From assembly GCA_963556495.2 (NCBI GenBank), contig CAUVZQ020000001.1:171001-235000 (forward strand): DNA of 64,000 bases, read 5' to 3'. The first letter of the stretch is position 1. Each line of letters starts with the position of its first letter. The position numbers and the translations under genes were made by a program. Below the pieces are notes generated by a model, which was given only the letters and a program-made list of their open reading frames with translations, was not told the DNA's origin and made no database searches. Source of the DNA: Valencia hispanica. Lineage: Eukaryota; Chordata; Actinopteri; Cyprinodontiformes; Valenciidae. Of this stretch, positions 1 to 64,000 are shown piece after piece.

Positions 1-159
1 AAGTCCCAAAACATCCCAGAGAAGATCTGCATGGAGGAATGATAAATACCAAGATACCAGCTACAGTTTGAGAGAACCTGGTGAAGACCTACAGGTGACC
101 TTTGACCTCTGGCATTGACAACCAAGGTTACATTAGAAAGGATTGAAATGAACTTTTTT

Positions 160-805
160 TTATTTTTGGACCTTTAGACAACTAAATTCTTTAAAAATCA
201 TAAAATGTGATTTCCTGGATATTTCTTTACATTCTGTGTCTCTTCCAGTTGAAGTGAAGCTAAGATGAAAATTACAGACCTCTCCTGTTTTTAAGTGGGA
301 CAACTTGACCAATCGGTGGCTGCCAAATACTTTTGAGCCTCTCTGTAGGTCTAAAATGATCAAAGCTCATTGGATCATATTTTCCAAGGATCTTACAATG
401 ATGACATTGAAATGGCTTCTTATCTAACATGTTCTAGAGTGTATTGTGATTTTATAGGTCTAACTGCAGATTTACTGGCTTGACCCCAGCAGACAACACA
501 GTATGATATAAATGAAAATATTAGTGCATGCAAAAATACCTTGGCTACCTTTTGTAGGGAGACATAATTTAATATGTTCAAATTAGCCAAATTATATTTT
601 ACAGTCTTAGTCATTTTCTTGATATATTTCTTACAGGTAAGATTTGAGTCGAGTTAAACTCCAAAATACTGGAATTCAGATACTGTCGATAGATTTCCTT
701 TTGATGAAGATGTTCACAGTTGGACTTGTTAAAAAACATGCTTTTTGTTTTACTGATGTTCAAAGTAAGAGACTGAGCTGAGACTGGTGAGTGTATTAAA
801 AACAC
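160..805 (-). mobile_element. Degenerate LINE reverse-transcriptase fragment
   Basis: Two short minus-strand open stretches (611-805 and 420-614) read like the C-terminal half of a fish LINE reverse transcriptase. The first has the thumb motif NISKTKSM. The second has the HALIFSFISYCVVCWGQ block that follows the RT domain in CR1/L2/Rex-type LINEs. They are in different frames, so the copy is frameshifted and dead. No ends or target duplications were found. The family assignment rests on remembered motif patterns, not an alignment. Confidence 0.6.
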
Positions 806-879
806 TGAAGACCTTTTTTGTTTGGCTTTTTATTCAGACTAATTGTATGAGCTATGTTTATGTTTTATTTTCAGTTTAT

Positions 880-975
880 TTTCAATTTCATTTTGTTCTC
901 TGACTGTAAATCACTTTGGTCAACTCCTGTTTTTTTATGTGCTATATTAATAAAGTTAACATTGAAAAAATAACA
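880..975 (+). repeat. Probable LINE 3' tail
   Basis: This stretch contains the fish LINE tail signature: TGTAAATCACTTTGGTCAAC, a TGTGCTATATTAATAAAG polyadenylation-type block and an A-rich end. The surrounding 806-1419 is AT-rich and I see nothing else in it. Confidence 0.4.
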
Positions 976-1456
976 TTAATTTTCCCATTTGAGAAATATA
1001 CAGAGCCAATCATTCATGCTCTAATTCCCAGTCTATCAGGAAGCTTCCTTGGAATATTAAAACACTAAATAAAGTTAATATAAACCTCCACAGTTAAATT
1101 ATGAACCATCACCAGAAGGTTTGAATCCATCAGTATCATAACTTTGCTAACTGGGTTCCAGTTAGAGAACTGATTTTATTAAACATTAATTTAAAAGGAA
1201 ACATATATTCTTCTTAACTAGAACCATCTCAACTCCTGATTCTTGTATTTTATCCAATTTTAACTTTTACTCATATTTTGTATTCTTGTTTTCATGATTT
1301 TTCTTTGCTGTTTTTTATTTTCTACGTTTCCATTTTCTTTTAAACACTTTTAGTAATGTTTGAAATGATCTTTAAAGACACAGTTGACATGATGTTAAAT
1401 ATGTGCCGATATTTGGATGTTAAAATGAAGGTGTCCCAGTTAGGACCAGTAGTAAA

Positions 1457-2435
1457 TGACCCACTGTCATCTGGACAAAGCAGGCAGCACTGTGAGGATC
1501 ATGTTCTTTGATTTCTCCAGTGCATTTAACACAATTCAGCCTGATTTGCTTTGTCAGAAACTCCTGAAGACACAGGTGGAGCCTCAACAATAGCCTGGAT
1601 CAATGACTACCTGACCAACAGACCACAGTTTGTGAGACTGAAGGATTGTGGGTAAAACCAGGTGGTCAGCAGCACAGGAGCACCACAGGGGACCGTACTC
1701 TCACCATTCCTTTTCACTCTGTACACCTCAGACTTCCAGTACAAATCAGAGACCTGTCATGTGCAGAAATACTCAGATGGATCAGAGATGGACAAGAAGC
1801 TGAACCCAGAGAGCTGGTGGACCGCTTTGTGACATGGTGTGGAAACAATCGTCTCACCTTGAATGTGAACAAAACAAAGGAGATGATTGTAGAAGAAGAA
1901 ACAGGGATAAGTCAAACACTGTTTCCATCATGGGAGAAGAAGTGGAGGTGGTTGAGGAGTATAAATACCTCAGAGTTCACCATGACAACAGACTGGACTG
2001 GAGACTGAACAGTGAAGCCGTCTACAAGAAGGGACAGAGCAGACTGGACTTCTGGAGGAAGCTTAGGTCCTTCAAGGTTTGCAGCAAGATGCTGCAGATC
2101 TTCTACAAGTCTGTTGTGGAGAGTGTAATCTCTTCAGCCATCATCTGTTGGGGTAGCAGCATCAGAGCCAGGGACTTAAAAAGGCTCAACAACCTGATAA
2201 AGAAGGTTCTGGTTCTGTTCTGGTTCTGTTCTGGTTCTATTCTTGGGACGACTGTGGAACATCTGGAGATGATGATGCAAAGAAGGATTCTTCATAAAAT
2301 TCAAAAACCATGGACAACCCTGATCATCCTCTTCATGAGACAGTCATACAACAACAGAGCGTCTTCAGTCGGAGGCGTATTCGGAGGTACTGTAAAAGTG
2401 CTCTGGGAAAAAGACAGTATTTTTGAATTTGAATT
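1457..2435 (+). mobile_element. Truncated LINE copy (reverse transcriptase remnant)
   Basis: Plus-strand frames 1499-2230 encode broken RT pieces. The sequence near 1500 is FFDFSSAFN-like, and LNVNKTKEMIV (about 1860) is the RT thumb. A downstream block has EYKYLRVHHDNRLDW, SRLDFWRKLRSF and [16 protein letters not shown], followed by [17 protein letters not shown]. Frames change repeatedly. The copy sits between two imperfect 36-bp direct repeats (1420-1456 and 2436-2471) that may be an old target-site duplication. The same family occurs antisense at 10490-10960. Confidence 0.75.
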
Positions 2436-2486
2436 TTAAAATCAAGGCATTCCAGTTAGACCAGCGGTAAAATTAAAGCGTCCCAG

Positions 2487-2598
2487 TCAGACAAGTGCTC
2501 TGAAGAGGAAGGAGACGGCTGCTCCTGAAGCCAAACCTAGAGACAGAAAGAAAGCCATGATGGCTCCTGCAGTTTCCACTTCATGAGGAAGAACATTC
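2487..2598 (-). CDS. slc29a1-like: ENT1-like terminal coding exon 12 (TM11, stop)
   Basis: Residues 401-437. [18 protein letters not shown] is followed by [18 protein letters not shown] and TGA. Both the [11 protein letters not shown] block and the C-terminal SFLFRALV are family hallmarks. The 3' UTR runs into an old LINE insertion; I could not place a polyadenylation signal. Confidence 0.95.
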
Positions 2599-5500
2599 CT
2601 GCAGAACATCAGAACAAAATATCATCAAATTATTAGAGATGAACATTTAACATATGTAAAAATGTAACTGTGTGCCATTTAAAAATAATTTCATATAAAA
2701 AATATACAATGTCATGGAAACTGAATCCGTTTTCAGTAACTGTGTTTTGTTGGTTTCTTACTTTGGACCGTAGCACATGCAGAGACTGGCCAGGTAGCCG
2801 TTACTGAAGGCCAAGACAACCATGAAGGCGATAAAGAAGCCATCATGATGGAAGAAGACGGGCAGATGGAAGCGAGGCTGAACATTGCAGAACATAAAAA
2901 GAGGAACGAAGAGAACCCGAGCCATGATGGAGATGGGAAGGACCAGGCTATCTTTACCAGGCTGTAGACACAGACATGAGCTTATTGATAACCGATCAGA
3001 TTATTGATTGATGATAGAAGAGTGTGGACCAATCAGAAACTCACCCACATGCAGACAGCTGTTAGGCTCCGCCCAGTCCAGTCACACAGGTTAAAGAGCA
3101 GAAAGCAGCTGACAGGGATGAAGTAGAGCTCTGTGAAGAAAACCCAATGATTAATCCTCATCAGAGCCAGGTGACACCTGAGGAAGCTGAGTTGGAGGTC
3201 ATGTGACCACCAAGGGAGGACTAACCCCAGGAGCTTCCATCTGCCAGCGTCGATCGAGTGTCAGCCGTGATGGCGGGGAAAGTGCCGATGGTGACGGTGA
3301 AAGTGAAGCAGACAGACAATGCCAGGACCCAAATCTGAGATTCAAAGGTCACATGTTATTCAAAGCTCAGGTTCAAAGGTCACAGCTAAACAGGGCTGAA
3401 GGTCAAAACATGTCTGGAGTCAGAATTGGCCCCTTCTGGTATCCTGTGTTACTGAGGCAATGCTGCCTGTTGAGTCTGTGACAACGTCACATTAATATAC
3501 GAGTCCCTTTAAAAAAATGCATATATATATATATATTTTAGGGCGCTTTTCTAAAAGCCAAGGTCACCTTACAGAGAAGAAAAAACAGAAAAATAAGACT
3601 TAGACAATCAGTTAATCAGGTCGTTTGAACAGATTCTTTTGTGATTTAAATAAAGGAAGAGAGTCAATATTTCTAGGATGAAGTGATTCCAGAGCGACTG
3701 AAAGCTCTGCTCCTCATGGTGACAAGCCGGGAAAAAGGAACAAGATGATTGGCTGATGAAGATCTGAGAGAACAATGTGAAGCAGGAGGGGCGGAGCTAC
3801 GGAGGGGCCACAATTAGAGTTTTAAAGTTGATTCTGTGGGCGACCAGTGAAGCTGCTGAAGATCTGGGGTAATGTGTTCTCTGGAGGGAGTTCTGGTTCT
3901 GATCCGAGCTGCAGAGTTCTGGAGGAGTTTATGGATGGAGTTATTGGGGAAACCAAGAAGAAGAGAGCTGCACTAATGGGTTAATTAAAAAGCTGAATCA
4001 TGTACTGCTGACACTGGGGAGACCTTTACCTGTTGGTATTGTTCACGATCCAGAGCCATGAGGAGCCGAGGGGAGACAAGGTTGCTAGAGTAATCGGGAT
4101 TCGGTCTGAAGGACTCATCACTGGATATGATGAGATCTAGACTTTTTGGGTTTAAAAAAATTTATTTGACGTGGTATACCACTTTTAAAGTGATCCCATT
4201 CTCCTTTTTTGCGTTGCAGATCATAATTTTTTAGGAACTTCTGATCATAGATTAGGGGGTATACTAAGTATCCTAAGTACCTTTCTCCATTAAATGGACA
4301 GCTCTTATTTTTTTATTCTTAGGAACCTTTTCTGTGTTTATTGTTTAAAAAAAGGTTGAGGGGCTGACTATTACAGGGCAACCTGCAGAGTTTAAAACCA
4401 TAAAAAACTGTACCAGTATTGCAGATTAACAAGGGAAATGTAAAACACACTCTATGCTTCCATGAATCCAGCAGGTGGTTTAGATTCTTGCTACTCTGCT
4501 TTTTTCAACCAGATTGTGACCCAAACTTGATTCAGACAGATCAAGTTTATTCTGTTGTACACTGAGTGGCAACAAATTTGACAGAAGGGAATAAATGAGA
4601 GAAAACAATGATCCAGCAAACTTAATTACATGCCTTATTGCTGTAAAAAAAAAAAAAGTTCTGGGTTGGTCCATTGTTTTTTCTCCACTGTAGTTGCATA
4701 ATAAATGTTGATGTTCTATCTGTTTTGTGTTGTCACTTTTAAGTTGCCCCACAGAACATTGCATTGGGGCACATAGCTCCACACATAAACATTGTGCATG
4801 TGTTCAGATGTAAAACAAGGCTCTCTTTGGGTGTACCAGCTGCTTTTGGTATGAATATGTGGACGATTCCACCCATAATGTGAACCCTCTTCTGGAGATC
4901 TGACGTTTGCATTTAATTGTCTAAAACGTCTTGGTATGTTAAAGCCTTAAGACTTGCTTTCATTGGAACACACAAGTTGAGCTCTAGTCTCTTTTTCAGT
5001 TTATGTTCAGATTTACTGTAGCTTTATTAAATATTAGGAATCAGATACACCTGTAGAGGGAGCCAAAGAGCAAAGTCTATGATGTTTCTGATGTAAAACA
5101 TTTATTCTGAACTTAGAATTCTGTTTGTTTCATTTTTATTTAATGCTTCTGTTGATAATGGTCCTGTTCACTGTGTGATTGATTTAATATTAAACTGATA
5201 CAATCAATAACTTCATTTAAGACAGAATAATGTAAATGTAGTGTCTGACCTTCTTAAATATCCCCATCATGGAGATGTTTGGATGTTTCTTTTCATCAGC
5301 AGCAGCATCTTTATTCTCTGAAGGACAAACACATCTCTGACTGAGAACAATCTGCTGATGAATGATCATCCAATAACTAACATGAGCTCCATACCTGTGT
5401 TCATCAGAGTAACTGTATTCTGATCTTCTTCTGGGGTTGGATTTTTGTTCCTTTCTTGATAAAACTGGAAAAACTTCTGAAATGAGAGTTTTCACACATT

Positions 5501-8500
5501 AACCAGCCAACACAGAATACATAGTTCCACATGAATCCATGGTCCGACACACAGATTCTAGTCCTTGTGATAAACTGTGGTTTTTCCATCCCACCACGCT
5601 GAATAAAAGATCTGCTCCAAGTTCATCTATCAATAATGGTTGACTGAAATAGTAAAAAACAGGTCCAGCTGATGTGATGCCAACCTGAGGAGCTTTGTTC
5701 AGGTGATCACATTCACAATGAGCCTGTTACTAATAACCTTTGCTTAAATGTGTCCAAATTAAATAAAACTGAAGACTATTGGTTATGTATGCTCTGTCAA
5801 ATCCAAGTTCCCAGTATATTTTACAGATCCATAAAATCAACAGGTCTGAGTTGAGAGGTTGATGTTCAGTTTGAATTTACCAGTTTGGGTAACAGGACGT
5901 AAGACAAGATGGACAGGAAAACAACAACACAGGCTACGATGAAATAACCGAATGCTGCATCCTCCAGCTCAGAACCACCTGCAACAGATTAAGATGAGAA
6001 GAGATGGAGGGAGTAAAGAGGAAAAACACCCATTTACCACGTTCCTTATTCCTAACATCACATTTACACTGTTGTCAAAGATTTCTTTGAACAAGAAAGA
6101 CAAAACTTGTTATGGTTTAAGGTAATACTGCAAATCAGTGAAAGGTTATTGAAAGCGTATTTAAACAGACTTGCGATGGCGCAGATCATGGAGAAGGCTG
6201 CAAAGGTTCCCGCGAGTCCTTGACCACTCATGATGGGAGTCGTGTATGAAGTTGGAAGCAAACCGGCCATCCCAAAGAGACTGCCTTGCAGCACCGCTCC
6301 GAAGGCTGTAAAATAACCAGTTTTATGAAACTCTTTAAATGAAAAGATGAGATCATGATTCCTTTTTCGTTTAAGATGTTTTTACAAGGAAGATCCGTGA
6401 GCACCAAGCAAGTGTGTGTTTCTGTCTGACCCTAAACTACCAAAAGCAGAAGAGTCTTTTATATACGCAAGGTTACCAGAGTCACATTGATGCGCTCTTC
6501 CCTCTCAGACGACTGGTTTGAACCAATCAGATACATAAACAAGAGCCACTTCACATTCTCCTAAATAAAAGATGTTCTTAGGTCTACTGTCTGTAATCAA
6601 ACTACCCTGACTTCTGTCCCTAATAAAGACTTAACAGACTGTCCATGAAATGTTATTGACCTAATGTAAATATTCACAATTACAATTAATAATTTATTAT
6701 TGACTAAATTATCAATGAAAAAGTTAGTTCCCCCAGAGGAAGCCAATACCATCTGCACCACTAAGTGATGCATTTAACTATTACAAACTGGATTCGTTCA
6801 AATCCTGCATCTGAGTTTTCAAAGATCTGGCCAACATCTGATCTGCAGGATTCTTGTACAAGAACATTAAAGTAACATGAATCTGGTTATAATGATAAGA
6901 AAGCTCACAGTTGATGATGATTATCTTCACCATGGTCACGGAAAAGAAAGTCAGCGGCTCCAGAGGAACTTTAACAAGGACGGCAGTGAGGATGAAGACA
7001 AACATGATGATGAAGAGACTTCCCATCACACGCAGACGCTGAGGAATACTGAGAGAGGAACAGGAAGAAAGACAAGGTTTCAATCCAGCCAAATCCAGCT
7101 TCATCTATAAGGAACTTTAAACATTGCAGATTAAGTGCTGTACGTGAAACAAAATACTGAGCTGTTTAAATGTGAACAATAGGTCTGTTTTCTCTATTGG
7201 AACTTCAGGGTAATTTCACCAGACCTTTACAGTATGCATATGTCTCCGCTGCATGGGGCCGGCCCGATTGGGCCCTTTTAAGGGGCCACGTCAGGAAACA
7301 ACCAAGTACCAGTCTTGGGGTATGAACTCAGAAATGACGAAGTAGAATCACTGGTTGTGAGCTTTGGTTAACTCCTGCTGATTGGTTGTAACTTAGAGGG
7401 AAATTATGTCAGCAGACGTCACCAAACAACCGGCATTTGGAATAAGAAAGGTTGTTCGTGAAGCAGTTTATAACCACATAGCAAACTCTTGTTATTACCC
7501 GCAGCTGTGGCCGCCTCTGGCACTGATCCGTGACACCACTCACTGACAAAATAGTCGTGATATGCTGATGTCTTAGAAAATTACTATGGAGACACAACGG
7601 CTGAGATGACCGGGCCAGGAGATTTACCCCATCAGCTATTCTGTCCCAGAAATGATCAGATGCCAGGATTTAGAGAAGTGTTCAATAACAGTCAGGATAG
7701 TTGTAAAACCTTCTGACTCAGGGAATCTGGTGACAAAGTCTATGGTGATGTGGGACCAGGGCTGAGTGGAAACGGCAAGAAGTTGAGGCAGTCCACCAAA
7801 ACGTTTATTACCGGTTTTCCTTCTGGCTCAAAACTGGGCAGGGAAAGATGTATTCTTTAGTTCTTTTATGAATGCTTGGCCACCAGAATCTTCTGTTGAT
7901 AAAGACAATGGTTTGGCTGGTTCCAGACTGACAGGTGAATCATATCCAGTGGATGAATCTGTTTATGATCTGTCCAAACCAGCAGAGGATGTACTTCACC
8001 CTCCAATCAATGCAACCACTCCTCTAAGGCTAATTGAATGGCTCTCAATCCCCCTCATAATAATTTTGCTTGATGGGAGATAAGCAGCATGAGAAGAAAC
8101 CAAAGGGATGGAGTCAGTCTGATCGCTGGGACAGTACAGAAGCATCCACCAGTAAAGAAGAACTGTTTAAGGGGGTAGGGCTGGATGAGGATGTGTGCTT
8201 GTACAAACTTCCTTTTTAGTTCTTGAAAAGCTCTGTCTGCTTAGTTGTTTCTGACAGTTTGGTGCCGTCCGTCTGGTCTCCTTTCCTGTGACGCGTCATC
8301 ATTTACTCAGGTTAATTTTAAGGTCTGTCATATTAGATGTTATTTAATTAAAAATGTGTTGCCATAATGATTGTTGCTGGGTCTCTACACCATATCTAGT
8401 TCTATGTATTTTCATGCTGAAAAGCTTTGCTTAATTAAAAATATTGTTTGAGATGCGAGGGGGGGTTGACTTGTGAAACACAAATCGTCTGTACTGTGTT

Positions 8501-11500
8501 CTCGTACTCTTTATTAAATTAAATTAAATTCAGGTTAATTCTAATCAAAAATACTTTATTGATCCTGTTGGGGACACACAGCCATTGGGTGGCGCTAACC
8601 CACATTCTAGCTCTGACAGGAGGAGAAGAAGACCAGAGGTTATATAAGGCACCGCCACAGATATCCAGTTCTTCTCCAGTTCTGGCTTTTAGCCGAACAG
8701 CACCAGGAGAGAGATCCATGTTTCCTTCGCTGGGGAGGGGAAAGACGCGAGTTCTGAGAGGAACTCACTCCGAGGACGACAATACTGCTGATCCATCAGG
8801 TGAATCAAACCCAGTGTTTTAAGATAAACCCCACTGTTCCGCCCTGAGCCCTGCTTTCTGAACAGATGCTGCCATATGAAGCGAGCCGCTAACAGCCACC
8901 GAATGCCACAGAACCGGGTCGAGACTGGAGCGTTACCCCACCGCGACAGAGCCTGGGACAATGCTATCTGGAACCTGCAGAGAAGGTACTGTGACTGTGA
9001 ACTGAGGTGCAGCTGATCGCTGTTTAGCAAGCCGGAGATGACGACACGCCGTCCCAGCTAAAGGCTGCTACCCGCGATTCAACAGCTATAATCCTCCCAC
9101 TGCTAACGGACCGTAGCTGTGGCTAGCCTGCGGGCTAACGTGTTAGCTTCCCCCATCATCCACGGAGCGACTTGGAGAACTTTAACCGTTCAATAAGGTC
9201 TGTCTGGGCAGAGGCGAGATTAGTTTAGTTTAAACAAGATTTAAGGGTTGTTTGTTTCACTGTGATTTGTTACTTTGTGTAAGATTTCATTTATTGTTTG
9301 GGTACAAACAGGCCGGTCGGCCTGAAAGTTTAAACTGATTCTCAAGGTTTCCGATGGAAAATCGTTTTATATCCTGCAACCTGAGTTACTCAATCCAACA
9401 GTTTTCCTTTGTTTGATGTTTAATAAATGATTCAGAGCGACTTTAAGCAGCACCACGTGAGTTAGCTGTAAGCTACATGCTCTAGCGAACCACGTGGGCC
9501 ATTGATGGTATTTTACTCATGAACAATAAAGACTGCCGTTAATGCTACTCAAAGTAAAGATAGACTTTAAACAGATAATTTAAACACTAAAACTAATCTA
9601 AGTCATTTTTGAGACCGCCTTCTTAGTAAGTCAAAATACTAGATTAGATTGACATAATTGGTACGGCCGTTAACGTCAACATAAAGTCTAAATATTAAAT
9701 TAGATCAATCACTGCGGTGACCGATCCATTAAATAGAATCAATTATCTAAAGGTTATGGATTTCTAATTCAGCAAATGGTTTAATGAAACATTGCTTCTT
9801 CCAAACAATGTTTTTCTTCACTTCTGCTTTGCTGTGAATTGGTGGTTTGAAAACAAACCAGAATCTGCTGATTAGTTTAAAACTAATCACAATTAGTTTA
9901 AAACTAACTTAGCCTTATTCCCAACACTGTTCAACACAAGCCTTGGTCTTTGAGCAAACATATTCATTCTGAACTGTGACATCATCAATTTGTTTGTTTC
10001 TATTTCTGTGTATTTTTATCAGTTTTACTGTTTTACTTCGGAGTGTGAGTTTTATTATAGTTATTCTTTTCTTAGTAGTTTAGTTGTGTTTTACTAGTTT
10101 GAGTTTATTTTCAAAGTATGTTAACCGAAAGTGAATTCTTTTTGTAATAAACTCTTGTATTTTGGAAAATCGTTCTTATTTCACCTACATGTGTAGCAAC
10201 TTGCTGTTCAGATACACCAAGATCTTATTCCTTCATATATTGATTAATTATCTCAGCCTTATCAGGCAGGTAATCATAAACATAAACTGAGACTGAACAA
10301 TTTGGCTATTGATATTCCTGGAATCCAGGTGGTGCCCTAAACGTGGTAACTTTAACATAAAATTATTAATCTGATTATTAATTGCCCTAAGCAATTATTC
10401 ATAATTATTCATAGCCAAAACCTACCTATCTGTGGTACAACAATCCCAGAGGAGTATCAAGTGTTGTAACTGATATCATCCAAGTTTCTTAAATGAGTTG
10501 TTGATGCTGATGGCTGTGGTCTGGAAGGCTGTCCTGTAGAGGTCCGTGTTACAACGGCTCTCGAAGCCACTGACTGAAGACACTATTGTTTTATAACGGT
10601 CTCATAAAGATGATGTTCCTGGTGGTTCATACATTTCCTGATCTCCAGATGTTCCACGGTCATCACCAGAACAGAACCAGAACCTTCTTTATCAGGTTGT
10701 TTAGCCTTTTTAAATCCCTGGCTCTGATGCTGCTACCCCAACAGATGACGGATGAAGAGATTACACTCTCCACAACAGACTTGTAGAAGATCTGCAGCAT
10801 CTTGCTGCAAACCTTGAAGGACCTAAGCTTCCTGATGAAGTCCAGTCTGCTCTGTCCCTTCTTGTAATTAGCTTCACTGTTTGGTCTCTATTTCAGTCAG
10901 TTGTCCAGGTGAACATTGAAGTATGTATTTTCCTCCAGCACATCCACTTCTTCTCTAGTTAGAATTAAGTTTATCCACTTTGAATTCACGTTTAGGGTTA
11001 GAGAGAATTGAACTGGAATGTATAACTTTAACTGTGTACGTCTCTATATAACATTTCTTTGTCCTGGAAAGTGGCTTGAGATAACATCTGTCATGAGTAA
11101 TCTGAGTTAAATGGATGTAATACTTGAGTACTTTGGTGTAGGGCTGATACTGCTCTCAGTACTGCGGTGTAGTAATGGCCCTAGTACTGTAGTGGGGTAC
11201 TCACAGAGAGTATAGGAAGGAGGTAAGGCAGGTGCAGAGCAGGAGTGGCAACATGGCGCAGAGCGTCATAACATTGTTGAATTTAGCCTCTAGAACACTT
11301 TGCTGTTCGCCTGCTGCTTCGCTCTGATTGGTTGAAACCTGAGTGGGCAAAGGGTCCTTCAGACGATTCTTGAAATACTGCAAGAACACAATCAGACATC
11401 CATAAATGCACAAAGAATATTGGTCAGAAGCACACTTCAGTACCAGAACCTTTACTGGGCTTTTGAAGCCAGTTGTGGTGCAATCTCTTTCTCAAATGTA

Positions 11501-14500
11501 ACCATTCAGTTTTTCAATTCTTTAAATATCCCTGAAGCTTAAGAACACAGACATTTAGGCTACATAGCTAATAAAGTTAAGAAATTAGCCCCTGAAACAC
11601 TATTATAATTCCTCAATCTCTTTGTTGCTTTGAGTCTGTTTTCACTGAGTTGCTCCTGAATGCACCCCTCTGCAGATCTGAGTGGCTGATTGCCTTAATG
11701 ACATGAAAGCACTCAAGCACTTGTTCCACAATGTGCTTAAATGTCATTCTTTGTCACCTGTTGCTTCAACATTGTCTAAAGGCTTTTATGTCTTCATATT
11801 CCAGCAACAGGTTTCTGTGCTCCAGCTTTGTCTCATTCCTCTGGCTCTGTAAACTAGTTTTTACCTTCTGGGCGTCTATCCCAGCCTGACCTGTTAGTGA
11901 AACCAATTGCTTTGTCACACAGCTGATCACACAACACCCTGTATATGAGCCTCATATGGTTGTACTAACCTCTGCTGGTCATTTGATGGATTGCAGCCCA
12001 ACTTTACATGGAAAGGTTAACGGGCTGAATTTAGATTGAGCTTTTCTACTCACAGAAACCTCTCAAAGCACTTTACTCTAGATCCACTTTCACCCAATCA
12101 CACTCACAAATGGACACACATTCATACACTGGTACGCAGACTGAAAGGCAACTTAGGGCCAAATGCCTTGCCAATGGGCACATTGACATGTGGCAGGAGG
12201 AAGCTGGCATCTAACACACAACTTCCTACCTTTTCTACTCAGCATGTAAACATACTGATGCAGCCATAATGTCACAATCACTATATTATCAGAATCAGCT
12301 TTAATGGCCAAGTGTGACACATACAAGGAATTTGACTCCGGCAACTTTTCTCTCCAGTACAGAACTTAAATAAAGAAATAAATACAAATAAAAAATAAAG
12401 GATAATATATACACCATACCGGGGTTATTTTACAGTGAGTATGTACAGCAGTGCAGAGTTATAGTTTATTGTTATGTGAACGGACTCACACTCTGTGACT
12501 ACACAGAGTTCATCAGAGCGACAGCCTGGGGGAAAAAACTGTTCTTGTGTCGGGTGGTTTTGGCGTACAACGCTCTGTAACGCCGGCCTGATGGGAGGAG
12601 CCTAAACAGATTGTGGCCAGGGTGTGAGGGGTCTGTGGTGATTTTTCTGGCCCGCTTCTTGACCCTGGACTGGTACAGGTCCTGAATGGAGGGAAGATCA
12701 GTACCTATGATCCTCTCTGAGGACCTGACTGTTCTCTGCAGTCTGACCTTGTCTTTTCTGGTGGCGGATCCGAACCAGACAGAGATGGATGAGGTCAGGA
12801 CAGACTGGACTATTGCTGTGTAGAAGATGGTCAGCAGTTCCTGAGGCAGGTTGAACTTTCTGAGCTGACGCAGAAAGTACAGCCTTTGCTGGGCCTTCTT
12901 TCTTATACAGTTAATGTGGGAGGTCCACTTCAGGTCCCGTGTGATGGTGGATCCTAGGAACCTGAAAGACTCCACTGTGGGGACTGGCCTGTTGATGATT
13001 ATGAGAGGAGATGTTGATCGGGGTCTCTTCCTGAAGTTCACTGTCATCTCCACAGTTTTGAGCGGGTTTAGCTCCAGGTGGTTCTGACTGCACCAGAGGA
13101 CCAGCTGTTCCACTTCCCCTCTGTATGCAGACTCGTCACCGTCACGGATGAGTCCAATGATGGTGGTGTCATCTGCAAACTTCAGGAGTTTCACAGAAGG
13201 GTCCCTTGACGTGCAGTCAGTGGTTTAAAGGGAGAAGAGCAGTGGGGAGAGAACACATCCCTGGGGCGCGCCGATGCTGAGGGACCGGGAGCTGGATGTG
13301 AAGTTACCCAGTTTCACCTGCTGCCTCCTGTCAGTCAGGAAACTGGTAATCCACTGACAGGTGGAGGGAGGCACGGTGAGCTGGGACATTTTTTGATGGA
13401 GGAGCTCTGGGACGATGGTGTTGAATGCAGAGCTGAAGTCCACAAACAGGACCCGAGCGTAGGTACCTACAGAGTCTAGGTGGTGCAGGATGTAGTGGAG
13501 AGCCATGTTGAACAGTACAGACAAATGAATTGAATCTATCCTGAATGTGGAGTATCATTAAAGCTTCTTTAGATTTTTATCTCTAAAATATCTTATTCAG
13601 CAGCTAAAACCACACATTGAGGAAGTCATATAGTTTAGAGAAATAGGCCCATGTTTGGCTTCGGTCACATGAGACTCTGAAAACTGACGCCCCAAAACAA
13701 GCTTCACTATTCTACAGACTCTATGCCGGGGTCGGCTCTTCACTGGAGCAGAAGGAACTTCCTGTAAATCTAACTTTTAGAAGTTACCAATAAGAACATA
13801 TTACCCATAAAGTGAATATTTACAAGATTTACTACAGTAGCTAATGAAATCCACTGGAATAGGAACAAATGAGATGATAGGGTTCACCTCCTGTTTGTTC
13901 TTTCCCTCTGTGCTTTGTTTGTGCGCTCACACAGCACTCCACACAAACATAGAGGAGTTTTTGCCAAGATAAACAGGAGACTGTTGTGTTTAGAGTGGAT
14001 CAGGTAGAAAGGAGCAGGGAGCAAAAAAAACAAAACGAGCTTAAAACAAGACGGAAAGCTAAAAAGAAGAAAAAAAGTTAAAATGTTCAGTTTTAAATCT
14101 GTTGTTTTCTACAAATTACTTTGAGAATTGTAGGGAAATGGCAAGTTGTATTGTTTTTAATTACTATGCCGACCCATTTTAGTGTAGCAAGTATTGGTTA
14201 CCATGAAAAAGCCTTATTTTATTCTTAATCTATTTTGCAGTTCAGTTTATTTATACAGCGGCAATTCACAACACATGTGATCTCAAAGCACTTTACAAGA
14301 AAAGTCGTTTCAATTCAATCATACATATCATTACAGAGATTCGACGGGGTAAGCCGTATTGCGTCATTTCCTGTTGTCACGGTTGTGCTCCCTCTAAGCT
14401 GTTTGGTGTTCAGACTCTTAAATTGATCTTATTTTCTCTGTGCTGAGGCCTTTCTAAGTTGTTTTAACACACAAGCACACTAAAACACACGTTATGTGGT

Positions 14501-17500
14501 GGTGTACTTTACGTTTTGGGAACTCCTTGTGTTTCACACCGCTTTTCTTGGGGTGGTAAGGTCTCGCTAGCTTAGTTAGCTTAGCTTCATTGCGGCTATG
14601 GCTACTCTTCTCTCTCCTGTCTCTAACTCTTCTCTTCTCTCTTGCTCTCTCTGTCAGATGTTTAGTTACTTCCTGCCTCCTTTAGTGATAATGGTAACTG
14701 TAATAAATGTAATATTTTTGTAGCTTTGGAGGCGAGGGTATCAGAATTAGAAGCACGGCTCCGCGCTGTTGAAAAACCAGCAGATAGCCGAAGCCCATTA
14801 GCCAGCGCGGAGCCAACAAGGATAGATCCCCCTAGCCGTCCTCCGGTAGAGCCCGCGCAGCCGGGACCTCAGGCCGGCTGGGTGACGGTACGTAGGAAAC
14901 ATAGTTCTAGGACCCAGCCCCCGGGCCACCACCAACCGGTCCACGTTTCTAACAGATTTTCCCCGCTCAGCGACACACCCGCTGAGAAGCCGACCCTGGT
15001 AATTGGCAGCTCCATATTCAGAAACGTGGCATTAGAGACACCATTGACCATAGTCAAATGTTTGCCAGGGGCCAGAACGGGCGACATCAAATCCTACCTG
15101 AAACTGCTGGCTAAAGATAAGCGTAAATACAGTAAGATTGTTATTCACGCTGGCGGTAATGACACCCGGTTACGCCAATCGGAGGTCACTAAAATTAGTG
15201 TTGCTTCGGTGTGTAAGTTTGCCAAAACAATGTCAGACTCGGTAATCTTTTCTGGTCCTCTGCCTGATCGGACCAGTGACGACATGTTTAGCCGCATGCT
15301 GTCATTCCATCAATGGTTGTCTAGGTGGTGTCCTGCAAACGATGTGGGCTACATTGATAACTGGTGAACATTTTGGGGAAAACCTGGTCTGATCCGGAGT
15401 GACGGCATCCATCCCACTTTGGATGGAGCAGCTCTACTTTCTAGGAATCTGGCTGGATTTATTAGTCCTCCCAAACACTAACAACCCAGGGTCCAGACCA
15501 GGAAGCAGAGTCGTAGTTTAACCCACCTCTCTGCTGCTTCTGTACTGTTACCCACCCATTACCCTATAGAAACAGTGTCTTGCCCACGGCCAAAATTAAA
15601 TGGATCAAAAGTTAAGCCAACAAAAGCAAATTATGGAAATCTCATAAAAATAAATACGACTTTGACTGAACAGAAAATTAAATCTATTAAATGTGGTTTA
15701 TTAAACATAAGATCTCTCTCCTCAAAGACTTTGTTAGTAAATGACTTGAATTGTGATAATCACATTGATTTCTTTTGTCTCACAGAAACCTGGTTGCAGC
15801 AGGAGGATTATGTCAGTATAAATGAGTCAACTCCTTCCAGTCATTTAAACTTTCACATTCCTAGAAATACTGGGCGACGAGGAGTTGCAACCATTTTTCG
15901 TTTACTAATTAGTCCCAGACCAATTGATAGCTACAGTTCTTTTGAACATCTAACCCTTAATTTTCCTCATCCAAGTTGCAAAACATTAAGACCATTTTTG
16001 TTTGTGGTTTTGTATCGTCCACCAGGCCCTTACTCTCAATTCTTGGATCAGATCTCACATTTTTTATCTGATTTAGTATTAAATACTGATTGGGTTATTA
16101 TAGTGGGGGACTTTAATATTCATGTGGACACTGAAAGTGATAGCATAAATGCAGCCTTTAGTGCTATTTTAGACTCAATTGGCTTTACTCAAAAAGTACA
16201 GGGATCGACCCACTCGGGCAAACACACTTTGGACCTTGTACTGACATACGGTATTGAGTGTGAGGAAATAACAGTCCACCCACATAACCCGGTCCTGTCT
16301 GACCAGTTCTTAATAACTTTTGAATTTACTTTAACTGACCATTTTAAATCTGAAGGAAAATTTCATTATAGTAGAGCCTTATCAGACAATGCTGTAACAA
16401 TTTTTAAAGAATCTGTTCCATTCTTCCTTTCCTCAGTGTCTCAGAGTAACACAGTGGATGGCAGCAATTCCATCTCTAACCCTTCAGAAATTGATGATCT
16501 GGTTCACAGCGTTACGTCCTCATTGCGTTTGGCATTAGATAGTGTAGCACCCTTAAAAAAGAAAGTGTCTAGCCATAGGAGGCTGACTCCTTGGTTCAAC
16601 GCAGAGTTGCGTACTTTAAAGCAGAATACTAGGAAGTTGGAGAGAAAATGGCGCTCTACACACCTAGAGGAGTCCTATTTAACCTGGAATAACAGTCTAC
16701 TGCTGTATAAAAAGACCCTTCGACAAGCTAGAACAGCGTATTTTTCATCATTAAAAGAGGCGAATAAAAACAATCCTAGGTTTCTTTTTAGTAGTGTTTC
16801 TTTTTAGTCATTGCTCTGTTGAGCCAACTATTCCCCCAGCTCTAAGCAGTGATGATTTTATGGGATTCTTCATAAATAAAATTAATTCTATTAAAAATAA
16901 AATCATTGGCATCCTCCCAAACATGATTACTTCTTTCTCAGTAAATGAGGCAGTATCGGAAAGAACTGTAGAACCTCAGTTGTGCTTAGGCTGTTTTGAT
17001 TCAGTCGAGCTTTCGAAATTATCAAAAATATTAGCCTCATCTAAACCTTCAACTTGTATGTTGGACCCAATCCCAACCAAATTATTTAAAGAAGTGTTCC
17101 ATTTGGTTCCTGGCCCCATTTTGGATATGATGAATCTATCCTTAGTAAACGGATACGTACCACAGGAATTTAAAATAGCTGTAATTAAACCTTTACTTAA
17201 GAAACCTTCCCTTGATCAAGATGACTTAGTGAATTACAGACCTATATCTAACCTTCCTTTCTTATCCAAAGTCCTTGAGAAAATAGTTGCTAATCAAGTC
17301 TGTGAGCATCTAAACAGTAACGAGCTGTTTGAAGAGTTTCAGTCAGGTTTTAGAGCTCATCATAGCACTGAAACAGCACTGGTGAAGGTTACTAATGATA
17401 TTCTCATGGCCTCAGATAATGGACTGGTGTCTGTTCTGGTTCTGTTAGATCTCAGTGCTGCTTTTGACACAGTCCATCATAATATTCTCTTAGAAAGGCT

Positions 17501-20500
17501 TGAACATGTTGCAGGGATCAAAGGAACAGCACTAGGCTGGTTTAAATCATATTTGTCTGATAGATTCCAGTTTGTTCATCTAAATGATGAATCTTCTTCA
17601 CTCTCAAGGGTTACTTGTGGAGTTCCACAGGGTTCTGTGCTTGGACCAATTCTGTTCACCATATATATGCTCCCAATTGGTAGAATCATTAGACAGCATG
17701 GGATAAATTTCCACAGCTATGCCGATGATACACAACTATATTTATCCATAAATCCTGATGAACCCAGTCAGTTAGGTAGATTACAGGCATGTCTGGAAGA
17801 CATAAAAACATGGATGACCCTAAACTTTTTGCTTTTAAATTCTGACAAAACAGAAGTTGCTGTCTTTGGACCAGAAGTTCTAAAACAGAAACTGATTACT
17901 CAATCCCTTCATCTGGATGGCATTAAATTGGCCCCCAGTAATAACGTAAAGAACCTCAGCGTAATTTTTGACCGAGACTTGACATTTAAATCCCATATTA
18001 AACAGGTTTCTAGGATTTTCTTCTTTCACCTCCGGAATATTGCTAAAATTAGAAACATCCTGTCCAGGAGTGATGCTGAGAAACTAGTCCATGCATTTGT
18101 TACCTCAATGTCATGGTTTGGTTTCTTTGCTATTATTCACTCCTGCAGTAATGTCTCTTTCTCCTTCCCTTCCTCCAGGCAGAGCAGTGGGCCTGGGGCG
18201 TGTCAGCACACCTGGACTCCATCATCATCAGCCATTTCAGTATTTAAGGACCAAACTTTCATTCATTCAGTGCCAGACGGTTGTCAACACCACATCTCTG
18301 ACTACCCAGGACCACTGCCTGCCTCGGTTATTCCATGCCCCTTGGATTTTTGTGAGGACTTTGATTTTGTTTTTGCTCCAATTTATTATTTGTAATAAAA
18401 CCTTTTGATTTTTCTGCACAGCACTTGTTCCCTGTTTTTTTTGGGTCAGCATCTTGGGTCTCGTTCAACCTCCACCATGACAGAACCGTCTGGCCAAGGA
18501 GACCCTGCTGGCTCAGATGCACTGAGGCAAGCGTTGGCTGCGCAAGGTGCGCTGGTGGGCCAACATGCCCAGTCACTCCATCAAATTATGGATTCCCTAC
18601 AGAATTTAGGCTCTACTGTGTCTGTATTAAGACAGCATCTGGACACAGTAGCCGGTCAAGTGTCTGCGTCTGTGACGGCACCACCACCTGCTGCTGCTGC
18701 TGCCGTTGTTCCTGCCCCCGTGCCACGAGAACCCCAGATCCCTACACCGGAGAGGTATGATGGTGAACTTGGCTCATGTGGTCGTTTCCTCCTCCAGTGC
18801 TCTCTGGTTTTCAGTCTCCAGCCGACCACCTACACAACGGACCAAGCCAGTGTAGCCTATGTGGTTAGCCTCCTAACTGGACGTGCCGCCCACTGGGCAA
18901 CTGCGGTGTGGGATCATAATCCGACCCTTCGCTCTTCTTATGACCTCTTCACCACAGAGATGAAGAGAGCGTTTGATCGTCCTGTTCGGGGTCGAGAAGC
19001 TGCCAGTCAACTGTTATCGCTAAGGCAAAACTCCAGGTCAGTGGCAGACTTTTCTATTGAATTTTTGACATTGGCTGCAGAGAGCGGATGGGAGGAGACC
19101 GCTCTCCAGGATGTGTTTTTGAGGAGCCTTGATGACTCGATCCGTGATGAGCTAGCACTCCGTGATGAATGTGGCTCTTTGCAAGTTCTCATGCAGTTAG
19201 CCACCAGACTGGATAACCGCCTCAGGGAGAGACGGCGTGAACGTGGTGCTCGCTCTGCACCTCCTTTTCCCCGGCGACCGGCTCTTCTACCTGCAACTCC
19301 CATGGGATCAGCACCTGTTCCACTTGCATCAGCTCCATCTTCTGCTTCAATTGAAGAACCGATGCAGCTGGGGCGAACCAGGCTCACTCCTGCTGAAAGA
19401 GAGAGGAGATTCCAACAGAGGCTCTGCATTTACTGTGGTCAACCTGGTCATTTCCTGCCCAACTGTCCCATGCGGCCAAAAGATTAGACCCATTCGAGGT
19501 AAGAGGAGTTCGAATGGGTCATGTTTCCAATTCTCCTATCTCTACCCACCATACCCAGTTAATATCACATTTGTTAGTCGGTCAAGCTACTATACCTTTT
19601 TTCCCTTTAGTTGACTCTGGAGCTGATGAAAGTTTCATTGATGAATACATTGTAAACCAGCATTCCATCCCTGTAGTACCACTTTCTGACACTAGAACCA
19701 TTTATGCAGTTAATGGTAGCGTTTTGGCTCAGGTGACTCATCAGACTCAACCAGTAACAATGTTGACCTCAGGTAATCATCGAGAAGAGATTCAACTATT
19801 TGTTATTCGGTCACCCCACTCACCTCTTATCCTCGGTCTCCCTTGGTTAAAGACACATAATCCCCATTTGGACTGGTCTAAAGGCACTGTAAACTGTTGG
19901 AGCACCTTTTGTCATGTACACTGTTTGAAGTCTGCTTTGTCTCCCCAGAGTGTCCAACTATCCAAGGCGCCACATCCACCCGACCTCTCCTCCGTCCCTG
20001 AAATTTATCATGGCCTAGCCACTGTTTTTAGCAAACAGCGAGCCCTTTCCTTGCCGCCACACCGCCCTTATGATTGCCAAATTGACCTCCTATCTGGGGC
20101 CCAACTACCCTCCAGCAGGCTTTACAATCTCTCTCGCCCTGAAAGAGAGGTCATGGAGAAATACATCAAGGATTCCCTGACAGCTGGACTCATACGGCCA
20201 TCTTCCTCTCCTGTAGGTGCTGGGTTTTTCTTTGTGGGCAAGAAAGATGGCACACTCCGCCCATGCATCGACTACAGAGGTCTGAATGATATCACTGTGA
20301 AAAATAAATATCCGTTGCCTTTGCTAGACTCTGCCTTCCATTTTCTTCACCAAGCCACAGTGTTTACGAAATTGGATCTGAGGAATGCCTACCACTTAGT
20401 CCGGATCAAAGAGGGAGATGAGTGGAAAACAGCTTTTAACACACCACTGGGCCATTTTGAATACCTAGTTATGCCATTTGGCCTCACAAATGCCCCTGCT

Positions 20501-23500
20501 GTTTTTCAGTCACTTGTTAACGATATATTAAGGGACATGCTGAACAGGTTCATATTTGTGTACCTTGATGACATACTAATCTTCTCCCAAACTTTAGAGG
20601 AACACCAGACGCATGTTAGGCTTGTCCTCCAACGGCTTCTAGAAAATGGCCTCTTTGTGAAGGCAGAGAAATGTAACTTCCATGCTCAGTCTGTTAGTTT
20701 CCTGGGGTTCATCATCCAAAAGGGTGAGATGGTTCCTGATCCTGCCAAGATCAGAGCTGTGGTGGAATGGCCAGTTCCAGAGTCCAGGAAGCAGCTCCAG
20801 CGGTTCCTAGGATTTGCCAACTTTTACAGACGGTTCATCAGAGACTACAGTAAGGTGGCTGCACCACTCACTCAACTCACATCCACACTGCAAAGATTTA
20901 AATGGACTCCAGAGTTAGACAAGGTATTCACTAGGCTTAAGACTTTATTTACCACTGCTCCAATCCTCTCTCACCCTGATCCGACCAAACAGTACATAGT
21001 CGAAGTTGATGCTTCTGACTCCGGAGTTGGAGCAGTTTTATCCCAGAGGTCAGGTCTGGATGACCAGTTACACCCCTGTGCATTTTTCTCACGTCGTTTA
21101 TCACCAGCAGAACGCAACTATGATGTTGGAAATCGTGAACTGCTGGCAGTCGTGCTAGCACTGGGGGAGTGGCGTCACTGGCTGGAGGGTGCGGAACATC
21201 CGTTCATCGTGTGGACCGACCACAAAAATCTGTCCTACCTCCGTTCAGCCAAAAGGTTAAACCCTCGACAAGCCAGGTGGGCTTTGTTTCTTGACAGGTT
21301 CAATTTTACTCTTACCTACAGACCTGGATCCAGAAATGTGAAACCTGATGCCCTCTCACGCCAGTCGGAGGATGAATCCACAAGTTCTCCACCGGAGACG
21401 ATCCTTCATCCATCCTGTTTTTTGGGTGCTGCTTTATGGGATGTGGAACAAGAGGTCCAGGATGCCCTTCAGGTACACCCTTCACCTGATAATGTCCCTA
21501 ATGGCTGTTTGTTTGTTCCAACTCACCTCAGGTCCCGAGTTTTGCAGTGGGTCCACAGTTCGAAAATTGCCTGTCACCCTGGGACACATCGGACTCTGGA
21601 GCTCCTCCGTCAGCGTTTTTGGTGGCCCTCTGTTTCTACGGATACACGTGAATTTGTTGCAGCCTGCTCACTCTGTGCCAGGGGCAAGGCTTCACATCAG
21701 CCTCCTGCTGGTCCTCTCCATCCACTTCCTGTGCCTCATCGTCCTTGGTCTCATATAGCAGTGGATTTTGTTACCGGTCTTCCTCCATCTCAAGGTAACA
21801 CAGTGATCCTTACTATAGTTGACCGTTTCTCCAAGGGTGTTCACTACATTCCCTTACCTAAACTTCCCTCAGCTTTTGAAACGGCTGAGTTGTTGGTTAA
21901 CCAGGTATTCCGTCTCCATGGAATTCCTGCAGACATTGTCTCTGATCGTGGTCCTCAGTTTTCCTCTCAGGTCTGGAGAGCATTCTGCAGGGCTCTGGGG
22001 GCATCGGCCAGTCTCTCTTCTGGATATCATCCTCAATCCAATGGTCAGACGGAGCGTGCCAATCAGAACCTTGAGACTGCTCTGAGGTGTGTTTGTGCCC
22101 GCCATCCTGCATCCTGGTCCCAGCATCTCCCCTGGATTGAATATGCACACAACTCCTTCTCCTCCTCGGCTACCGGTATGTCGCCATTTATGTGCATGTT
22201 TGGTTTCCAGCCTCCACTTTTTCCTGCACAAGAAGTGGAGGTGGCAGTTCCCTCTATCCAGGAACATGTCCGACGCTGCCGGCTAGTGTGGAGTCAGGCT
22301 CGGGATGCTCTCCTGAGGACAACCACCAGGAACCAGCGCCTGGCTGATAGACACCGTGCCCCGACTCCAGAGTATCGTCCTGGTCAGAGGGTTTGGTTGT
22401 CGTCCAAAGACCTGCCTCTCCAGGTGGATTCCCGTAAACTAGCTCCTCGTTACATTGGTCCATTTGAAGTTGATAAGATCATCAATCCCTCAGCTGTTCG
22501 CCTTAAACTTCCCCGTTCTCTAAAGATCCACCCCACTTTTCATGTGTCGTTGCTGAAGCCTGTTTCTTCGTGCGCATTGAGCCCTCCGGCCATTCCCCCT
22601 CCACCCCCCCGGGTTGTTGACGGCCACCCGGCTTTTACCGTTGACCGGATTTTGGATGTGCGGCGTCGTGGGCGGGGCCTTCAGTTCTTAGTTGACTGGG
22701 AGGGCTATGGTCCGGAGGAGAGGTCTTGGATATCGCGCCGCCTTGTTTTGGACCCTGGCCTTTTGCAGTCTTTCTACCGGGATCATCCTGGTGCGCTCGG
22801 TGCACCGCCTGGTGGCGGTTCTTAAGGGGGGGGGTACTGTCATGGTTTGGTTTCTTTGCTATTATTCACTCCTGCAGTAATGTCTCTTTCTCCTTCCCTT
22901 CCTCCAGGCAGAGCAGTGGGCCTGGGGCGTGTCAGCACACCTGGACTCCATCATCATCAGCCATTTCAGTATTTAAGGACCAAACTTTCATTCATTCAGT
23001 GCCAGACGGTTGTCAACACCACATCTCTGACTACCCAGGACCACTGCCTGCCTCGGTTATTCCATGCCCCTTGGATTTTTGTGAGGACTTTGATTTTGTT
23101 TTTGCTCCAATTTATTATTTGTAATAAAACCTTTTGATTTTTCTGCACAGCACTTGTTCCCTGTTTTTTTTGGGTCAGCATCTTGGGTCTCGTTCAACCT
23201 CCACCATGACACTCAAGGCTGGACTACTGTAATTCTTTACTATCAGGAAGTCCACAAAATGCCATTAAAAGCCTTCAGTTGATCCAAAATGCGGCAGCAA
23301 GAGTTCTGATGAATATTAAAAAGAGAGATAACATTTCTCCTGTTTTAGCTTCCCTTCATTGGCTCCCTGTTAAATCCAGAATAGACTTTAAGATCCTTCT
23401 TCTTACATATAAAGCCCATAATAATCAGCTCCATCATACATCAGAGATCTAATTGTTCCTTATGTTCCTAACAGAGCCCTTCGCTCTCAGACTGCAGGTT

Positions 23501-26500
23501 TACTTGTAGTTCCTAGGATTTCTAAAAGTAGAATGGGAGGCAGATCTTTTAGTTATCAGGCTCCTCTCCTGTGGAACCAGCTCCCAGCTTTAGTCCGTGA
23601 GGCAGACACTCTGTTTACTTTTAAGGCCAGGCTTAAAACTTTCCTTTTTGATAAAGCTTATAGTTAGAGTGGCTAAGGTCATCCTGAGCTATCTCTGTAG
23701 TTATGCTGCTATAGGCTTGGACTGCTGGAGGACAGACTGACCAATTTCTTCACTCTGCTACTTCCTTTTCTCCTACTACTCTCCAGTTGTATTACAGTAC
23801 ATTCTGTTATTTCGACTGTTAACTTTGTTTTCTATGTGTTTTTCTCTCCATAGAAGATATACCTGGTCTGGTATCCTGCTTGGCTGCAATGCCCTGTTGG
23901 ACGGGGGGCATCGACTGGGATGATCCTCCCAGTAACTGAACATCCACTGTGTCCTGTTATCAACTTTTTACTTTCTGTAACATAGAAGGTTCTCTTATAT
24001 CAGATCTTCTGTTCCTTCTGTGTTTCTGCTCTGTCTTCTCAAACCCCCAGACGGTCGTGGCAGATGGCCGCTCCTACTGAGCCTGGTTCTGTTGGAGGTT
24101 TCTTCCTGTTAAAGGGGAGTTTTTCCTCTCCACCGTCGCTACATGCTTGCTCAGTATGAGGGATTGCTGAAGGATTGCTGTGGTTGGAAAGTCTGCATCA
24201 ACGGAGCCCAACCTCATGCCAATGACTGACGCAATCTGCTGGGATTCCTTAAATAGGAAACTTTTTTCACTGATTGGAATGTTTGTATAAATGTATTGAA
24301 ATGACTTCTTAAGTGCCTTGAGATGACATCTGTTGTGAATTGGTGCTATATGAATAAATTGAATTGAATTCCAATTAATCCTTCAGTTCATTATTCCAAT
24401 CAATTTAAAGGTTTTCAGGAAACCATTTAGAAACAGGAAGTGATTTTAACTACAGAATTTAGAAAGAGGAAGTGATTTTAACTCCAGTATTTAGAAACGG
24501 GAAGGGATTTGTAAAAAATAAGGCTTCACTGGAGGAGCTAAAAGCAGAAAATACTTGTAGTTTTTAGTATCTGTAGTATCTTTTATTCTATCTTTAGAGC
24601 TTCGTGTGTTTTACCGCCTTATCAGCCTGTCAGTAAAACACACGAAGCTCATTTGCAATGAAGAAACGCTTGCTAACTGATCCAACTTATGATTCTGTCC
24701 AGAGGTCACACACACAGTAACGCAAACAATACACCCATAGACATAATATCTTCTAAAACTTTTAAAGTTTAACTTAATTAGACCCGAGCAGCTAAGCGCT
24801 ATGCAGTGGCGGCTGGTGAAAAATATTCTTGGTGGGGCTGTGCTTTTTTTTCTTTTTTTAAATCAAACTTGTACTTTCTGAGCTTTGTGCATAACTCCAC
24901 TATTTCCTGAACTAAGTACAGCTCTTTTATTTCCTGTCTTACATCATAGGACAAACTGATTAATCCAGGTGTGTCTGACCATTGTTGTTGTGACTACTGA
25001 GGTCAGACACGCCTGGATTGATCAGTTTGTCCAATACATACAGGAAATAAAAGGGCTGTACTTAGTTCAGGAAGTAGTGGAGCTGTGCATATAGCTTATT
25101 AAGCCATTTCAATAATCATCCCAAAACAAAAACATAAACGGCTAGATACCAGTACTGAAATACTGATTATTCTAATGCCAATATTAACATCTTGAGGCAT
25201 TCTTATTCTAAACATAAATACCATATTGCACAAACAAGTTTAGAACCAAACTGGAAACAAATAACTTATTAGGTTTACACATAAAATTTACACACAAAGC
25301 TGCTAACTCTTACAGCAGCGCCCCCTTGTGGCAGAGAAAGTACACTGCCAATGTCACCACCAGATATCTTGTCCGTCCTCACACCAGCCTTGGGGCGATT
25401 TCTCTATCGCCCTTCATGCGGCTGAATCAACGACGCTGATTGGATAAATTCCTGTTGCTATGTGCGAATTTCTTGTCAGTGATTGGCTGACTGCTGTACT
25501 GCTTGGGGCAATCTTTCTGTCGCCCCAGCCGCTACGCAGCAGGACCTTTTTCTCCAAAATATGTATTTTTATATGTGAAACTTTGTTACGAATTTAAACT
25601 CACAATTAACTTAGAATATGTGATTATTGTAAAAAAAATAAAAATATCAAAAACACTGGGGGGGCGGCGCCCTATCGCCCTCTATTGGCCAGCCGCCACT
25701 GGTGCTACGATAGCCTATTGTATATCTACTGTTTTTTATTTTTCTGCCATCAAATGAATTAGCTTTTGGAGGCCTAAACATATACAAAAATTCAAGATTT
25801 CTTACACACACATCAAGTGTCCATGAAAATGTTGTACTTCATGGAATTTTAAAGGGGCGTGGCCAAATGGCTCAACAGCGCCCCCTAATGATAACCTATT
25901 CCCCACGGTTTAACGTAGAGGTATGACATGTGGTACACCATTAGAACTCTGAAAGATTAACAAAAGTATATCAATGTCAATGGACAACAATGAACAGGAA
26001 GTCGGCCATTTTGGGTCAATAGGGTCAATTTTCACATTTCACACATATGGAACTCCTGGTTAATTTTGATAGATTGGCTAGTAACTTGGTCAAGATGGCC
26101 TTCAGGCATGGGGGATCAAAAGTTATAAAAAAATAGACTTTTTGTATATGTTGAGGGGGCGGGGCCAGGTCTCAAAATTTGACTAAACACCAAACGATTA
26201 AACTTGGTATATCTCTTATGCAGAAAGTGACAGATGGGTGAAACTTGCTGTGGTAAGTTAAGGCAAGGCAGTTTTATTTGTATAGCACACTTTGAACAAC
26301 AGGGTATTTCAAGGTGCTTTACAAGATTAAGAGGTAAAATAATATAAAAATAGCAGTAAAACACAGACAAAGCATATAATGTAAAAACAGCAATAAAGCA
26401 TAAAACACACAGATACATATGATACATGAAAGCATTACTCAAATGCAGTTCTAAACAGAAACGTTTTTATCTGTGATTTAAAAGAACTCAGTGTTTCAGC

Positions 26501-29500
26501 AGCTTGTCTGGAAGTTTGTTCCAGATTAGAGGAGCATAGAAACTGAAAGCTGCTTCTCCATGTTTGGTTCTGACTCTAGGGATGTTGAGTCGACTGGAAT
26601 TAGAGGACCTGATTGATCTGGGGGAGGGGTTGCTATAGTAACAGTAGATCTTCAACATACTTTGGTGCTAAGCCATGTAATGATTTATAAACTAGTAAAA
26701 GTATTTAGAAGTCTGTTCTCTGAGCTACAGGGAGCCAGTGTAAGGACTTTAGAACTGGGGTGATGTTCTCTACTTTCCTGGTTCTAGTGAGGAACACGAG
26801 CAGCAGCGTTCTGGATCAGCTGCAGCTGTCTGATTGACTTTTTAGGCAGACCTGTGAAGACGCTGTTGCAGTAATTAATCCAACTAAAGATAAACGCATG
26901 GATGAGTTTTTATAGGTCCTGTTGCGACATCAGTCCTTTAATCCTAGAAATGTTCTTCAGGTGATAGAAGGCTGACCTTGTTATTGACCTTTATGTGACC
27001 CTGGAGGTTCAGGTCTGAGTCCATTACTACACCTCAATTTCAGGCCTGATCAGTAGTTTCTAGCTGGATTAACTGAAGCTGTGTGCTGACTGTTGATCGT
27101 TCCTCTTTAGGTCCAACAGTAATTACATCTGTTTTGTTTCTGTTTAGCTGGAGAAAGTTATGACAGATCCATCCATTTGGTCGATGCATTTACTTGGGGT
27201 TTGGATGGGTTCAAAGTCACCTGGTGACATCGTAATGTAGAGCTGAGCATCATCTGCATAGTTATGGTAGCTGTTATTGGTTGCTATAATCTGGGCTAGT
27301 GGGAGCATGTAGATATTAAATAAGAGGGGCCCCAGGATGGAGCCCTGGGGCACCCCACATGTGATTTCTGTTCGTTCTGATGAAAAGTTTCCTATTGAAA
27401 CAAAGAAGTCCCTGTTCTTTAGGTAAGACTCGAACCAGCCAAGTACTGTACCAGAGAGTCCGACCTAGCTCTGCAGTCATTCCAATAATATATCATGATC
27501 AACACTGAGGTCCAACAGAACCAGCACTGAGGTTCTACCACTGTCTGTATTTATGCGGATGTCATTGAAAACTTTGAGGTCCATCTCAGTGCTGTGGTTA
27601 CCACGGAAACCAGACTGAAAAACATCAAAGCAGTTGGTCATTGTCATAACTAAAAATGAAGCTTTGATTAAAGACATTTGTTCAATATCTTTGAACAAAG
27701 CAGAACTGAAGTGTGGACAAAGTACCAAAAAAAGCTGGTGCTGATTCTTCAGTGCAGTATTTCTAAGGAATAATCTGGAGGAAAAAGATGTTTGTGATTG
27801 GCTGGTGGTGTGGTCCAATTCCACTTTATTTATATAGCACGTTTAAAAACGGCATTAGAGCCGACCAAAGTGCTTCACAATAAACAACATACAGAATACA
27901 AAATAACAAACTAACATAACATATGGAAACAATGTAAAAGGCAGAGAATAAAACAGCAGAGTTAAAATGAATTAAAAGCAGCCTAGAAGAATAAAAGACT
28001 TTAGGCATTTCCTAAAGGTGGGCAGGGAATCAGACTGCCTAACCAACAGGGGCAGGAAATTCCACAGGCGAGGGCAGTAGCCGAGACGGCTCAGTCGCCT
28101 CGTTACCTATAATGGGTTACTGGGACAGTCAAAAGGACCAAATCCGCAGATCAAAGCGAGCGCAAGGGGACATAGGACGAGATCAGCTCAGTGATATAAG
28201 GTGGTGCCAGGCCATGTAGAGCTTTAAAGGTGAACAACAGGATCTTAAAATTTATCCGGTATGAAACCGGGAGCCAACAAAGGTCATTTAACACTGGAGT
28301 TATTTGATCTTGTTTGCGTGCGCCAAGGCGAGTCGGAAAAATCGAGCCTTGAAATGACAAAGGCATGTAGAATGGAGTGTAAATGGTTTCTCTTATGGAT
28401 AGGCTTCAACTTGACCAGGCGTCTCAGATGGAAAAAGCAAGATCTCACAACCTGGTTGACATGACTGTCAAATTTTACGGCCGGATCTAGGATTACCCCT
28501 AAGTTCCTTACGGAAAATTTTGGAGTACCTGTGACAATACCGGAGAAAATGAAGGGTTCTGGAAACTGACAAGACACAGAGGGAGGACAGAAAACAATCG
28601 TCTCGGTTTTAGATTCGTTAAGAAGGAGACAGTTAGCTGACAGACACCTCTTAATGTCGCAGAGACAATCTGCCAGGTGCTGTGAAGAAACTTCGGGCTC
28701 AACAGAGATGTACAACTGATGTCATCAGCATGAAGGTGGTAATTAATGTTGTGGCTCTGGAGCATGTCACCCAGCGGACGGATGTATAAGTTGAACATTA
28801 ATGGACCTAAGATTGAGCCCTGGGGGACCCCACATGTCAAACTTGCCGAAGGTGAGCAGACATCACCCAGAGCCAAATTGAAAGAGCTATTCATGAAGTA
28901 GGAGGTGAACAATTTCAAGGCAGTCCCACGCACCCCAGCCAGAAGTTCCAAACGAGACAGGAAGCTGTGATCCACTGTCAAATGCTGCAGAGAGATCTAA
29001 CAGCAGCTGGAAGACACAGCAGCCTCCATCAAGGGCAATAAAGATGTCTTTGAGGACACGTAAGAGGGCCGACTCCATGCTATATCGCAGACGGAAGCCG
29101 ACCTGGAATGGGTCAAGCAGGGAAAACTCAGTCAGATAGGAGTAGAACTGAAAGCAAACATGTTCTAATCCAAGGATTTAAGCCACGTTTCTTCCAGATG
29201 GAGTGAACAACGGCATGTTTGAAATCTTTAGGGACGTCGCCATTAGTAAGGCTAATATTAATTATGTGAAGCAAAGCAGGCGCCAGGACCAGAAATGAAT
29301 CTTTAATTAGAGATGGGGGAATTGGATCAAGAGGGGAGCCAGACAACTTCTTCCCACATACGTTTTCTTTAAGAGTACCCAGGAAGATTGGCTCAAAATG
29401 ATCAAAAGAGCTCGGTGAGGGAAGTGAAATTTAAAGGGGGGCAAAGAGAAGTCTGAGCCCTAATCCAATCTATCTTTCTGAAAAAAAAGCGTAAGAAAAC

Positions 29501-32500
29501 AGAAGGTTGGTCGGGAGATGAGGAGAAGACAGGAGAATTATTAGGAGAAAGGACCCGATTCAAAACTTTGAAAAGGGCCCGAGGGTCATGAGCCGATTTT
29601 GAAATTATGCTAGAAAAATATTTATTCCTCGCGTCTCTGACGGCTTTCTGATAAGTCACCTAGGAGTCCATCATAGAGTGGAACAACTCCGATGTCCGGT
29701 CCTTCTTCCATCTCGACCTAGTATACAGGTGTAGCCAGGGATCCGGGCAGTTTTTAGGCCGTCGACGTTTAAGGGGAGCGACAGAGTCCAGCACAGTCAA
29801 ACACGAGGAATAAAAAGAATTAAGCAAAGCATCGGTGCTGTCCGAGTCCGACAGCAGGCTGTCTAAGCCTGAGATAGAAGAGAAGTCAGTCACAACTGCC
29901 GGAGAAATTAAACGGGATCATCGAGGTGGAACAGAGGGGGAAGCTAACGGGGGGAACCTTCAAAAGAAAAATGAACAGGAAAGTGATCTGAGATATGAAC
30001 AGAATCAATCGATACATCGGAAACACAGAAGCAATGAGAAAGAACCAAGTCCAGAGTGTGAGAGCGTTCATGAGTTGGAAACTGTACTTGCTGGCACAGA
30101 CCGAACGAGTCAATAACATGAAGGAAGTCTCTGGATAAAGGGCTTCCCGGACTACAAACATGAATGTTGAAGTCCCCAATGATAAGGATCAGATCATAAT
30201 TCGTTGAAACTTTTGCCAGAATAGAAGTGATTGGGGGAGGAAGTTGTTAATTTATATGGAGCCAGTCGGGTGCCAAGTCTGAAAAATTTGATGTCGTAAA
30301 ATGTTGTTCCCTTGGATTATGAATCCGTGTGCAATGATTTCTTCATCTGTTCCCTTAGTTTGCAGAAATCATGGTTACAGTTTCAGTATGTTGGTCTCCA
30401 AGACCACAAACTGTGGTTAAGAAGAAATAACCGGCTGACGTTTGCACTCTCTTCCCTATCAAAAATTTATATTTATGACATATCTATAGCTTTTACATAC
30501 ATATATCATAATAAATATTTTATAATTTTACAATAGATTTTTGGAGATGGATTTAAATGACCTCATACCAATCCAGGATCTGTTGTTGTCTCATTTTCAG
30601 AAATAAATTTCTCCCAGATCCTCAGAGGTGACAACCAACTCTCTTTGAATTTTGTTAAACAATCATCTTTACTATAACAAGAAAAAAAAGGTATGATTTT
30701 GCTATTGACCTTTTAAGACAGGCCCAGGTAAATTGTGTCGTAATCATTATCCATAATATGCTCATTTCTATCGGTCCATTTTTAGCCTATCATCAAAATG
30801 CTCTCTTTCATGTCCAGGTTTACAGGAAGGATAAAATGTTTTGTTACATTATTAACAAAAACATATTTATTATGAACACTGTTTTTTTGTTACTGAACAA
30901 ACTTTTCAAATGTAAAATAACTCAGACGTCTTTTTAACAAGATAGAACAAATTCTATGTATATAAACAAACAGTTATCTATCAAACAAATCTGAACTTCT
31001 TCACTGCCAATTAATAATGCAAAAACTTGTTAGACTTAAACTATTACAATAATCAGTCTCACTCTATTCTCTATAAATCTATGGGTTCAGCTGGATCTTA
31101 CTGCAGACAGTGAGATTATTACCACCGTCTGCAGCTGTCACATTAAATATGTAAATGTTCCTCACAACGGTAAAATGAGTCAAACACATCATGATTGCAT
31201 GATATATAATTTTATGTTAGTAAAATGAAGTACTTACTATTGATATATGTAGCTATGTGAAAGTAATAGGTTTGTCATAAATGTACTTTTTTATGGTTAT
31301 GTTTCTCATTTTCTCTTCATTTCAGTGTTTTTTCCTGCTAGGGGGCTAACTGTTACCGTAATGTACTATGTATGTGCGAAGTTATCTTTAAGAGAGAGCA
31401 AACGTCAGCTGGTTACTCCCAAGTTTCAGTTCTGTTGACCGCAGGCTGGGTTCTCGGAGAGCGGCAGGCTGAAACCCACGAGTTCTGCAAAACACGGAAT
31501 GAATTGAGAAATTTGTGCATTGATTCATAAACCAAGGGAGCGACATTTTACGGCATCAAATAAAATTTTCAGCACAGAGCGCGTAAACGAGATGCAGGAG
31601 AGCATCCTACCTCTGTTTTCGCTCGAGATTTGGTAGCACTTGGTCACTCTACCATTACAGAACGACTCATCAAGAGTCTGGATAGTCTACAGAGTGGTGT
31701 CTGCATTTCTAGCCCACCAATGCTCGACAACCTGAGATACTAAGTCTAAACAAGGAGTTTCAGAAGATGAAGGATTTACATCAAGACCTTCACCAACATT
31801 ATTTTGACTAAATTCAGAACCATTCTTTGCTACACAGAATGAGGAGAGCTTCTTCTATTTAAAAAAAGAAAAATCTGAATTTGTCCTCTAACTTTGCTGA
31901 TGACTTTTTAATCTGTCATTCATATTTTTGTGTTTCTCTCCAGATGCTAACAATGAAATAGGAAGTAAAAGTGTTGTCTTTTAATTTAATCAGAACCCAG
32001 CCTATAGGCAGAGAGCAGGAAAAATACGTCATGTCTAAATATATTTAATGTTAAGAAATTATTTGGTTTGGAGAAACCCTAATATTTCAGGATCCTAAGA
32101 ACAACCCTGGTTTTGCCTATGTCAAATCAAAAGCTTGTGTAATCAAATAGGAGGTGTGGAGAAAATAAAACAGAGGAGGTGTTTCACCATGGTGGCAGTC
32201 ATGAAGAAGTTCCAGGGCAGCAGTGTTCCCAGACCGAGCATGAAGAAGATCATCCACACGGCCAAATACCTGCAGGAAATAAGATGGAGTGATTTGGTCC
32301 ACGGCTGTGAGAGAGAGAGCGCAGCTTGTTCTCTGAATGTTCAAAAAGATTCACAGCCTGAGTTTGGTTTGTTTTTTAGTCCAACAGAAATCAAGCAATC
32401 AATTGTCAGGTTATATAACGGACTGACAGCAGTTTTTGTATTAGTTATGGAAACATCCAGATTTTTCTTGAGTATCAAGTATTGATCACTTTATTGTTCA

Positions 32501-32579
32501 TTTTGTATCTTAAATAAGAAAAATTCAAATAAAGGTATTGTTTGAATTACTTGTCTTTGGGTGAGCTGGTAGCCATCAT
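2487..32579 (-). CDS. slc29a1-like: Equilibrative nucleoside transporter, ENT1-like; 12 coding exons, about 30 kb
   Basis: This gene encodes a multi-pass plasma-membrane carrier for facilitated diffusion of nucleosides (SLC29 family). Coding exons, 5' to 3' on the minus strand: 32579-32551, 32269-32188, 11377-11205, 7048-6909, 6305-6171, 5978-5881, 5476-5395, 5317-5250, 3334-3226, 3130-3045, 2961-2762, 2598-2487. All junctions are AG/GT and every phase agrees; the sum is 1314 nt, or 437 residues plus stop (human ENT1 is 456). ENT landmarks are present: GTLLPWNFF in TM1, [14 protein letters not shown] in TM2, [12 protein letters not shown] in TM4, [10 protein letters not shown] in TM5, DWTGRSL (the conserved Asp and Arg of TM8) and [11 protein letters not shown] in TM10. 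The TM4-5 block and the NNVMTLC block favour ENT1 over ENT2. A NQS glycosylation sequon lies in the first extracellular loop (exon 3). Intron 2 (20.8 kb) is full of transposons. The ORF is intact, so the gene is probably functional. Confidence 0.93.
2762..2961 (-). CDS. slc29a1-like: ENT1-like coding exon 11 (TM9-TM10)
   Basis: Residues 335-401. It starts PGKDS and includes [12 protein letters not shown] (TM9) and [17 protein letters not shown] (TM10). Acceptor tgtctacag, donor gtaaga. Confidence 0.95.
3045..3130 (-). CDS. slc29a1-like: ENT1-like coding exon 10 (TM8)
   Basis: Residues 306-334. [19 protein letters not shown] is followed by RSLTAV. The Asp and Arg of DWTGRSL correspond to conserved TM8 residues needed for transport in ENTs. 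Donor gtgagt. Confidence 0.94.
3226..3334 (-). CDS. slc29a1-like: ENT1-like coding exon 9 (TM7)
   Basis: Residues 270-306. [20 protein letters not shown] is the conserved TM7 segment, followed by [16 protein letters not shown]. Acceptor gaatctcag, donor gttagt. Confidence 0.93.
3517..3536. repeat. (AT)n microsatellite
   Basis: A short run of alternating AT within intron 9 of the transporter gene. Confidence 0.9.
3541..3990 (-). repeat. Probable antisense LINE 3' fragment
   Basis: The phrase pattern matches the antisense RT-terminal region of LINEs elsewhere in the window (compare 26690-26880): a gaccagtgaagctgctgaag-type block, then wording equivalent to ggggtgatgttctc and a gagctgcagagttctgg block. 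There is no open frame. The rest of this intron (3991-5249) shows nothing recognisable apart from short A/T runs. Confidence 0.4.
5250..5317 (-). CDS. slc29a1-like: ENT1-like coding exon 8 (cytoplasmic loop)
   Basis: Residues 247-269, Lys- and Asp-rich, ending SMMGIFKK directly before TM7. The acceptor is gtccttcag and the donor gtcaga is non-consensus. The exon is supported mainly by perfect phase and by joining to IWVLALSVC. Confidence 0.82.
5395..5476 (-). CDS. slc29a1-like: ENT1-like coding exon 7 (cytoplasmic loop)
   Basis: Residues 220-247, hydrophilic, [12 protein letters not shown]. This is the start of the intracellular loop between TM6 and TM7, the most variable part of the family. 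Acceptor tcatttcag, donor gtatgg. Confidence 0.85.
5881..5978 (-). CDS. slc29a1-like: ENT1-like coding exon 6 (TM6)
   Basis: Residues 187-219. [13 protein letters not shown] leads into TM6 and ends LLPKL before the large cytoplasmic loop. Acceptor ctgttgcag, donor gtaaat. Confidence 0.93.
6171..6305 (-). CDS. slc29a1-like: ENT1-like coding exon 5 (TM4-TM5)
   Basis: Residues 142-187. It carries the conserved TM4 [12 protein letters not shown] and TM5 [14 protein letters not shown] segments. The donor is gtctgt, a weak but valid GT site; the phase matches exon 6 exactly (split Ser). Confidence 0.94.
6909..7048 (-). CDS. slc29a1-like: ENT1-like coding exon 4 (TM3)
   Basis: Residues 95-142. [12 protein letters not shown] is followed by the hydrophobic TM3 and the start of TM4. 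Acceptor ctctctcag, donor gtgagc. The phase matches both neighbours. Confidence 0.94.
7600..8215 (-). pseudogene. Ty3/gypsy pol remnant (RNase H to integrase)
   Basis: Read on the minus strand, the region gives an RNase H scrap ([20 protein letters not shown]), then a broken linker, then [14 protein letters not shown] with a CPVL zinc-finger relic. Next comes [18 protein letters not shown], the start of the integrase catalytic core with its first Asp. Stops and internal deletions are present, so it is an inactive fossil inside intron 3. It is diverged from the intact gypsy copy at 18109-23211. Confidence 0.75.
8518..8535. repeat. (TTAAA)n short tandem repeat
   Basis: Three to four copies of an AAATT unit. 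The flanking 8216-8517 is intronic and unremarkable. Confidence 0.7.
8536..10480. other. Intron 3 stretch, unidentified, possibly an old retroelement leader
   Basis: No coding region is recognisable. It contains a TATATAA box (about 8642), a GC-richer block to about 9180, a GTAATAAACTC polyadenylation-like block near 10146, and TGGTGCCCTAAACGTGG at 10330-10346, which resembles a retroviral tRNA-Lys-type primer binding site. These parts do not assemble into a clear LTR. Confidence 0.3.
10490..10960 (-). mobile_element. LINE fragment, antisense, same family as 1457-2435
   Basis: The minus strand corresponds segment by segment to the plus-strand LINE at 2000-2300: the KKGQSR block, the [10 protein letters not shown] block, the RARDLK block and the NNLIKK block. 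It is 5' truncated and disrupted by indels. Confidence 0.7.
11205..11377 (-). CDS. slc29a1-like: ENT1-like coding exon 3 (extracellular loop 1 and TM2)
   Basis: Residues 38-95. It starts YFKNRLKD, has the NQS sequon in the loop, then [15 protein letters not shown] of TM2. Acceptor ttcttgcag, donor gtgagt. It is separated from exon 2 by the 20.8-kb transposon-filled intron. Confidence 0.93.
12030..12270. repeat. Dispersed fish repeat (CACCCA/TTCATACACTGG type)
   Basis: Contains the blocks AAGCACTTTACTC, TTCATACACTGGTACGCAG and GCACATTGACATGTGGCAGG. This arrangement is common in fish intergenic DNA. I recognise the pattern but not a named family. Confidence 0.5.
12287..13560 (-). mobile_element. 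LINE copy, antisense, reverse transcriptase largely readable
   Basis: Minus-strand frames 13524-13225 and 13194-12499 encode RT. Palm motif A is [10 protein letters not shown], motif B is [13 protein letters not shown] and the catalytic motif is [11 protein letters not shown] (13175 region). The thumb is [11 protein letters not shown] and the C-terminal region is [15 protein letters not shown] stop and frame break at 13195-13224 separates motifs B and C. The 3' UTR with ATAAA-rich sequence runs down to about 12287. No endonuclease region is present, so it is a 5'-truncated dead copy. Confidence 0.85.
14220..14345 (-). repeat. LINE 3' tail, antisense
   Basis: TTCAGTTTATTTATACAGCG and GATCTCAAAGCACTTTACA are the reverse complement of the tail seen at the end of the L2-type LINE at about 24300-24370. 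The stretch 13561-14219 holds no recognisable feature. Confidence 0.6.
14658..15483 (+). pseudogene. LINE ORF1: coiled coil plus SGNH hydrolase, disrupted
   Basis: The likely start is ATG at 14658 (MFSYFLPP). A one-base shift near 14680 then leads into [10 protein letters not shown] and the coiled coil [16 protein letters not shown]. The SGNH/GDSL-like hydrolase follows: [10 protein letters not shown] carries the nucleophile Ser, HAGGNDTR is block III, and DGIHPT holds the Asp-His of block V. An in-frame TGA at 15365-15367 (after YIDNW) separates block V from the rest, and the frame then runs to TAA at 15481. SGNH ORF1s are known from CR1/L2-type LINEs and probably act in RNP or membrane interactions. 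This copy cannot make the full protein without readthrough. Confidence 0.8.
15575..16807 (+). pseudogene. LINE ORF2, N-terminal part: AP-like endonuclease
   Basis: APE-type endonuclease motifs occur in order: LLNIRSL (Asn), LTETWL (catalytic Glu), [17 protein letters not shown] (catalytic Asp, Asn) and [11 protein letters not shown]. The last is normally SDH, so the catalytic His is Gln here (about 16300). This domain nicks the target for target-primed reverse transcription. The frame ends at TAG 16805-16807 because of a shift near 16795, just before the RT part. Likely inactive. Confidence 0.85.
16794..18111 (+). pseudogene. LINE ORF2, reverse transcriptase part
   Basis: Continues ORF2 after the frameshift: [16 protein letters not shown], then RT motifs [45 protein letters not shown] (motif A), [13 protein letters not shown] (motif B) and YADDTQLY (motif C, catalytic), then LLNSDKTEV (thumb) and [10 protein letters not shown]. 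The coding sequence is cut at 18108 by the gypsy element. The natural continuation is at 23212. Confidence 0.88.
18104..18108 (+). repeat. Target-site duplication CTCAA (left)
   Basis: CTCAA directly precedes the 5' LTR and recurs at 23212-23216 directly after the 3' LTR. A 5-bp duplication is typical of Ty3/gypsy integrase. Confidence 0.95.
18109..18482 (+). repeat. 5' LTR of gypsy element
   Basis: 374 bp from TGTCATGG to CCATGACA. TATTTAA at 18241-18247 is the probable TATA box, and G18272, about 31 bp downstream, is the inferred transcript start. AATAAA lies at about 18393. The LTR ends in CCACCATGACA, so the gag start codon (18477) lies inside the LTR. Confidence 0.95.
18272..18282 (+). 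promoter_or_regulatory. Self-primer sequence at inferred transcript 5' end
   Basis: GCCAGACGGTT here is the exact reverse complement of 18484-18494. It begins about 31 nt after the TATA box start, where the RNA should begin. This is the geometry of Tf1/sushi-type self-priming, in which the first 11 nt of the transcript prime minus-strand synthesis instead of a tRNA. Confidence 0.8.
18477..19487 (+). CDS. gag: Gypsy gag polyprotein
   Basis: 336 residues starting [12 protein letters not shown] in a good Kozak context (CCACCATGA). The N-terminal part is Ala/Pro-rich with a heptad-like [19 protein letters not shown]. The capsid-type retrotransposon gag domain follows around residues 90-260 ([46 protein letters not shown]). 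A CCHC zinc knuckle, [14 protein letters not shown], is at about residues 317-330. It forms the virus-like particle and binds RNA. The start lies in the LTR. It ends at TAG 19485-19487, and pol follows in the -1 frame. Confidence 0.93.
18484..18494 (+). promoter_or_regulatory. Primer binding site (self-priming type)
   Basis: AACCGTCTGGC starts two bases after the 5' LTR, in PBS position, and pairs over exactly 11 nt with 18272-18282. There is no TGG-type tRNA site directly after the LTR. The site lies within the first gag codons. Confidence 0.8.
19514..22825 (+). CDS. pol: Gypsy pol polyprotein: protease, RT, RNase H, integrase, chromodomain
   Basis: 1103 residues from the first ATG. The frame is -1 relative to gag and is open upstream across the end of gag, so expression is probably by -1 frameshifting. 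Domains: aspartic protease (VDSGADES, about 34); RT ([22 protein letters not shown], catalytic YLDD at about 350); RNase H ([14 protein letters not shown], about 497); integrase HHCC finger ([11 protein letters not shown] to CSLC, about 685-722); DDE core ([30 protein letters not shown]); GPY/F-type module ([11 protein letters not shown]); C-terminal chromodomain ([13 protein letters not shown] to [12 protein letters not shown]). All catalytic residues are present and there are no stops. The chromodomain probably targets integration through modified histones. Confidence 0.95.
22822..22837 (+). other. Polypurine tract of gypsy element
   Basis: AAGGGGGGGGG ends three bases before the 3' LTR and overlaps the pol stop. 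It is the primer for plus-strand DNA synthesis. Confidence 0.85.
22838..23211 (+). repeat. 3' LTR of gypsy element
   Basis: 374 bp, same length as the 5' LTR and identical to it as far as I can read, including the eight-T run near the end. It is followed by CTCAA (23212-23216). Confidence 0.95.
23212..24372 (+). mobile_element. L2/CR1-type LINE, 3' part
   Basis: Continuation of the LINE split at 18108. RT C-terminal [22 protein letters not shown] and [17 protein letters not shown] are followed by a frameshift near 23430, then [15 protein letters not shown], and the ORF2 end at TAG 23665-23667. The 3' UTR includes GTTGGAGGTTTCTTCCTG and CTTGAGATGACATCTGTTGT and ends with ATTGAATTGAATT tail repeats. 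The same 3' UTR appears antisense at 46400-46685. Confidence 0.88.
24420..24512 (+). repeat. Short tandem repeat, three approximate 31-32 bp units
   Basis: ATTTAGAAACAGGAAGTGAT, ATTTAGAAAGAGGAAGTGAT and ATTTAGAAACGGGAAGGGAT recur in series with intervening TTTAACTCCAG-type spacers. Confidence 0.7.
24597..24650. repeat. Perfect 18-bp inverted repeat (hairpin)
   Basis: GAGCTTCGTGTGTTTTAC (24597-24614) and its exact reverse complement (24633-24650) flank an 18-nt spacer. No gene is adjacent on either side. Confidence 0.9.
24804..25701. mobile_element. Non-autonomous hAT-like DNA transposon (898 bp)
   Basis: Terminal inverted repeats CAGTGGCGGCTGG are identical over 13 bp at both ends. They are flanked by an 8-bp near-duplication, GCGCTATG on the left and GTGCTACG on the right (two CpG-type transitions). 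The CAGTGG start and the 8-bp duplication fit hAT elements. No transposase is present. A large internal palindrome lies at 24887-25090. Confidence 0.75.
24887..25090. repeat. Large imperfect palindrome inside the hAT-like element
   Basis: Arms of about 90 nt (24887-24980 and 25001-25090) are reverse complements with a few mismatches and a small gap, around a 20-nt loop. The inner arm ends are GTGTCTGACC and GGTCAGACAC. Confidence 0.85.
25850..26245. repeat. Unclassified repeat-like block
   Basis: Contains GGGGCGTGGCCAAATGGC, CAGCGCCCCCT, GGAAGTCGGCCATTTTG and a second GGGGCGGGGCC. The wording resembles moderately repetitive fish DNA, but I cannot name a family or define its ends. The 25702-25849 stretch is plain AT-rich sequence. 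Confidence 0.3.
26255..27815 (-). mobile_element. Antisense LINE copy, degenerate
   Basis: The minus strand reads from a 5'-truncated RT (frames 27824-27477, then 27353-27144). It shows [47 protein letters not shown] and YADDAQLYI (catalytic YADD). A LINE-type 3' tail, including GGTGCTTTACAAG on the plus strand, runs to 26255. Multiple frameshifts. Confidence 0.82.
27816..30260 (-). mobile_element. Antisense LINE copy, degenerate but long
   Basis: Minus-strand fragments in order from 30180 down: endonuclease/RT linker pieces (29893-29660, [15 protein letters not shown]), RT palm-finger pieces (29346 [12 protein letters not shown], 28981 [17 protein letters not shown]) and HADDISC in place of YADD. 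Then come [13 protein letters not shown] (thumb), VRNLGVILD and [19 protein letters not shown]. The 3' tail lies at 27816-27910. Many frame breaks make it inactive. Confidence 0.82.
30261..32187. other. Intron 2 remainder, no gene recognised
   Basis: Mostly AT-rich. A GC-richer stretch near 31370-31740 has no supportable reading frame or repeat signature. No tRNA or other RNA gene was seen. Confidence 0.5.
32188..32269 (-). CDS. slc29a1-like: ENT1-like coding exon 2 (TM1)
   Basis: Residues 11-37 form TM1, with the family signature [14 protein letters not shown]. It is flanked by a ctgcag acceptor and a gtgaaa donor and ends in phase 0. Confidence 0.93.
32551..32579 (-). CDS. slc29a1-like: ENT1-like exon with start codon (exon 1 of CDS)
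   Basis: It encodes MMATSSPKD plus two bases of Lys10, then a gtaatt donor. Human ENT1 also has a short polar N-terminus of about ten residues before TM1, which supports this start. A pyrimidine-rich gttttctcag lies immediately upstream of the ATGATG, so this may be the 3' part of an exon whose 5' UTR continues in an upstream non-coding exon. Confidence 0.82.
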
Positions 32580-32629
32580 CACTGAGAAAACAACTAGCTG
32601 CAAAACTTATCAACTGGACTGGAGGGAAT

Positions 32630-32835
32630 GAGGAGGATCAGGAGGAGGATCAGTAGGTCAACCAGAGGAGGATCAGTAGGTCAACCAGAGGAGGATCAGT
32701 AGGTCAACCAGAGGAGGATCAGTAGGTCAACCAGAGGAGGATCAGGTCGTCAACCAGAGGAGGATCAGTAGGTCAACCAGAGGAGGATCAGTAGGTCAAC
32801 CAGAGGAGGATCAGGAGGAGGATCAGTAAACCTGG
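32630..32835 (+). repeat. 23-bp minisatellite upstream of the transporter start
   Basis: About seven copies of a 23-bp unit built from GAGGAGGATCAGTAGGTCAA plus CCA, with shortened GGAGGATCA variants at the edges. It lies only about 50 bp upstream of the ENT start codon on that gene's strand, in its 5' flank or 5' UTR. Confidence 0.92.
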
Positions 32836-32929
32836 AGAAGGATTAGTAGGACAACCAGAGGAGGGTCCATATAAATGAGACAAATTAAAAAATCTTATTT
32901 TCCTGTTTAGTATATTTCATTTGAATCAA

Positions 32930-35900
32930 ATCAATCAAACTATTTATAAAGCACCTTTCATACAAAAAATGCAGCTCAAAGTGCTTTACAGATTAAAATC
33001 ACCCCACATAACCCAGATTCCCATCCCTTCCCCACAATTATAAAAACGAAAAGAAAGTTATTCCCCCTTCCCAAACCCATTTCCCAGACATACACAGACA
33101 CACACTGGCACACATCCACCCACAAACACACACAGACATCTTCCCAAAACGCATAAGATCACTGGTAGACACTGGGCTGAGCTCAGATGAGTCAGGTACG
33201 TAAGGAAAACACCATCAGGAGAACCGTCTGCCTCGACAGCAGCAGGTCCACTGCAGCAGCCAGGGCACCGACACAGGGCGCCCAGAGGAGGGAAGGTAGA
33301 GACCCCCGCCTCCACCTGAGCACTACCTGGTGAGCACCCACGCCACCGCAGCCGAACACCGCCCCCGAAGCAGAGGGCTCCCACAGAGGAAACACTGGAA
33401 GAAGGATTAACAAGTAAAATAAGTAGTAATAAATATAAAAGTAAAAACAGTTAACCATATAGTAGCAAAGATAGCTAATAAAACTCTGTTAAAATATAAG
33501 CAAATAAAAGTGTGTGTCCTGACTTTTGGAATCACAAGGAGACGGCTGCCAGAGGAGCGCAGAGACCGCGAGGGTTCATACGGTAAAAGCAGCTCTGAGA
33601 GATAAGAAGGCCCAAGACCATTAAGACACTTAAAAACCATTAAAAGAACCTTAAAATCGATCCTGAAATATACAGGGAGCCAATGCAATGATTCTAAAAC
33701 CGGAGTAATATGTTCCCGCCTCCTGGTCTTCGTCAGGACGCGTGCTGCTGAATTTTGTAATAGTTGTAGACCTGAAATACTCTTTTTGGGAAGACCAGAA
33801 AGCAGGGCTTTACAGTAATCAATTCTACAGGTGATAAAAGCATCAGCGTCTCCGTATTGGCCCGAGAGAGAATGGGGCGGACTCTGGCAATGTTCTTCAG
33901 GTGATAAAAACCTATTTTAGTAATATTTTTAATATGAGACATAAAAGTCATCTCAGAGTCAAAGATAACACCCAAGTTCCTCACTTGCTGAGAAGGATTA
34001 AAAGACATTGATTGTAGTTTTGGTAAAAGTTTCTCTCTCTGAGCCTCAGGACCGATGACTAAAACTTCAGTTTTGTCCTGGTTGAGCTGGAGAAAGTTTT
34101 CTGCCATCCAGGATTTAATGTCTAAAATGCAGTTAAAAAGTGCATCCATTGGCCGTGTGTCATCAGGAGACATGGAGATGTATAACTGTGTATCTGTCAC
34201 GTGGTGTGTGGAGAATGGACCCAAACGCACTCGCTGAAGGAAGGTGCAGGATGTTTATTAAAGTGAGGAGATCGTGATGATGGTGGTGAACGGAGACACT
34301 GGACATCGGGCTGGAACGAAGAGGCAGGAAGACGACACACCATGGGGATGAAGACAACAGAGGACTAGGAGGAAGGAGGACTAGGATGAAGGATGGATGA
34401 TCCGGCTGGGAGTGAAAGGAAGTGAGGAGTCTTAAAGGCAGGAGGTGAGTAGGATCAGGTGTGGATGATGAGACAGACAGGTGAAGACAATGAGGCAGGA
34501 ATAGGGCAGCGTGACAGTATCATCAGCATATCTGTGAAAGATAACTCCATGTCTCCTGGTGACGCTGCCAAGAGGGAGCATATATAGGTTAAAAAGCACT
34601 GGGCCTAAAATTGAACCCTGGGGCACACCACATGTAATCCTGTGGACCCTAGAGGAGCAGGTATCTAAACTTACCATAAAAGTCCTGTCTGTGAGGTAGG
34701 ATGTGAACCATTAGTGAACAGCACCAGAGAGGCCGATCTGTTTTAAACGGTTTAAAAGAATAGTGTGGTCTACTGTATCGAAGGCAGCGCTTAGATCCAA
34801 TAGAACCAACACTGTCTCCTTCTGGGCATCATAGTTTAATCTAAAATCATTTAAAATCTTCAGAAAGGCCGTCTCTGTGCTGTGGTTCACCCTGAAACCA
34901 GACTGAAATTTCTCAAGGATATTATGAGCGTTAGTAAAATCATTAAGTTGAATTAAAACAAGCTTTTCTAAAATTTTGCTTAAAAAAGGTAAGTTTGATG
35001 CCGGTTGGAAATTGTTCAAATCATTAGAATCTAAATTGCTCTTCTTCAGCAGGGGGCTTCACTACCGCCCCTTTGAAGGCGGCAGGAAAGGCCCCCGTCT
35101 GAAGGGAGCAATTCATTATGGTTAAAATCTCATCTCTAAGAGAATCATAAAATTGCTTTAAAAATCTAGTGGGAATCGGGTCCAAGACACATGTGGTGGG
35201 CCTCACTGAGGAGAAAACTTTATTGAGACTCTCAGCCTCCACCAGGACAAAACTGTCCAGCGTTTCCTCTGGTAGAGAGACACACATTCAGATTTGTCTA
35301 AAACCATGTTACTCTGAGAAGATAAAATCTTACATCTGATGGTGTCTACCTTCCCTCTGAAGTGGGATGCAAATTCCTCACAGAGAGCGTTAGAGGGGGT
35401 TTTCTGAAGTGAATTAGTGTCACAGTTAAAAATGTTAGCAATTGTGGTAAATAAAATGTTAGGATTATTTTATGATCTGAGATTATTTTGGAAATGAAAG
35501 CATTTCTTGACTTTCTTACTGCATTATTGTATGATTTTAGTAGGTCAGTATAAATCTGCTTATTTATTGTAATCTTATTTTTTCTCAATTTTCTCTCCGC
35601 CACACTGCAATTTCTCTTTAGTTTTGTAATGTATTAATTTCTCCATGGATATGCATGTTTTGGTTGTAGATGTTTAACTTTAAGTGGAGCAAGCAGGTTG
35701 AGGGTAGATCGTAGTCTGCTGTTAAAATAATTGAGAATAGAATCTCAGGGGGCGGCTAAATTAATAGGAGGAGTCTTTTTAAAAGCTTCAAGAAAACCGG
35801 CAGCCACTTCAGGGGTTAGATGGCGCTTCATTACAGTTCTCACAGAGGTCTCCCGCTTAATAAAACTGGTGATGTTAAAAAACACACAGTAGTGGTCAGA

Positions 35901-36650
35901 GACAGCCAAGTCAACAACAGAGGACACGCTGGTGGACAGGCCATACGTGATGACCAGGTCCAGAGTGTGTCCTCTGTTGTGAGTTGGCTGCGTGACATGC
36001 TGGGTAGATTAAAATCACCAGCTAAAATGATCCTTTCAAAGGAATTGTGCAGAATTGAAAAAAAACTCTGAGAATTCTTGAATAAAAAGTGCACTCTTTT
36101 TAGGAGGCCTGTAAACAGTTGCACATAAAATCTGAGGAATGCTAAAAACAGCTGCGGTATATTCAAAAGTGGTCAAATTGTCAAGTAAAACAGGTTTGGC
36201 GGAAAGTGTTGATGAGCTAATAAAAGCTGTCCCGCCACCCTTTTTCCCATTTCTTGTTGAATAGTTAAAATAAAAATTTGGTGGGGAGGCCTCTGTAAGA
36301 ACAACAGGGGCATCCAAGCTCAGCCACGTTTCTGTTAAAATAAACAATGGAGATTATGGTCTAAAATCAAGTCATTTATAATAAAAGTTTTGTTCAGCAG
36401 AGAGCGAAAATTTAAAAGTGCCATATTAAGAGTGGCTGGAGATGGATTGCCTAAATGACATATGGAACCTGTGATTTTGGTAGCTGTTTGAGATTATTGA
36501 GATTACGTTAGCTAGATTTATGTTTATTTGCTCACTCTCTGCTGATAACAGGTATGTGAGTAGTTTGACGGGCAAGGGGGGGCAGCAGGGGTCGGTGTAG
36601 GACGCAGGGGGGGGGCGTGGACAGGCCAGGCTCATTGTCAGGGTGCGTGT
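32930..36650 (-). mobile_element. Antisense LINE copy with endonuclease and RT remnants
   Basis: From 36347 down the minus strand gives FILTETWLSL (endonuclease Glu), TVYRPPKKSALF, ILAGDFNLPSMS, DLAVSDHYCVFF (catalytic His present), [69 protein letters not shown] and RYADDT. A solo LTR then interrupts. It continues with LNQDKTEVLVIGPEA, VRNLGVIFDSEMTF and [16 protein letters not shown], with a tail at about 32940-33000. Frameshifts throughout. The same family is on the plus strand at 39979-42183. Confidence 0.85.
34195..34516 (-). mobile_element. Solo LTR (322 bp) inserted in LINE
   Basis: Starts TGTCACG and ends CGTGACA, flanked by a 5-bp duplication GTATC (34190-34194 and 34517-34521). The LINE reading continues across it once it is removed. 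An AATAAA on the minus strand (near 34258) suggests minus orientation. It is the product of LTR-LTR recombination of a gypsy- or retrovirus-like element; no internal region remains. Confidence 0.88.
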
Positions 36651-37300
36651 TCCTTTACTGTTTAGGTGGAGCCCGTCTGCCCTAAACAGGTGACTCCTGC
36701 CCCAGAAAATGTTAAAATGTACCTTTATTCACTGACCTAATTTTTATAAGTCAGTAATCACCACCTAACCATTTTAACTCCCTTGCTCTGTCCTGCAGTA
36801 TAAATCTCTTGGGGACACTTCACTCATTTTGAACACCTGAGGAAACCTCTGGCACTAGTGTAACGGGAAGTTGTCTACCCAGCTATTGCACCCCCCCCCC
36901 CCTTACAGAACAATGCCAGCTGTGATTAGGTGGCTATTTAAAAGCTCTAATTGTGCATAGATGGTCATAGCGCTTTTTTTCTTTCTGGCATCTGGGTTGT
37001 CAGATGTGGCAATGCTGTGGAACTTCGGCTGGATGCCATACAGGCAGAGTAGAAGCTGTTGAATTGCTACCGGGCTACTGGTGAGGATGCTGTGTGGCGA
37101 TCTGCTTTTTTGGGAGCACTTTCCATGAGACACCAGAAAGTGTTTCCACTGTTTTTTTTCAGTGTTTATATAGTCAACTTATGTTTCCGTTGTAAGTTAT
37201 AATTTCTTAAAGTTTTACAAAACCCTGTGTTTTTGCTGTATCATGGTTGGTGCTGACCCGAAGTGGGTGCTTAAAAGAAGGACAAATTCCACCTTCCTAG
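36651..37300. other. Low-complexity intergenic stretch
   Basis: A 14-C run at about 36888-36902 is the only notable feature. No supportable gene. Confidence 0.5.
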
Positions 37301-37683
37301 ATTATGAATATTATACACTGATTTTAGTCATTTAGGCAGACTGTAAATGAAATATTTGCCAAAAGGTTGGAAGTGATCAACATGAATAGACATTGGTTAG
37401 ATACGAACAGACTGTAAGTCAACGGGGGTTGCTCATCATTGCTTTTATCTGCCCTTTATTGATCTCTGCAAAGACAATTAGATGGTATTAAAGAAACTGA
37501 AATAAATAGTAAACATCAATAGACTGCATTGTATGCAGACAGACAGTATTTTGATATACCTAACCCTCCACCCTTGAGAAATGATTTATAGGTTAAAGAT
37601 TATTTAGAAAATTGGCATGATATAAATTACGTTTTAACCTAAAATTATTCTTGATAAAAAAAAAAGGGTAATTAATTGGTGCA

Positions 37684-38095
37684 TTTCATTTGTAGTCAGA
37701 ACTCGGAAATTCTGATTTCGGAGTCGGGAAAAATCAACTGGAATGCCCCCCTGAAGTCTGATTTTACTTTTGTGCCGACTTCCAGTTTCAATATGGCATC
37801 AACAATGGTATCTGTGGTGGAAACATGTTTACTTAACAAGTCAAGCTAGTAAGAGTGGGTCTAAAATCAATATTACATGTAGAGCCTGCAACTCTGAACT
37901 TAAAATTAAAATGGTGTTTGCATGTGGAAAGTACAGCTTGAAATTATTTTTATAAGAGGTACTACCAACAATATCTAAATGGGTGTCACCATACTGGAAC
38001 TGGAACTTATTCGGCTACGTTAACTGGAATCCTGTTTACTTGGGTGTGACTTCAAAGCCTACTCCAAGTTCCTACTTCCGAGGTAAATGAAACAC
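37684..38095. repeat. Possible small DNA-transposon fossil
   Basis: The ends share TTTCATTT followed by a CTCGGAA-type block in inverted orientation (37686-37715 and 38070-38091). The similarity is weak and no target duplication could be defined. Confidence 0.25.
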
Positions 38096-38349
38096 AATGT
38101 GTTTTTGAAAGGTTTTTTTAGACGTGTAATACTTTTGAACCAATTGCTGATATAAACTTTCCACATCTACAGGCTGTTTTATTAGGCCTCCCTCCATGCT
38201 ACACAATGGTAGTATTTATAGTGCTCTGTAATTAACTGTCTGCCTCTGGATGTTTAAGCAGAGTCTTACTTGGTTTAGTTTTCAAGACAAAATAATTAAA
38301 GTGAAGAAAAAATTAATTCCAGCTACATTATAAATTAGAGATCGTCCAT

Positions 38350-38570
38350 CTCCCTCAGTTTGCCTGTTGGGAGATTTAAATAATGTCACCATGGACATAA
38401 ACTCAGTTCTAATGGTTCACATTGCCTTATGCATTGCTAAGAAAACTATCCTCCTGAACTGGAAAAATTAAAAGGCGCTTAATATTAATCAGTATAGAAA
38501 TCTCTTGTGGGACCATATTGGTCTTGAGACGGCCTCTGGCTCCATATCTGATCAATCTCTCTCCTTTTGA
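38350..38570 (+). pseudogene. L1/Tx1-like LINE ORF2 C-terminus
   Basis: The plus strand reads CLLGDLNNVTMDINSV, HIALCIAKKTILLNWKN, a TAA, then LNINQYRNLLWDHIGLETAS. This is the C-terminal end typical of fish L1/Tx1-type ORF2, from memory of the motif. Only the last about 70 codons are recognisable. Confidence 0.65.
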
Positions 38571-39978
38571 TCGGCTCCATCACCTAGTAGGGGTGGGGGG
38601 CACTTGGTTTTGTCGTTTGGGATACTGTTGCTGATGTGGGGGTTTTGGGGTTGGAGGTGTCTGGGGGGGACCCTGGGGGGTGGGATCACTGGGCGGACAG
38701 GGCGCTGGACGTCGTGGCCCCAACCTGGGGTTGGGCTTTGGTGGCTTTGGGTGGTAACTCCTGATGGCTGCATGCAGTGCCTTAGGGGGGTTGCACTGAC
38801 GGACATGGGTTACTGGCCTGGTGGCCGTGCTGCGCCTGGGTAGGGTCTGGGGTGGGCCTGGGGATTCGGGGCTCTGGGGCACCACACCCCCTAGCTGTGG
38901 TCCTGGCTGGGGGTCAGCCGACGTGGGGTCTCTTTTGCCTGTGGGCGTTGGGGCCGGCCGGCCGGCCGCCTCTCTCTTTTTCTCTGGGCTGATTGTCATC
39001 GCCGATCCCTGTATGGCGTCTCGCCTTGTTTGCTGGTTGGGGTGCCTGGCTGCTGGTCGCTGCAACTGGGTGGCATTTCTGGGCCTGATCAGTCCTGTTT
39101 TGCACTGGACTTAGCTCCTGGGTCTTGGTCTTTTTGCGCTGCGGGGCGCTGGGGTCGGACATTTGCTCGGGTTTGGTCGGACCTGCGGGTGGACTGGCCG
39201 GGTAGTGGGCGTGCAGGGCAGGTGGGTGGGGTGCTGGGTTTGGTTGCCTGCCGGGCCATTGAGCAGCAGTGGTCGCTCCACAAGGGAATGGGGATGGTGG
39301 ATGTCGGCCTGGTGGGTCGGCCGCCCAGTCCATCGGTTTGCTCCTGGTCTGGTCAGGTATGTCGCCGGGGTTTGGGCTGCGGGGGCCTCTGATGCGCAGG
39401 TGGCGCTGGGGGCTTCCTTTGCTGCCGGGGAGGCTATTGCTAACTAGCGACAGGTGCTCTCCCCCTACGAGGGCACTTGGACGGGGGGGGGGGGGGGGGG
39501 GGGGGGGGGTAGGGGTGTGCTGGATGGGGGGGCCGAACTCAACCTGGGTGTCTAGTGTCATTTGTGTTCTGATAGTAGAGTGAATGTCAGGGTGGGTTTT
39601 GTTCTCCTTCTTGGATCGGGCTGGGGGGACTACCTTGGGGTCCGTGGGGCTTTGTGGTGCTGTGGCCGTGGGTCCGGGTTGAACATGCCATGGCCTCCCT
39701 CCCCTGGTGGATCCCAGTAACAGCGGTGCCTATTGGGGTCAGAAGGGGAGCCGGCTCCCTGGAAGGACATTTTGTCTCCCAGTCCTTCCCTCCCCATCCC
39801 CGAACACCTCTGTCCACCCGCTCCATCACTTTACCACTCATATAGGGTCTTGGGGCATGGGCACATCACTGGGGTGCTATCCCGTGGCTTCCTGGTCCCA
39901 ATTTTAATATACAACTTAGACATTCCCACTTATAACATTTTCATGTGATACACATGTAGGGGTGGGCACACTTTTCGG
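38571..39978 (+). repeat. G/T-skewed 3' region of L1/Tx1-like LINE, first half
   Basis: Extremely G- and T-rich on the plus strand with very few A. It follows the L1-like C-terminus directly and I interpret it as its 3' UTR. Long open frames here (for example 39561-38914, minus) are Pro-rich compositional artefacts. It is split at 39978 by a LINE insertion. Confidence 0.6.
39483..39509 (+). repeat. Run of 27 G
   Basis: Uninterrupted poly-G, G-quadruplex competent. The length may be an assembly estimate. Confidence 0.9.
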
Positions 39979-42183
39979 CACCCAGCGGTTCAATCAAACC
40001 CTCAAACTCTCTGTGTGAGGAGTTCCACTTCAGAGGGAAGGTAGACACCATCAGATGTAAGATTTTATCTTCTCAGAGTAACATGGTTTTAGACAAATCT
40101 GAGTGTGTGTCTTTACCAGAGGGAACGCTGGACAATTTTGTCCTGGTAGAAGCTGGGACTCTTGATAAAGTTTTCTCCTCAGTGAGGCCCACCACATTTG
40201 GACCCGATTCCCACGCCCTTTTTAAAGCAATTTTATGGATCTTTTAGAGATGAGATTTTAACCATGATGAATTGCTCCCTTCAGACGGGGGTCTTTCCTG
40301 CCTCCTTTAAAGGGGCGGTAGTGAAGCCCCTGCTGAAGAAGAGGAATTTAGATTTGAATGATTTTAACAATTATAAAAAATTGTTTTAATTCAACTTAAT
40401 GATTTTATTAATGAGCACAGTGTCCTGGAGAAATTTCAGTCTGGTTTTAGGGTGAACCACAGCACAGAGACGGCCATTCTAAAGATTTTAAATGATTTTA
40501 GATTAAATTATGACGCTCAGAAGGTGACAGTGTTGGTTCTACTGGATCTAAGCGCTGCCTTCGATACCGTAGACCACACTATTCTTTTAACCCGTTTAAA
40601 ACAGATCGGCCTCTCTGGTGCTGTTCACTAATGGTTCACATCCTACCTGACAGACATGACTTTTATGGTAAGTTTAGATACCTGCTCCTCTAGGGTCCAT
40701 AGGATTACATGTGGTGTGCCCCAGGGTTCGATTTTAGGCCCAGTGCTTTTTAACCTGTATATGCTCCCTCTTGGCAGCGTCATCAGAAGAGATGGAGTTA
40801 ACTTTCACAGTTATGCTGATGATACACAGTTATACATCTCTATGTCTCCCGATGATACACGGCCAATGGATGCACTTTTTGACTGCATTTTAGACATTAA
40901 ATCCTGGATGGTGGAAAACTTTCTCCAGCTCAACCAGGACAAAACTGAAGTTTTAGTCATCGGTCCTGAGGCTCAGAGAGAAACTTTTACCAAAACTACA
41001 ATCACTGTCATTTAATCCTTCTTTACAAGTGAAGAACCTGGGCGTGATTTTTGACTCTGAGCTGACTTTTATTCCTCACATAAAAAATATTGCTAAAATA
41101 GGTTTTTATCAACTAAAGAACATCGCCGGACTCCGCCCCATTCTCTCTCGGGCCAATACGGAGACACTGATGCATGCTTTTATCTCCAGTAGAATTGATT
41201 ACTGTAATGCCCTGCTTTCTGGTCTTCCCAAAAAGAGTATCAGGTTTACAACTACTACAAAATTCAGCAGCACGTGTCCTGACGAAGACCAGGAGGTGGG
41301 AACATATTGCACCAGTCTTAAAATCACTGCATTGGCTCCCCGTACATTTCAGGATCGACTTTAAGGTGTCTTAATGGTCTTGGGCTTTCTTATCTCTCTG
41401 AACTGCTTTTACCATATAAACCTTGGCAGTCTCTGCGCTCCTCTGGCAGTCGTCTCCTTGTCACCCCAAAAGTCAGGACACACACTCATGGCGAGGCGTC
41501 TTTCCAGTTTTATGGCCCTCACCTCTGGAACAGGCTGGCAGAGGACCTCAGGGCTGCAGAGAACGTTAATGTTTTTAAGAGCAGGCTCAAGACTCACCTT
41601 TTTAGCCGAGCTTTTAACTGATTATTATTTATTACTGTTTGTTTACTTGCTCTGCATGTTTTATATGATTATATTTTTATCAGTTTTACTATTTAATCTT
41701 AGCACATTAATTTACTGTTTATTTTTATTCTTTAATTTATCTTAATCCCCGTTCCAGTGTTTCCTCTGTGGGAGCCCTCTGCCCCGGGAGCGGTGGTCGG
41801 CTGTAGCTGCCTGGGTGCTCTCCAGGTGGAGCTTGGGTGGAGGTGGGGGTCTTGGCCTTGCCTCCACTGGGCGCCCTGTGTCGGTGCCTCGGCTGCTGCT
41901 GTTAGTCTACCGCTGCCGGGGCAGATGGCTCCTCTGATGGCGTTTCCTTGCATGGTTCATCTGCACTCGGCCCAATGTCCTTTTAACTTTTTCTTTTAAC
42001 TGTGTGTGTTCATGGGAGATGGGTTGGGGGGAGGGGGGTATAACTGTGACCCTGCTTTTAAATCTGTGGGGGAGGGAAGGGAAGGTGGTTTTATGTGGGG
42101 TCATTTTAATCTGTAAAGCACTTTGTGATGGAACTTCTTGTATGAAAAGCGCTTTATAAATAAAGTTTGATTTGATTTGAATC
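39979..42183 (+). mobile_element. 5'-truncated LINE inserted in the L1-like 3' region
   Basis: Plus-strand frames: DPIPTPFLKQFYGSF (40198), [15 protein letters not shown] (about 40540), [20 protein letters not shown] (40690 region), [11 protein letters not shown] (40810), LNQDKTEVLVIGPEA (40935), LGVIFDSELTF and a tail TTTGATTTGATTTGA at about 42165-42180. The same family as 32930-36650. CAGC on both sides may be the target duplication. Frameshifts near 41010 and 41350. Confidence 0.83.
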
Positions 42184-44110
42184 AGCTTCACCTCTGGTGC
42201 CGGTGCCCACTGTTAAACCACATATAGACACTGAGGGCTCGGGGTGGGGGTTGGGGGATGTGTGGCTGCCTTCCCCACATCCCACCCCTCTGTTTTAAAT
42301 GCAGATTATTACAACACGCATCAACACCATAGGGGTCTTCCTACACCCCTGTTCGCTACCGGCCATCAGGGGTTGGGGTCTGGAGGAGGAACAGGTGGTC
42401 TGGTCGGGGTCCTGGGCTGTCGGGCTGCCTCGCCACTGTGGGGCCCTTGGCGGTCTGCTTGTCTCCCTCCTAGAAGGTAGGGGGTCCATCTCCCGGGTCC
42501 GGGGGCTGGTGGCTCTACTGGGGCATCGGTACCTGGACCTGGGAGCATAAAGTGTGTATGGGGTGTGTGAGTGAGGGTACAGCGTCATTTCTTGGGTGTC
42601 TTGGTGAGTCAGAGAGAATGTATGTGTTTAAGAGGGAGGGAACATATGACTATGTCTGTATGTCTTTGTCTGCCTGTCAGGTTGGGTCTTGGGCTTCCCT
42701 CTCGCCTGGCGCACCTCAGGCCTTACACTTAATGGGGGGCCTATTTCCCCTCCGTCACTCCCCGCCAGTGACGGATGCCCCTGCCTACTGGTGCGTCGGT
42801 GGTCAATCCGGTTCGGACCTGGTGCGTGCCTGGCCTGGCCTGGCCTGGGGGGGCTGGTGTGTCGGTCGGCCGATGTGCTGGGCCGATATCTTCCTTTGGT
42901 TGGTTGGGGCACCTCTTTTAGGGGTGCCAGGTTTGGGATTGTTGGGTGGTGCCTGCTCGGTGGCTCGGCGGGATACGGATCCAGCATCTCTGCTCGTTCG
43001 ATCACCTGTTCTGTGCACACCGTGCGTGGTTGGTTCATTGGCGGGTTGGACCGGCCCTGGCCTTTGTTGGATGCCTGGTCTCGGCGCTCTGCGTTGCGCG
43101 GGATCACGACTCAGGAGCTGGTACAACTTGGTCTCCAGGTGCTGGCTGAGCTTGGCCTGGGGATGCTGTCCATCCACTGCGGCTATTGGTGGGGCGCCCG
43201 GACGTGGGGCAGGGGTGGGGCGCTGGGATGTTGGCGGTGGGGATTGGCCCAGGGTGGTGGTGGCGGCCGGTGGCCGGCCGCAGCCCCTGCGGTGCCGGGG
43301 GCCCCTCAACCGCCGGTCCCTTGTCGGGTCCCTGCTGGGGGGTGGGGCGCCCCTGGGCTCCGGCTCTCCCGGTCCATTGACCTGCCCGCCCTGGCGCGGC
43401 CGGTTGCCGGCGGGGCCCGTGGGCTCATCACTGCTGCCCCCCGGGCCCCTGCATAGTAGCCGCTGGAAGTTCCCCTGGGGTTCTCCTTTGCTCCTCTCTT
43501 GGGGGATGCGGTCGGCCCCGCCTGGGGCTCTGGGGGTCCTTTGGACGTCTTGGCTCCGATCTCCTTCATGTCTGCATCGATTCCTGGGAGACGGATTGAT
43601 GCCTGTTCACAGCAGCTATCGAACACTCTTATGGAGAAACCTTATATGCACCAGCATGCTAACACACACACATAGATGTGGGGTCTCTGGTGTTTAAGGA
43701 TATATTCTTGGGCTGAGGTTATCATTACTAGACCTTGATTAATCGGTACCATGAGTTTTTCCGTGACATTGCTGTTGTATTTTTAAATCCATTCTTGTGT
43801 GATGTGGTTGTGTAGTTCTTAGTTCACGATGTTTGTTTTGTTTTGTCGATGTTCCTTTTTCGTGTTTTGTTTTGTTTTTTCCCCCTCTCTCTGCCGTCCT
43901 GTGGGTTTGGAGGCAGACTTCAATGTCTTCCTGTGTTTTCTTTGTTCCCCTTCCTCTCTTGTATTTTCAACTCACCCTCTCTCTTTACTTTTGGTTCCTA
44001 CATCTCTTCTTCATCTTCTTTCTTTCTTTCTTCCCCTTAATTTTCCATCTCCATGTCCATAACATCAGGAAACAAAACCCCCAGCAATTCATAATAAAGA
44101 TTTTTCACAC
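42184..44110 (+). repeat. G/T-skewed 3' region of L1/Tx1-like LINE, second half
   Basis: Resumes the composition and wording of 38571-39978, including GGTGCCGGTGCCCACTG at the junction. It then fades into T-rich sequence and a possible tail at 44085-44098 (TTCATAATAAAG). The long plus frame 42552-43697 has no recognisable domain and is rich in Gly, Trp, Leu and Arg, as expected from G/T-skew. Confidence 0.55.
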
Positions 44111-45700
44111 ATATATAAAGTGGAGGACTATAGCAAAAGCTGTACTGCTCCGCTTGTGAAAGTAAATCTGTTGGGCTTCTACTTGGTACTCAGACACCAA
44201 TTCTGAGCTCCACACTGCCAAACAGGACACGTTAAAAAAATAAATAATAAAAAAAAAAAAAAATTAGAAATCGTCCTAAGCTGTAAATGTCAATCAGTTT
44301 GATGTGGACTATCATCTTTACTAAAAGACAAGCTGAGTTGACAGTCTTCTCTTCTAATTCACGCATAAAGATAAAATGTAATTTTATTTGTCTTTTTATA
44401 CAAGAATCTGTTCCAGAACGTTAGGATTTATCTTAAAATGTTTTACTGCCCTCCTTTGACACGTCCGTTTCTTGGATTTGTTGAAGACAAGATTACAGTT
44501 CTTGGCTCAGTGATTAATGTGACCCTTACAACATTATCAGTGTGATCAGTCGGGGTTTTAGATGAGGTGAAATGTCTTCAAGAAATTACAAGACAGGTAC
44601 AGGGACCTTCTACTGAAGAACTTGTTTGTGTTTTTATTGTTTCTTTCACGAAGAGAGTACTCCTGTGTTTGCCTGCTCAACCTTAAAGAAGTAATGGCAG
44701 ATTCTCACCTGGACTCTGGTTCTGCTGAAGATATTTTCCTGTTAAAACAGAGTAAATAATAATAACAGGAAAGTCAGTACCTCAAAGCTTCCTTTTTATT
44801 TGCATTATATAAGTGGCTTTTATAGCACATTTCAGATTAATTTGGATTGTGTGTAACTGAATCTAAATCTCACCAAATGACTTGGTTGTATTGAAAGGAT
44901 GTGTTGACTTTTAACTGATTGGACTGTATACAGGTGGATATGAATTGGGCTTGTTTGTCCCTTAAAGGTGAAATTCATTATTTAGTACGAGTAACCCTAT
45001 TAGACCTGAACCAGATCCAAAAATGTAGATGAGAAGCATTGCTGGATTCAGAATGGTTAAATCTTTAGCAGAAAAACTGATCAAGGGATCCAGGGTAATT
45101 ATCAACAACACACATGCACATTAAAAAAAACATGCAAACAAAACAAATAGAGCTGCAGAATATACCAAAAAACCTCAGATTAAACAAATGATTAAAACTC
45201 AGGCACAACCCTGGATTGTGATCTTTCAGTGACTTCATGACGGGTTAGGGTTAGTCTCATCTGGACTCTCATTGGAGCTTTTTGTTTGGGAGATTCCCTT
45301 TAAGTAAAAGTGAGTTTGTTTCTCGCAATTTTCTAATTCCACAGCACTCAGAAGATGAGGTGTCAACAACATTAGTGAAAGCTTCACCTAAATAAAACCA
45401 TTCAGATTGTGGACCTCTTAAAGCTTGTCATTTCCTGGACCTCCTGTCTTGCCAGTGTCCCTGAACGTCTGCTGTCATAACACAGAGAAATAAAGGCTGT
45501 ATGAAGCTGTGGCATATTTAGTGTCCCGTCCTACTGAGAAATTTTGTCACCCAGATAACCAAAAATAGTCAAATAAATTAGAGTAGGTTTCCTCTCACAA
45601 TCCTCTGCTATCAGATGATTGAAAACCCCCAAACCGGATAAAAGGCTGTGAGAACAGAGGAGGAGGGTCACGTCAGAATCCAGGCTCAGGTTTTACCTTC
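44111..45700. other. Intergenic, no gene recognised
   Basis: AT-rich sequence with an A-run around 44237-44265. No repeat family, RNA gene or coding exon was identified. Confidence 0.5.
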
Positions 45701-45770
45701 AGTGTTTGACAGCAGCCAGATGTTTATTCTTCCTGTGGCGTTCAGTCGTTATCACAGCAGATATCGTTGA

Positions 45771-45944
45771 TCATTCTGTGTAGCTTTCCCTGCGTGTGGA
45801 TCTGCTTGTGAAATCCTTCCCTTTTTGTTTGTCACGTTCGTCTCGGAGATCTTCCTCATGGTATAGTGCCGTATCAGCAGAATCACTTCTTCCTCTGCAG
45901 TGGTCTTTAACCTGTGATATCAGTCTGTTCTCTGGACTTTGGTT
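45771..45944 (-). CDS. Candidate terminal exon of an unknown gene
   Basis: On the minus strand a ttatttacacag acceptor precedes an open frame of about 57 codons (begins NQSPENRLISQ, ends STRRESYTE, TGA at 45773-45771). AATAAA on the same strand lies about 45 nt after the stop (45722-45727). Composition is hydrophilic and charged, unlike transposon ORFs here. I do not recognise the protein, and upstream exons would lie beyond the satellite blocks or be lost. Confidence 0.33.
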   Translation of the reverse strand, partial: NQSPENRLISQVKDHCRGRSDSADTALYHEEDLRDERDKQKGKDFTSRSTRRESYTE

Positions 45945-46399
45945 CTGTGTAAATAACAGATAAGAGAGCATAGTTAACCTGTTAAAAATTTTGCAGATTG
46001 TCGTTAAAAAGGCTTTTATTTATTTTAACACGTCTTTGTTATTGTGAACTTTAATGAAGAAAGCAGAAACATCCCCTCAGCTTCTAATATGAGGTTTAGA
46101 GTTAAACAGTCAGCAGTGATTATTAAGATTATCAGCTCAGCAGGGTTCATCCAGTCCAGCCTTAACAAGAACTAGTTTAGAAGTTAGTTCAGCCACATTA
46201 GAATGAAGTGATTCATGTTCATAGTTCACCACCTAAATGTTTTAAACTAAGTAAGCAGCTCCAATGTGAACTAGCTCTTCTTTCTTTATTATAATTCATG
46301 TGAAAATAAACACCTGAGAAACTGCTGCCAGTAACTAAAAGTTCTCCATCTCCTGCTATTAACGTTTTACTGTCTAGTATATAAAAGAACAGAATACAA

Positions 46400-46685
46400 T
46401 ATTTAATTCAATTCAGATTATTTCTAAAGCGCAAATTCTCAACTGATGTCATCTCAAGGCACTTAACAATAGTCATTCCAACACAATAATACATTCCAAT
46501 TAGTTTAAAAGTTTTCTATTTAAGGAATCCCAGCAGATTGCATCGAGTCATTGACTTGAGGTTGCGCCCCGTTGAAGCAGACTCCAACCACAGCAATCCC
46601 TCATACTGAGCAAGCATGTAGCGATGGTGGAGAGGAAAAACTCCCCTTTAACAGGAAGAAACCTCCAACAGAACCAGGCTCAGTA
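46400..46685 (-). mobile_element. L2-type LINE 3' UTR, antisense, truncated at telomeric repeats
   Basis: Reverse complement of 24070-24370: CAAGGCACTTAACA, GCATCGAGTCATTGAC and ACAGGAAGAAACCTCCAACA are recognisable. It stops at GGCTCAGTA and the next base begins a GGGTTA array. The 45972-46399 flank has no feature. Confidence 0.85.
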
Positions 46686-46722
46686 GGGTTAGGGTTAGGG
46701 TTAGGGTTAGGGTTAGGGTTAG
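46686..46722 (+). repeat. Interstitial telomeric repeat (TTAGGG)6
   Basis: Six perfect vertebrate telomere units, G-rich on the plus strand, between a truncated LINE and satellite A1. Confidence 0.97.
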
Positions 46723-47534
46723 GTATATGGGGTTTATAAGGTCGTGGTACCCCCCCCTGACCAAACTTTGAAGTGCTATAACTTTTGATCTGAATGTGAT
46801 AGAGACATGGGACCAGCGTCTACCCCCCGGTACCACGGGTCTGGCTTTCGATTTCTTCCATCCGTTTGACCGTACGAGCTTCCGTTCTTGAGATACGCCC
46901 ACTTTTTGACATCCGGTGGTCTGTATCTCGAGAACGGAAGGTCGTAGAGACATGGGGACACTTCAGGCTTGCTCAGAATGGTCGAATTATGGCAGACGGA
47001 TCTTGGTTGCAAGTCTCTACGACGTACGGTTCGGGAGTTACGAGTCGTCAAAGTCGCCCCATTGGTTTCTATGGGACTGGGAGATGTCGAAAATTCACTA
47101 AGTGTCGGAGTCCGATATCGTTCGTCCAAAAAGTAGTTATGAGCACGTTTCAGACCATTTGGAGTCGATTGGTATACTTTTCTTGAGTCATTTTTTCAGA
47201 TTTTGACATCCACTAGTTGGCGCTTTCTTCAATTTCATGCCTTTCCCTGACTTTTTTCCCTAATCCTAAGTCAAGCACATATTCCACGGACCTTAGGTTT
47301 AGTAAAAAGCATCAGGGCAAGGCATAATCAAAATAAATGAGTGACCTGTAACAGGAATGGACTTTACATAGGAAGGGACTGTTGATAGGAATGGACTTTT
47401 GCATAGGAAGGGACTTTACACAGGAAGGGACTGCTGATAGGAATGGACTTTGCATAAGAATGGACTTTTTGACAGGAATGGACTTTGTATAAGAAGGGAA
47501 TTTTGACAGGAATGGACTTTTGACAGGAATGGAG
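46721..47534 (+). repeat. Subtelomeric satellite block A1
   Basis: 814 bp, identical to 48591-49404 (A2) and 61888-62701 (A3) except for a G/A difference at 47161 seen by eye. It has an imperfect 21-bp inverted repeat (46876-46896 with 46923-46943, 19/21) and ends with a degenerate minisatellite of GGAATGGACTTTTGCATA-like units. It is truncated on the right and capped by telomeric repeats. Several open frames exist but none resembles a protein. Confidence 0.9.
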
Positions 47535-47787
47535 GGTAGGGTAAGGGTTAGGGTAAGGGTTAGGGTAAGGGTTAGGGTTAGGGTAGGGTTAGGGTTAGGG
47601 TAGGGTTAGGGTAGGGTAGGGTTAGGGTAGGGTTAGGGTTAGGGTTAGGGGTTAGGGTAAGGGTTAGGGTTAGGGTAGGGTAGGGTTAGGGTTAGGGTTA
47701 GGGTAAGGGTTAGGGTAAGGGTTAGGGTTAGGGTAGGGTAGGGTTAGGGTTAGGGTTAGGGTTAGGGTTAGGGTTAGGGTTAGGTTA
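47535..47787 (+). repeat. Degenerate telomeric array
   Basis: About 250 bp of TTAGGG mixed with TAGGG, TTAGGGG and TAAGGG variants, G-rich on the plus strand. Confidence 0.97.
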
Positions 47788-48590
47788 AGGGATGAACACC
47801 ACCTGAGGATCGAATAAAGTTCCGATAAGTCAAAAACTAAAAGTGATAGGAGGACGAAACCAGTGTCTACACTGGGGTTTTGTGGGGTGGCGGACTCGCT
47901 GGCGAAGACCCCGTGTCGATAGCACTTACGGTTCCCGAGATACTCCAAAAATGGCCAAAAAGGATCGAACGAAAAGGTCAAAATGGAAGATAGGAGTGTT
48001 TGATGGAGCCAGATCTAGGATATTTGTAATCAGGGCCTCGTGCCGGGTTGGTAGACACCCGACATGGCATGATTCGGAGCGACTTCCCAGACTCAACATT
48101 GTTTTTCGATGTCTGGTAACATGGCCGTGTGACCTATCTATCAATGCGGGATGGCACGCAGGTTCCAAACGTGCCCAGAGAGGGTGTCTGTGATGCTTCT
48201 GTGTCCAGATAGGAAGCGAGATTCATGGTGATCCTTCTGTGTCCATATAGGAAGCGAGTTTGAGTGCCCCCCCACGGACCTTAGGTTTAGTAAAAAGCAT
48301 CAGGGCAAGGCATAGATAGAATAGATGGGTGACTGTGTATGAGAATGGACTTTGCATAGGAGGGGACTTTGTATAAGAATGGACTTTGCATAGGAATGGA
48401 CTTTGCATAGAAATGGACATTGCATAGTAATGGACTGCTGATAGGAAGGGAGTTTGCATAGGAATGGAATTTTGACAGGCATGGGATTTGCATAGGAATG
48501 GAGTTTTTGCATAGAAATGGACTTTTGCCAGGAAGGGACTGCTGATAGGAATGGAATTTTGACAGGAATGGACTTTTCATACATGTAGAT
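47788..48590 (+). repeat. Subtelomeric satellite block B1
   Basis: Starts GATGAACACCACCTGAGG. Unique-looking sequence to about 48250 is followed by a minisatellite of 17-20 bp units around GGAATGGACTTTGCATA (48335-48585). Repeated exactly as B2 at +13,297 bp. Confidence 0.9.
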
Positions 48591-49404
48591 AGGTATATGG
48601 GGTTTATAAGGTCGTGGTACCCCCCCCTGACCAAACTTTGAAGTGCTATAACTTTTGATCTGAATGTGATAGAGACATGGGACCAGCGTCTACCCCCCGG
48701 TACCACGGGTCTGGCTTTCGATTTCTTCCATCCGTTTGACCGTACGAGCTTCCGTTCTTGAGATACGCCCACTTTTTGACATCCGGTGGTCTGTATCTCG
48801 AGAACGGAAGGTCGTAGAGACATGGGGACACTTCAGGCTTGCTCAGAATGGTCGAATTATGGCAGACGGATCTTGGTTGCAAGTCTCTACGACGTACGGT
48901 TCGGGAGTTACGAGTCGTCAAAGTCGCCCCATTGGTTTCTATGGGACTGGGAGATGTCGAAAATTCACTAAGTGTCGGAGTCCGATATCGTTCGTCCAAA
49001 AAGTAGTTATGAGCACGTTTCAGACCATTTGAAGTCGATTGGTATACTTTTCTTGAGTCATTTTTTCAGATTTTGACATCCACTAGTTGGCGCTTTCTTC
49101 AATTTCATGCCTTTCCCTGACTTTTTTCCCTAATCCTAAGTCAAGCACATATTCCACGGACCTTAGGTTTAGTAAAAAGCATCAGGGCAAGGCATAATCA
49201 AAATAAATGAGTGACCTGTAACAGGAATGGACTTTACATAGGAAGGGACTGTTGATAGGAATGGACTTTTGCATAGGAAGGGACTTTACACAGGAAGGGA
49301 CTGCTGATAGGAATGGACTTTGCATAAGAATGGACTTTTTGACAGGAATGGACTTTGTATAAGAAGGGAATTTTGACAGGAATGGACTTTTGACAGGAAT
49401 GGAG
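48591..49404 (+). repeat. Subtelomeric satellite block A2
   Basis: Copy of A1 at +1870 bp. Unlike A1 it continues into block C1. Confidence 0.92.
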
Positions 49405-49772
49405 TCTTACATGTGAAAGGACTTTGTATTTGAATGGAGATTTGCATAGGAATGGATTTTTCATGTGAATGGGGTTTTTCATGGGGTCTGGGGGTCGTGG
49501 GTGGCCGTCGAGCATCCTGATAGGAAGGTGCTAGAGACATGGGACCAAGCTCTACCCCCCCATTTACTTGGTCTGGCTTTCGATTTCTGACGTCCGTTTG
49601 ACCGTACGACCTTCCCGTGGATGGCCACGCCCACTTTTTGACAGTATCTCCGGAACGGAAGGTCGTAGAGACACGGGACCACGTCAGGCGTGTTCAGAAG
49701 GGTCGAATTATATGGGATGGATGTTGGTTTCAAGTGTCTACGACGTACGGTTCCAGAGATACGGGCCGTCGA
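49405..49772 (+). repeat. Subtelomeric satellite block C1
   Basis: The end of the minisatellite leads into a core (about 49525-49770) that is a diverged version of the core of block A. Shared phrases are GTCTGGCTTTCGATTTCT, CGCCCACTTTTTGACA, GGAACGGAAGGTCGTAGAGAC-like wording and CTACGACGTACGGTTC. It ends at GGGTAGGG telomeric repeats. Confidence 0.88.
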
Positions 49773-49832
49773 GGGTAGGGTTAGGGTTAGGGTTAGGGTA
49801 AGGGTAGGGTTAGGGGTTAGGGTTAGGGTTAG
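49773..49832 (+). repeat. Interstitial telomeric array at PLE copy 1 3' end
   Basis: About 57 bp of TTAGGG and variants, ending GGGTTAGGGTTAG directly at the PLE sequence TCTGTTAGCGC. Confidence 0.95.
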
Positions 49833-50479
49833 TCTGTTAGCGCAAGGATCCCCCTGACCTAGTCCGACGACTAAGACAGTTTATGTAGGGAACCAAGGTA
49901 ATGCACTGGCCGGCGCACGTCGTCTGCAGCCTCTTTGTCCATATCACTATCTATCTTAAGTGACCTGGTGTAGAAGTATTGATTAGTGAAATGACCGTGT
50001 ACCATTCTCCGAAAATTCGTTTCGAAATCACTTGTAACCATTTGTTCCTGTTCCATTTCTAAAATGTCCTGTTTTTAATTTCCTTGTAGGGAACTCTGAA
50101 GAAGGTTCGTGGTAGAAGTTGAGCTGATTCTGGTATGTAAAGGTAAGTTTTGTGTTACTAATAATGATGAAAATGATAATGTTAACAACTATCATTATAA
50201 TCAATAATCATTGTTATATAATAAGAATGTTAAATTCCTATTTTAATGCCTGTTTTTTGTCTTATTCTTCTAGGTCTAACTGGTGACAATTTAGCCTATT
50301 AAAGGACACATCATCAGTAGTGGACCTCAGGATCTACGGGTGTTTCGGCCATTATCACTAGACACCCTCCCCTGAGGACGGCCCCGCCAAGGTTGATCAA
50401 GCCCTGGGGTGTGTCCAGTAAGTTCTTTTTATGTGCCCAGATTAGAGTGGCACTTACTCCTAAAGTCTTTTTCAGTTAT

Positions 50480-51400
50480 CACCTTTTAACAGGTTAAAAA
50501 CATTTTTATTATTAAAAGAGTAAGTTATTAGAGATTTGTAAGGATTCTTAAAATCTATTTCCTCTTAAAGGTATAGGTGTTATCGGGTTTTTGTAGGTAA
50601 GTATAGAAAGGTAGATAGTATTAGAGATGCTCGTATATGGTTTATTAAGTGTTCATCTTTTAACCGGTGAGGCAAATCTGGAGAAAAATTGATGAAGGTG
50701 AGTATTAGAGTGAGTATTAAGGGATAGTGTCAAGGGATCGGGTTAAACCGGTGTTGATGAAGTTATAAAATTAGACCTTTTAACAGGTGGGAAAATCCAC
50801 AAAATAAATCTATTAAGGTAAGTAGGTATTTTCTTGGAGTAGGTTTCAAAGTTCTGTTAAGTTTTCTCTCTGTATAACAGATGAAAAAATCTGAGGTTTC
50901 ACCTTTTAACAGGTGAGAGGTGAGATGTAAGTATTGAACGGTGATGTAAAAGGTGTTCTTGAAATCTATCATATTGCTGTTTTTGACAGGTGAAATAACT
51001 TTTAGTGGGTATTAAAAGGTAAGTATTAAAAGGTGTTTCAGAGTTCTACTTGGTTTCAACTTTTAACAGGTGAAAAGTCCATTAATGTCAGCATCTAAAT
51101 TATGTTAAAAGTTGTTCATACGATCTAATGAATTTCCTCTTTTAACAGGTGAAGGATTCCAAATAGTATGTTATTCGGATTCAACTTTTAGCAGATGAGA
51201 GAATTTACTCAGGTAAGTCTCTAAATCATCTTGAGAAGTGTTTCTATGATCTAATGAATTTCACCTTTTAACAGGCGAGAAATCCGAGCAGTAAGTTAAT
51301 TGAGTTTCACCTTTTAACAGGTGAGAAATGTATTGATGTGAGTCTCTAAACCCTTGAAAGGTGTTCCTAGAATCTATGGAATTCCACCTTAAAACAGATT
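50480..51400 (-). repeat. Irregular array of about 11 CACCTTTTAACAGGTGA-type motifs
   Basis: On the plus strand, variants of CACCTTTTAACAGGTGA start near 50480, 50654, 50774, 50900, 50979, 51058, 51136, 51181, 51261, 51306 and 51384. CACCT and AGGTG are inverted, so each motif can fold or bind a dimer. The PLE sense strand reads TCACCTGTTAAAAGGTG. Also present in PLE copies 2 and, as far as visible, 3. Confidence 0.9.
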
Positions 51401-52347
51401 AAAAACCATCCTAATTTAAAAAGTCAACAGATAGTAGGTCCAAGGCATATCAAGGAATGAGAGGCCCCCCCCGGGAGGTAAAAATGGACCAGCAAGAGCG
51501 AGCTCCGGCCTTCCAGCCCTCCTAGGTCTTTACAGTCCTCCGTGCCTATCAAGCCCAAGGCCACCATCCATTGTTCCCTCGGTCTGGACTCCTATTTGAG
51601 CCCAAAGGGAAAGATTTGGGGGATGTGACAATCTTAGAGTGTTCAATAAGGTTAAAGGGAAAGCCTGATTAGACGTGTGAAGGCGTTATGGTCTGTGTAT
51701 TGTAGAGGTAAAACCTCCGGGTGGCTGCGGTTAAGGTTCTAAGCCATGAACCAAGCCCCACTTAGGAGGTCCGCATACTTACCCACCCGAATCCCAAGCT
51801 CCGCAACGCAAAAAGCTAGTTGACACCGTTAGGTTACCACGATCTGCGTGTGTAGGTGCCAGGGACCGGGCCCCTCCAGCCAGCAACGGTCCAGAAAATC
51901 CTAAAGGATAGGCCGCCGAAGCAACTCTATCCCTCCCATTCCAGGATAAGATCTTTCAGACCACAACCAGAACTAGAGGACTCCCCAGCCAACCAGAACC
52001 CAAGCCCATCCGAGGCAGGGGGACCCAGAATGTCATGGCAATCCCCACACCCCCGTGTCCAAGGACTGAGACCACCCCAAAGTCAGAGAGATCTGACCGC
52101 CTAGCGGTCGTCCCAACTCAAACTCCAGAGTAGAGACTGTGGGATCCGGAAAGCCAAGGAGTAATAGGTAAGCCCGTGTCCCATACACCGCACGACCCCA
52201 GGTTTACCGGAAAGTTAGGATTTAACAAAGGACATCGGACATCCAGAGACCCCCGGAAGGGATTGCAATGTCTCCGGACTAGTGTAAATGCATCAGGGAC
52301 AAAACCGTCCGGGGATGCATACACCCTGATGTCAAGGGGCAGAGCTA

Positions 52348-53449
52348 AAGCTTACCTAGCGGTTTGCAATGACGCCTCTTAAGAAAACACGCTGCACTTT
52401 CTCAGGGCTTTATTTTTATTAAGACCAAGTATGGTCACGGTGCTATTAAAACTTTATAGTTTCTCCTTTGAGACTTAAGGGTAATCCCTACCGGTGCATT
52501 ATGGGTAAAGTAAATTAATTTCATATATTAAAACAGGTGTACCATTTTGCTTAAAAGTTCTTTTAAAATCTAAGTAAAATCGAGAAATAAGATACTAAAT
52601 GAAGCATGGGATTATGGGTAATAGGATTTTTTGGAACGTGAAGCTTATCCTTAAATACTGGGTGAATCCTTCCTTTCTTTCACTCATGGTTTTATGATAG
52701 ATTGAAGGTCTTTTTTTGTAAATTTTAAGTAACATTTTTAATCTTTATAAACTTTATTCAAGGTGTATGGTTTCTCCTGAGGATTGTTAAAGAGAAAAGT
52801 CTAAATAAACCCTTGGAATTGTGGGTAGTAGGTTTTATGAAGCATAAGCTAAAATATTGGGTGAATTCCTTTTTTCTTGGCTTCGTGGTTTTATGTATGG
52901 TAATGGTTTAACTAAAAATTTGGTAATTAAATTAAGCTAATTAACCCACTTTAAACAAGGTTATAGTTTTGTTTAGAATTTATTAAGGAAAAGAATGTAC
53001 CTTTTTCTATGGAATTATGGGTAATTTTACATTTTCATATTATTTAAATGTTTAGTGGACAATGGGAGTAAAAAGTATTCATATCTGTCCTAAGGGTTGA
53101 TTGGGATCATTGGATTATTTTGTTGGTTTTGAGAAGATAAAAGCATTTTAAATATGGAACAGGAAGTTCTTTCTCTTAAAATATTCCAGTGTCTTGCCAT
53201 TTCAGGGGTATTGGGTTATTAAAACATCCACTAGAGTGGTGTTAAGTAAGAATTGGTTATTTTGGATGATAAGAAGGATTAGATATAGACTCCTAAATTA
53301 ATGGATTTTTAAAGATTTTGGGGCATTGGATGTCAGGTTTCCGGATTTTCACTCTAATAATATGAAAAGCTTAATTTGAATGGATTGGGTTGTATTAAAT
53401 TCCATTTAGAAGTGTGGTCTATTAGGGTTAGGCAATGGTAAAAGTGTAA
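52348..53449 (-). other. AT-rich part of PLE 3' region
   Basis: Non-coding in all frames. It contains at least four spaced ATTATGGGTA-like motifs between 52497 and 53030. Present only in copy 1; copy 2 is truncated exactly at the left edge of this block. Confidence 0.6.
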
Positions 53450-54380
53450 GAGGTGACACTATCCTTAGGGTTAGGGAAAGAGAAATCGGAGAGGGGTATT
53501 GAATCTGACATTAAAGGGTTAGAGGGTCATGAGTTTGCAAGTTGGTTAAAAAAATGTATGGTGTGAAGGAGATGGAGTTGAGGAGGGTTGCCGGACCGGG
53601 CTACGCTCTCCCCCCGCCGGACCGGGCTGGACACTCCATCTCCCTCTACTCCCTACCTGGAAAGTCAGAAGGGAAGAAGGAGATAAGTGGGTAAGTATAA
53701 TGTGATAAGTGGGTAAGTATAATAGGTATAGGAGGTGATTAATATTTGTAGAGGGGGTCTGTTTTCACTATCCTTAAGGTTAGGAAAGAGGAATCGGAGA
53801 GGGATATTCAGTCTGACGTCAAAGTGTTAGGGTGTATTGAGTCTATAGGTTTGTTAAAAAATGTATGGTGTGAGGGAGATGGAGTTGAGGAGGGTTGCCG
53901 GACCGGGCTACGCTCTCCCCCCGCCGGACCGGGCTGGACACTCCATCACCCTCTACTCCCTACCTGGAAAGTCAGAAGGGAAGAAGGAGATAAGTGGGTA
54001 AGTATAATGTGATAAGTGGGTAAGTATAAGAGGTGATTAATATTTGTAGAGGGGGTCTGTTTTAACTATCCTTAAGGTTAGGAAAGAGGAATCGGAGAGG
54101 GATATTCAGTCTGACGTCAAAGTGTTAGGGTGTAATGAGTCTATAGGTTTGTTAAAAAATGTATGGTGTGAGGGAGATGGAGTTGAGGAGGGTTGCCGGA
54201 CCGGGCTACGCTCTCCCCCCGCCGGACCGGGCTGGACACTCCATCTCCCTCTACTCCCTACCTGGTAAGTCAGAAGGGAAGAGGGAGATAAGTGGGTAAG
54301 TATAATGTGATAAGTGGGTGAGTATAATGTAATAGGTACCGGAGGTAATTAATATTTGTAGAAGGGGTCTGTTTTCCAGG
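53450..54380 (-). repeat. Three tandem ~300-bp units with hairpins in PLE 3' region
   Basis: Units repeat with periods of 307 and 298 bp (anchor GATGGAGTTGAGG at 53571, 53878 and 54176). Each holds GCCGGACCGGGCT twice and an inverted repeat, GAGGGAGATGGAGT with ACTCCATCTCCCTC. The stem is perfect over 14 bp in unit 3 (54170-54183 with 54238-54251), with one mismatch in unit 2. Located downstream of ORF2 in the element's sense direction. Confidence 0.93.
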
Positions 54381-54633
54381 TAAGTCATGGTTATTTCTAA
54401 GAATTATGATCTTGAAAGGGAGCAGGGATCAGCATTTGGATTACTCCGTTTGAGAGCTTGCTCCTTTGTAAGGACATGCATCCTACAAAGATCTGGAATG
54501 AATCCTTTTTAGTGGCATCATGTCCCGTTCCCTTATTAAACAATCTTTATTAAACATTAAACAGCCATTACAACAATGAAGTATTTAAAACCTTAAACTT
54601 GAATAAGTGAGGTCCAACTACAGTTTGAAGTTT

Positions 54634-56778
54634 TTAAAGTTGGTTTAGTCCCTTGGGAAATCTACAATCCAATTTTTGGATCCATTGTCCTTCTCTTCTT
54701 TTCCTTTGGAAGGTTGTCCAGTTTGGGTTTTGTTCTAGACCCCTCATGTAAATGTTCTTCAACCCATGTCTTTTGAAGTGTTGTACCAAGTGTGTTCTGC
54801 TTTTCAGTCCCAGAGAAATGTTGTATCTGTGATGTGACAATCTAGTTTTCAAGGAGTTCCTGGTTTCTCCGACATATTGTGCTCCACATTTTGTGCACAG
54901 GATTAAATAAACACAGTTGAAGGAGTTCAGGTTAAGTTTTTGTGTAGGTCGAAAGGTCATTTTGGTTGTACGATTTTGGATGATCCTTTCTTTCCAGGGT
55001 CTTGTTTTAGTTTGTGTCATCCTTCCTAGTTTGGCTCGTACTAAAAGGTCTCGGAGGTTAGGGTTTCTTCGATAGGCTGAAACTGTTTTGAAGGTGGTGG
55101 TTAAGGCGGTGTCTCTTAATTCTTCCTCAAAGTTTTTCTTAAGAATTTTGTGGGCCCTTGCTGTGGTTGTTGAGTAGGTGCTGATTATTGGAATGATCTG
55201 TCGTGTGTCTACTTCTGGAGGTGTTTCCGGAGATGTTTTCTCGTTGGTCCGAAAGTTTTTCCGTAAGAAGGAGCGTGTGTATCCCCTCTTTCGTAGTGCC
55301 CAGAAAAGTGTCTTGACTGCATTTCGAAAGTCTGCTTCTCTGGAACATATCCTTTTAAAACGCAGTATTTGAGATTTTAATATTCCTTTGAAAGTGTGGC
55401 AAGGATGAAAGCTTTTTTTGTGTAAAAGACTGTGTGTGTCTGTCGGTTTGAAATAGATCTTGGTGTCCAGAATGCCGGTCTCACTGAATTCAGGTCCTTT
55501 GTATGTAGTTGTGTCGAGAAAGTTAACCTCTGTTTCATGGAGAACTGGTGTTAGTTTGATGGAGTCGTGATGCGAGTTTAGGTCTTCTAAAAACTTTTCA
55601 AACTCCTGTTTGGAATAGGGCCAAATGCCCCAGATGTCATCCAAGAATCGATAGTAGAGTGTGGGAAGTTTGGGACAGTTTTTAAAAATTGTTTCTTCCC
55701 AGTGGGCCATGTAGATGTTAGCGTAGGCAGGGGCAAATCTTTTGCCCATTGCCGTACCCTTTGTTTGTAGGAAAAAGTGGTTGTCGAACTCAAAATCATT
55801 CCTGGTCAGGTTGAGGTAAAGGAGTTCCAGTATTTCTGTGTCAGGTCGGTTTTGATCTGGGTATTTTAGGAACCATTTTTTGATGGCTTCCATGCCCAGG
55901 TTAATGTCAATATTTGTGTATAGACTGCTAACATCCATTGTGAATAAAAGACAGGGTTCCTTAAGGGATACCTGTCTTATTTTGGAGATGAAATCGTTTG
56001 TGTCCTTGATGTAGCTTGGGTGTTTATTAGCTATGGGTCCTAGGAAGGAGTCAATGTATTGGGCCGTTCCATAGCTTTCACTGCCACAGTCGGAAACGAT
56101 TGGACGTCCCGGGGGAATTTTGCCAGGGATTGTCCAATTGTCCCTTGGTTTGTGTATCTTAGGAAGTAGATAGAAGCGTCTTGTTCTAAAGGGTGGTTCT
56201 CCTTTGAGGTAAGCTACTTGTTTTTTGGAAAGGAAGCCTTTAGTTTGGAGTTTGTTGAGTATTTCTCGGATGAGGTCACTAGTTTCAAGGGAGATTGGTT
56301 CTCCAAGTGGTTGGTAGTATTCTGTGTCAGTAAGTTGTCGTAGGGCTTCCTGAACATAGTCTGTTCTGTCCATAATGACTACTGCTGAGCCTTTATCTGC
56401 TGGTTTTATCACAATAGTAGGGTTTTCTTGGAGTTCTTTAAGGGCTGTCATTTCTATCGGCTTTAAGTTTGATCTCTCTGTCGTTGGTCTGATTTTATGG
56501 ATTCCGATGTTGTCTTTCCTTATTAGTTCATGGATTTCTGGTTTGATTTTTCTGGGGTCTGGTGTCCAGTTAGATTTGGGTAGGAAGCTTGTTCTGTTTT
56601 CCCGGGAGGATGTTCCAAAATAAGATACTAATTTTAATTTTCTGTGGTAATCTGAAATCGAATTTAGGAGTGATGTGTGATCCTGTTTTTTGCATGTGGG
56701 AACGAAGGTTAGGCCTTTTTCAAGGAGGGTTTTTTGAGGATCACTGAGTTCAAGGGTTTCTGAAAGATTAACGATCAT
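54634..56778 (-). CDS. PLE ORF2: Penelope-type reverse transcriptase with GIY-YIG endonuclease
   Basis: 714 residues. The PLE N-terminal signature VIKPADKGSAVVIMDR is at 123-138. YLLPKIHKP (203-211) and GRPIVSD (224-230) come next. RT motif A is FTMDVSSLYTNI (Asp282). Motif B is QTKGTAMGKRFAPAYANIYM. Motif C is RFLDDIWG (Asp380, Asp381). VNFLDTT and FKPTDTHSLLHKKSFHP are typical of PLEs. The C-terminal GIY-YIG nuclease has CVYLILCTKCGAQYVGETR (622-640), with two CxxC-like cysteines, RL..HH, and the catalytic Glu in REGQWIQKL (Glu696). PLE RTs are sister to telomerase RT. The ORF is intact. The frame is open about 14 codons upstream of the ATG, so reinitiation or frameshifting from ORF1 is possible. 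Confidence 0.95.
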   Translation of the reverse strand: MIVNLSETLELSDPQKTLLEKGLTFVPTCKKQDHTSLLNSISDYHRKLKLVSYFGTSSRENRTSFLPKSNWTPDPRKIKPEIHELIRKDNIGIHKIRPTTERSNLKPIEMTALKELQENPTIVIKPADKGSAVVIMDRTDYVQEALRQLTDTEYYQPLGEPISLETSDLIREILNKLQTKGFLSKKQVAYLKGEPPFRTRRFYLLPKIHKPRDNWTIPGKIPPGRPIVSDCGSESYGTAQYIDSFLGPIANKHPSYIKDTNDFISKIRQVSLKEPCLLFTMDVSSLYTNIDINLGMEAIKKWFLKYPDQNRPDTEILELLYLNLTRNDFEFDNHFFLQTKGTAMGKRFAPAYANIYMAHWEETIFKNCPKLPTLYYRFLDDIWGIWPYSKQEFEKFLEDLNSHHDSIKLTPVLHETEVNFLDTTTYKGPEFSETGILDTKIYFKPTDTHSLLHKKSFHPCHTFKGILKSQILRFKRICSREADFRNAVKTLFWALRKRGYTRSFLRKNFRTNEKTSPETPPEVDTRQIIPIISTYSTTTARAHKILKKNFEEELRDTALTTTFKTVSAYRRNPNLRDLLVRAKLGRMTQTKTRPWKERIIQNRTTKMTFRPTQKLNLNSFNCVYLILCTKCGAQYVGETRNSLKTRLSHHRYNISLGLKSRTHLVQHFKRHGLKNIYMRGLEQNPNWTTFQRKRREGQWIQKLDCRFPKGLNQL

Positions 56779-56801
56779 TTTATTGGTTTCCTTTGCCCTC
56801 T

Positions 56802-58124
56802 TTAGTTGAGGGCTGCTAAGCCTAAAAAATCAGCCCAGGTGTCCCAGATCTTTTGTGCTGTATCAGTGGTCCAGTGTATCTGGTCTGGTTCGGTTTTGAA
56901 GTGGTTCCTATTAACCCGTGGGATTTGTTGCCCCGTGTTTTTTATGAGGTCGTTGAGGACTTCGATATTATGTTGGATTTTCCTGTGTAGTTTTTCAGAG
57001 TACCTGATCAATGGTACGAAGATTTGTGCCTGCGGAAATGTTGCTGTGGCTGCGTTAAGCATATCTCTCAGCTCCTTTTCAAGAATGGATGGGTTTCCTT
57101 GTTGTTTGTTGTTTAGACCGAAAGAGAGTATAACTTTGTTAGCTAAATCGAAGGTTGGTGTTTTGTTTCGTAGAACATGTCTGGCATGATTGAGATTGGC
57201 CCCTGGGTAGCAGTCAACCTGAATTCTGGGGTCTGCGATTTCTGGAATCCTGCTGATGTTGGAATCCCCAATGATCAAGATTCGTCTTTTCGGTTCTAGT
57301 GTCCAATTTTGGAATCTGTCCCCAGCATGGTTATGGGATTTGTAAAGGGAGAGTGGGGGTTCTGGTTCCTGTGGTGTTGGTTCTATTTCATTTTGAGTGT
57401 GTGTTTCGTCCTGCAATATGGATGCTATTCTGTTTGGGGTTTGTGGTGGTAGTGGTGAAATGATGGGACTATGTATAGCTTCCATTCCCAGGTCAAAGTT
57501 GATGTTCATAAATTCTTCCTGATTGATGTCTAAGATTGATGGTTGGTTTTGGAATTCAAGGTTTGTTTCGCTCCGTTCTGGTTGAATCTGTTTTGTTTGT
57601 TGGTTACTATGGTCAGTTTTTCGTTTTTTAGAATTTTGTTCTGGGTCGGGGTCCGAGATAGAGTTAGAATTCGTTTCGTTTTCTCTTGAGTTATAACTCT
57701 GGGTAGTGGTCATGATTAGTTGGATCTCTCTTTTTGCCTGGTCAATGGTGGTTTGTTGGATTGATCTTAAGTCTTTTTTGGTCCAGCCTATGGCCACTTC
57801 CAGTGCCCGTTCCCAGTCGTCTTTTGGTACGGAGCGTAGTTGATCCGTTATAAGAGTTCGGGAGGTCAAATAATGTTCCTCCAAAATTTGAAGTGTTGTG
57901 TGTGTCCAGTTTTTAGCATTGCCACCCTTGAGTTGATTAACCATCGGGCCTGGGTATGATGGTCGAACTTGTTCGGTGATTGTTCTCTCTATTCGTTTCA
58001 ATCTGGTCGGGATTGGTGTTTCCGGAGAGGTTTTGACGAATGAGAGGTGGTGGCTAATTTTGATATAATTAGCGAATGTCTTGGTGAGTTTGGAGAAGTC
58101 GCTTCTGTAGTTAGGCTGTGCCAT
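56802..58124 (-). CDS. PLE ORF1: coiled/polar N-terminus plus SGNH hydrolase
   Basis: 440 residues. The first about 150 are polar and helical (SDFSKLTKTFANYIKIS, basic RLKRIERT). Next is a low-complexity Gln/Glu/Pro/Ser linker with a KKRK basic cluster at 166-169 (possible nuclear signal). The C-terminal SGNH/GDSL-type hydrolase covers about 278-435: IIGDSNISR (nucleophile Ser288), PGANLNHA (Gly308), SFGLNNK (Asn338) and DQIHWT (Asp414, His417). All four SGNH blocks are present, so it could be an active esterase-type fold. By analogy with LINE ORF1 and gag-like proteins it may bind the element RNA or deliver it; that is inference. ORF2 starts 23 bp after its stop in another frame. Confidence 0.88.
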   Translation of the reverse strand: MAQPNYRSDFSKLTKTFANYIKISHHLSFVKTSPETPIPTRLKRIERTITEQVRPSYPGPMVNQLKGGNAKNWTHTTLQILEEHYLTSRTLITDQLRSVPKDDWERALEVAIGWTKKDLRSIQQTTIDQAKREIQLIMTTTQSYNSRENETNSNSISDPDPEQNSKKRKTDHSNQQTKQIQPERSETNLEFQNQPSILDINQEEFMNINFDLGMEAIHSPIISPLPPQTPNRIASILQDETHTQNEIEPTPQEPEPPLSLYKSHNHAGDRFQNWTLEPKRRILIIGDSNISRIPEIADPRIQVDCYPGANLNHARHVLRNKTPTFDLANKVILSFGLNNKQQGNPSILEKELRDMLNAATATFPQAQIFVPLIRYSEKLHRKIQHNIEVLNDLIKNTGQQIPRVNRNHFKTEPDQIHWTTDTAQKIWDTWADFLGLAALN

Positions 58125-58220
58125 CTCGAGGATCTGTTTAAGAAGGAGAGGAGAGAATTTTTAAGATAAGTGATATGATTGGAATATAAAAGAGGTTCGC
58201 CCTTCCGAAGGCTCTGGCAA

Positions 58221-58232
58221 GGTTAGGGTTAG
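58221..58232 (+). repeat. 12-nt telomeric spacer between PLE copies 1 and 2
   Basis: GGTTAGGGTTAG lies between the 5' end of copy 1 (GGCTCTGGCAA) and the 3' end of copy 2 (TCTGTTAGCGC). Confidence 0.9.
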
Positions 58233-60748
58233 TCTGTTAGCGCAAGGATCCCCCTGACCTAGTCCGACGACTAAGACAGTTTATGTAGGGAACCAAGGTA
58301 ATGCACTGGCCGGCGCACGTCGTCTGCAGCCTCTTTGTCCATATCACTATCTATCTTAAGTGACCTGGTGTAGAAGTATTGATTAGTGAAATGACCGTGT
58401 ACCATTCTCCGAAAATTCGTTTCGAAATCACTTGTAACCATTTGTTCCTGTTCCATTTCTAAAATGTCCTGTTTTTAATTTCCTTGTAGGGAACTCTGAA
58501 GAAGGTTCGTGGTAGAAGTTGAGCTGATTCTGGTATGTAAAGGTAAGTTTTGTGTTACTAATAATGATGAAAATGATAATGTTAACAACTATCATTATAA
58601 TCAATAATCATTGTTATATAATAAGAATGTTAAATTCCTATTTTAATGCCTGTTTTTTGTCTTATTCTTCTAGGTCTAACTGGTGACAATTTAGCCTATT
58701 AAAGGACACATCATCAGTAGTGGACCTCAGGATCTACGGGTGTTTCGGCCATTATCACTAGACACCCTCCCCTGAGGACGGCCCCGCCAAGGTTGATCAA
58801 GCCCTGGGGTGTGTCCAGTAAGTTCTTTTTATGTGCCCAGATTAGAGTGGCACTTACTCCTAAAGTCTTTTTCAGTTATCACCTTTTAACAGGTTAAAAA
58901 CATTTTTATTATTAAAAGAGTAAGTTATTAGAGATTTGTAAGGATTCTTAAAATCTATTTCCTCTTAAAGGTATAGGTGTTATCGGGTTTTTGTAGGTAA
59001 GTATAGAAAGGTAGATAGTATTAGAGATGCTCGTATATGGTTTATTAAGTGTTCATCTTTTAACCGGGTGAGGCAAATCTGGAGAAAAATTGATGAAGGT
59101 GAGTATTAGAGTGAGTATTAAGGGATAGTGTCAAGGGATCGGGTTAAACCGGTGTTGATGAAGTTATAAAATTAGACCTTTTAACAGGTGGGAAAATCCA
59201 CAAAATAAATCTATTAAGGTAAGTAGGTATTTTCTTGGAGTAGGTTTCAAAGTTCTGTTAAGTTTTCTCTCTGTATAACAGATGAAAAAATCTGAGGTTT
59301 CACCTTTTAACAGGTGAGAGGTGAGATGTAAGTATTGAACGGTGATGTAAAAGGTGTTCTTGAAATCTATCATATTGCTGTTTTTGACAGGTGAAATAAC
59401 TTTTAGTGGGTATTAAAAGGTAAGTATTAAAAGGTGTTTCAGAGTTCTACTTGGTTTCAACTTTTAACAGGTGAAAAGTCCATTAATGTCAGCATCTAAA
59501 TTATGTTAAAAGTTGTTCATACGATCTAATGAATTTCCTCTTTTAACAGGTGAAGGATTCCAAATAGTATGTTATTCGGATTCAACTTTTAGCAGATGAG
59601 AGAATTTACTCAGGTAAGTCTCTAAATCATCTTGAGAAGTGTTTCTATGATCTAATGAATTTCACCTTTTAACAGGCGAGAAATCCGAGCAGTAAGTTAA
59701 TTGAGTTTCACCTTTTAACAGGTGAGAAATGTATTGATGTGAGTCTCTAAACCCTTGAAAGGTGTTCCTAGAATCTATGGAATTCCACCTTAAAACAGAT
59801 TAAAAACCATCCTAATTTAAAAAGTCAACAGATAGTAGGTCCAAGGCATATCAAGGAATGAGAGGCCCCCCCCGGGAGGTAAAAATGGACCAGCAAGAGC
59901 GAGCTCCGGCCTTCCAGCCCTCCTAGGTCTTTACAGTCCTCCGTGCCTATCAAGCCCAAGGCCACCATCCATTGTTCCCTCGGTCTGGACTCCTATTTGA
60001 GCCCAAAGGGAAAGATTTGGGGGATGTGACAATCTTAGAGTGTTCAATAAGGTTAAAGGGAAAGCCTGATTAGACGTGTGAAGGCGTTATGGTCTGTGTA
60101 TTGTAGAGGTAAAACCTCCGGGTGGCTGCGGTTAAGGTTCTAAGCCATGAACCAAGCCCCACTTAGGAGGTCCGCATACTTACCCACCCGAATCCCAAGC
60201 TCCGCAACGCAAAAAGCTAGTTGACACCGTTAGGTTACCACGATCTGCGTGTGTAGGTGCCAGGGACCGGGCCCCTCCAGCCAGCAACGGTCCAGAAAAT
60301 CCTAAAGGATAGGCCGCCGAAGCAACTCTATCCCTCCCATTCCAGGATAAGATCTTTCAGACCACAACCAGAACTAGAGGACTCCCCAGCCAACCAGAAC
60401 CCAAGCCCATCCGAGGCAGGGGGACCCAGAATGTCATGGCAATCCCCACACCCCCGTGTCCAAGGACTGAGACCACCCCAAAGTCAGAGAGATCTGACCG
60501 CCTAGCGGTCGTCCCAACTCAAACTCCAGAGTAGAGACTGTGGGATCCGGAAAGCCAAGGAGTAATAGGTAAGCCCGTGTCCCATACACCGCACGACCCC
60601 AGGTTTACCGGAAAGTTAGGATTTAACAAAGGACATCGGACATCCAGAGACCCCCGGAAGGGATTGCAATGTCTCCGGACTAGTGTAAATGCATCAGGGA
60701 CAAAACCGTCCGGGGATGCATACACCCTGATGTCAAGGGGCAGAGCTA
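58233..60748 (-). mobile_element. Penelope-like element copy 2, 5'-truncated (2.5 kb of 3' region)
   Basis: Matches 49833-52347 almost perfectly; the one difference I see is an extra G at about 59066. No ORFs are included. The truncation point (CAGAGCTA, 60748) is followed immediately by GGGTTAGGG. Confidence 0.93.
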
Positions 60749-61085
60749 GGGTTAGGGTTAGGGGTTAGGGTTAGGGTTAGGGTTAGGGTAAGGGTTAGGG
60801 TTAGGGTAGGGTAGGGTTAGGGTTAGGGTTAGGGGTTAGGGTTAGGGTAGGGTAGGGTAGGGTAGGGTTAGGGTTAGGGTTAGGGTAAGGGTTAGGGTAA
60901 GGGTAGGGTAAGGGTTAGGGTTAGGGTAAGGGTTAGGGTTAGGGTAGGGTTAGGGTTAGGGTTAGGGGTTAGGGTAGGGTAAGGGTTAGGGTAGGGTAGG
61001 GTTAGGGTAGGGTTAGGGTTAGGGTTAGGGTTAGGGTTAGGGTAAGGGTAGGGTTAGGGTTAGGGTTAGGGTTAGGGTAGGTTAA
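60749..61085 (+). repeat. Degenerate telomeric array
   Basis: About 335 bp of TTAGGG with TAGGG, TTAGGGG and TAAGGG variants capping PLE copy 2. Confidence 0.97.
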
Positions 61086-61887
61086 GGGATGAACACCACC
61101 TGAGGATCGAATAAAGTTCCGATAAGTCAAAAACTAAAAGTGATAGGAGGACGAAACCAGTGTCTACACTGGGGTTTTGTGGGGTGGCGGACTCGCTGGC
61201 GAAGACCCCGTGTCGATAGCACTTACGGTTCCCGAGATACTCCAAAAATGGCCAAAAAGGATCGAACGAAAAGGTCAAAATGGAAGATAGGAGTGTTTGA
61301 TGGAGCCAGATCTAGGATATTTGTAATCAGGGCCTCGTGCCGGGTTGGTAGACACCCGACATGGCATGATTCGGAGCGACTTCCCAGACTCAACATTGTT
61401 TTTCGATGTCTGGTAACATGGCCGTGTGACCTATCTATCAATGCGGGATGGCACGCAGGTTCCAAACGTGCCCAGAGAGGGTGTCTGTGATGCTTCTGTG
61501 TCCAGATAGGAAGCGAGATTCATGGTGATCCTTCTGTGTCCATATAGGAAGCGAGTTTGAGTGCCCCCCCACGGACCTTAGGTTTAGTAAAAAGCATCAG
61601 GGCAAGGCATAGATAGAATAGATGGGTGACTGTGTATGAGAATGGACTTTGCATAGGAGGGGACTTTGTATAAGAATGGACTTTGCATAGGAATGGACTT
61701 TGCATAGAAATGGACATTGCATAGTAATGGACTGCTGATAGGAAGGGAGTTTGCATAGGAATGGAATTTTGACAGGCATGGGATTTGCATAGGAATGGAG
61801 TTTTTGCATAGAAATGGACTTTTGCCAGGAAGGGACTGCTGATAGGAATGGAATTTTGACAGGAATGGACTTTTCATACATGTAGAT
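61086..61887 (+). repeat. Subtelomeric satellite block B2
   Basis: Copy of B1 at exactly +13,297 bp, including its minisatellite. Confidence 0.93.
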
Positions 61888-62701
61888 AGGTATATGGGGT
61901 TTATAAGGTCGTGGTACCCCCCCCTGACCAAACTTTGAAGTGCTATAACTTTTGATCTGAATGTGATAGAGACATGGGACCAGCGTCTACCCCCCGGTAC
62001 CACGGGTCTGGCTTTCGATTTCTTCCATCCGTTTGACCGTACGAGCTTCCGTTCTTGAGATACGCCCACTTTTTGACATCCGGTGGTCTGTATCTCGAGA
62101 ACGGAAGGTCGTAGAGACATGGGGACACTTCAGGCTTGCTCAGAATGGTCGAATTATGGCAGACGGATCTTGGTTGCAAGTCTCTACGACGTACGGTTCG
62201 GGAGTTACGAGTCGTCAAAGTCGCCCCATTGGTTTCTATGGGACTGGGAGATGTCGAAAATTCACTAAGTGTCGGAGTCCGATATCGTTCGTCCAAAAAG
62301 TAGTTATGAGCACGTTTCAGACCATTTGAAGTCGATTGGTATACTTTTCTTGAGTCATTTTTTCAGATTTTGACATCCACTAGTTGGCGCTTTCTTCAAT
62401 TTCATGCCTTTCCCTGACTTTTTTCCCTAATCCTAAGTCAAGCACATATTCCACGGACCTTAGGTTTAGTAAAAAGCATCAGGGCAAGGCATAATCAAAA
62501 TAAATGAGTGACCTGTAACAGGAATGGACTTTACATAGGAAGGGACTGTTGATAGGAATGGACTTTTGCATAGGAAGGGACTTTACACAGGAAGGGACTG
62601 CTGATAGGAATGGACTTTGCATAAGAATGGACTTTTTGACAGGAATGGACTTTGTATAAGAAGGGAATTTTGACAGGAATGGACTTTTGACAGGAATGGA
62701 G
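61888..62701 (+). repeat. Subtelomeric satellite block A3
   Basis: Copy of A2 at exactly +13,297 bp, with the same A at the position where A1 has G (47161). Confidence 0.93.
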
Positions 62702-63069
62702 TCTTACATGTGAAAGGACTTTGTATTTGAATGGAGATTTGCATAGGAATGGATTTTTCATGTGAATGGGGTTTTTCATGGGGTCTGGGGGTCGTGGGTG
62801 GCCGTCGAGCATCCTGATAGGAAGGTGCTAGAGACATGGGACCAAGCTCTACCCCCCCATTTACTTGGTCTGGCTTTCGATTTCTGACGTCCGTTTGACC
62901 GTACGACCTTCCCGTGGATGGCCACGCCCACTTTTTGACAGTATCTCCGGAACGGAAGGTCGTAGAGACACGGGACCACGTCAGGCGTGTTCAGAAGGGT
63001 CGAATTATATGGGATGGATGTTGGTTTCAAGTGTCTACGACGTACGGTTCCAGAGATACGGGCCGTCGA
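62702..63069 (+). repeat. Subtelomeric satellite block C2
   Basis: Copy of C1 at exactly +13,297 bp. Confidence 0.93.
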
Positions 63070-63129
63070 GGGTAGGGTTAGGGTTAGGGTTAGGGTAAGG
63101 GTAGGGTTAGGGGTTAGGGTTAGGGTTAG
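63070..63129 (+). repeat. Interstitial telomeric array at PLE copy 3 3' end
   Basis: Same length and variant order as 49773-49832. Confidence 0.96.
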
Positions 63130-64000
63130 TCTGTTAGCGCAAGGATCCCCCTGACCTAGTCCGACGACTAAGACAGTTTATGTAGGGAACCAAGGTAATG
63201 CACTGGCCGGCGCACGTCGTCTGCAGCCTCTTTGTCCATATCACTATCTATCTTAAGTGACCTGGTGTAGAAGTATTGATTAGTGAAATGACCGTGTACC
63301 ATTCTCCGAAAATTCGTTTCGAAATCACTTGTAACCATTTGTTCCTGTTCCATTTCTAAAATGTCCTGTTTTTAATTTCCTTGTAGGGAACTCTGAAGAA
63401 GGTTCGTGGTAGAAGTTGAGCTGATTCTGGTATGTAAAGGTAAGTTTTGTGTTACTAATAATGATGAAAATGATAATGTTAACAACTATCATTATAATCA
63501 ATAATCATTGTTATATAATAAGAATGTTAAATTCCTATTTTAATGCCTGTTTTTTGTCTTATTCTTCTAGGTCTAACTGGTGACAATTTAGCCTATTAAA
63601 GGACACATCATCAGTAGTGGACCTCAGGATCTACGGGTGTTTCGGCCATTATCACTAGACACCCTCCCCTGAGGACGGCCCCGCCAAGGTTGATCAAGCC
63701 CTGGGGTGTGTCCAGTAAGTTCTTTTTATGTGCCCAGATTAGAGTGGCACTTACTCCTAAAGTCTTTTTCAGTTATCACCTTTTAACAGGTTAAAAACAT
63801 TTTTATTATTAAAAGAGTAAGTTATTAGAGATTTGTAAGGATTCTTAAAATCTATTTCCTCTTAAAGGTATAGGTGTTATCGGGTTTTTGTAGGTAAGTA
63901 TAGAAAGGTAGATAGTATTAGAGATGCTCGTATATGGTTTATTAAGTGTTCATCTTTTAACCGGTGAGGCAAATCTGGAGAAAAATTGATGAAGGTGAGT
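63130..64000 (-). mobile_element. Penelope-like element copy 3, 3' end only (runs off window)
   Basis: Identical by eye to 49833-50703, including the sequence without the extra G of copy 2. Whether it is full length cannot be told from this window. Confidence 0.92.

Follow-up and report, generated by a model that had tools for sequence, protein, structure and literature searches.

Endonuclease-bearing Penelope-like elements joined to telomere repeats near chromosome ends of the fish Valencia hispanica

Background

The closest described systems are the Athena/Terminon elements of bdelloid rotifers, Penelope-like elements (PLEs) that reside at chromosome ends (PMC6431247, PMC3846280, PMC5537684). 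In the available parts of these reports they carry a PLE reverse transcriptase (RT), are joined by their 3' ends to reverse-complement telomere repeats, are truncated at their 5' ends by telomere repeats, and form head-to-tail stacks; some have a GDSL-type accessory ORF. The element of Valencia hispanica described here shares the PLE-type RT, the position near chromosome ends, the 3' end on telomere repeats, the capped 5' truncations, the stacking and an esterase ORF, but differs in having a GIY-YIG endonuclease fused to the RT, a fusion not found in Athena/Terminon as far as the available accounts go. The initial annotation of this DNA had stated that telomeric PLEs lack GIY-YIG. While this agrees with the rotifer RTs, some Terminons carry stand-alone GIY-YIG-like endonucleases (PMC6431247, PMC5537684, from the text available), and degraded GIY-YIG PLEs adjoin telomere-like repeats in the lake sturgeon (PMC12031113), so that the statement needs qualifying.

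The sturgeon elements lie beside integrated AciHV-3, and in a subset of five contigs are placed between the telomere-like terminal repeat of AciHV-3 and telomere-like repeats; one PLE is not directly next to AciHV-3 (PMC12031113). In the part of that report available, their ORFs are not intact, unlike those of the element described here, and its authors describe the integration of PLEs of this kind as random and draw no inference of telomere targeting. Neptune-like canonical PLEs of fish and molluscs have an esterase ORF (PMC5408684), and the available text of that study states no telomere association. The same combination of an esterase ORF beside RT-GIY-YIG occurs here, a likeness of ORF content that was judged alongside a tree containing no named Neptune reference. 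Poseidon PAc of Anolis is a GIY-YIG PLE which likewise forms tandem copies, but it prefers AT-rich sites, starts reverse transcription internally without homology to the target, and has a hammerhead (PMC11167929). Telomere-associated retrotransposons of the LINE class include Tx1_Acar of Anolis, also a vertebrate example (PMC10088271, in the part available), and SART1/TRAS1 of the silkworm, of which SART1 targets telomere repeats and needs a poly(A) tail (PMC7265360, likewise). The RT ORF of the present element is not of LINE type, and its 3' end carries no poly(A) run. Apart from the unexplained association in the sturgeon, no telomere-specific GIY-YIG PLE of a vertebrate was recognised among the papers listed in searches of open-access PMC literature, and relative to the telomeric PLEs described in the texts available, the RT-fused endonuclease and the vertebrate host are new.

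The element and its open reading frames

The DNA analysed (the window) is a 64,000-nt stretch, and represents the last 64,000 bases of contig C5, which is 235,000 bases long. It contains one full-length PLE copy (copy 1; 8,387 bp, nt 49833–58219, minus strand) of a family designated fam1. Its 3' end, nt 49833, was compared genome-wide, while its 5' end, nt 58219, is deduced from the junction, as no second full-length fam1 copy was seen. As the initial annotation had noted, both ORFs are uninterrupted and GIY-YIG is retained. ORF1 (440 aa, nt 56802–58124, minus strand) has a helical N-terminal domain, a disordered linker and an SGNH/GDSL esterase domain (S288, G308, N338, D414, H417), which presumably has a role in the RNP or at membranes, by analogy with the esterases of other retroelements (PMC6431247, PMC5408684, in the parts available). 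ORF2 (714 aa, nt 54634–56778, minus strand) carries a telomerase-like RT followed by a C-terminal GIY-YIG endonuclease, both with their catalytic residues. The latter matches Pfam PF01541 above the cut-off (E 3.9e-6), and residues Y624, Y635, G637, R646 and E696 are invariant among 21 aligned sequences; the RT match (RVT_1, E 5e-6) lies slightly under the Pfam cut-off, and residues D282, D380 and D381 are invariant in alignment A1. No sequence relative of ORF2 was found in the PDB at E up to 0.01. The ten best Foldseek matches of the ORF2 model in the PDB are all telomerase (TM-scores by query 0.31–0.38), which suggests a telomerase-related RT, as expected of PLEs, and the predicted domain order, GIY-YIG C-terminal to RT, is that of canonical PLEs. 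A further PLE trait, tandem or partial tandem copies (pLTRs), is seen in copies 1 and 2 of the window, a pair on C15, two copies on C11 and six on C12.

The 3' UTR of copy 1 is about 4.8 kb in length (nt 49834–54633, minus strand) and includes three tandem repeats of 298 bp (nt 53458–54327). A special RNA fold at the 3' end was considered for the window family and rejected as not significant (z -0.65, and -0.19 in a second computation); only simple hairpins are predicted, with z -1.75 to -3.18 at three other termini. No hammerhead ribozyme was detected at E up to 1 in nt 46000–64000 of the window or in nine of the fetched loci, whereas in Terminons, in the accounts available, a 3' hammerhead lies next to the telomere-complementary tail. 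Relatives of the window PLE were not found in viral contigs by protein search or by an exact 25-base pattern search.

Organization of the terminal region

The terminal region begins with an interspersed repeat (nt 46405–46687, plus strand) that breaks off at ...CTCAGTAGG and continues as TTAGGG, while its unbroken paralogue (nt 24073–24370, reverse strand) runs on as CTCAGTAGGAGCGGCC... This is probably an old healed chromosome break and the inner edge of the region. Beyond it, on the plus strand, come a short TTAGGG tract (nt 46684–46722), a subtelomeric unit X that is truncated and followed by TTAGGG (nt 46720–47533; 99.9% identical to nt 48590–49404), a degenerate TTAGGG array of 259 bp (nt 47533–47791), and a 1,980-bp unit, Y+X (nt 47792–49771), with relatives at other contig ends. 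A 61-bp TTAGGG tract (nt 49772–49832) then joins the 3' end of copy 1. Between the 5' end of copy 1 and the 3' end of copy 2 there is only the telomeric linker AGGTTAGGGTTAG (nt 58220–58232, plus strand). Copy 2 (nt 58233–60748, minus strand) is 5'-truncated to its 3'-most 2.5 kb or so, and runs into a 341-bp TTAGGG array (nt 60748–61088, plus strand). Distal to this are exact duplicates of unit Y+X (nt 61089–63068, plus strand, 1,980/1,980 bases) and of the 61-bp tract (nt 63069–63129, plus strand, 61/61 bases), and a third PLE copy, of which only the 3' part is present (nt 63130–64000, minus strand), cut by the contig end.

All three termini (nt 49833, 58233 and 63130), reading TCTGTTAGCGC... 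on the plus strand, are preceded there by TTAGGG-type sequence, as the initial annotation had described. The pattern TTAGGGTTAGNNTGTTAGCGC with up to two mismatches occurs three times in the window and not once in 100 shuffles, and all 45 overlapping TTAGGGTTAGGG words lie on the plus strand, with none on the minus strand and none in the first 46.6 kb. Although the three copies share one terminus, as was claimed, they are not three independent copies, since nt 47792–50703 and 61089–64000 are identical over 2,912/2,912 bases, telomere tract included, and the third is a segmental duplicate of the first. Copies 1 and 2 are equal in 2,527 of 2,528 columns (nt 49821–52347 and 58221–60748), with one 1-base indel. 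Given this near-identity and the duplicated third copy, the window alone records at most two events, and perhaps a single dimer.

Distribution of the window family

The 3'-terminal 300 bp of fam1 was compared with the assembly as a whole, 29 contigs with a total of 1.29 Gb. All 11 matches lie 0.6–50.4 kb from a contig end and are oriented antisense-outward, although the zone within 51 kb of the 58 contig ends makes up only 0.23% of the assembly. The ten distinct proximal junctions, found on eight contigs, all read ...AGGGTTAG|TCTG. The initial annotation had proposed such a search in advance, and its expectation, that the copies would be joined to TTAGGG in one orientation and would cluster at chromosome ends, is borne out by all 11; the opposite outcome, with most copies internal, is not seen in this family. 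In nine of the ten junctions the telomeric tract is only 12–60 nt long and is preceded by non-telomeric DNA. The flanks proximal to the ten junctions differ, as do the truncation points of nine copies, which keep about 0.1–6.45 kb. Every truncated 5' end (9/9) meets TTAGGG-type sequence. Six copies (C15b, C6, C3, C2, C9, C5b) are followed distally by arrays or tracts no shorter than about 43 nt; elsewhere the telomeric sequence is 21 nt, followed by the next PLE copy (C15a), or 11 nt (C23) or 17 nt (C19), followed by another shared sequence, and (GGTTAG)2 adjoins the 5' end of the full-length copy. Changes between copies are too few to weigh selection (C6, two synonymous and no nonsynonymous in 481 codons; C3, two and one in 248); divergence over 460 nt was tabulated for copies other than C15b, which has an internal deletion.

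Among eight ends inspected in fam1 contigs, four are telomere arrays, three consist of N, and one, the far end of C5, is non-telomeric; some contig ends may therefore not be telomeres. At the right end of C15, almost pure TTAGGG extends over 2,985 bp.

These observations bear on two of the less probable explanations. The PLEs might descend from one or two old insertions and have been carried between chromosome ends by subtelomeric recombination, the element itself having no preference, and the exact duplication in the window, the recurrence of Y+X units at several ends and six tandem copies on C12 at a fixed spacing of 5,133 bp are in keeping with this. The ten junctions with different proximal flanks, the nine different truncation points, and the same pattern in relatives of only 49–59% identity make it very improbable. 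That telomere-containing reads were wrongly joined to PLE sequence can be practically dismissed: the window does contain an exact duplication and forms the end of a contig of 235 kb, and N stands at some contig ends, but the same junction occurs on eight contigs with different flanks, and a similar association was found independently in lake sturgeon HiFi contigs (PMC12031113, in the part available).

Related subfamilies at chromosome ends

A search of the assembly with ORF2 gave 459 candidates, of which 62 were scored, with weaker internal fragments left uncounted; the counts that follow refer to 65 ORF2 rows. Within 100 kb of the ends lie 35 of these rows, 34 in the predicted orientation (the single exception being C8:59359183), compared with 14 of the 30 internal rows. 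Intact copies (at least 600 aa) are almost confined to the ends, with 19 of 20 at no more than 67 kb, across 13 different contig ends, one of which bears six tandem copies; the window's own copy is counted. Rows of less than 46% identity are never within 100 kb of an end (0/17), while 13 of the internal rows reach 46% identity or more, none of them intact over 600 aa. Relatives of 49–59% identity to the window element share its terminal pattern, and an intact GIY-YIG motif is found in the window protein as well as in nine of ten other terminal proteins translated.

TTAGGG junctions are also present in PLE families other than fam1. It was by TTAGGG that the termini of fam2 and fam3 were first identified, a bias that is absent only from the hits obtained later, by pattern and in the genome. 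The fam3 terminus is found at ten places, all 7.6–94.8 kb from ends and in the predicted orientation; TTAGGG was read at those other than C16, C28 and C11-left. An eleventh fam3 row is a hairpin on C18 read backwards. Four terminus types supplied 21 distinct junctions, at which the preceding telomeric tract is 6–263 nt in length (median 26), and the register is constant within each type (TTAG| in fam1, GGG| in fam2 and fam3). The telomeric habit thus belongs to several PLE subfamilies, and the single telomere-specific element that had been proposed is upheld as to habit, not as to number.

Insertion anywhere, with survival only near ends where selection against copies is weak, would fit the 13 degraded internal rows, and subtelomeres tolerate insertions. 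It leaves unexplained the uniform orientation and the presence of TTAGGG on either side of those fam1 copies that were read, and in this genome other PLE families are internal (0/17 rows at ends); we give it hardly any weight.

Mechanism

We consider it highly likely that the window element is a telomere-colonising, endonuclease-bearing PLE and that it belongs to a guild of related subfamilies near chromosome ends. For it we propose an end-primed cycle with capping by telomerase. The position, orientation, junctions and truncations of the copies, the intact ORFs and the host TERT are observed, and the steps of the cycle are inferred. Lying antisense-outward, the element would be transcribed inward, towards the centromere, giving an RNA that finishes in C-rich telomere sequence (CUAACCC) or runs on into it. 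Where a chromosome end is broken or almost bare, this short tail may pair, always in the same register, with the G-rich 3' terminus there, which the telomerase-like RT would extend with antisense element cDNA, usually stopping early and so leaving a 5' truncation. The host has TERT, and telomerase would re-cap the new end with TTAGGG; stacks could arise by later additions or by subtelomeric exchange. GIY-YIG might trim or nick G-rich ends, or found insertions. Priming by a TTAGGG overhang, as the initial annotation supposed, is favoured because the proximal tracts are short (median 26 nt) relative to the 2,985-bp terminal telomere of C15. Counting against such a cycle, an intact GIY-YIG would be surprising were free ends the sole substrate, there are internal rows of 46% identity or more, the copy at C8:59359183 is reversed, and the 3' hammerhead of Terminons was not found. 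Element-specific pairing is made less persuasive by the common register of fam2 and fam3, and a characterised GIY-YIG PLE starts reverse transcription at sites not homologous to its target (PMC11167929).

The main alternative, which we think unlikely though worth serious attention, is site-specific, target-primed insertion, in which GIY-YIG nicks the G-strand inside short TTAGGG tracts and the element enters existing telomeric or subtelomeric repeats in the manner of SART/TRAS. The retention of GIY-YIG, junctions that are phase-locked within each family, and the telomere-type sequence that flanks fam1 copies on either side all suit it, and the principle is established for SART1 (PMC7265360, in the part available). 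Uniform entry into long arrays, such as the C15 telomere, should leave longer proximal tracts than those seen, which go down to 6 nt and follow non-telomeric DNA; entry into short internal tracts may nonetheless occur.

Significance

The end-primed cycle leads to a wider proposal, which we offer tentatively and would rate at somewhat under an even chance: that a clade of GIY-YIG PLEs is a second system of chromosome-end healing beside telomerase, here and perhaps in many fishes. The telomere-complementary stretch at the RNA 3' end, in its fixed register, would be the counterpart of the telomerase template; ends would be seized, extended and handed back to telomerase, and the nuclease may process them. 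Since terminal copies occur across the clade, the habit would be an ancestral one, and the presence of GIY-YIG would not set a PLE apart as non-telomeric.

Telomeric PLEs are an image of the kinship between telomerase and retroelements, and those described, in the accounts available, are non-vertebrate and have no RT-fused endonuclease. A diverse, partly intact, endonuclease-bearing guild in a vertebrate makes it testable whether a retroelement can heal or cap a chromosome in spite of telomerase, and places that question in an animal group with laboratory models. If the proposed cycle is true, it would explain part of the structure of fish subtelomeres, and possibly also why a sturgeon herpesvirus lies beside PLEs flanked by telomere repeats.

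Structure of the terminal region

Contig C5 is 235,000 bases long; the window spans C5:171001–235000, and its right edge is the contig end; the last 17 kb resembles a chromosome-end region. An interspersed repeat (nt 46405–46687) ends at ...CTCAGTAGG and is followed by a TTAGGG tract, while its paralogue (nt 24073–24370) continues past the breakpoint. The broken repeat and the TTAGGG beyond it (nt 46405–46719) are probably the relic of a chromosome break, lying where the terminal region has its inner boundary. From this point on, TTAGGGTTAGGG words occur on the plus strand only, pointing rightward; there are none in the first 46.6 kb of the window and none on the minus strand.

PLE copy 1 (8,387 bp; 3' end at nt 49833, 5' end at nt 58219) lies antisense to the outward strand and carries ORF1 (element positions 96–1418), ORF2 (1442–3586) and a 3' UTR of about 4.8 kb. 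Directly beyond its 5' end is AGGTTAGGGTTAG (nt 58220–58232), and then copy 2, truncated to about 2.5 kb, with a 341-bp TTAGGG array distal to it; the two copies differ by a single indel across 2,528 columns. Beyond the array comes an exact duplicate of the sequence preceding copy 1 (nt 47792–50703 vs nt 61089–64000, offset 13,297, 2,912 of 2,912 bases identical), preceded by a telomere array of different length; it represents either subtelomeric units in tandem or a duplication made during assembly where the contig ends. Of the three copies that the initial annotation had described as sharing a 3' terminus joined to telomere repeats, copies 1 and 2 stand, while copy 3 lies within this duplicate and provides no independent junction.

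The subtelomeric Y+X unit (nt 47792–49771) also forms arrays with TTAGGG spacers distal to PLEs in terminal stretches of C6, C9 and C23 (L014–L016, L022–L026). Elsewhere, the window contains a seemingly intact Ty3/Gypsy element (nt 18109–23211; identical 374-bp terminal repeats, gag and pol ORFs) adjoined by an older non-LTR element, and a large inverted repeat pair (nt 32922–35397 and 39999–42184, 72–88% identity).

Junctions across the assembly

When the 1.29-Gb assembly was searched with the 300-bp 3' end of the window PLE (family fam1), all 11 candidates proved to be matches, on C5 and seven long contigs. Every one lies 0.6–50.4 kb from a contig end and is antisense-outward (plus at right ends, minus at left ends); only 0.23% of the assembly is within 51 kb of a contig end. 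With the C5 duplicate left out, there are 10 distinct proximal (centromere-side) junctions on 8 contigs (two each on C5 and C15, one each on C6, C3, C2, C23, C9 and C19), all reading ...AGGGTTAG|TCTG, in line with the telomeric attachment first proposed from the window. The preceding telomeric tract is 12–60 nt in nine cases (C5b 12, C15a 15, C9 17, C2 19, C15b 21, C23 26, C19 32, C6 46, C5a 60; a and b being separate copies on one contig) and 134 nt in C3. All ten tracts follow non-telomeric DNA: in C5b another PLE copy's 5' end, in C15b a PLE copy that is itself truncated, in C5a unit X, and other DNA in the remainder.

On the distal side, all nine truncated copies (about 0.1–6.45 kb kept) run into TTAGGG-type sequence, and the full-length copy has (GGTTAG)2 beyond its 5' end. 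The distal tract or array is at least about 43 nt in C15b, C6, C3, C2, C9 and C5b. In C15a it is 21 nt, followed by the next PLE copy, within a multi-family stack (fam1, 21 nt, fam1, 64–66 nt, an element of family fam3b). In C23 and C19 it is 11 and 17 nt respectively, followed in both by the identical sequence AGGAAACAGAAATGAACCCTT (about C23:18.6 kb and C19:35.9 kb), perhaps the terminus of another end-attaching element.

Four of the eight contig ends inspected are telomeric: C15 right (2,985 bp, 99.8% TTAGGG by unit count), C19 left (C-rich telomere repeats over roughly its first 4 kb), and C9 right and C6 right (outermost sequence telomere-type). The outermost 500 bases are N in C3, C2 and C23 left, and C5 has no telomere at its far (left) end; here the distances refer to contig ends. 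The genome also carries a TERT gene, with two matches at C16:36.39 Mb that exceed the Telomerase_RBD cut-off.

A guild of related elements

Searching the assembly with ORF2 gave 459 candidates, of which 62 were scored, yielding 65 rows, all used here; weaker internal fragments fall outside this count. Of the 35 rows within 100 kb of an end, 34 are oriented as predicted and one (C8:59359183, plus strand) is not; among the 30 internal rows 14 have that orientation, which is the chance level. Intact ORF2 (at least 600 aa, no stop) was found in 20 rows, 19 of them, the window's included, less than 67 kb from 13 contig ends; six form a single tandem array near the right end of C12 (56895495–56923295) with a constant spacing of 5,133 bp. 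The intact internal exception, C15:52016734, belongs to a family at 34% identity. The 17 rows below 46% identity served as an internal control, and none is within 100 kb of an end. At 46% identity or more there are 48 rows, 35 near ends and 13 internal, the latter all fragments or broken and two of them 243–251 kb from the C26 left end. Degraded internal relatives at C26:240890–251465, C9:51385978–51530929 and C12:6386773–6388915 may be remnants of former chromosome ends, or else insertions of the ordinary kind.

A tree was built from 47 proteins: 34 of the listed relatives, 11 copies from contig ends and an internal pair of 34–36% identity. In it, the internal pair forms a separate long branch (100/100) and the terminal copies are scattered among relatives from other sources; as the 13 higher-identity internal rows were left out, a purely terminal clade is not implied. 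The window protein and nine of ten other translated terminal proteins have GIY-YIG motifs in their tails; the tenth (C4) is a fragment that ends ahead of the domain.

Twelve stretches beside intact copies revealed three further terminus types, of which fam2 and fam3 were first spotted via their TTAGGG: fam2 (ATAGAGAACTGACC; C8 left, C2 right, C15 left, C25 right), fam3 (AACAAGAAATAAAAATTCTGTCGCC; C11 at two sites, C18 and, at a previously examined locus, C6) and fam3b (AAACAAAGTTAAACTC; C1 and, at a previously examined locus, C15 at two sites). Neither L053 nor L062 has a long TTAGGG run; by terminus scan, their junctions follow 6 and 10 nt of telomere sequence. The C12, C26 and C9 left stretches yielded no recognised terminus. 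The four types make up 21 distinct junctions, with tracts of 6–263 nt (median 26). The register is fixed inside each type: TTAG| in fam1, GGG| in both fam2 and fam3, GGGG| in fam3b. A genome search placed fam3 at 10 sites, all in the predicted orientation and 7.6–94.8 kb from ends, with TTAGGG checked at all but C16, C28 and C11 left; a further row is the C18 hairpin read in reverse. At the C6 right end, fam3 copies of just 32 and 26 nt (L015:4316, L015:5899) sit between TTAGGG stretches, apparently where reverse transcription began at the 3' end on a chromosome end and aborted at once. The telomere-end habit is that of a guild of related elements, not of a single element.

Encoded proteins

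ORF2 (714 aa) matches GIY-YIG over the cut-off (3.9e-6) and RVT_1 under it (5e-6; 26.8 bits against 29.6). Aligned with 20 of 120 listed relatives (21 sequences), it has invariant D282, D380 and D381 in the RT and Y624, Y635, G637, R646 and E696 in the GIY-YIG domain, which we take to be the catalytic residues. This agrees with the earlier description of intact ORFs and a retained GIY-YIG domain. The ten best PDB matches to its AlphaFold2 model (mean pLDDT 87.0) are telomerase RTs, with modest TM-scores (0.31–0.38 by query length). The ORF2 copies have diverged too little for selection to be demonstrated.

ORF1 (440 aa) consists of an N-terminal helical domain joined by a disordered linker to a domain with the SGNH fold. 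Its listed PDB matches are SGNH-type hydrolases, including the esterase of zebrafish ZfL2-1 retrotransposon ORF1; S288, G308, N338, D414 and H417 are kept, each invariant or at least 90% conserved among 15 ORF1 sequences. All five named sources among its 32 relatives are fish.

Mode of attachment

The elements combine an intact RT and GIY-YIG domain with a location near contig ends, a single orientation, telomere-type sequence flanking the fam1 copies on both sides and variable 5' truncation. These sequence data, with all counts from one genome, make it quite probable that an endonuclease-bearing PLE colonises telomeres by reverse transcription primed on chromosome ends. The G-rich 3' end would prime synthesis, the inserted element would be transcribed centromere-ward into C-rich telomere sequence, and this read-through would renew the pairing tail. 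Telomerase would cap the new end; this is suggested by the TTAGGG found where copies are truncated 5', together with the TERT gene. Alternatively, the GIY-YIG nuclease might nick inside TTAGGG, so that elements enter existing telomeric repeats. The domain is intact, but this seems less likely: the proximal tracts, only tens of bases long and preceded by non-telomeric DNA, speak more for priming at chromosome ends that are broken or almost bare than for nicks within full telomeres. The register is fixed within a family but not common to them all, which favours its origin in the element RNA, by pairing or by copying, over its being dictated by the chromosome end. The single register of fam2 and fam3 weakens this argument and slightly lowers our confidence in end-priming and in the clade-wide reading given below.

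Comparison with known systems

The Athena/Terminon elements of rotifers, as described in PMC6431247, PMC3846280 and PMC5537684, resemble the fish elements in where they lie, in their junctions and in the way they are truncated and stacked; they differ in having no endonuclease fused to the RT and in carrying a 3' hammerhead. The fish RT has its endonuclease, and no hammerhead was found in the window (nt 46000–64000) or nine other loci, so the element is not classed as a Terminon, although it seems to work like one. By description, its likeliest home is among the Neptune-like PLEs with esterase, present in fish and molluscs according to PMC5408684. Tx1 of Anolis appears as a vertebrate telomere-associated LINE in PMC10088271. 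Unlike the proposed end-priming, RT of the Anolis PLE Poseidon begins internally, at AT-rich targets (PMC11167929). Among the open-access papers listed we found no other telomere-specific GIY-YIG PLE of vertebrates, subscription papers and Repbase being outside this scope.

Across the clade, GIY-YIG PLEs could conceivably be a second chromosome-end healing system beside telomerase, a reading we hold tentatively. In lake sturgeon (2025; PMC12031113), degraded GIY-YIG PLEs lie between the telomere-like terminal repeat of an integrated herpesvirus and more telomere-like repeats on five contigs, and the authors state that the insertion of such PLEs is random; this may be the same phenomenon. There, the AciHV-3 insertions lie beside the PLEs and the PLEs next to telomere-like repeats; telomeric PLEs may flag the places where the virus integrates.
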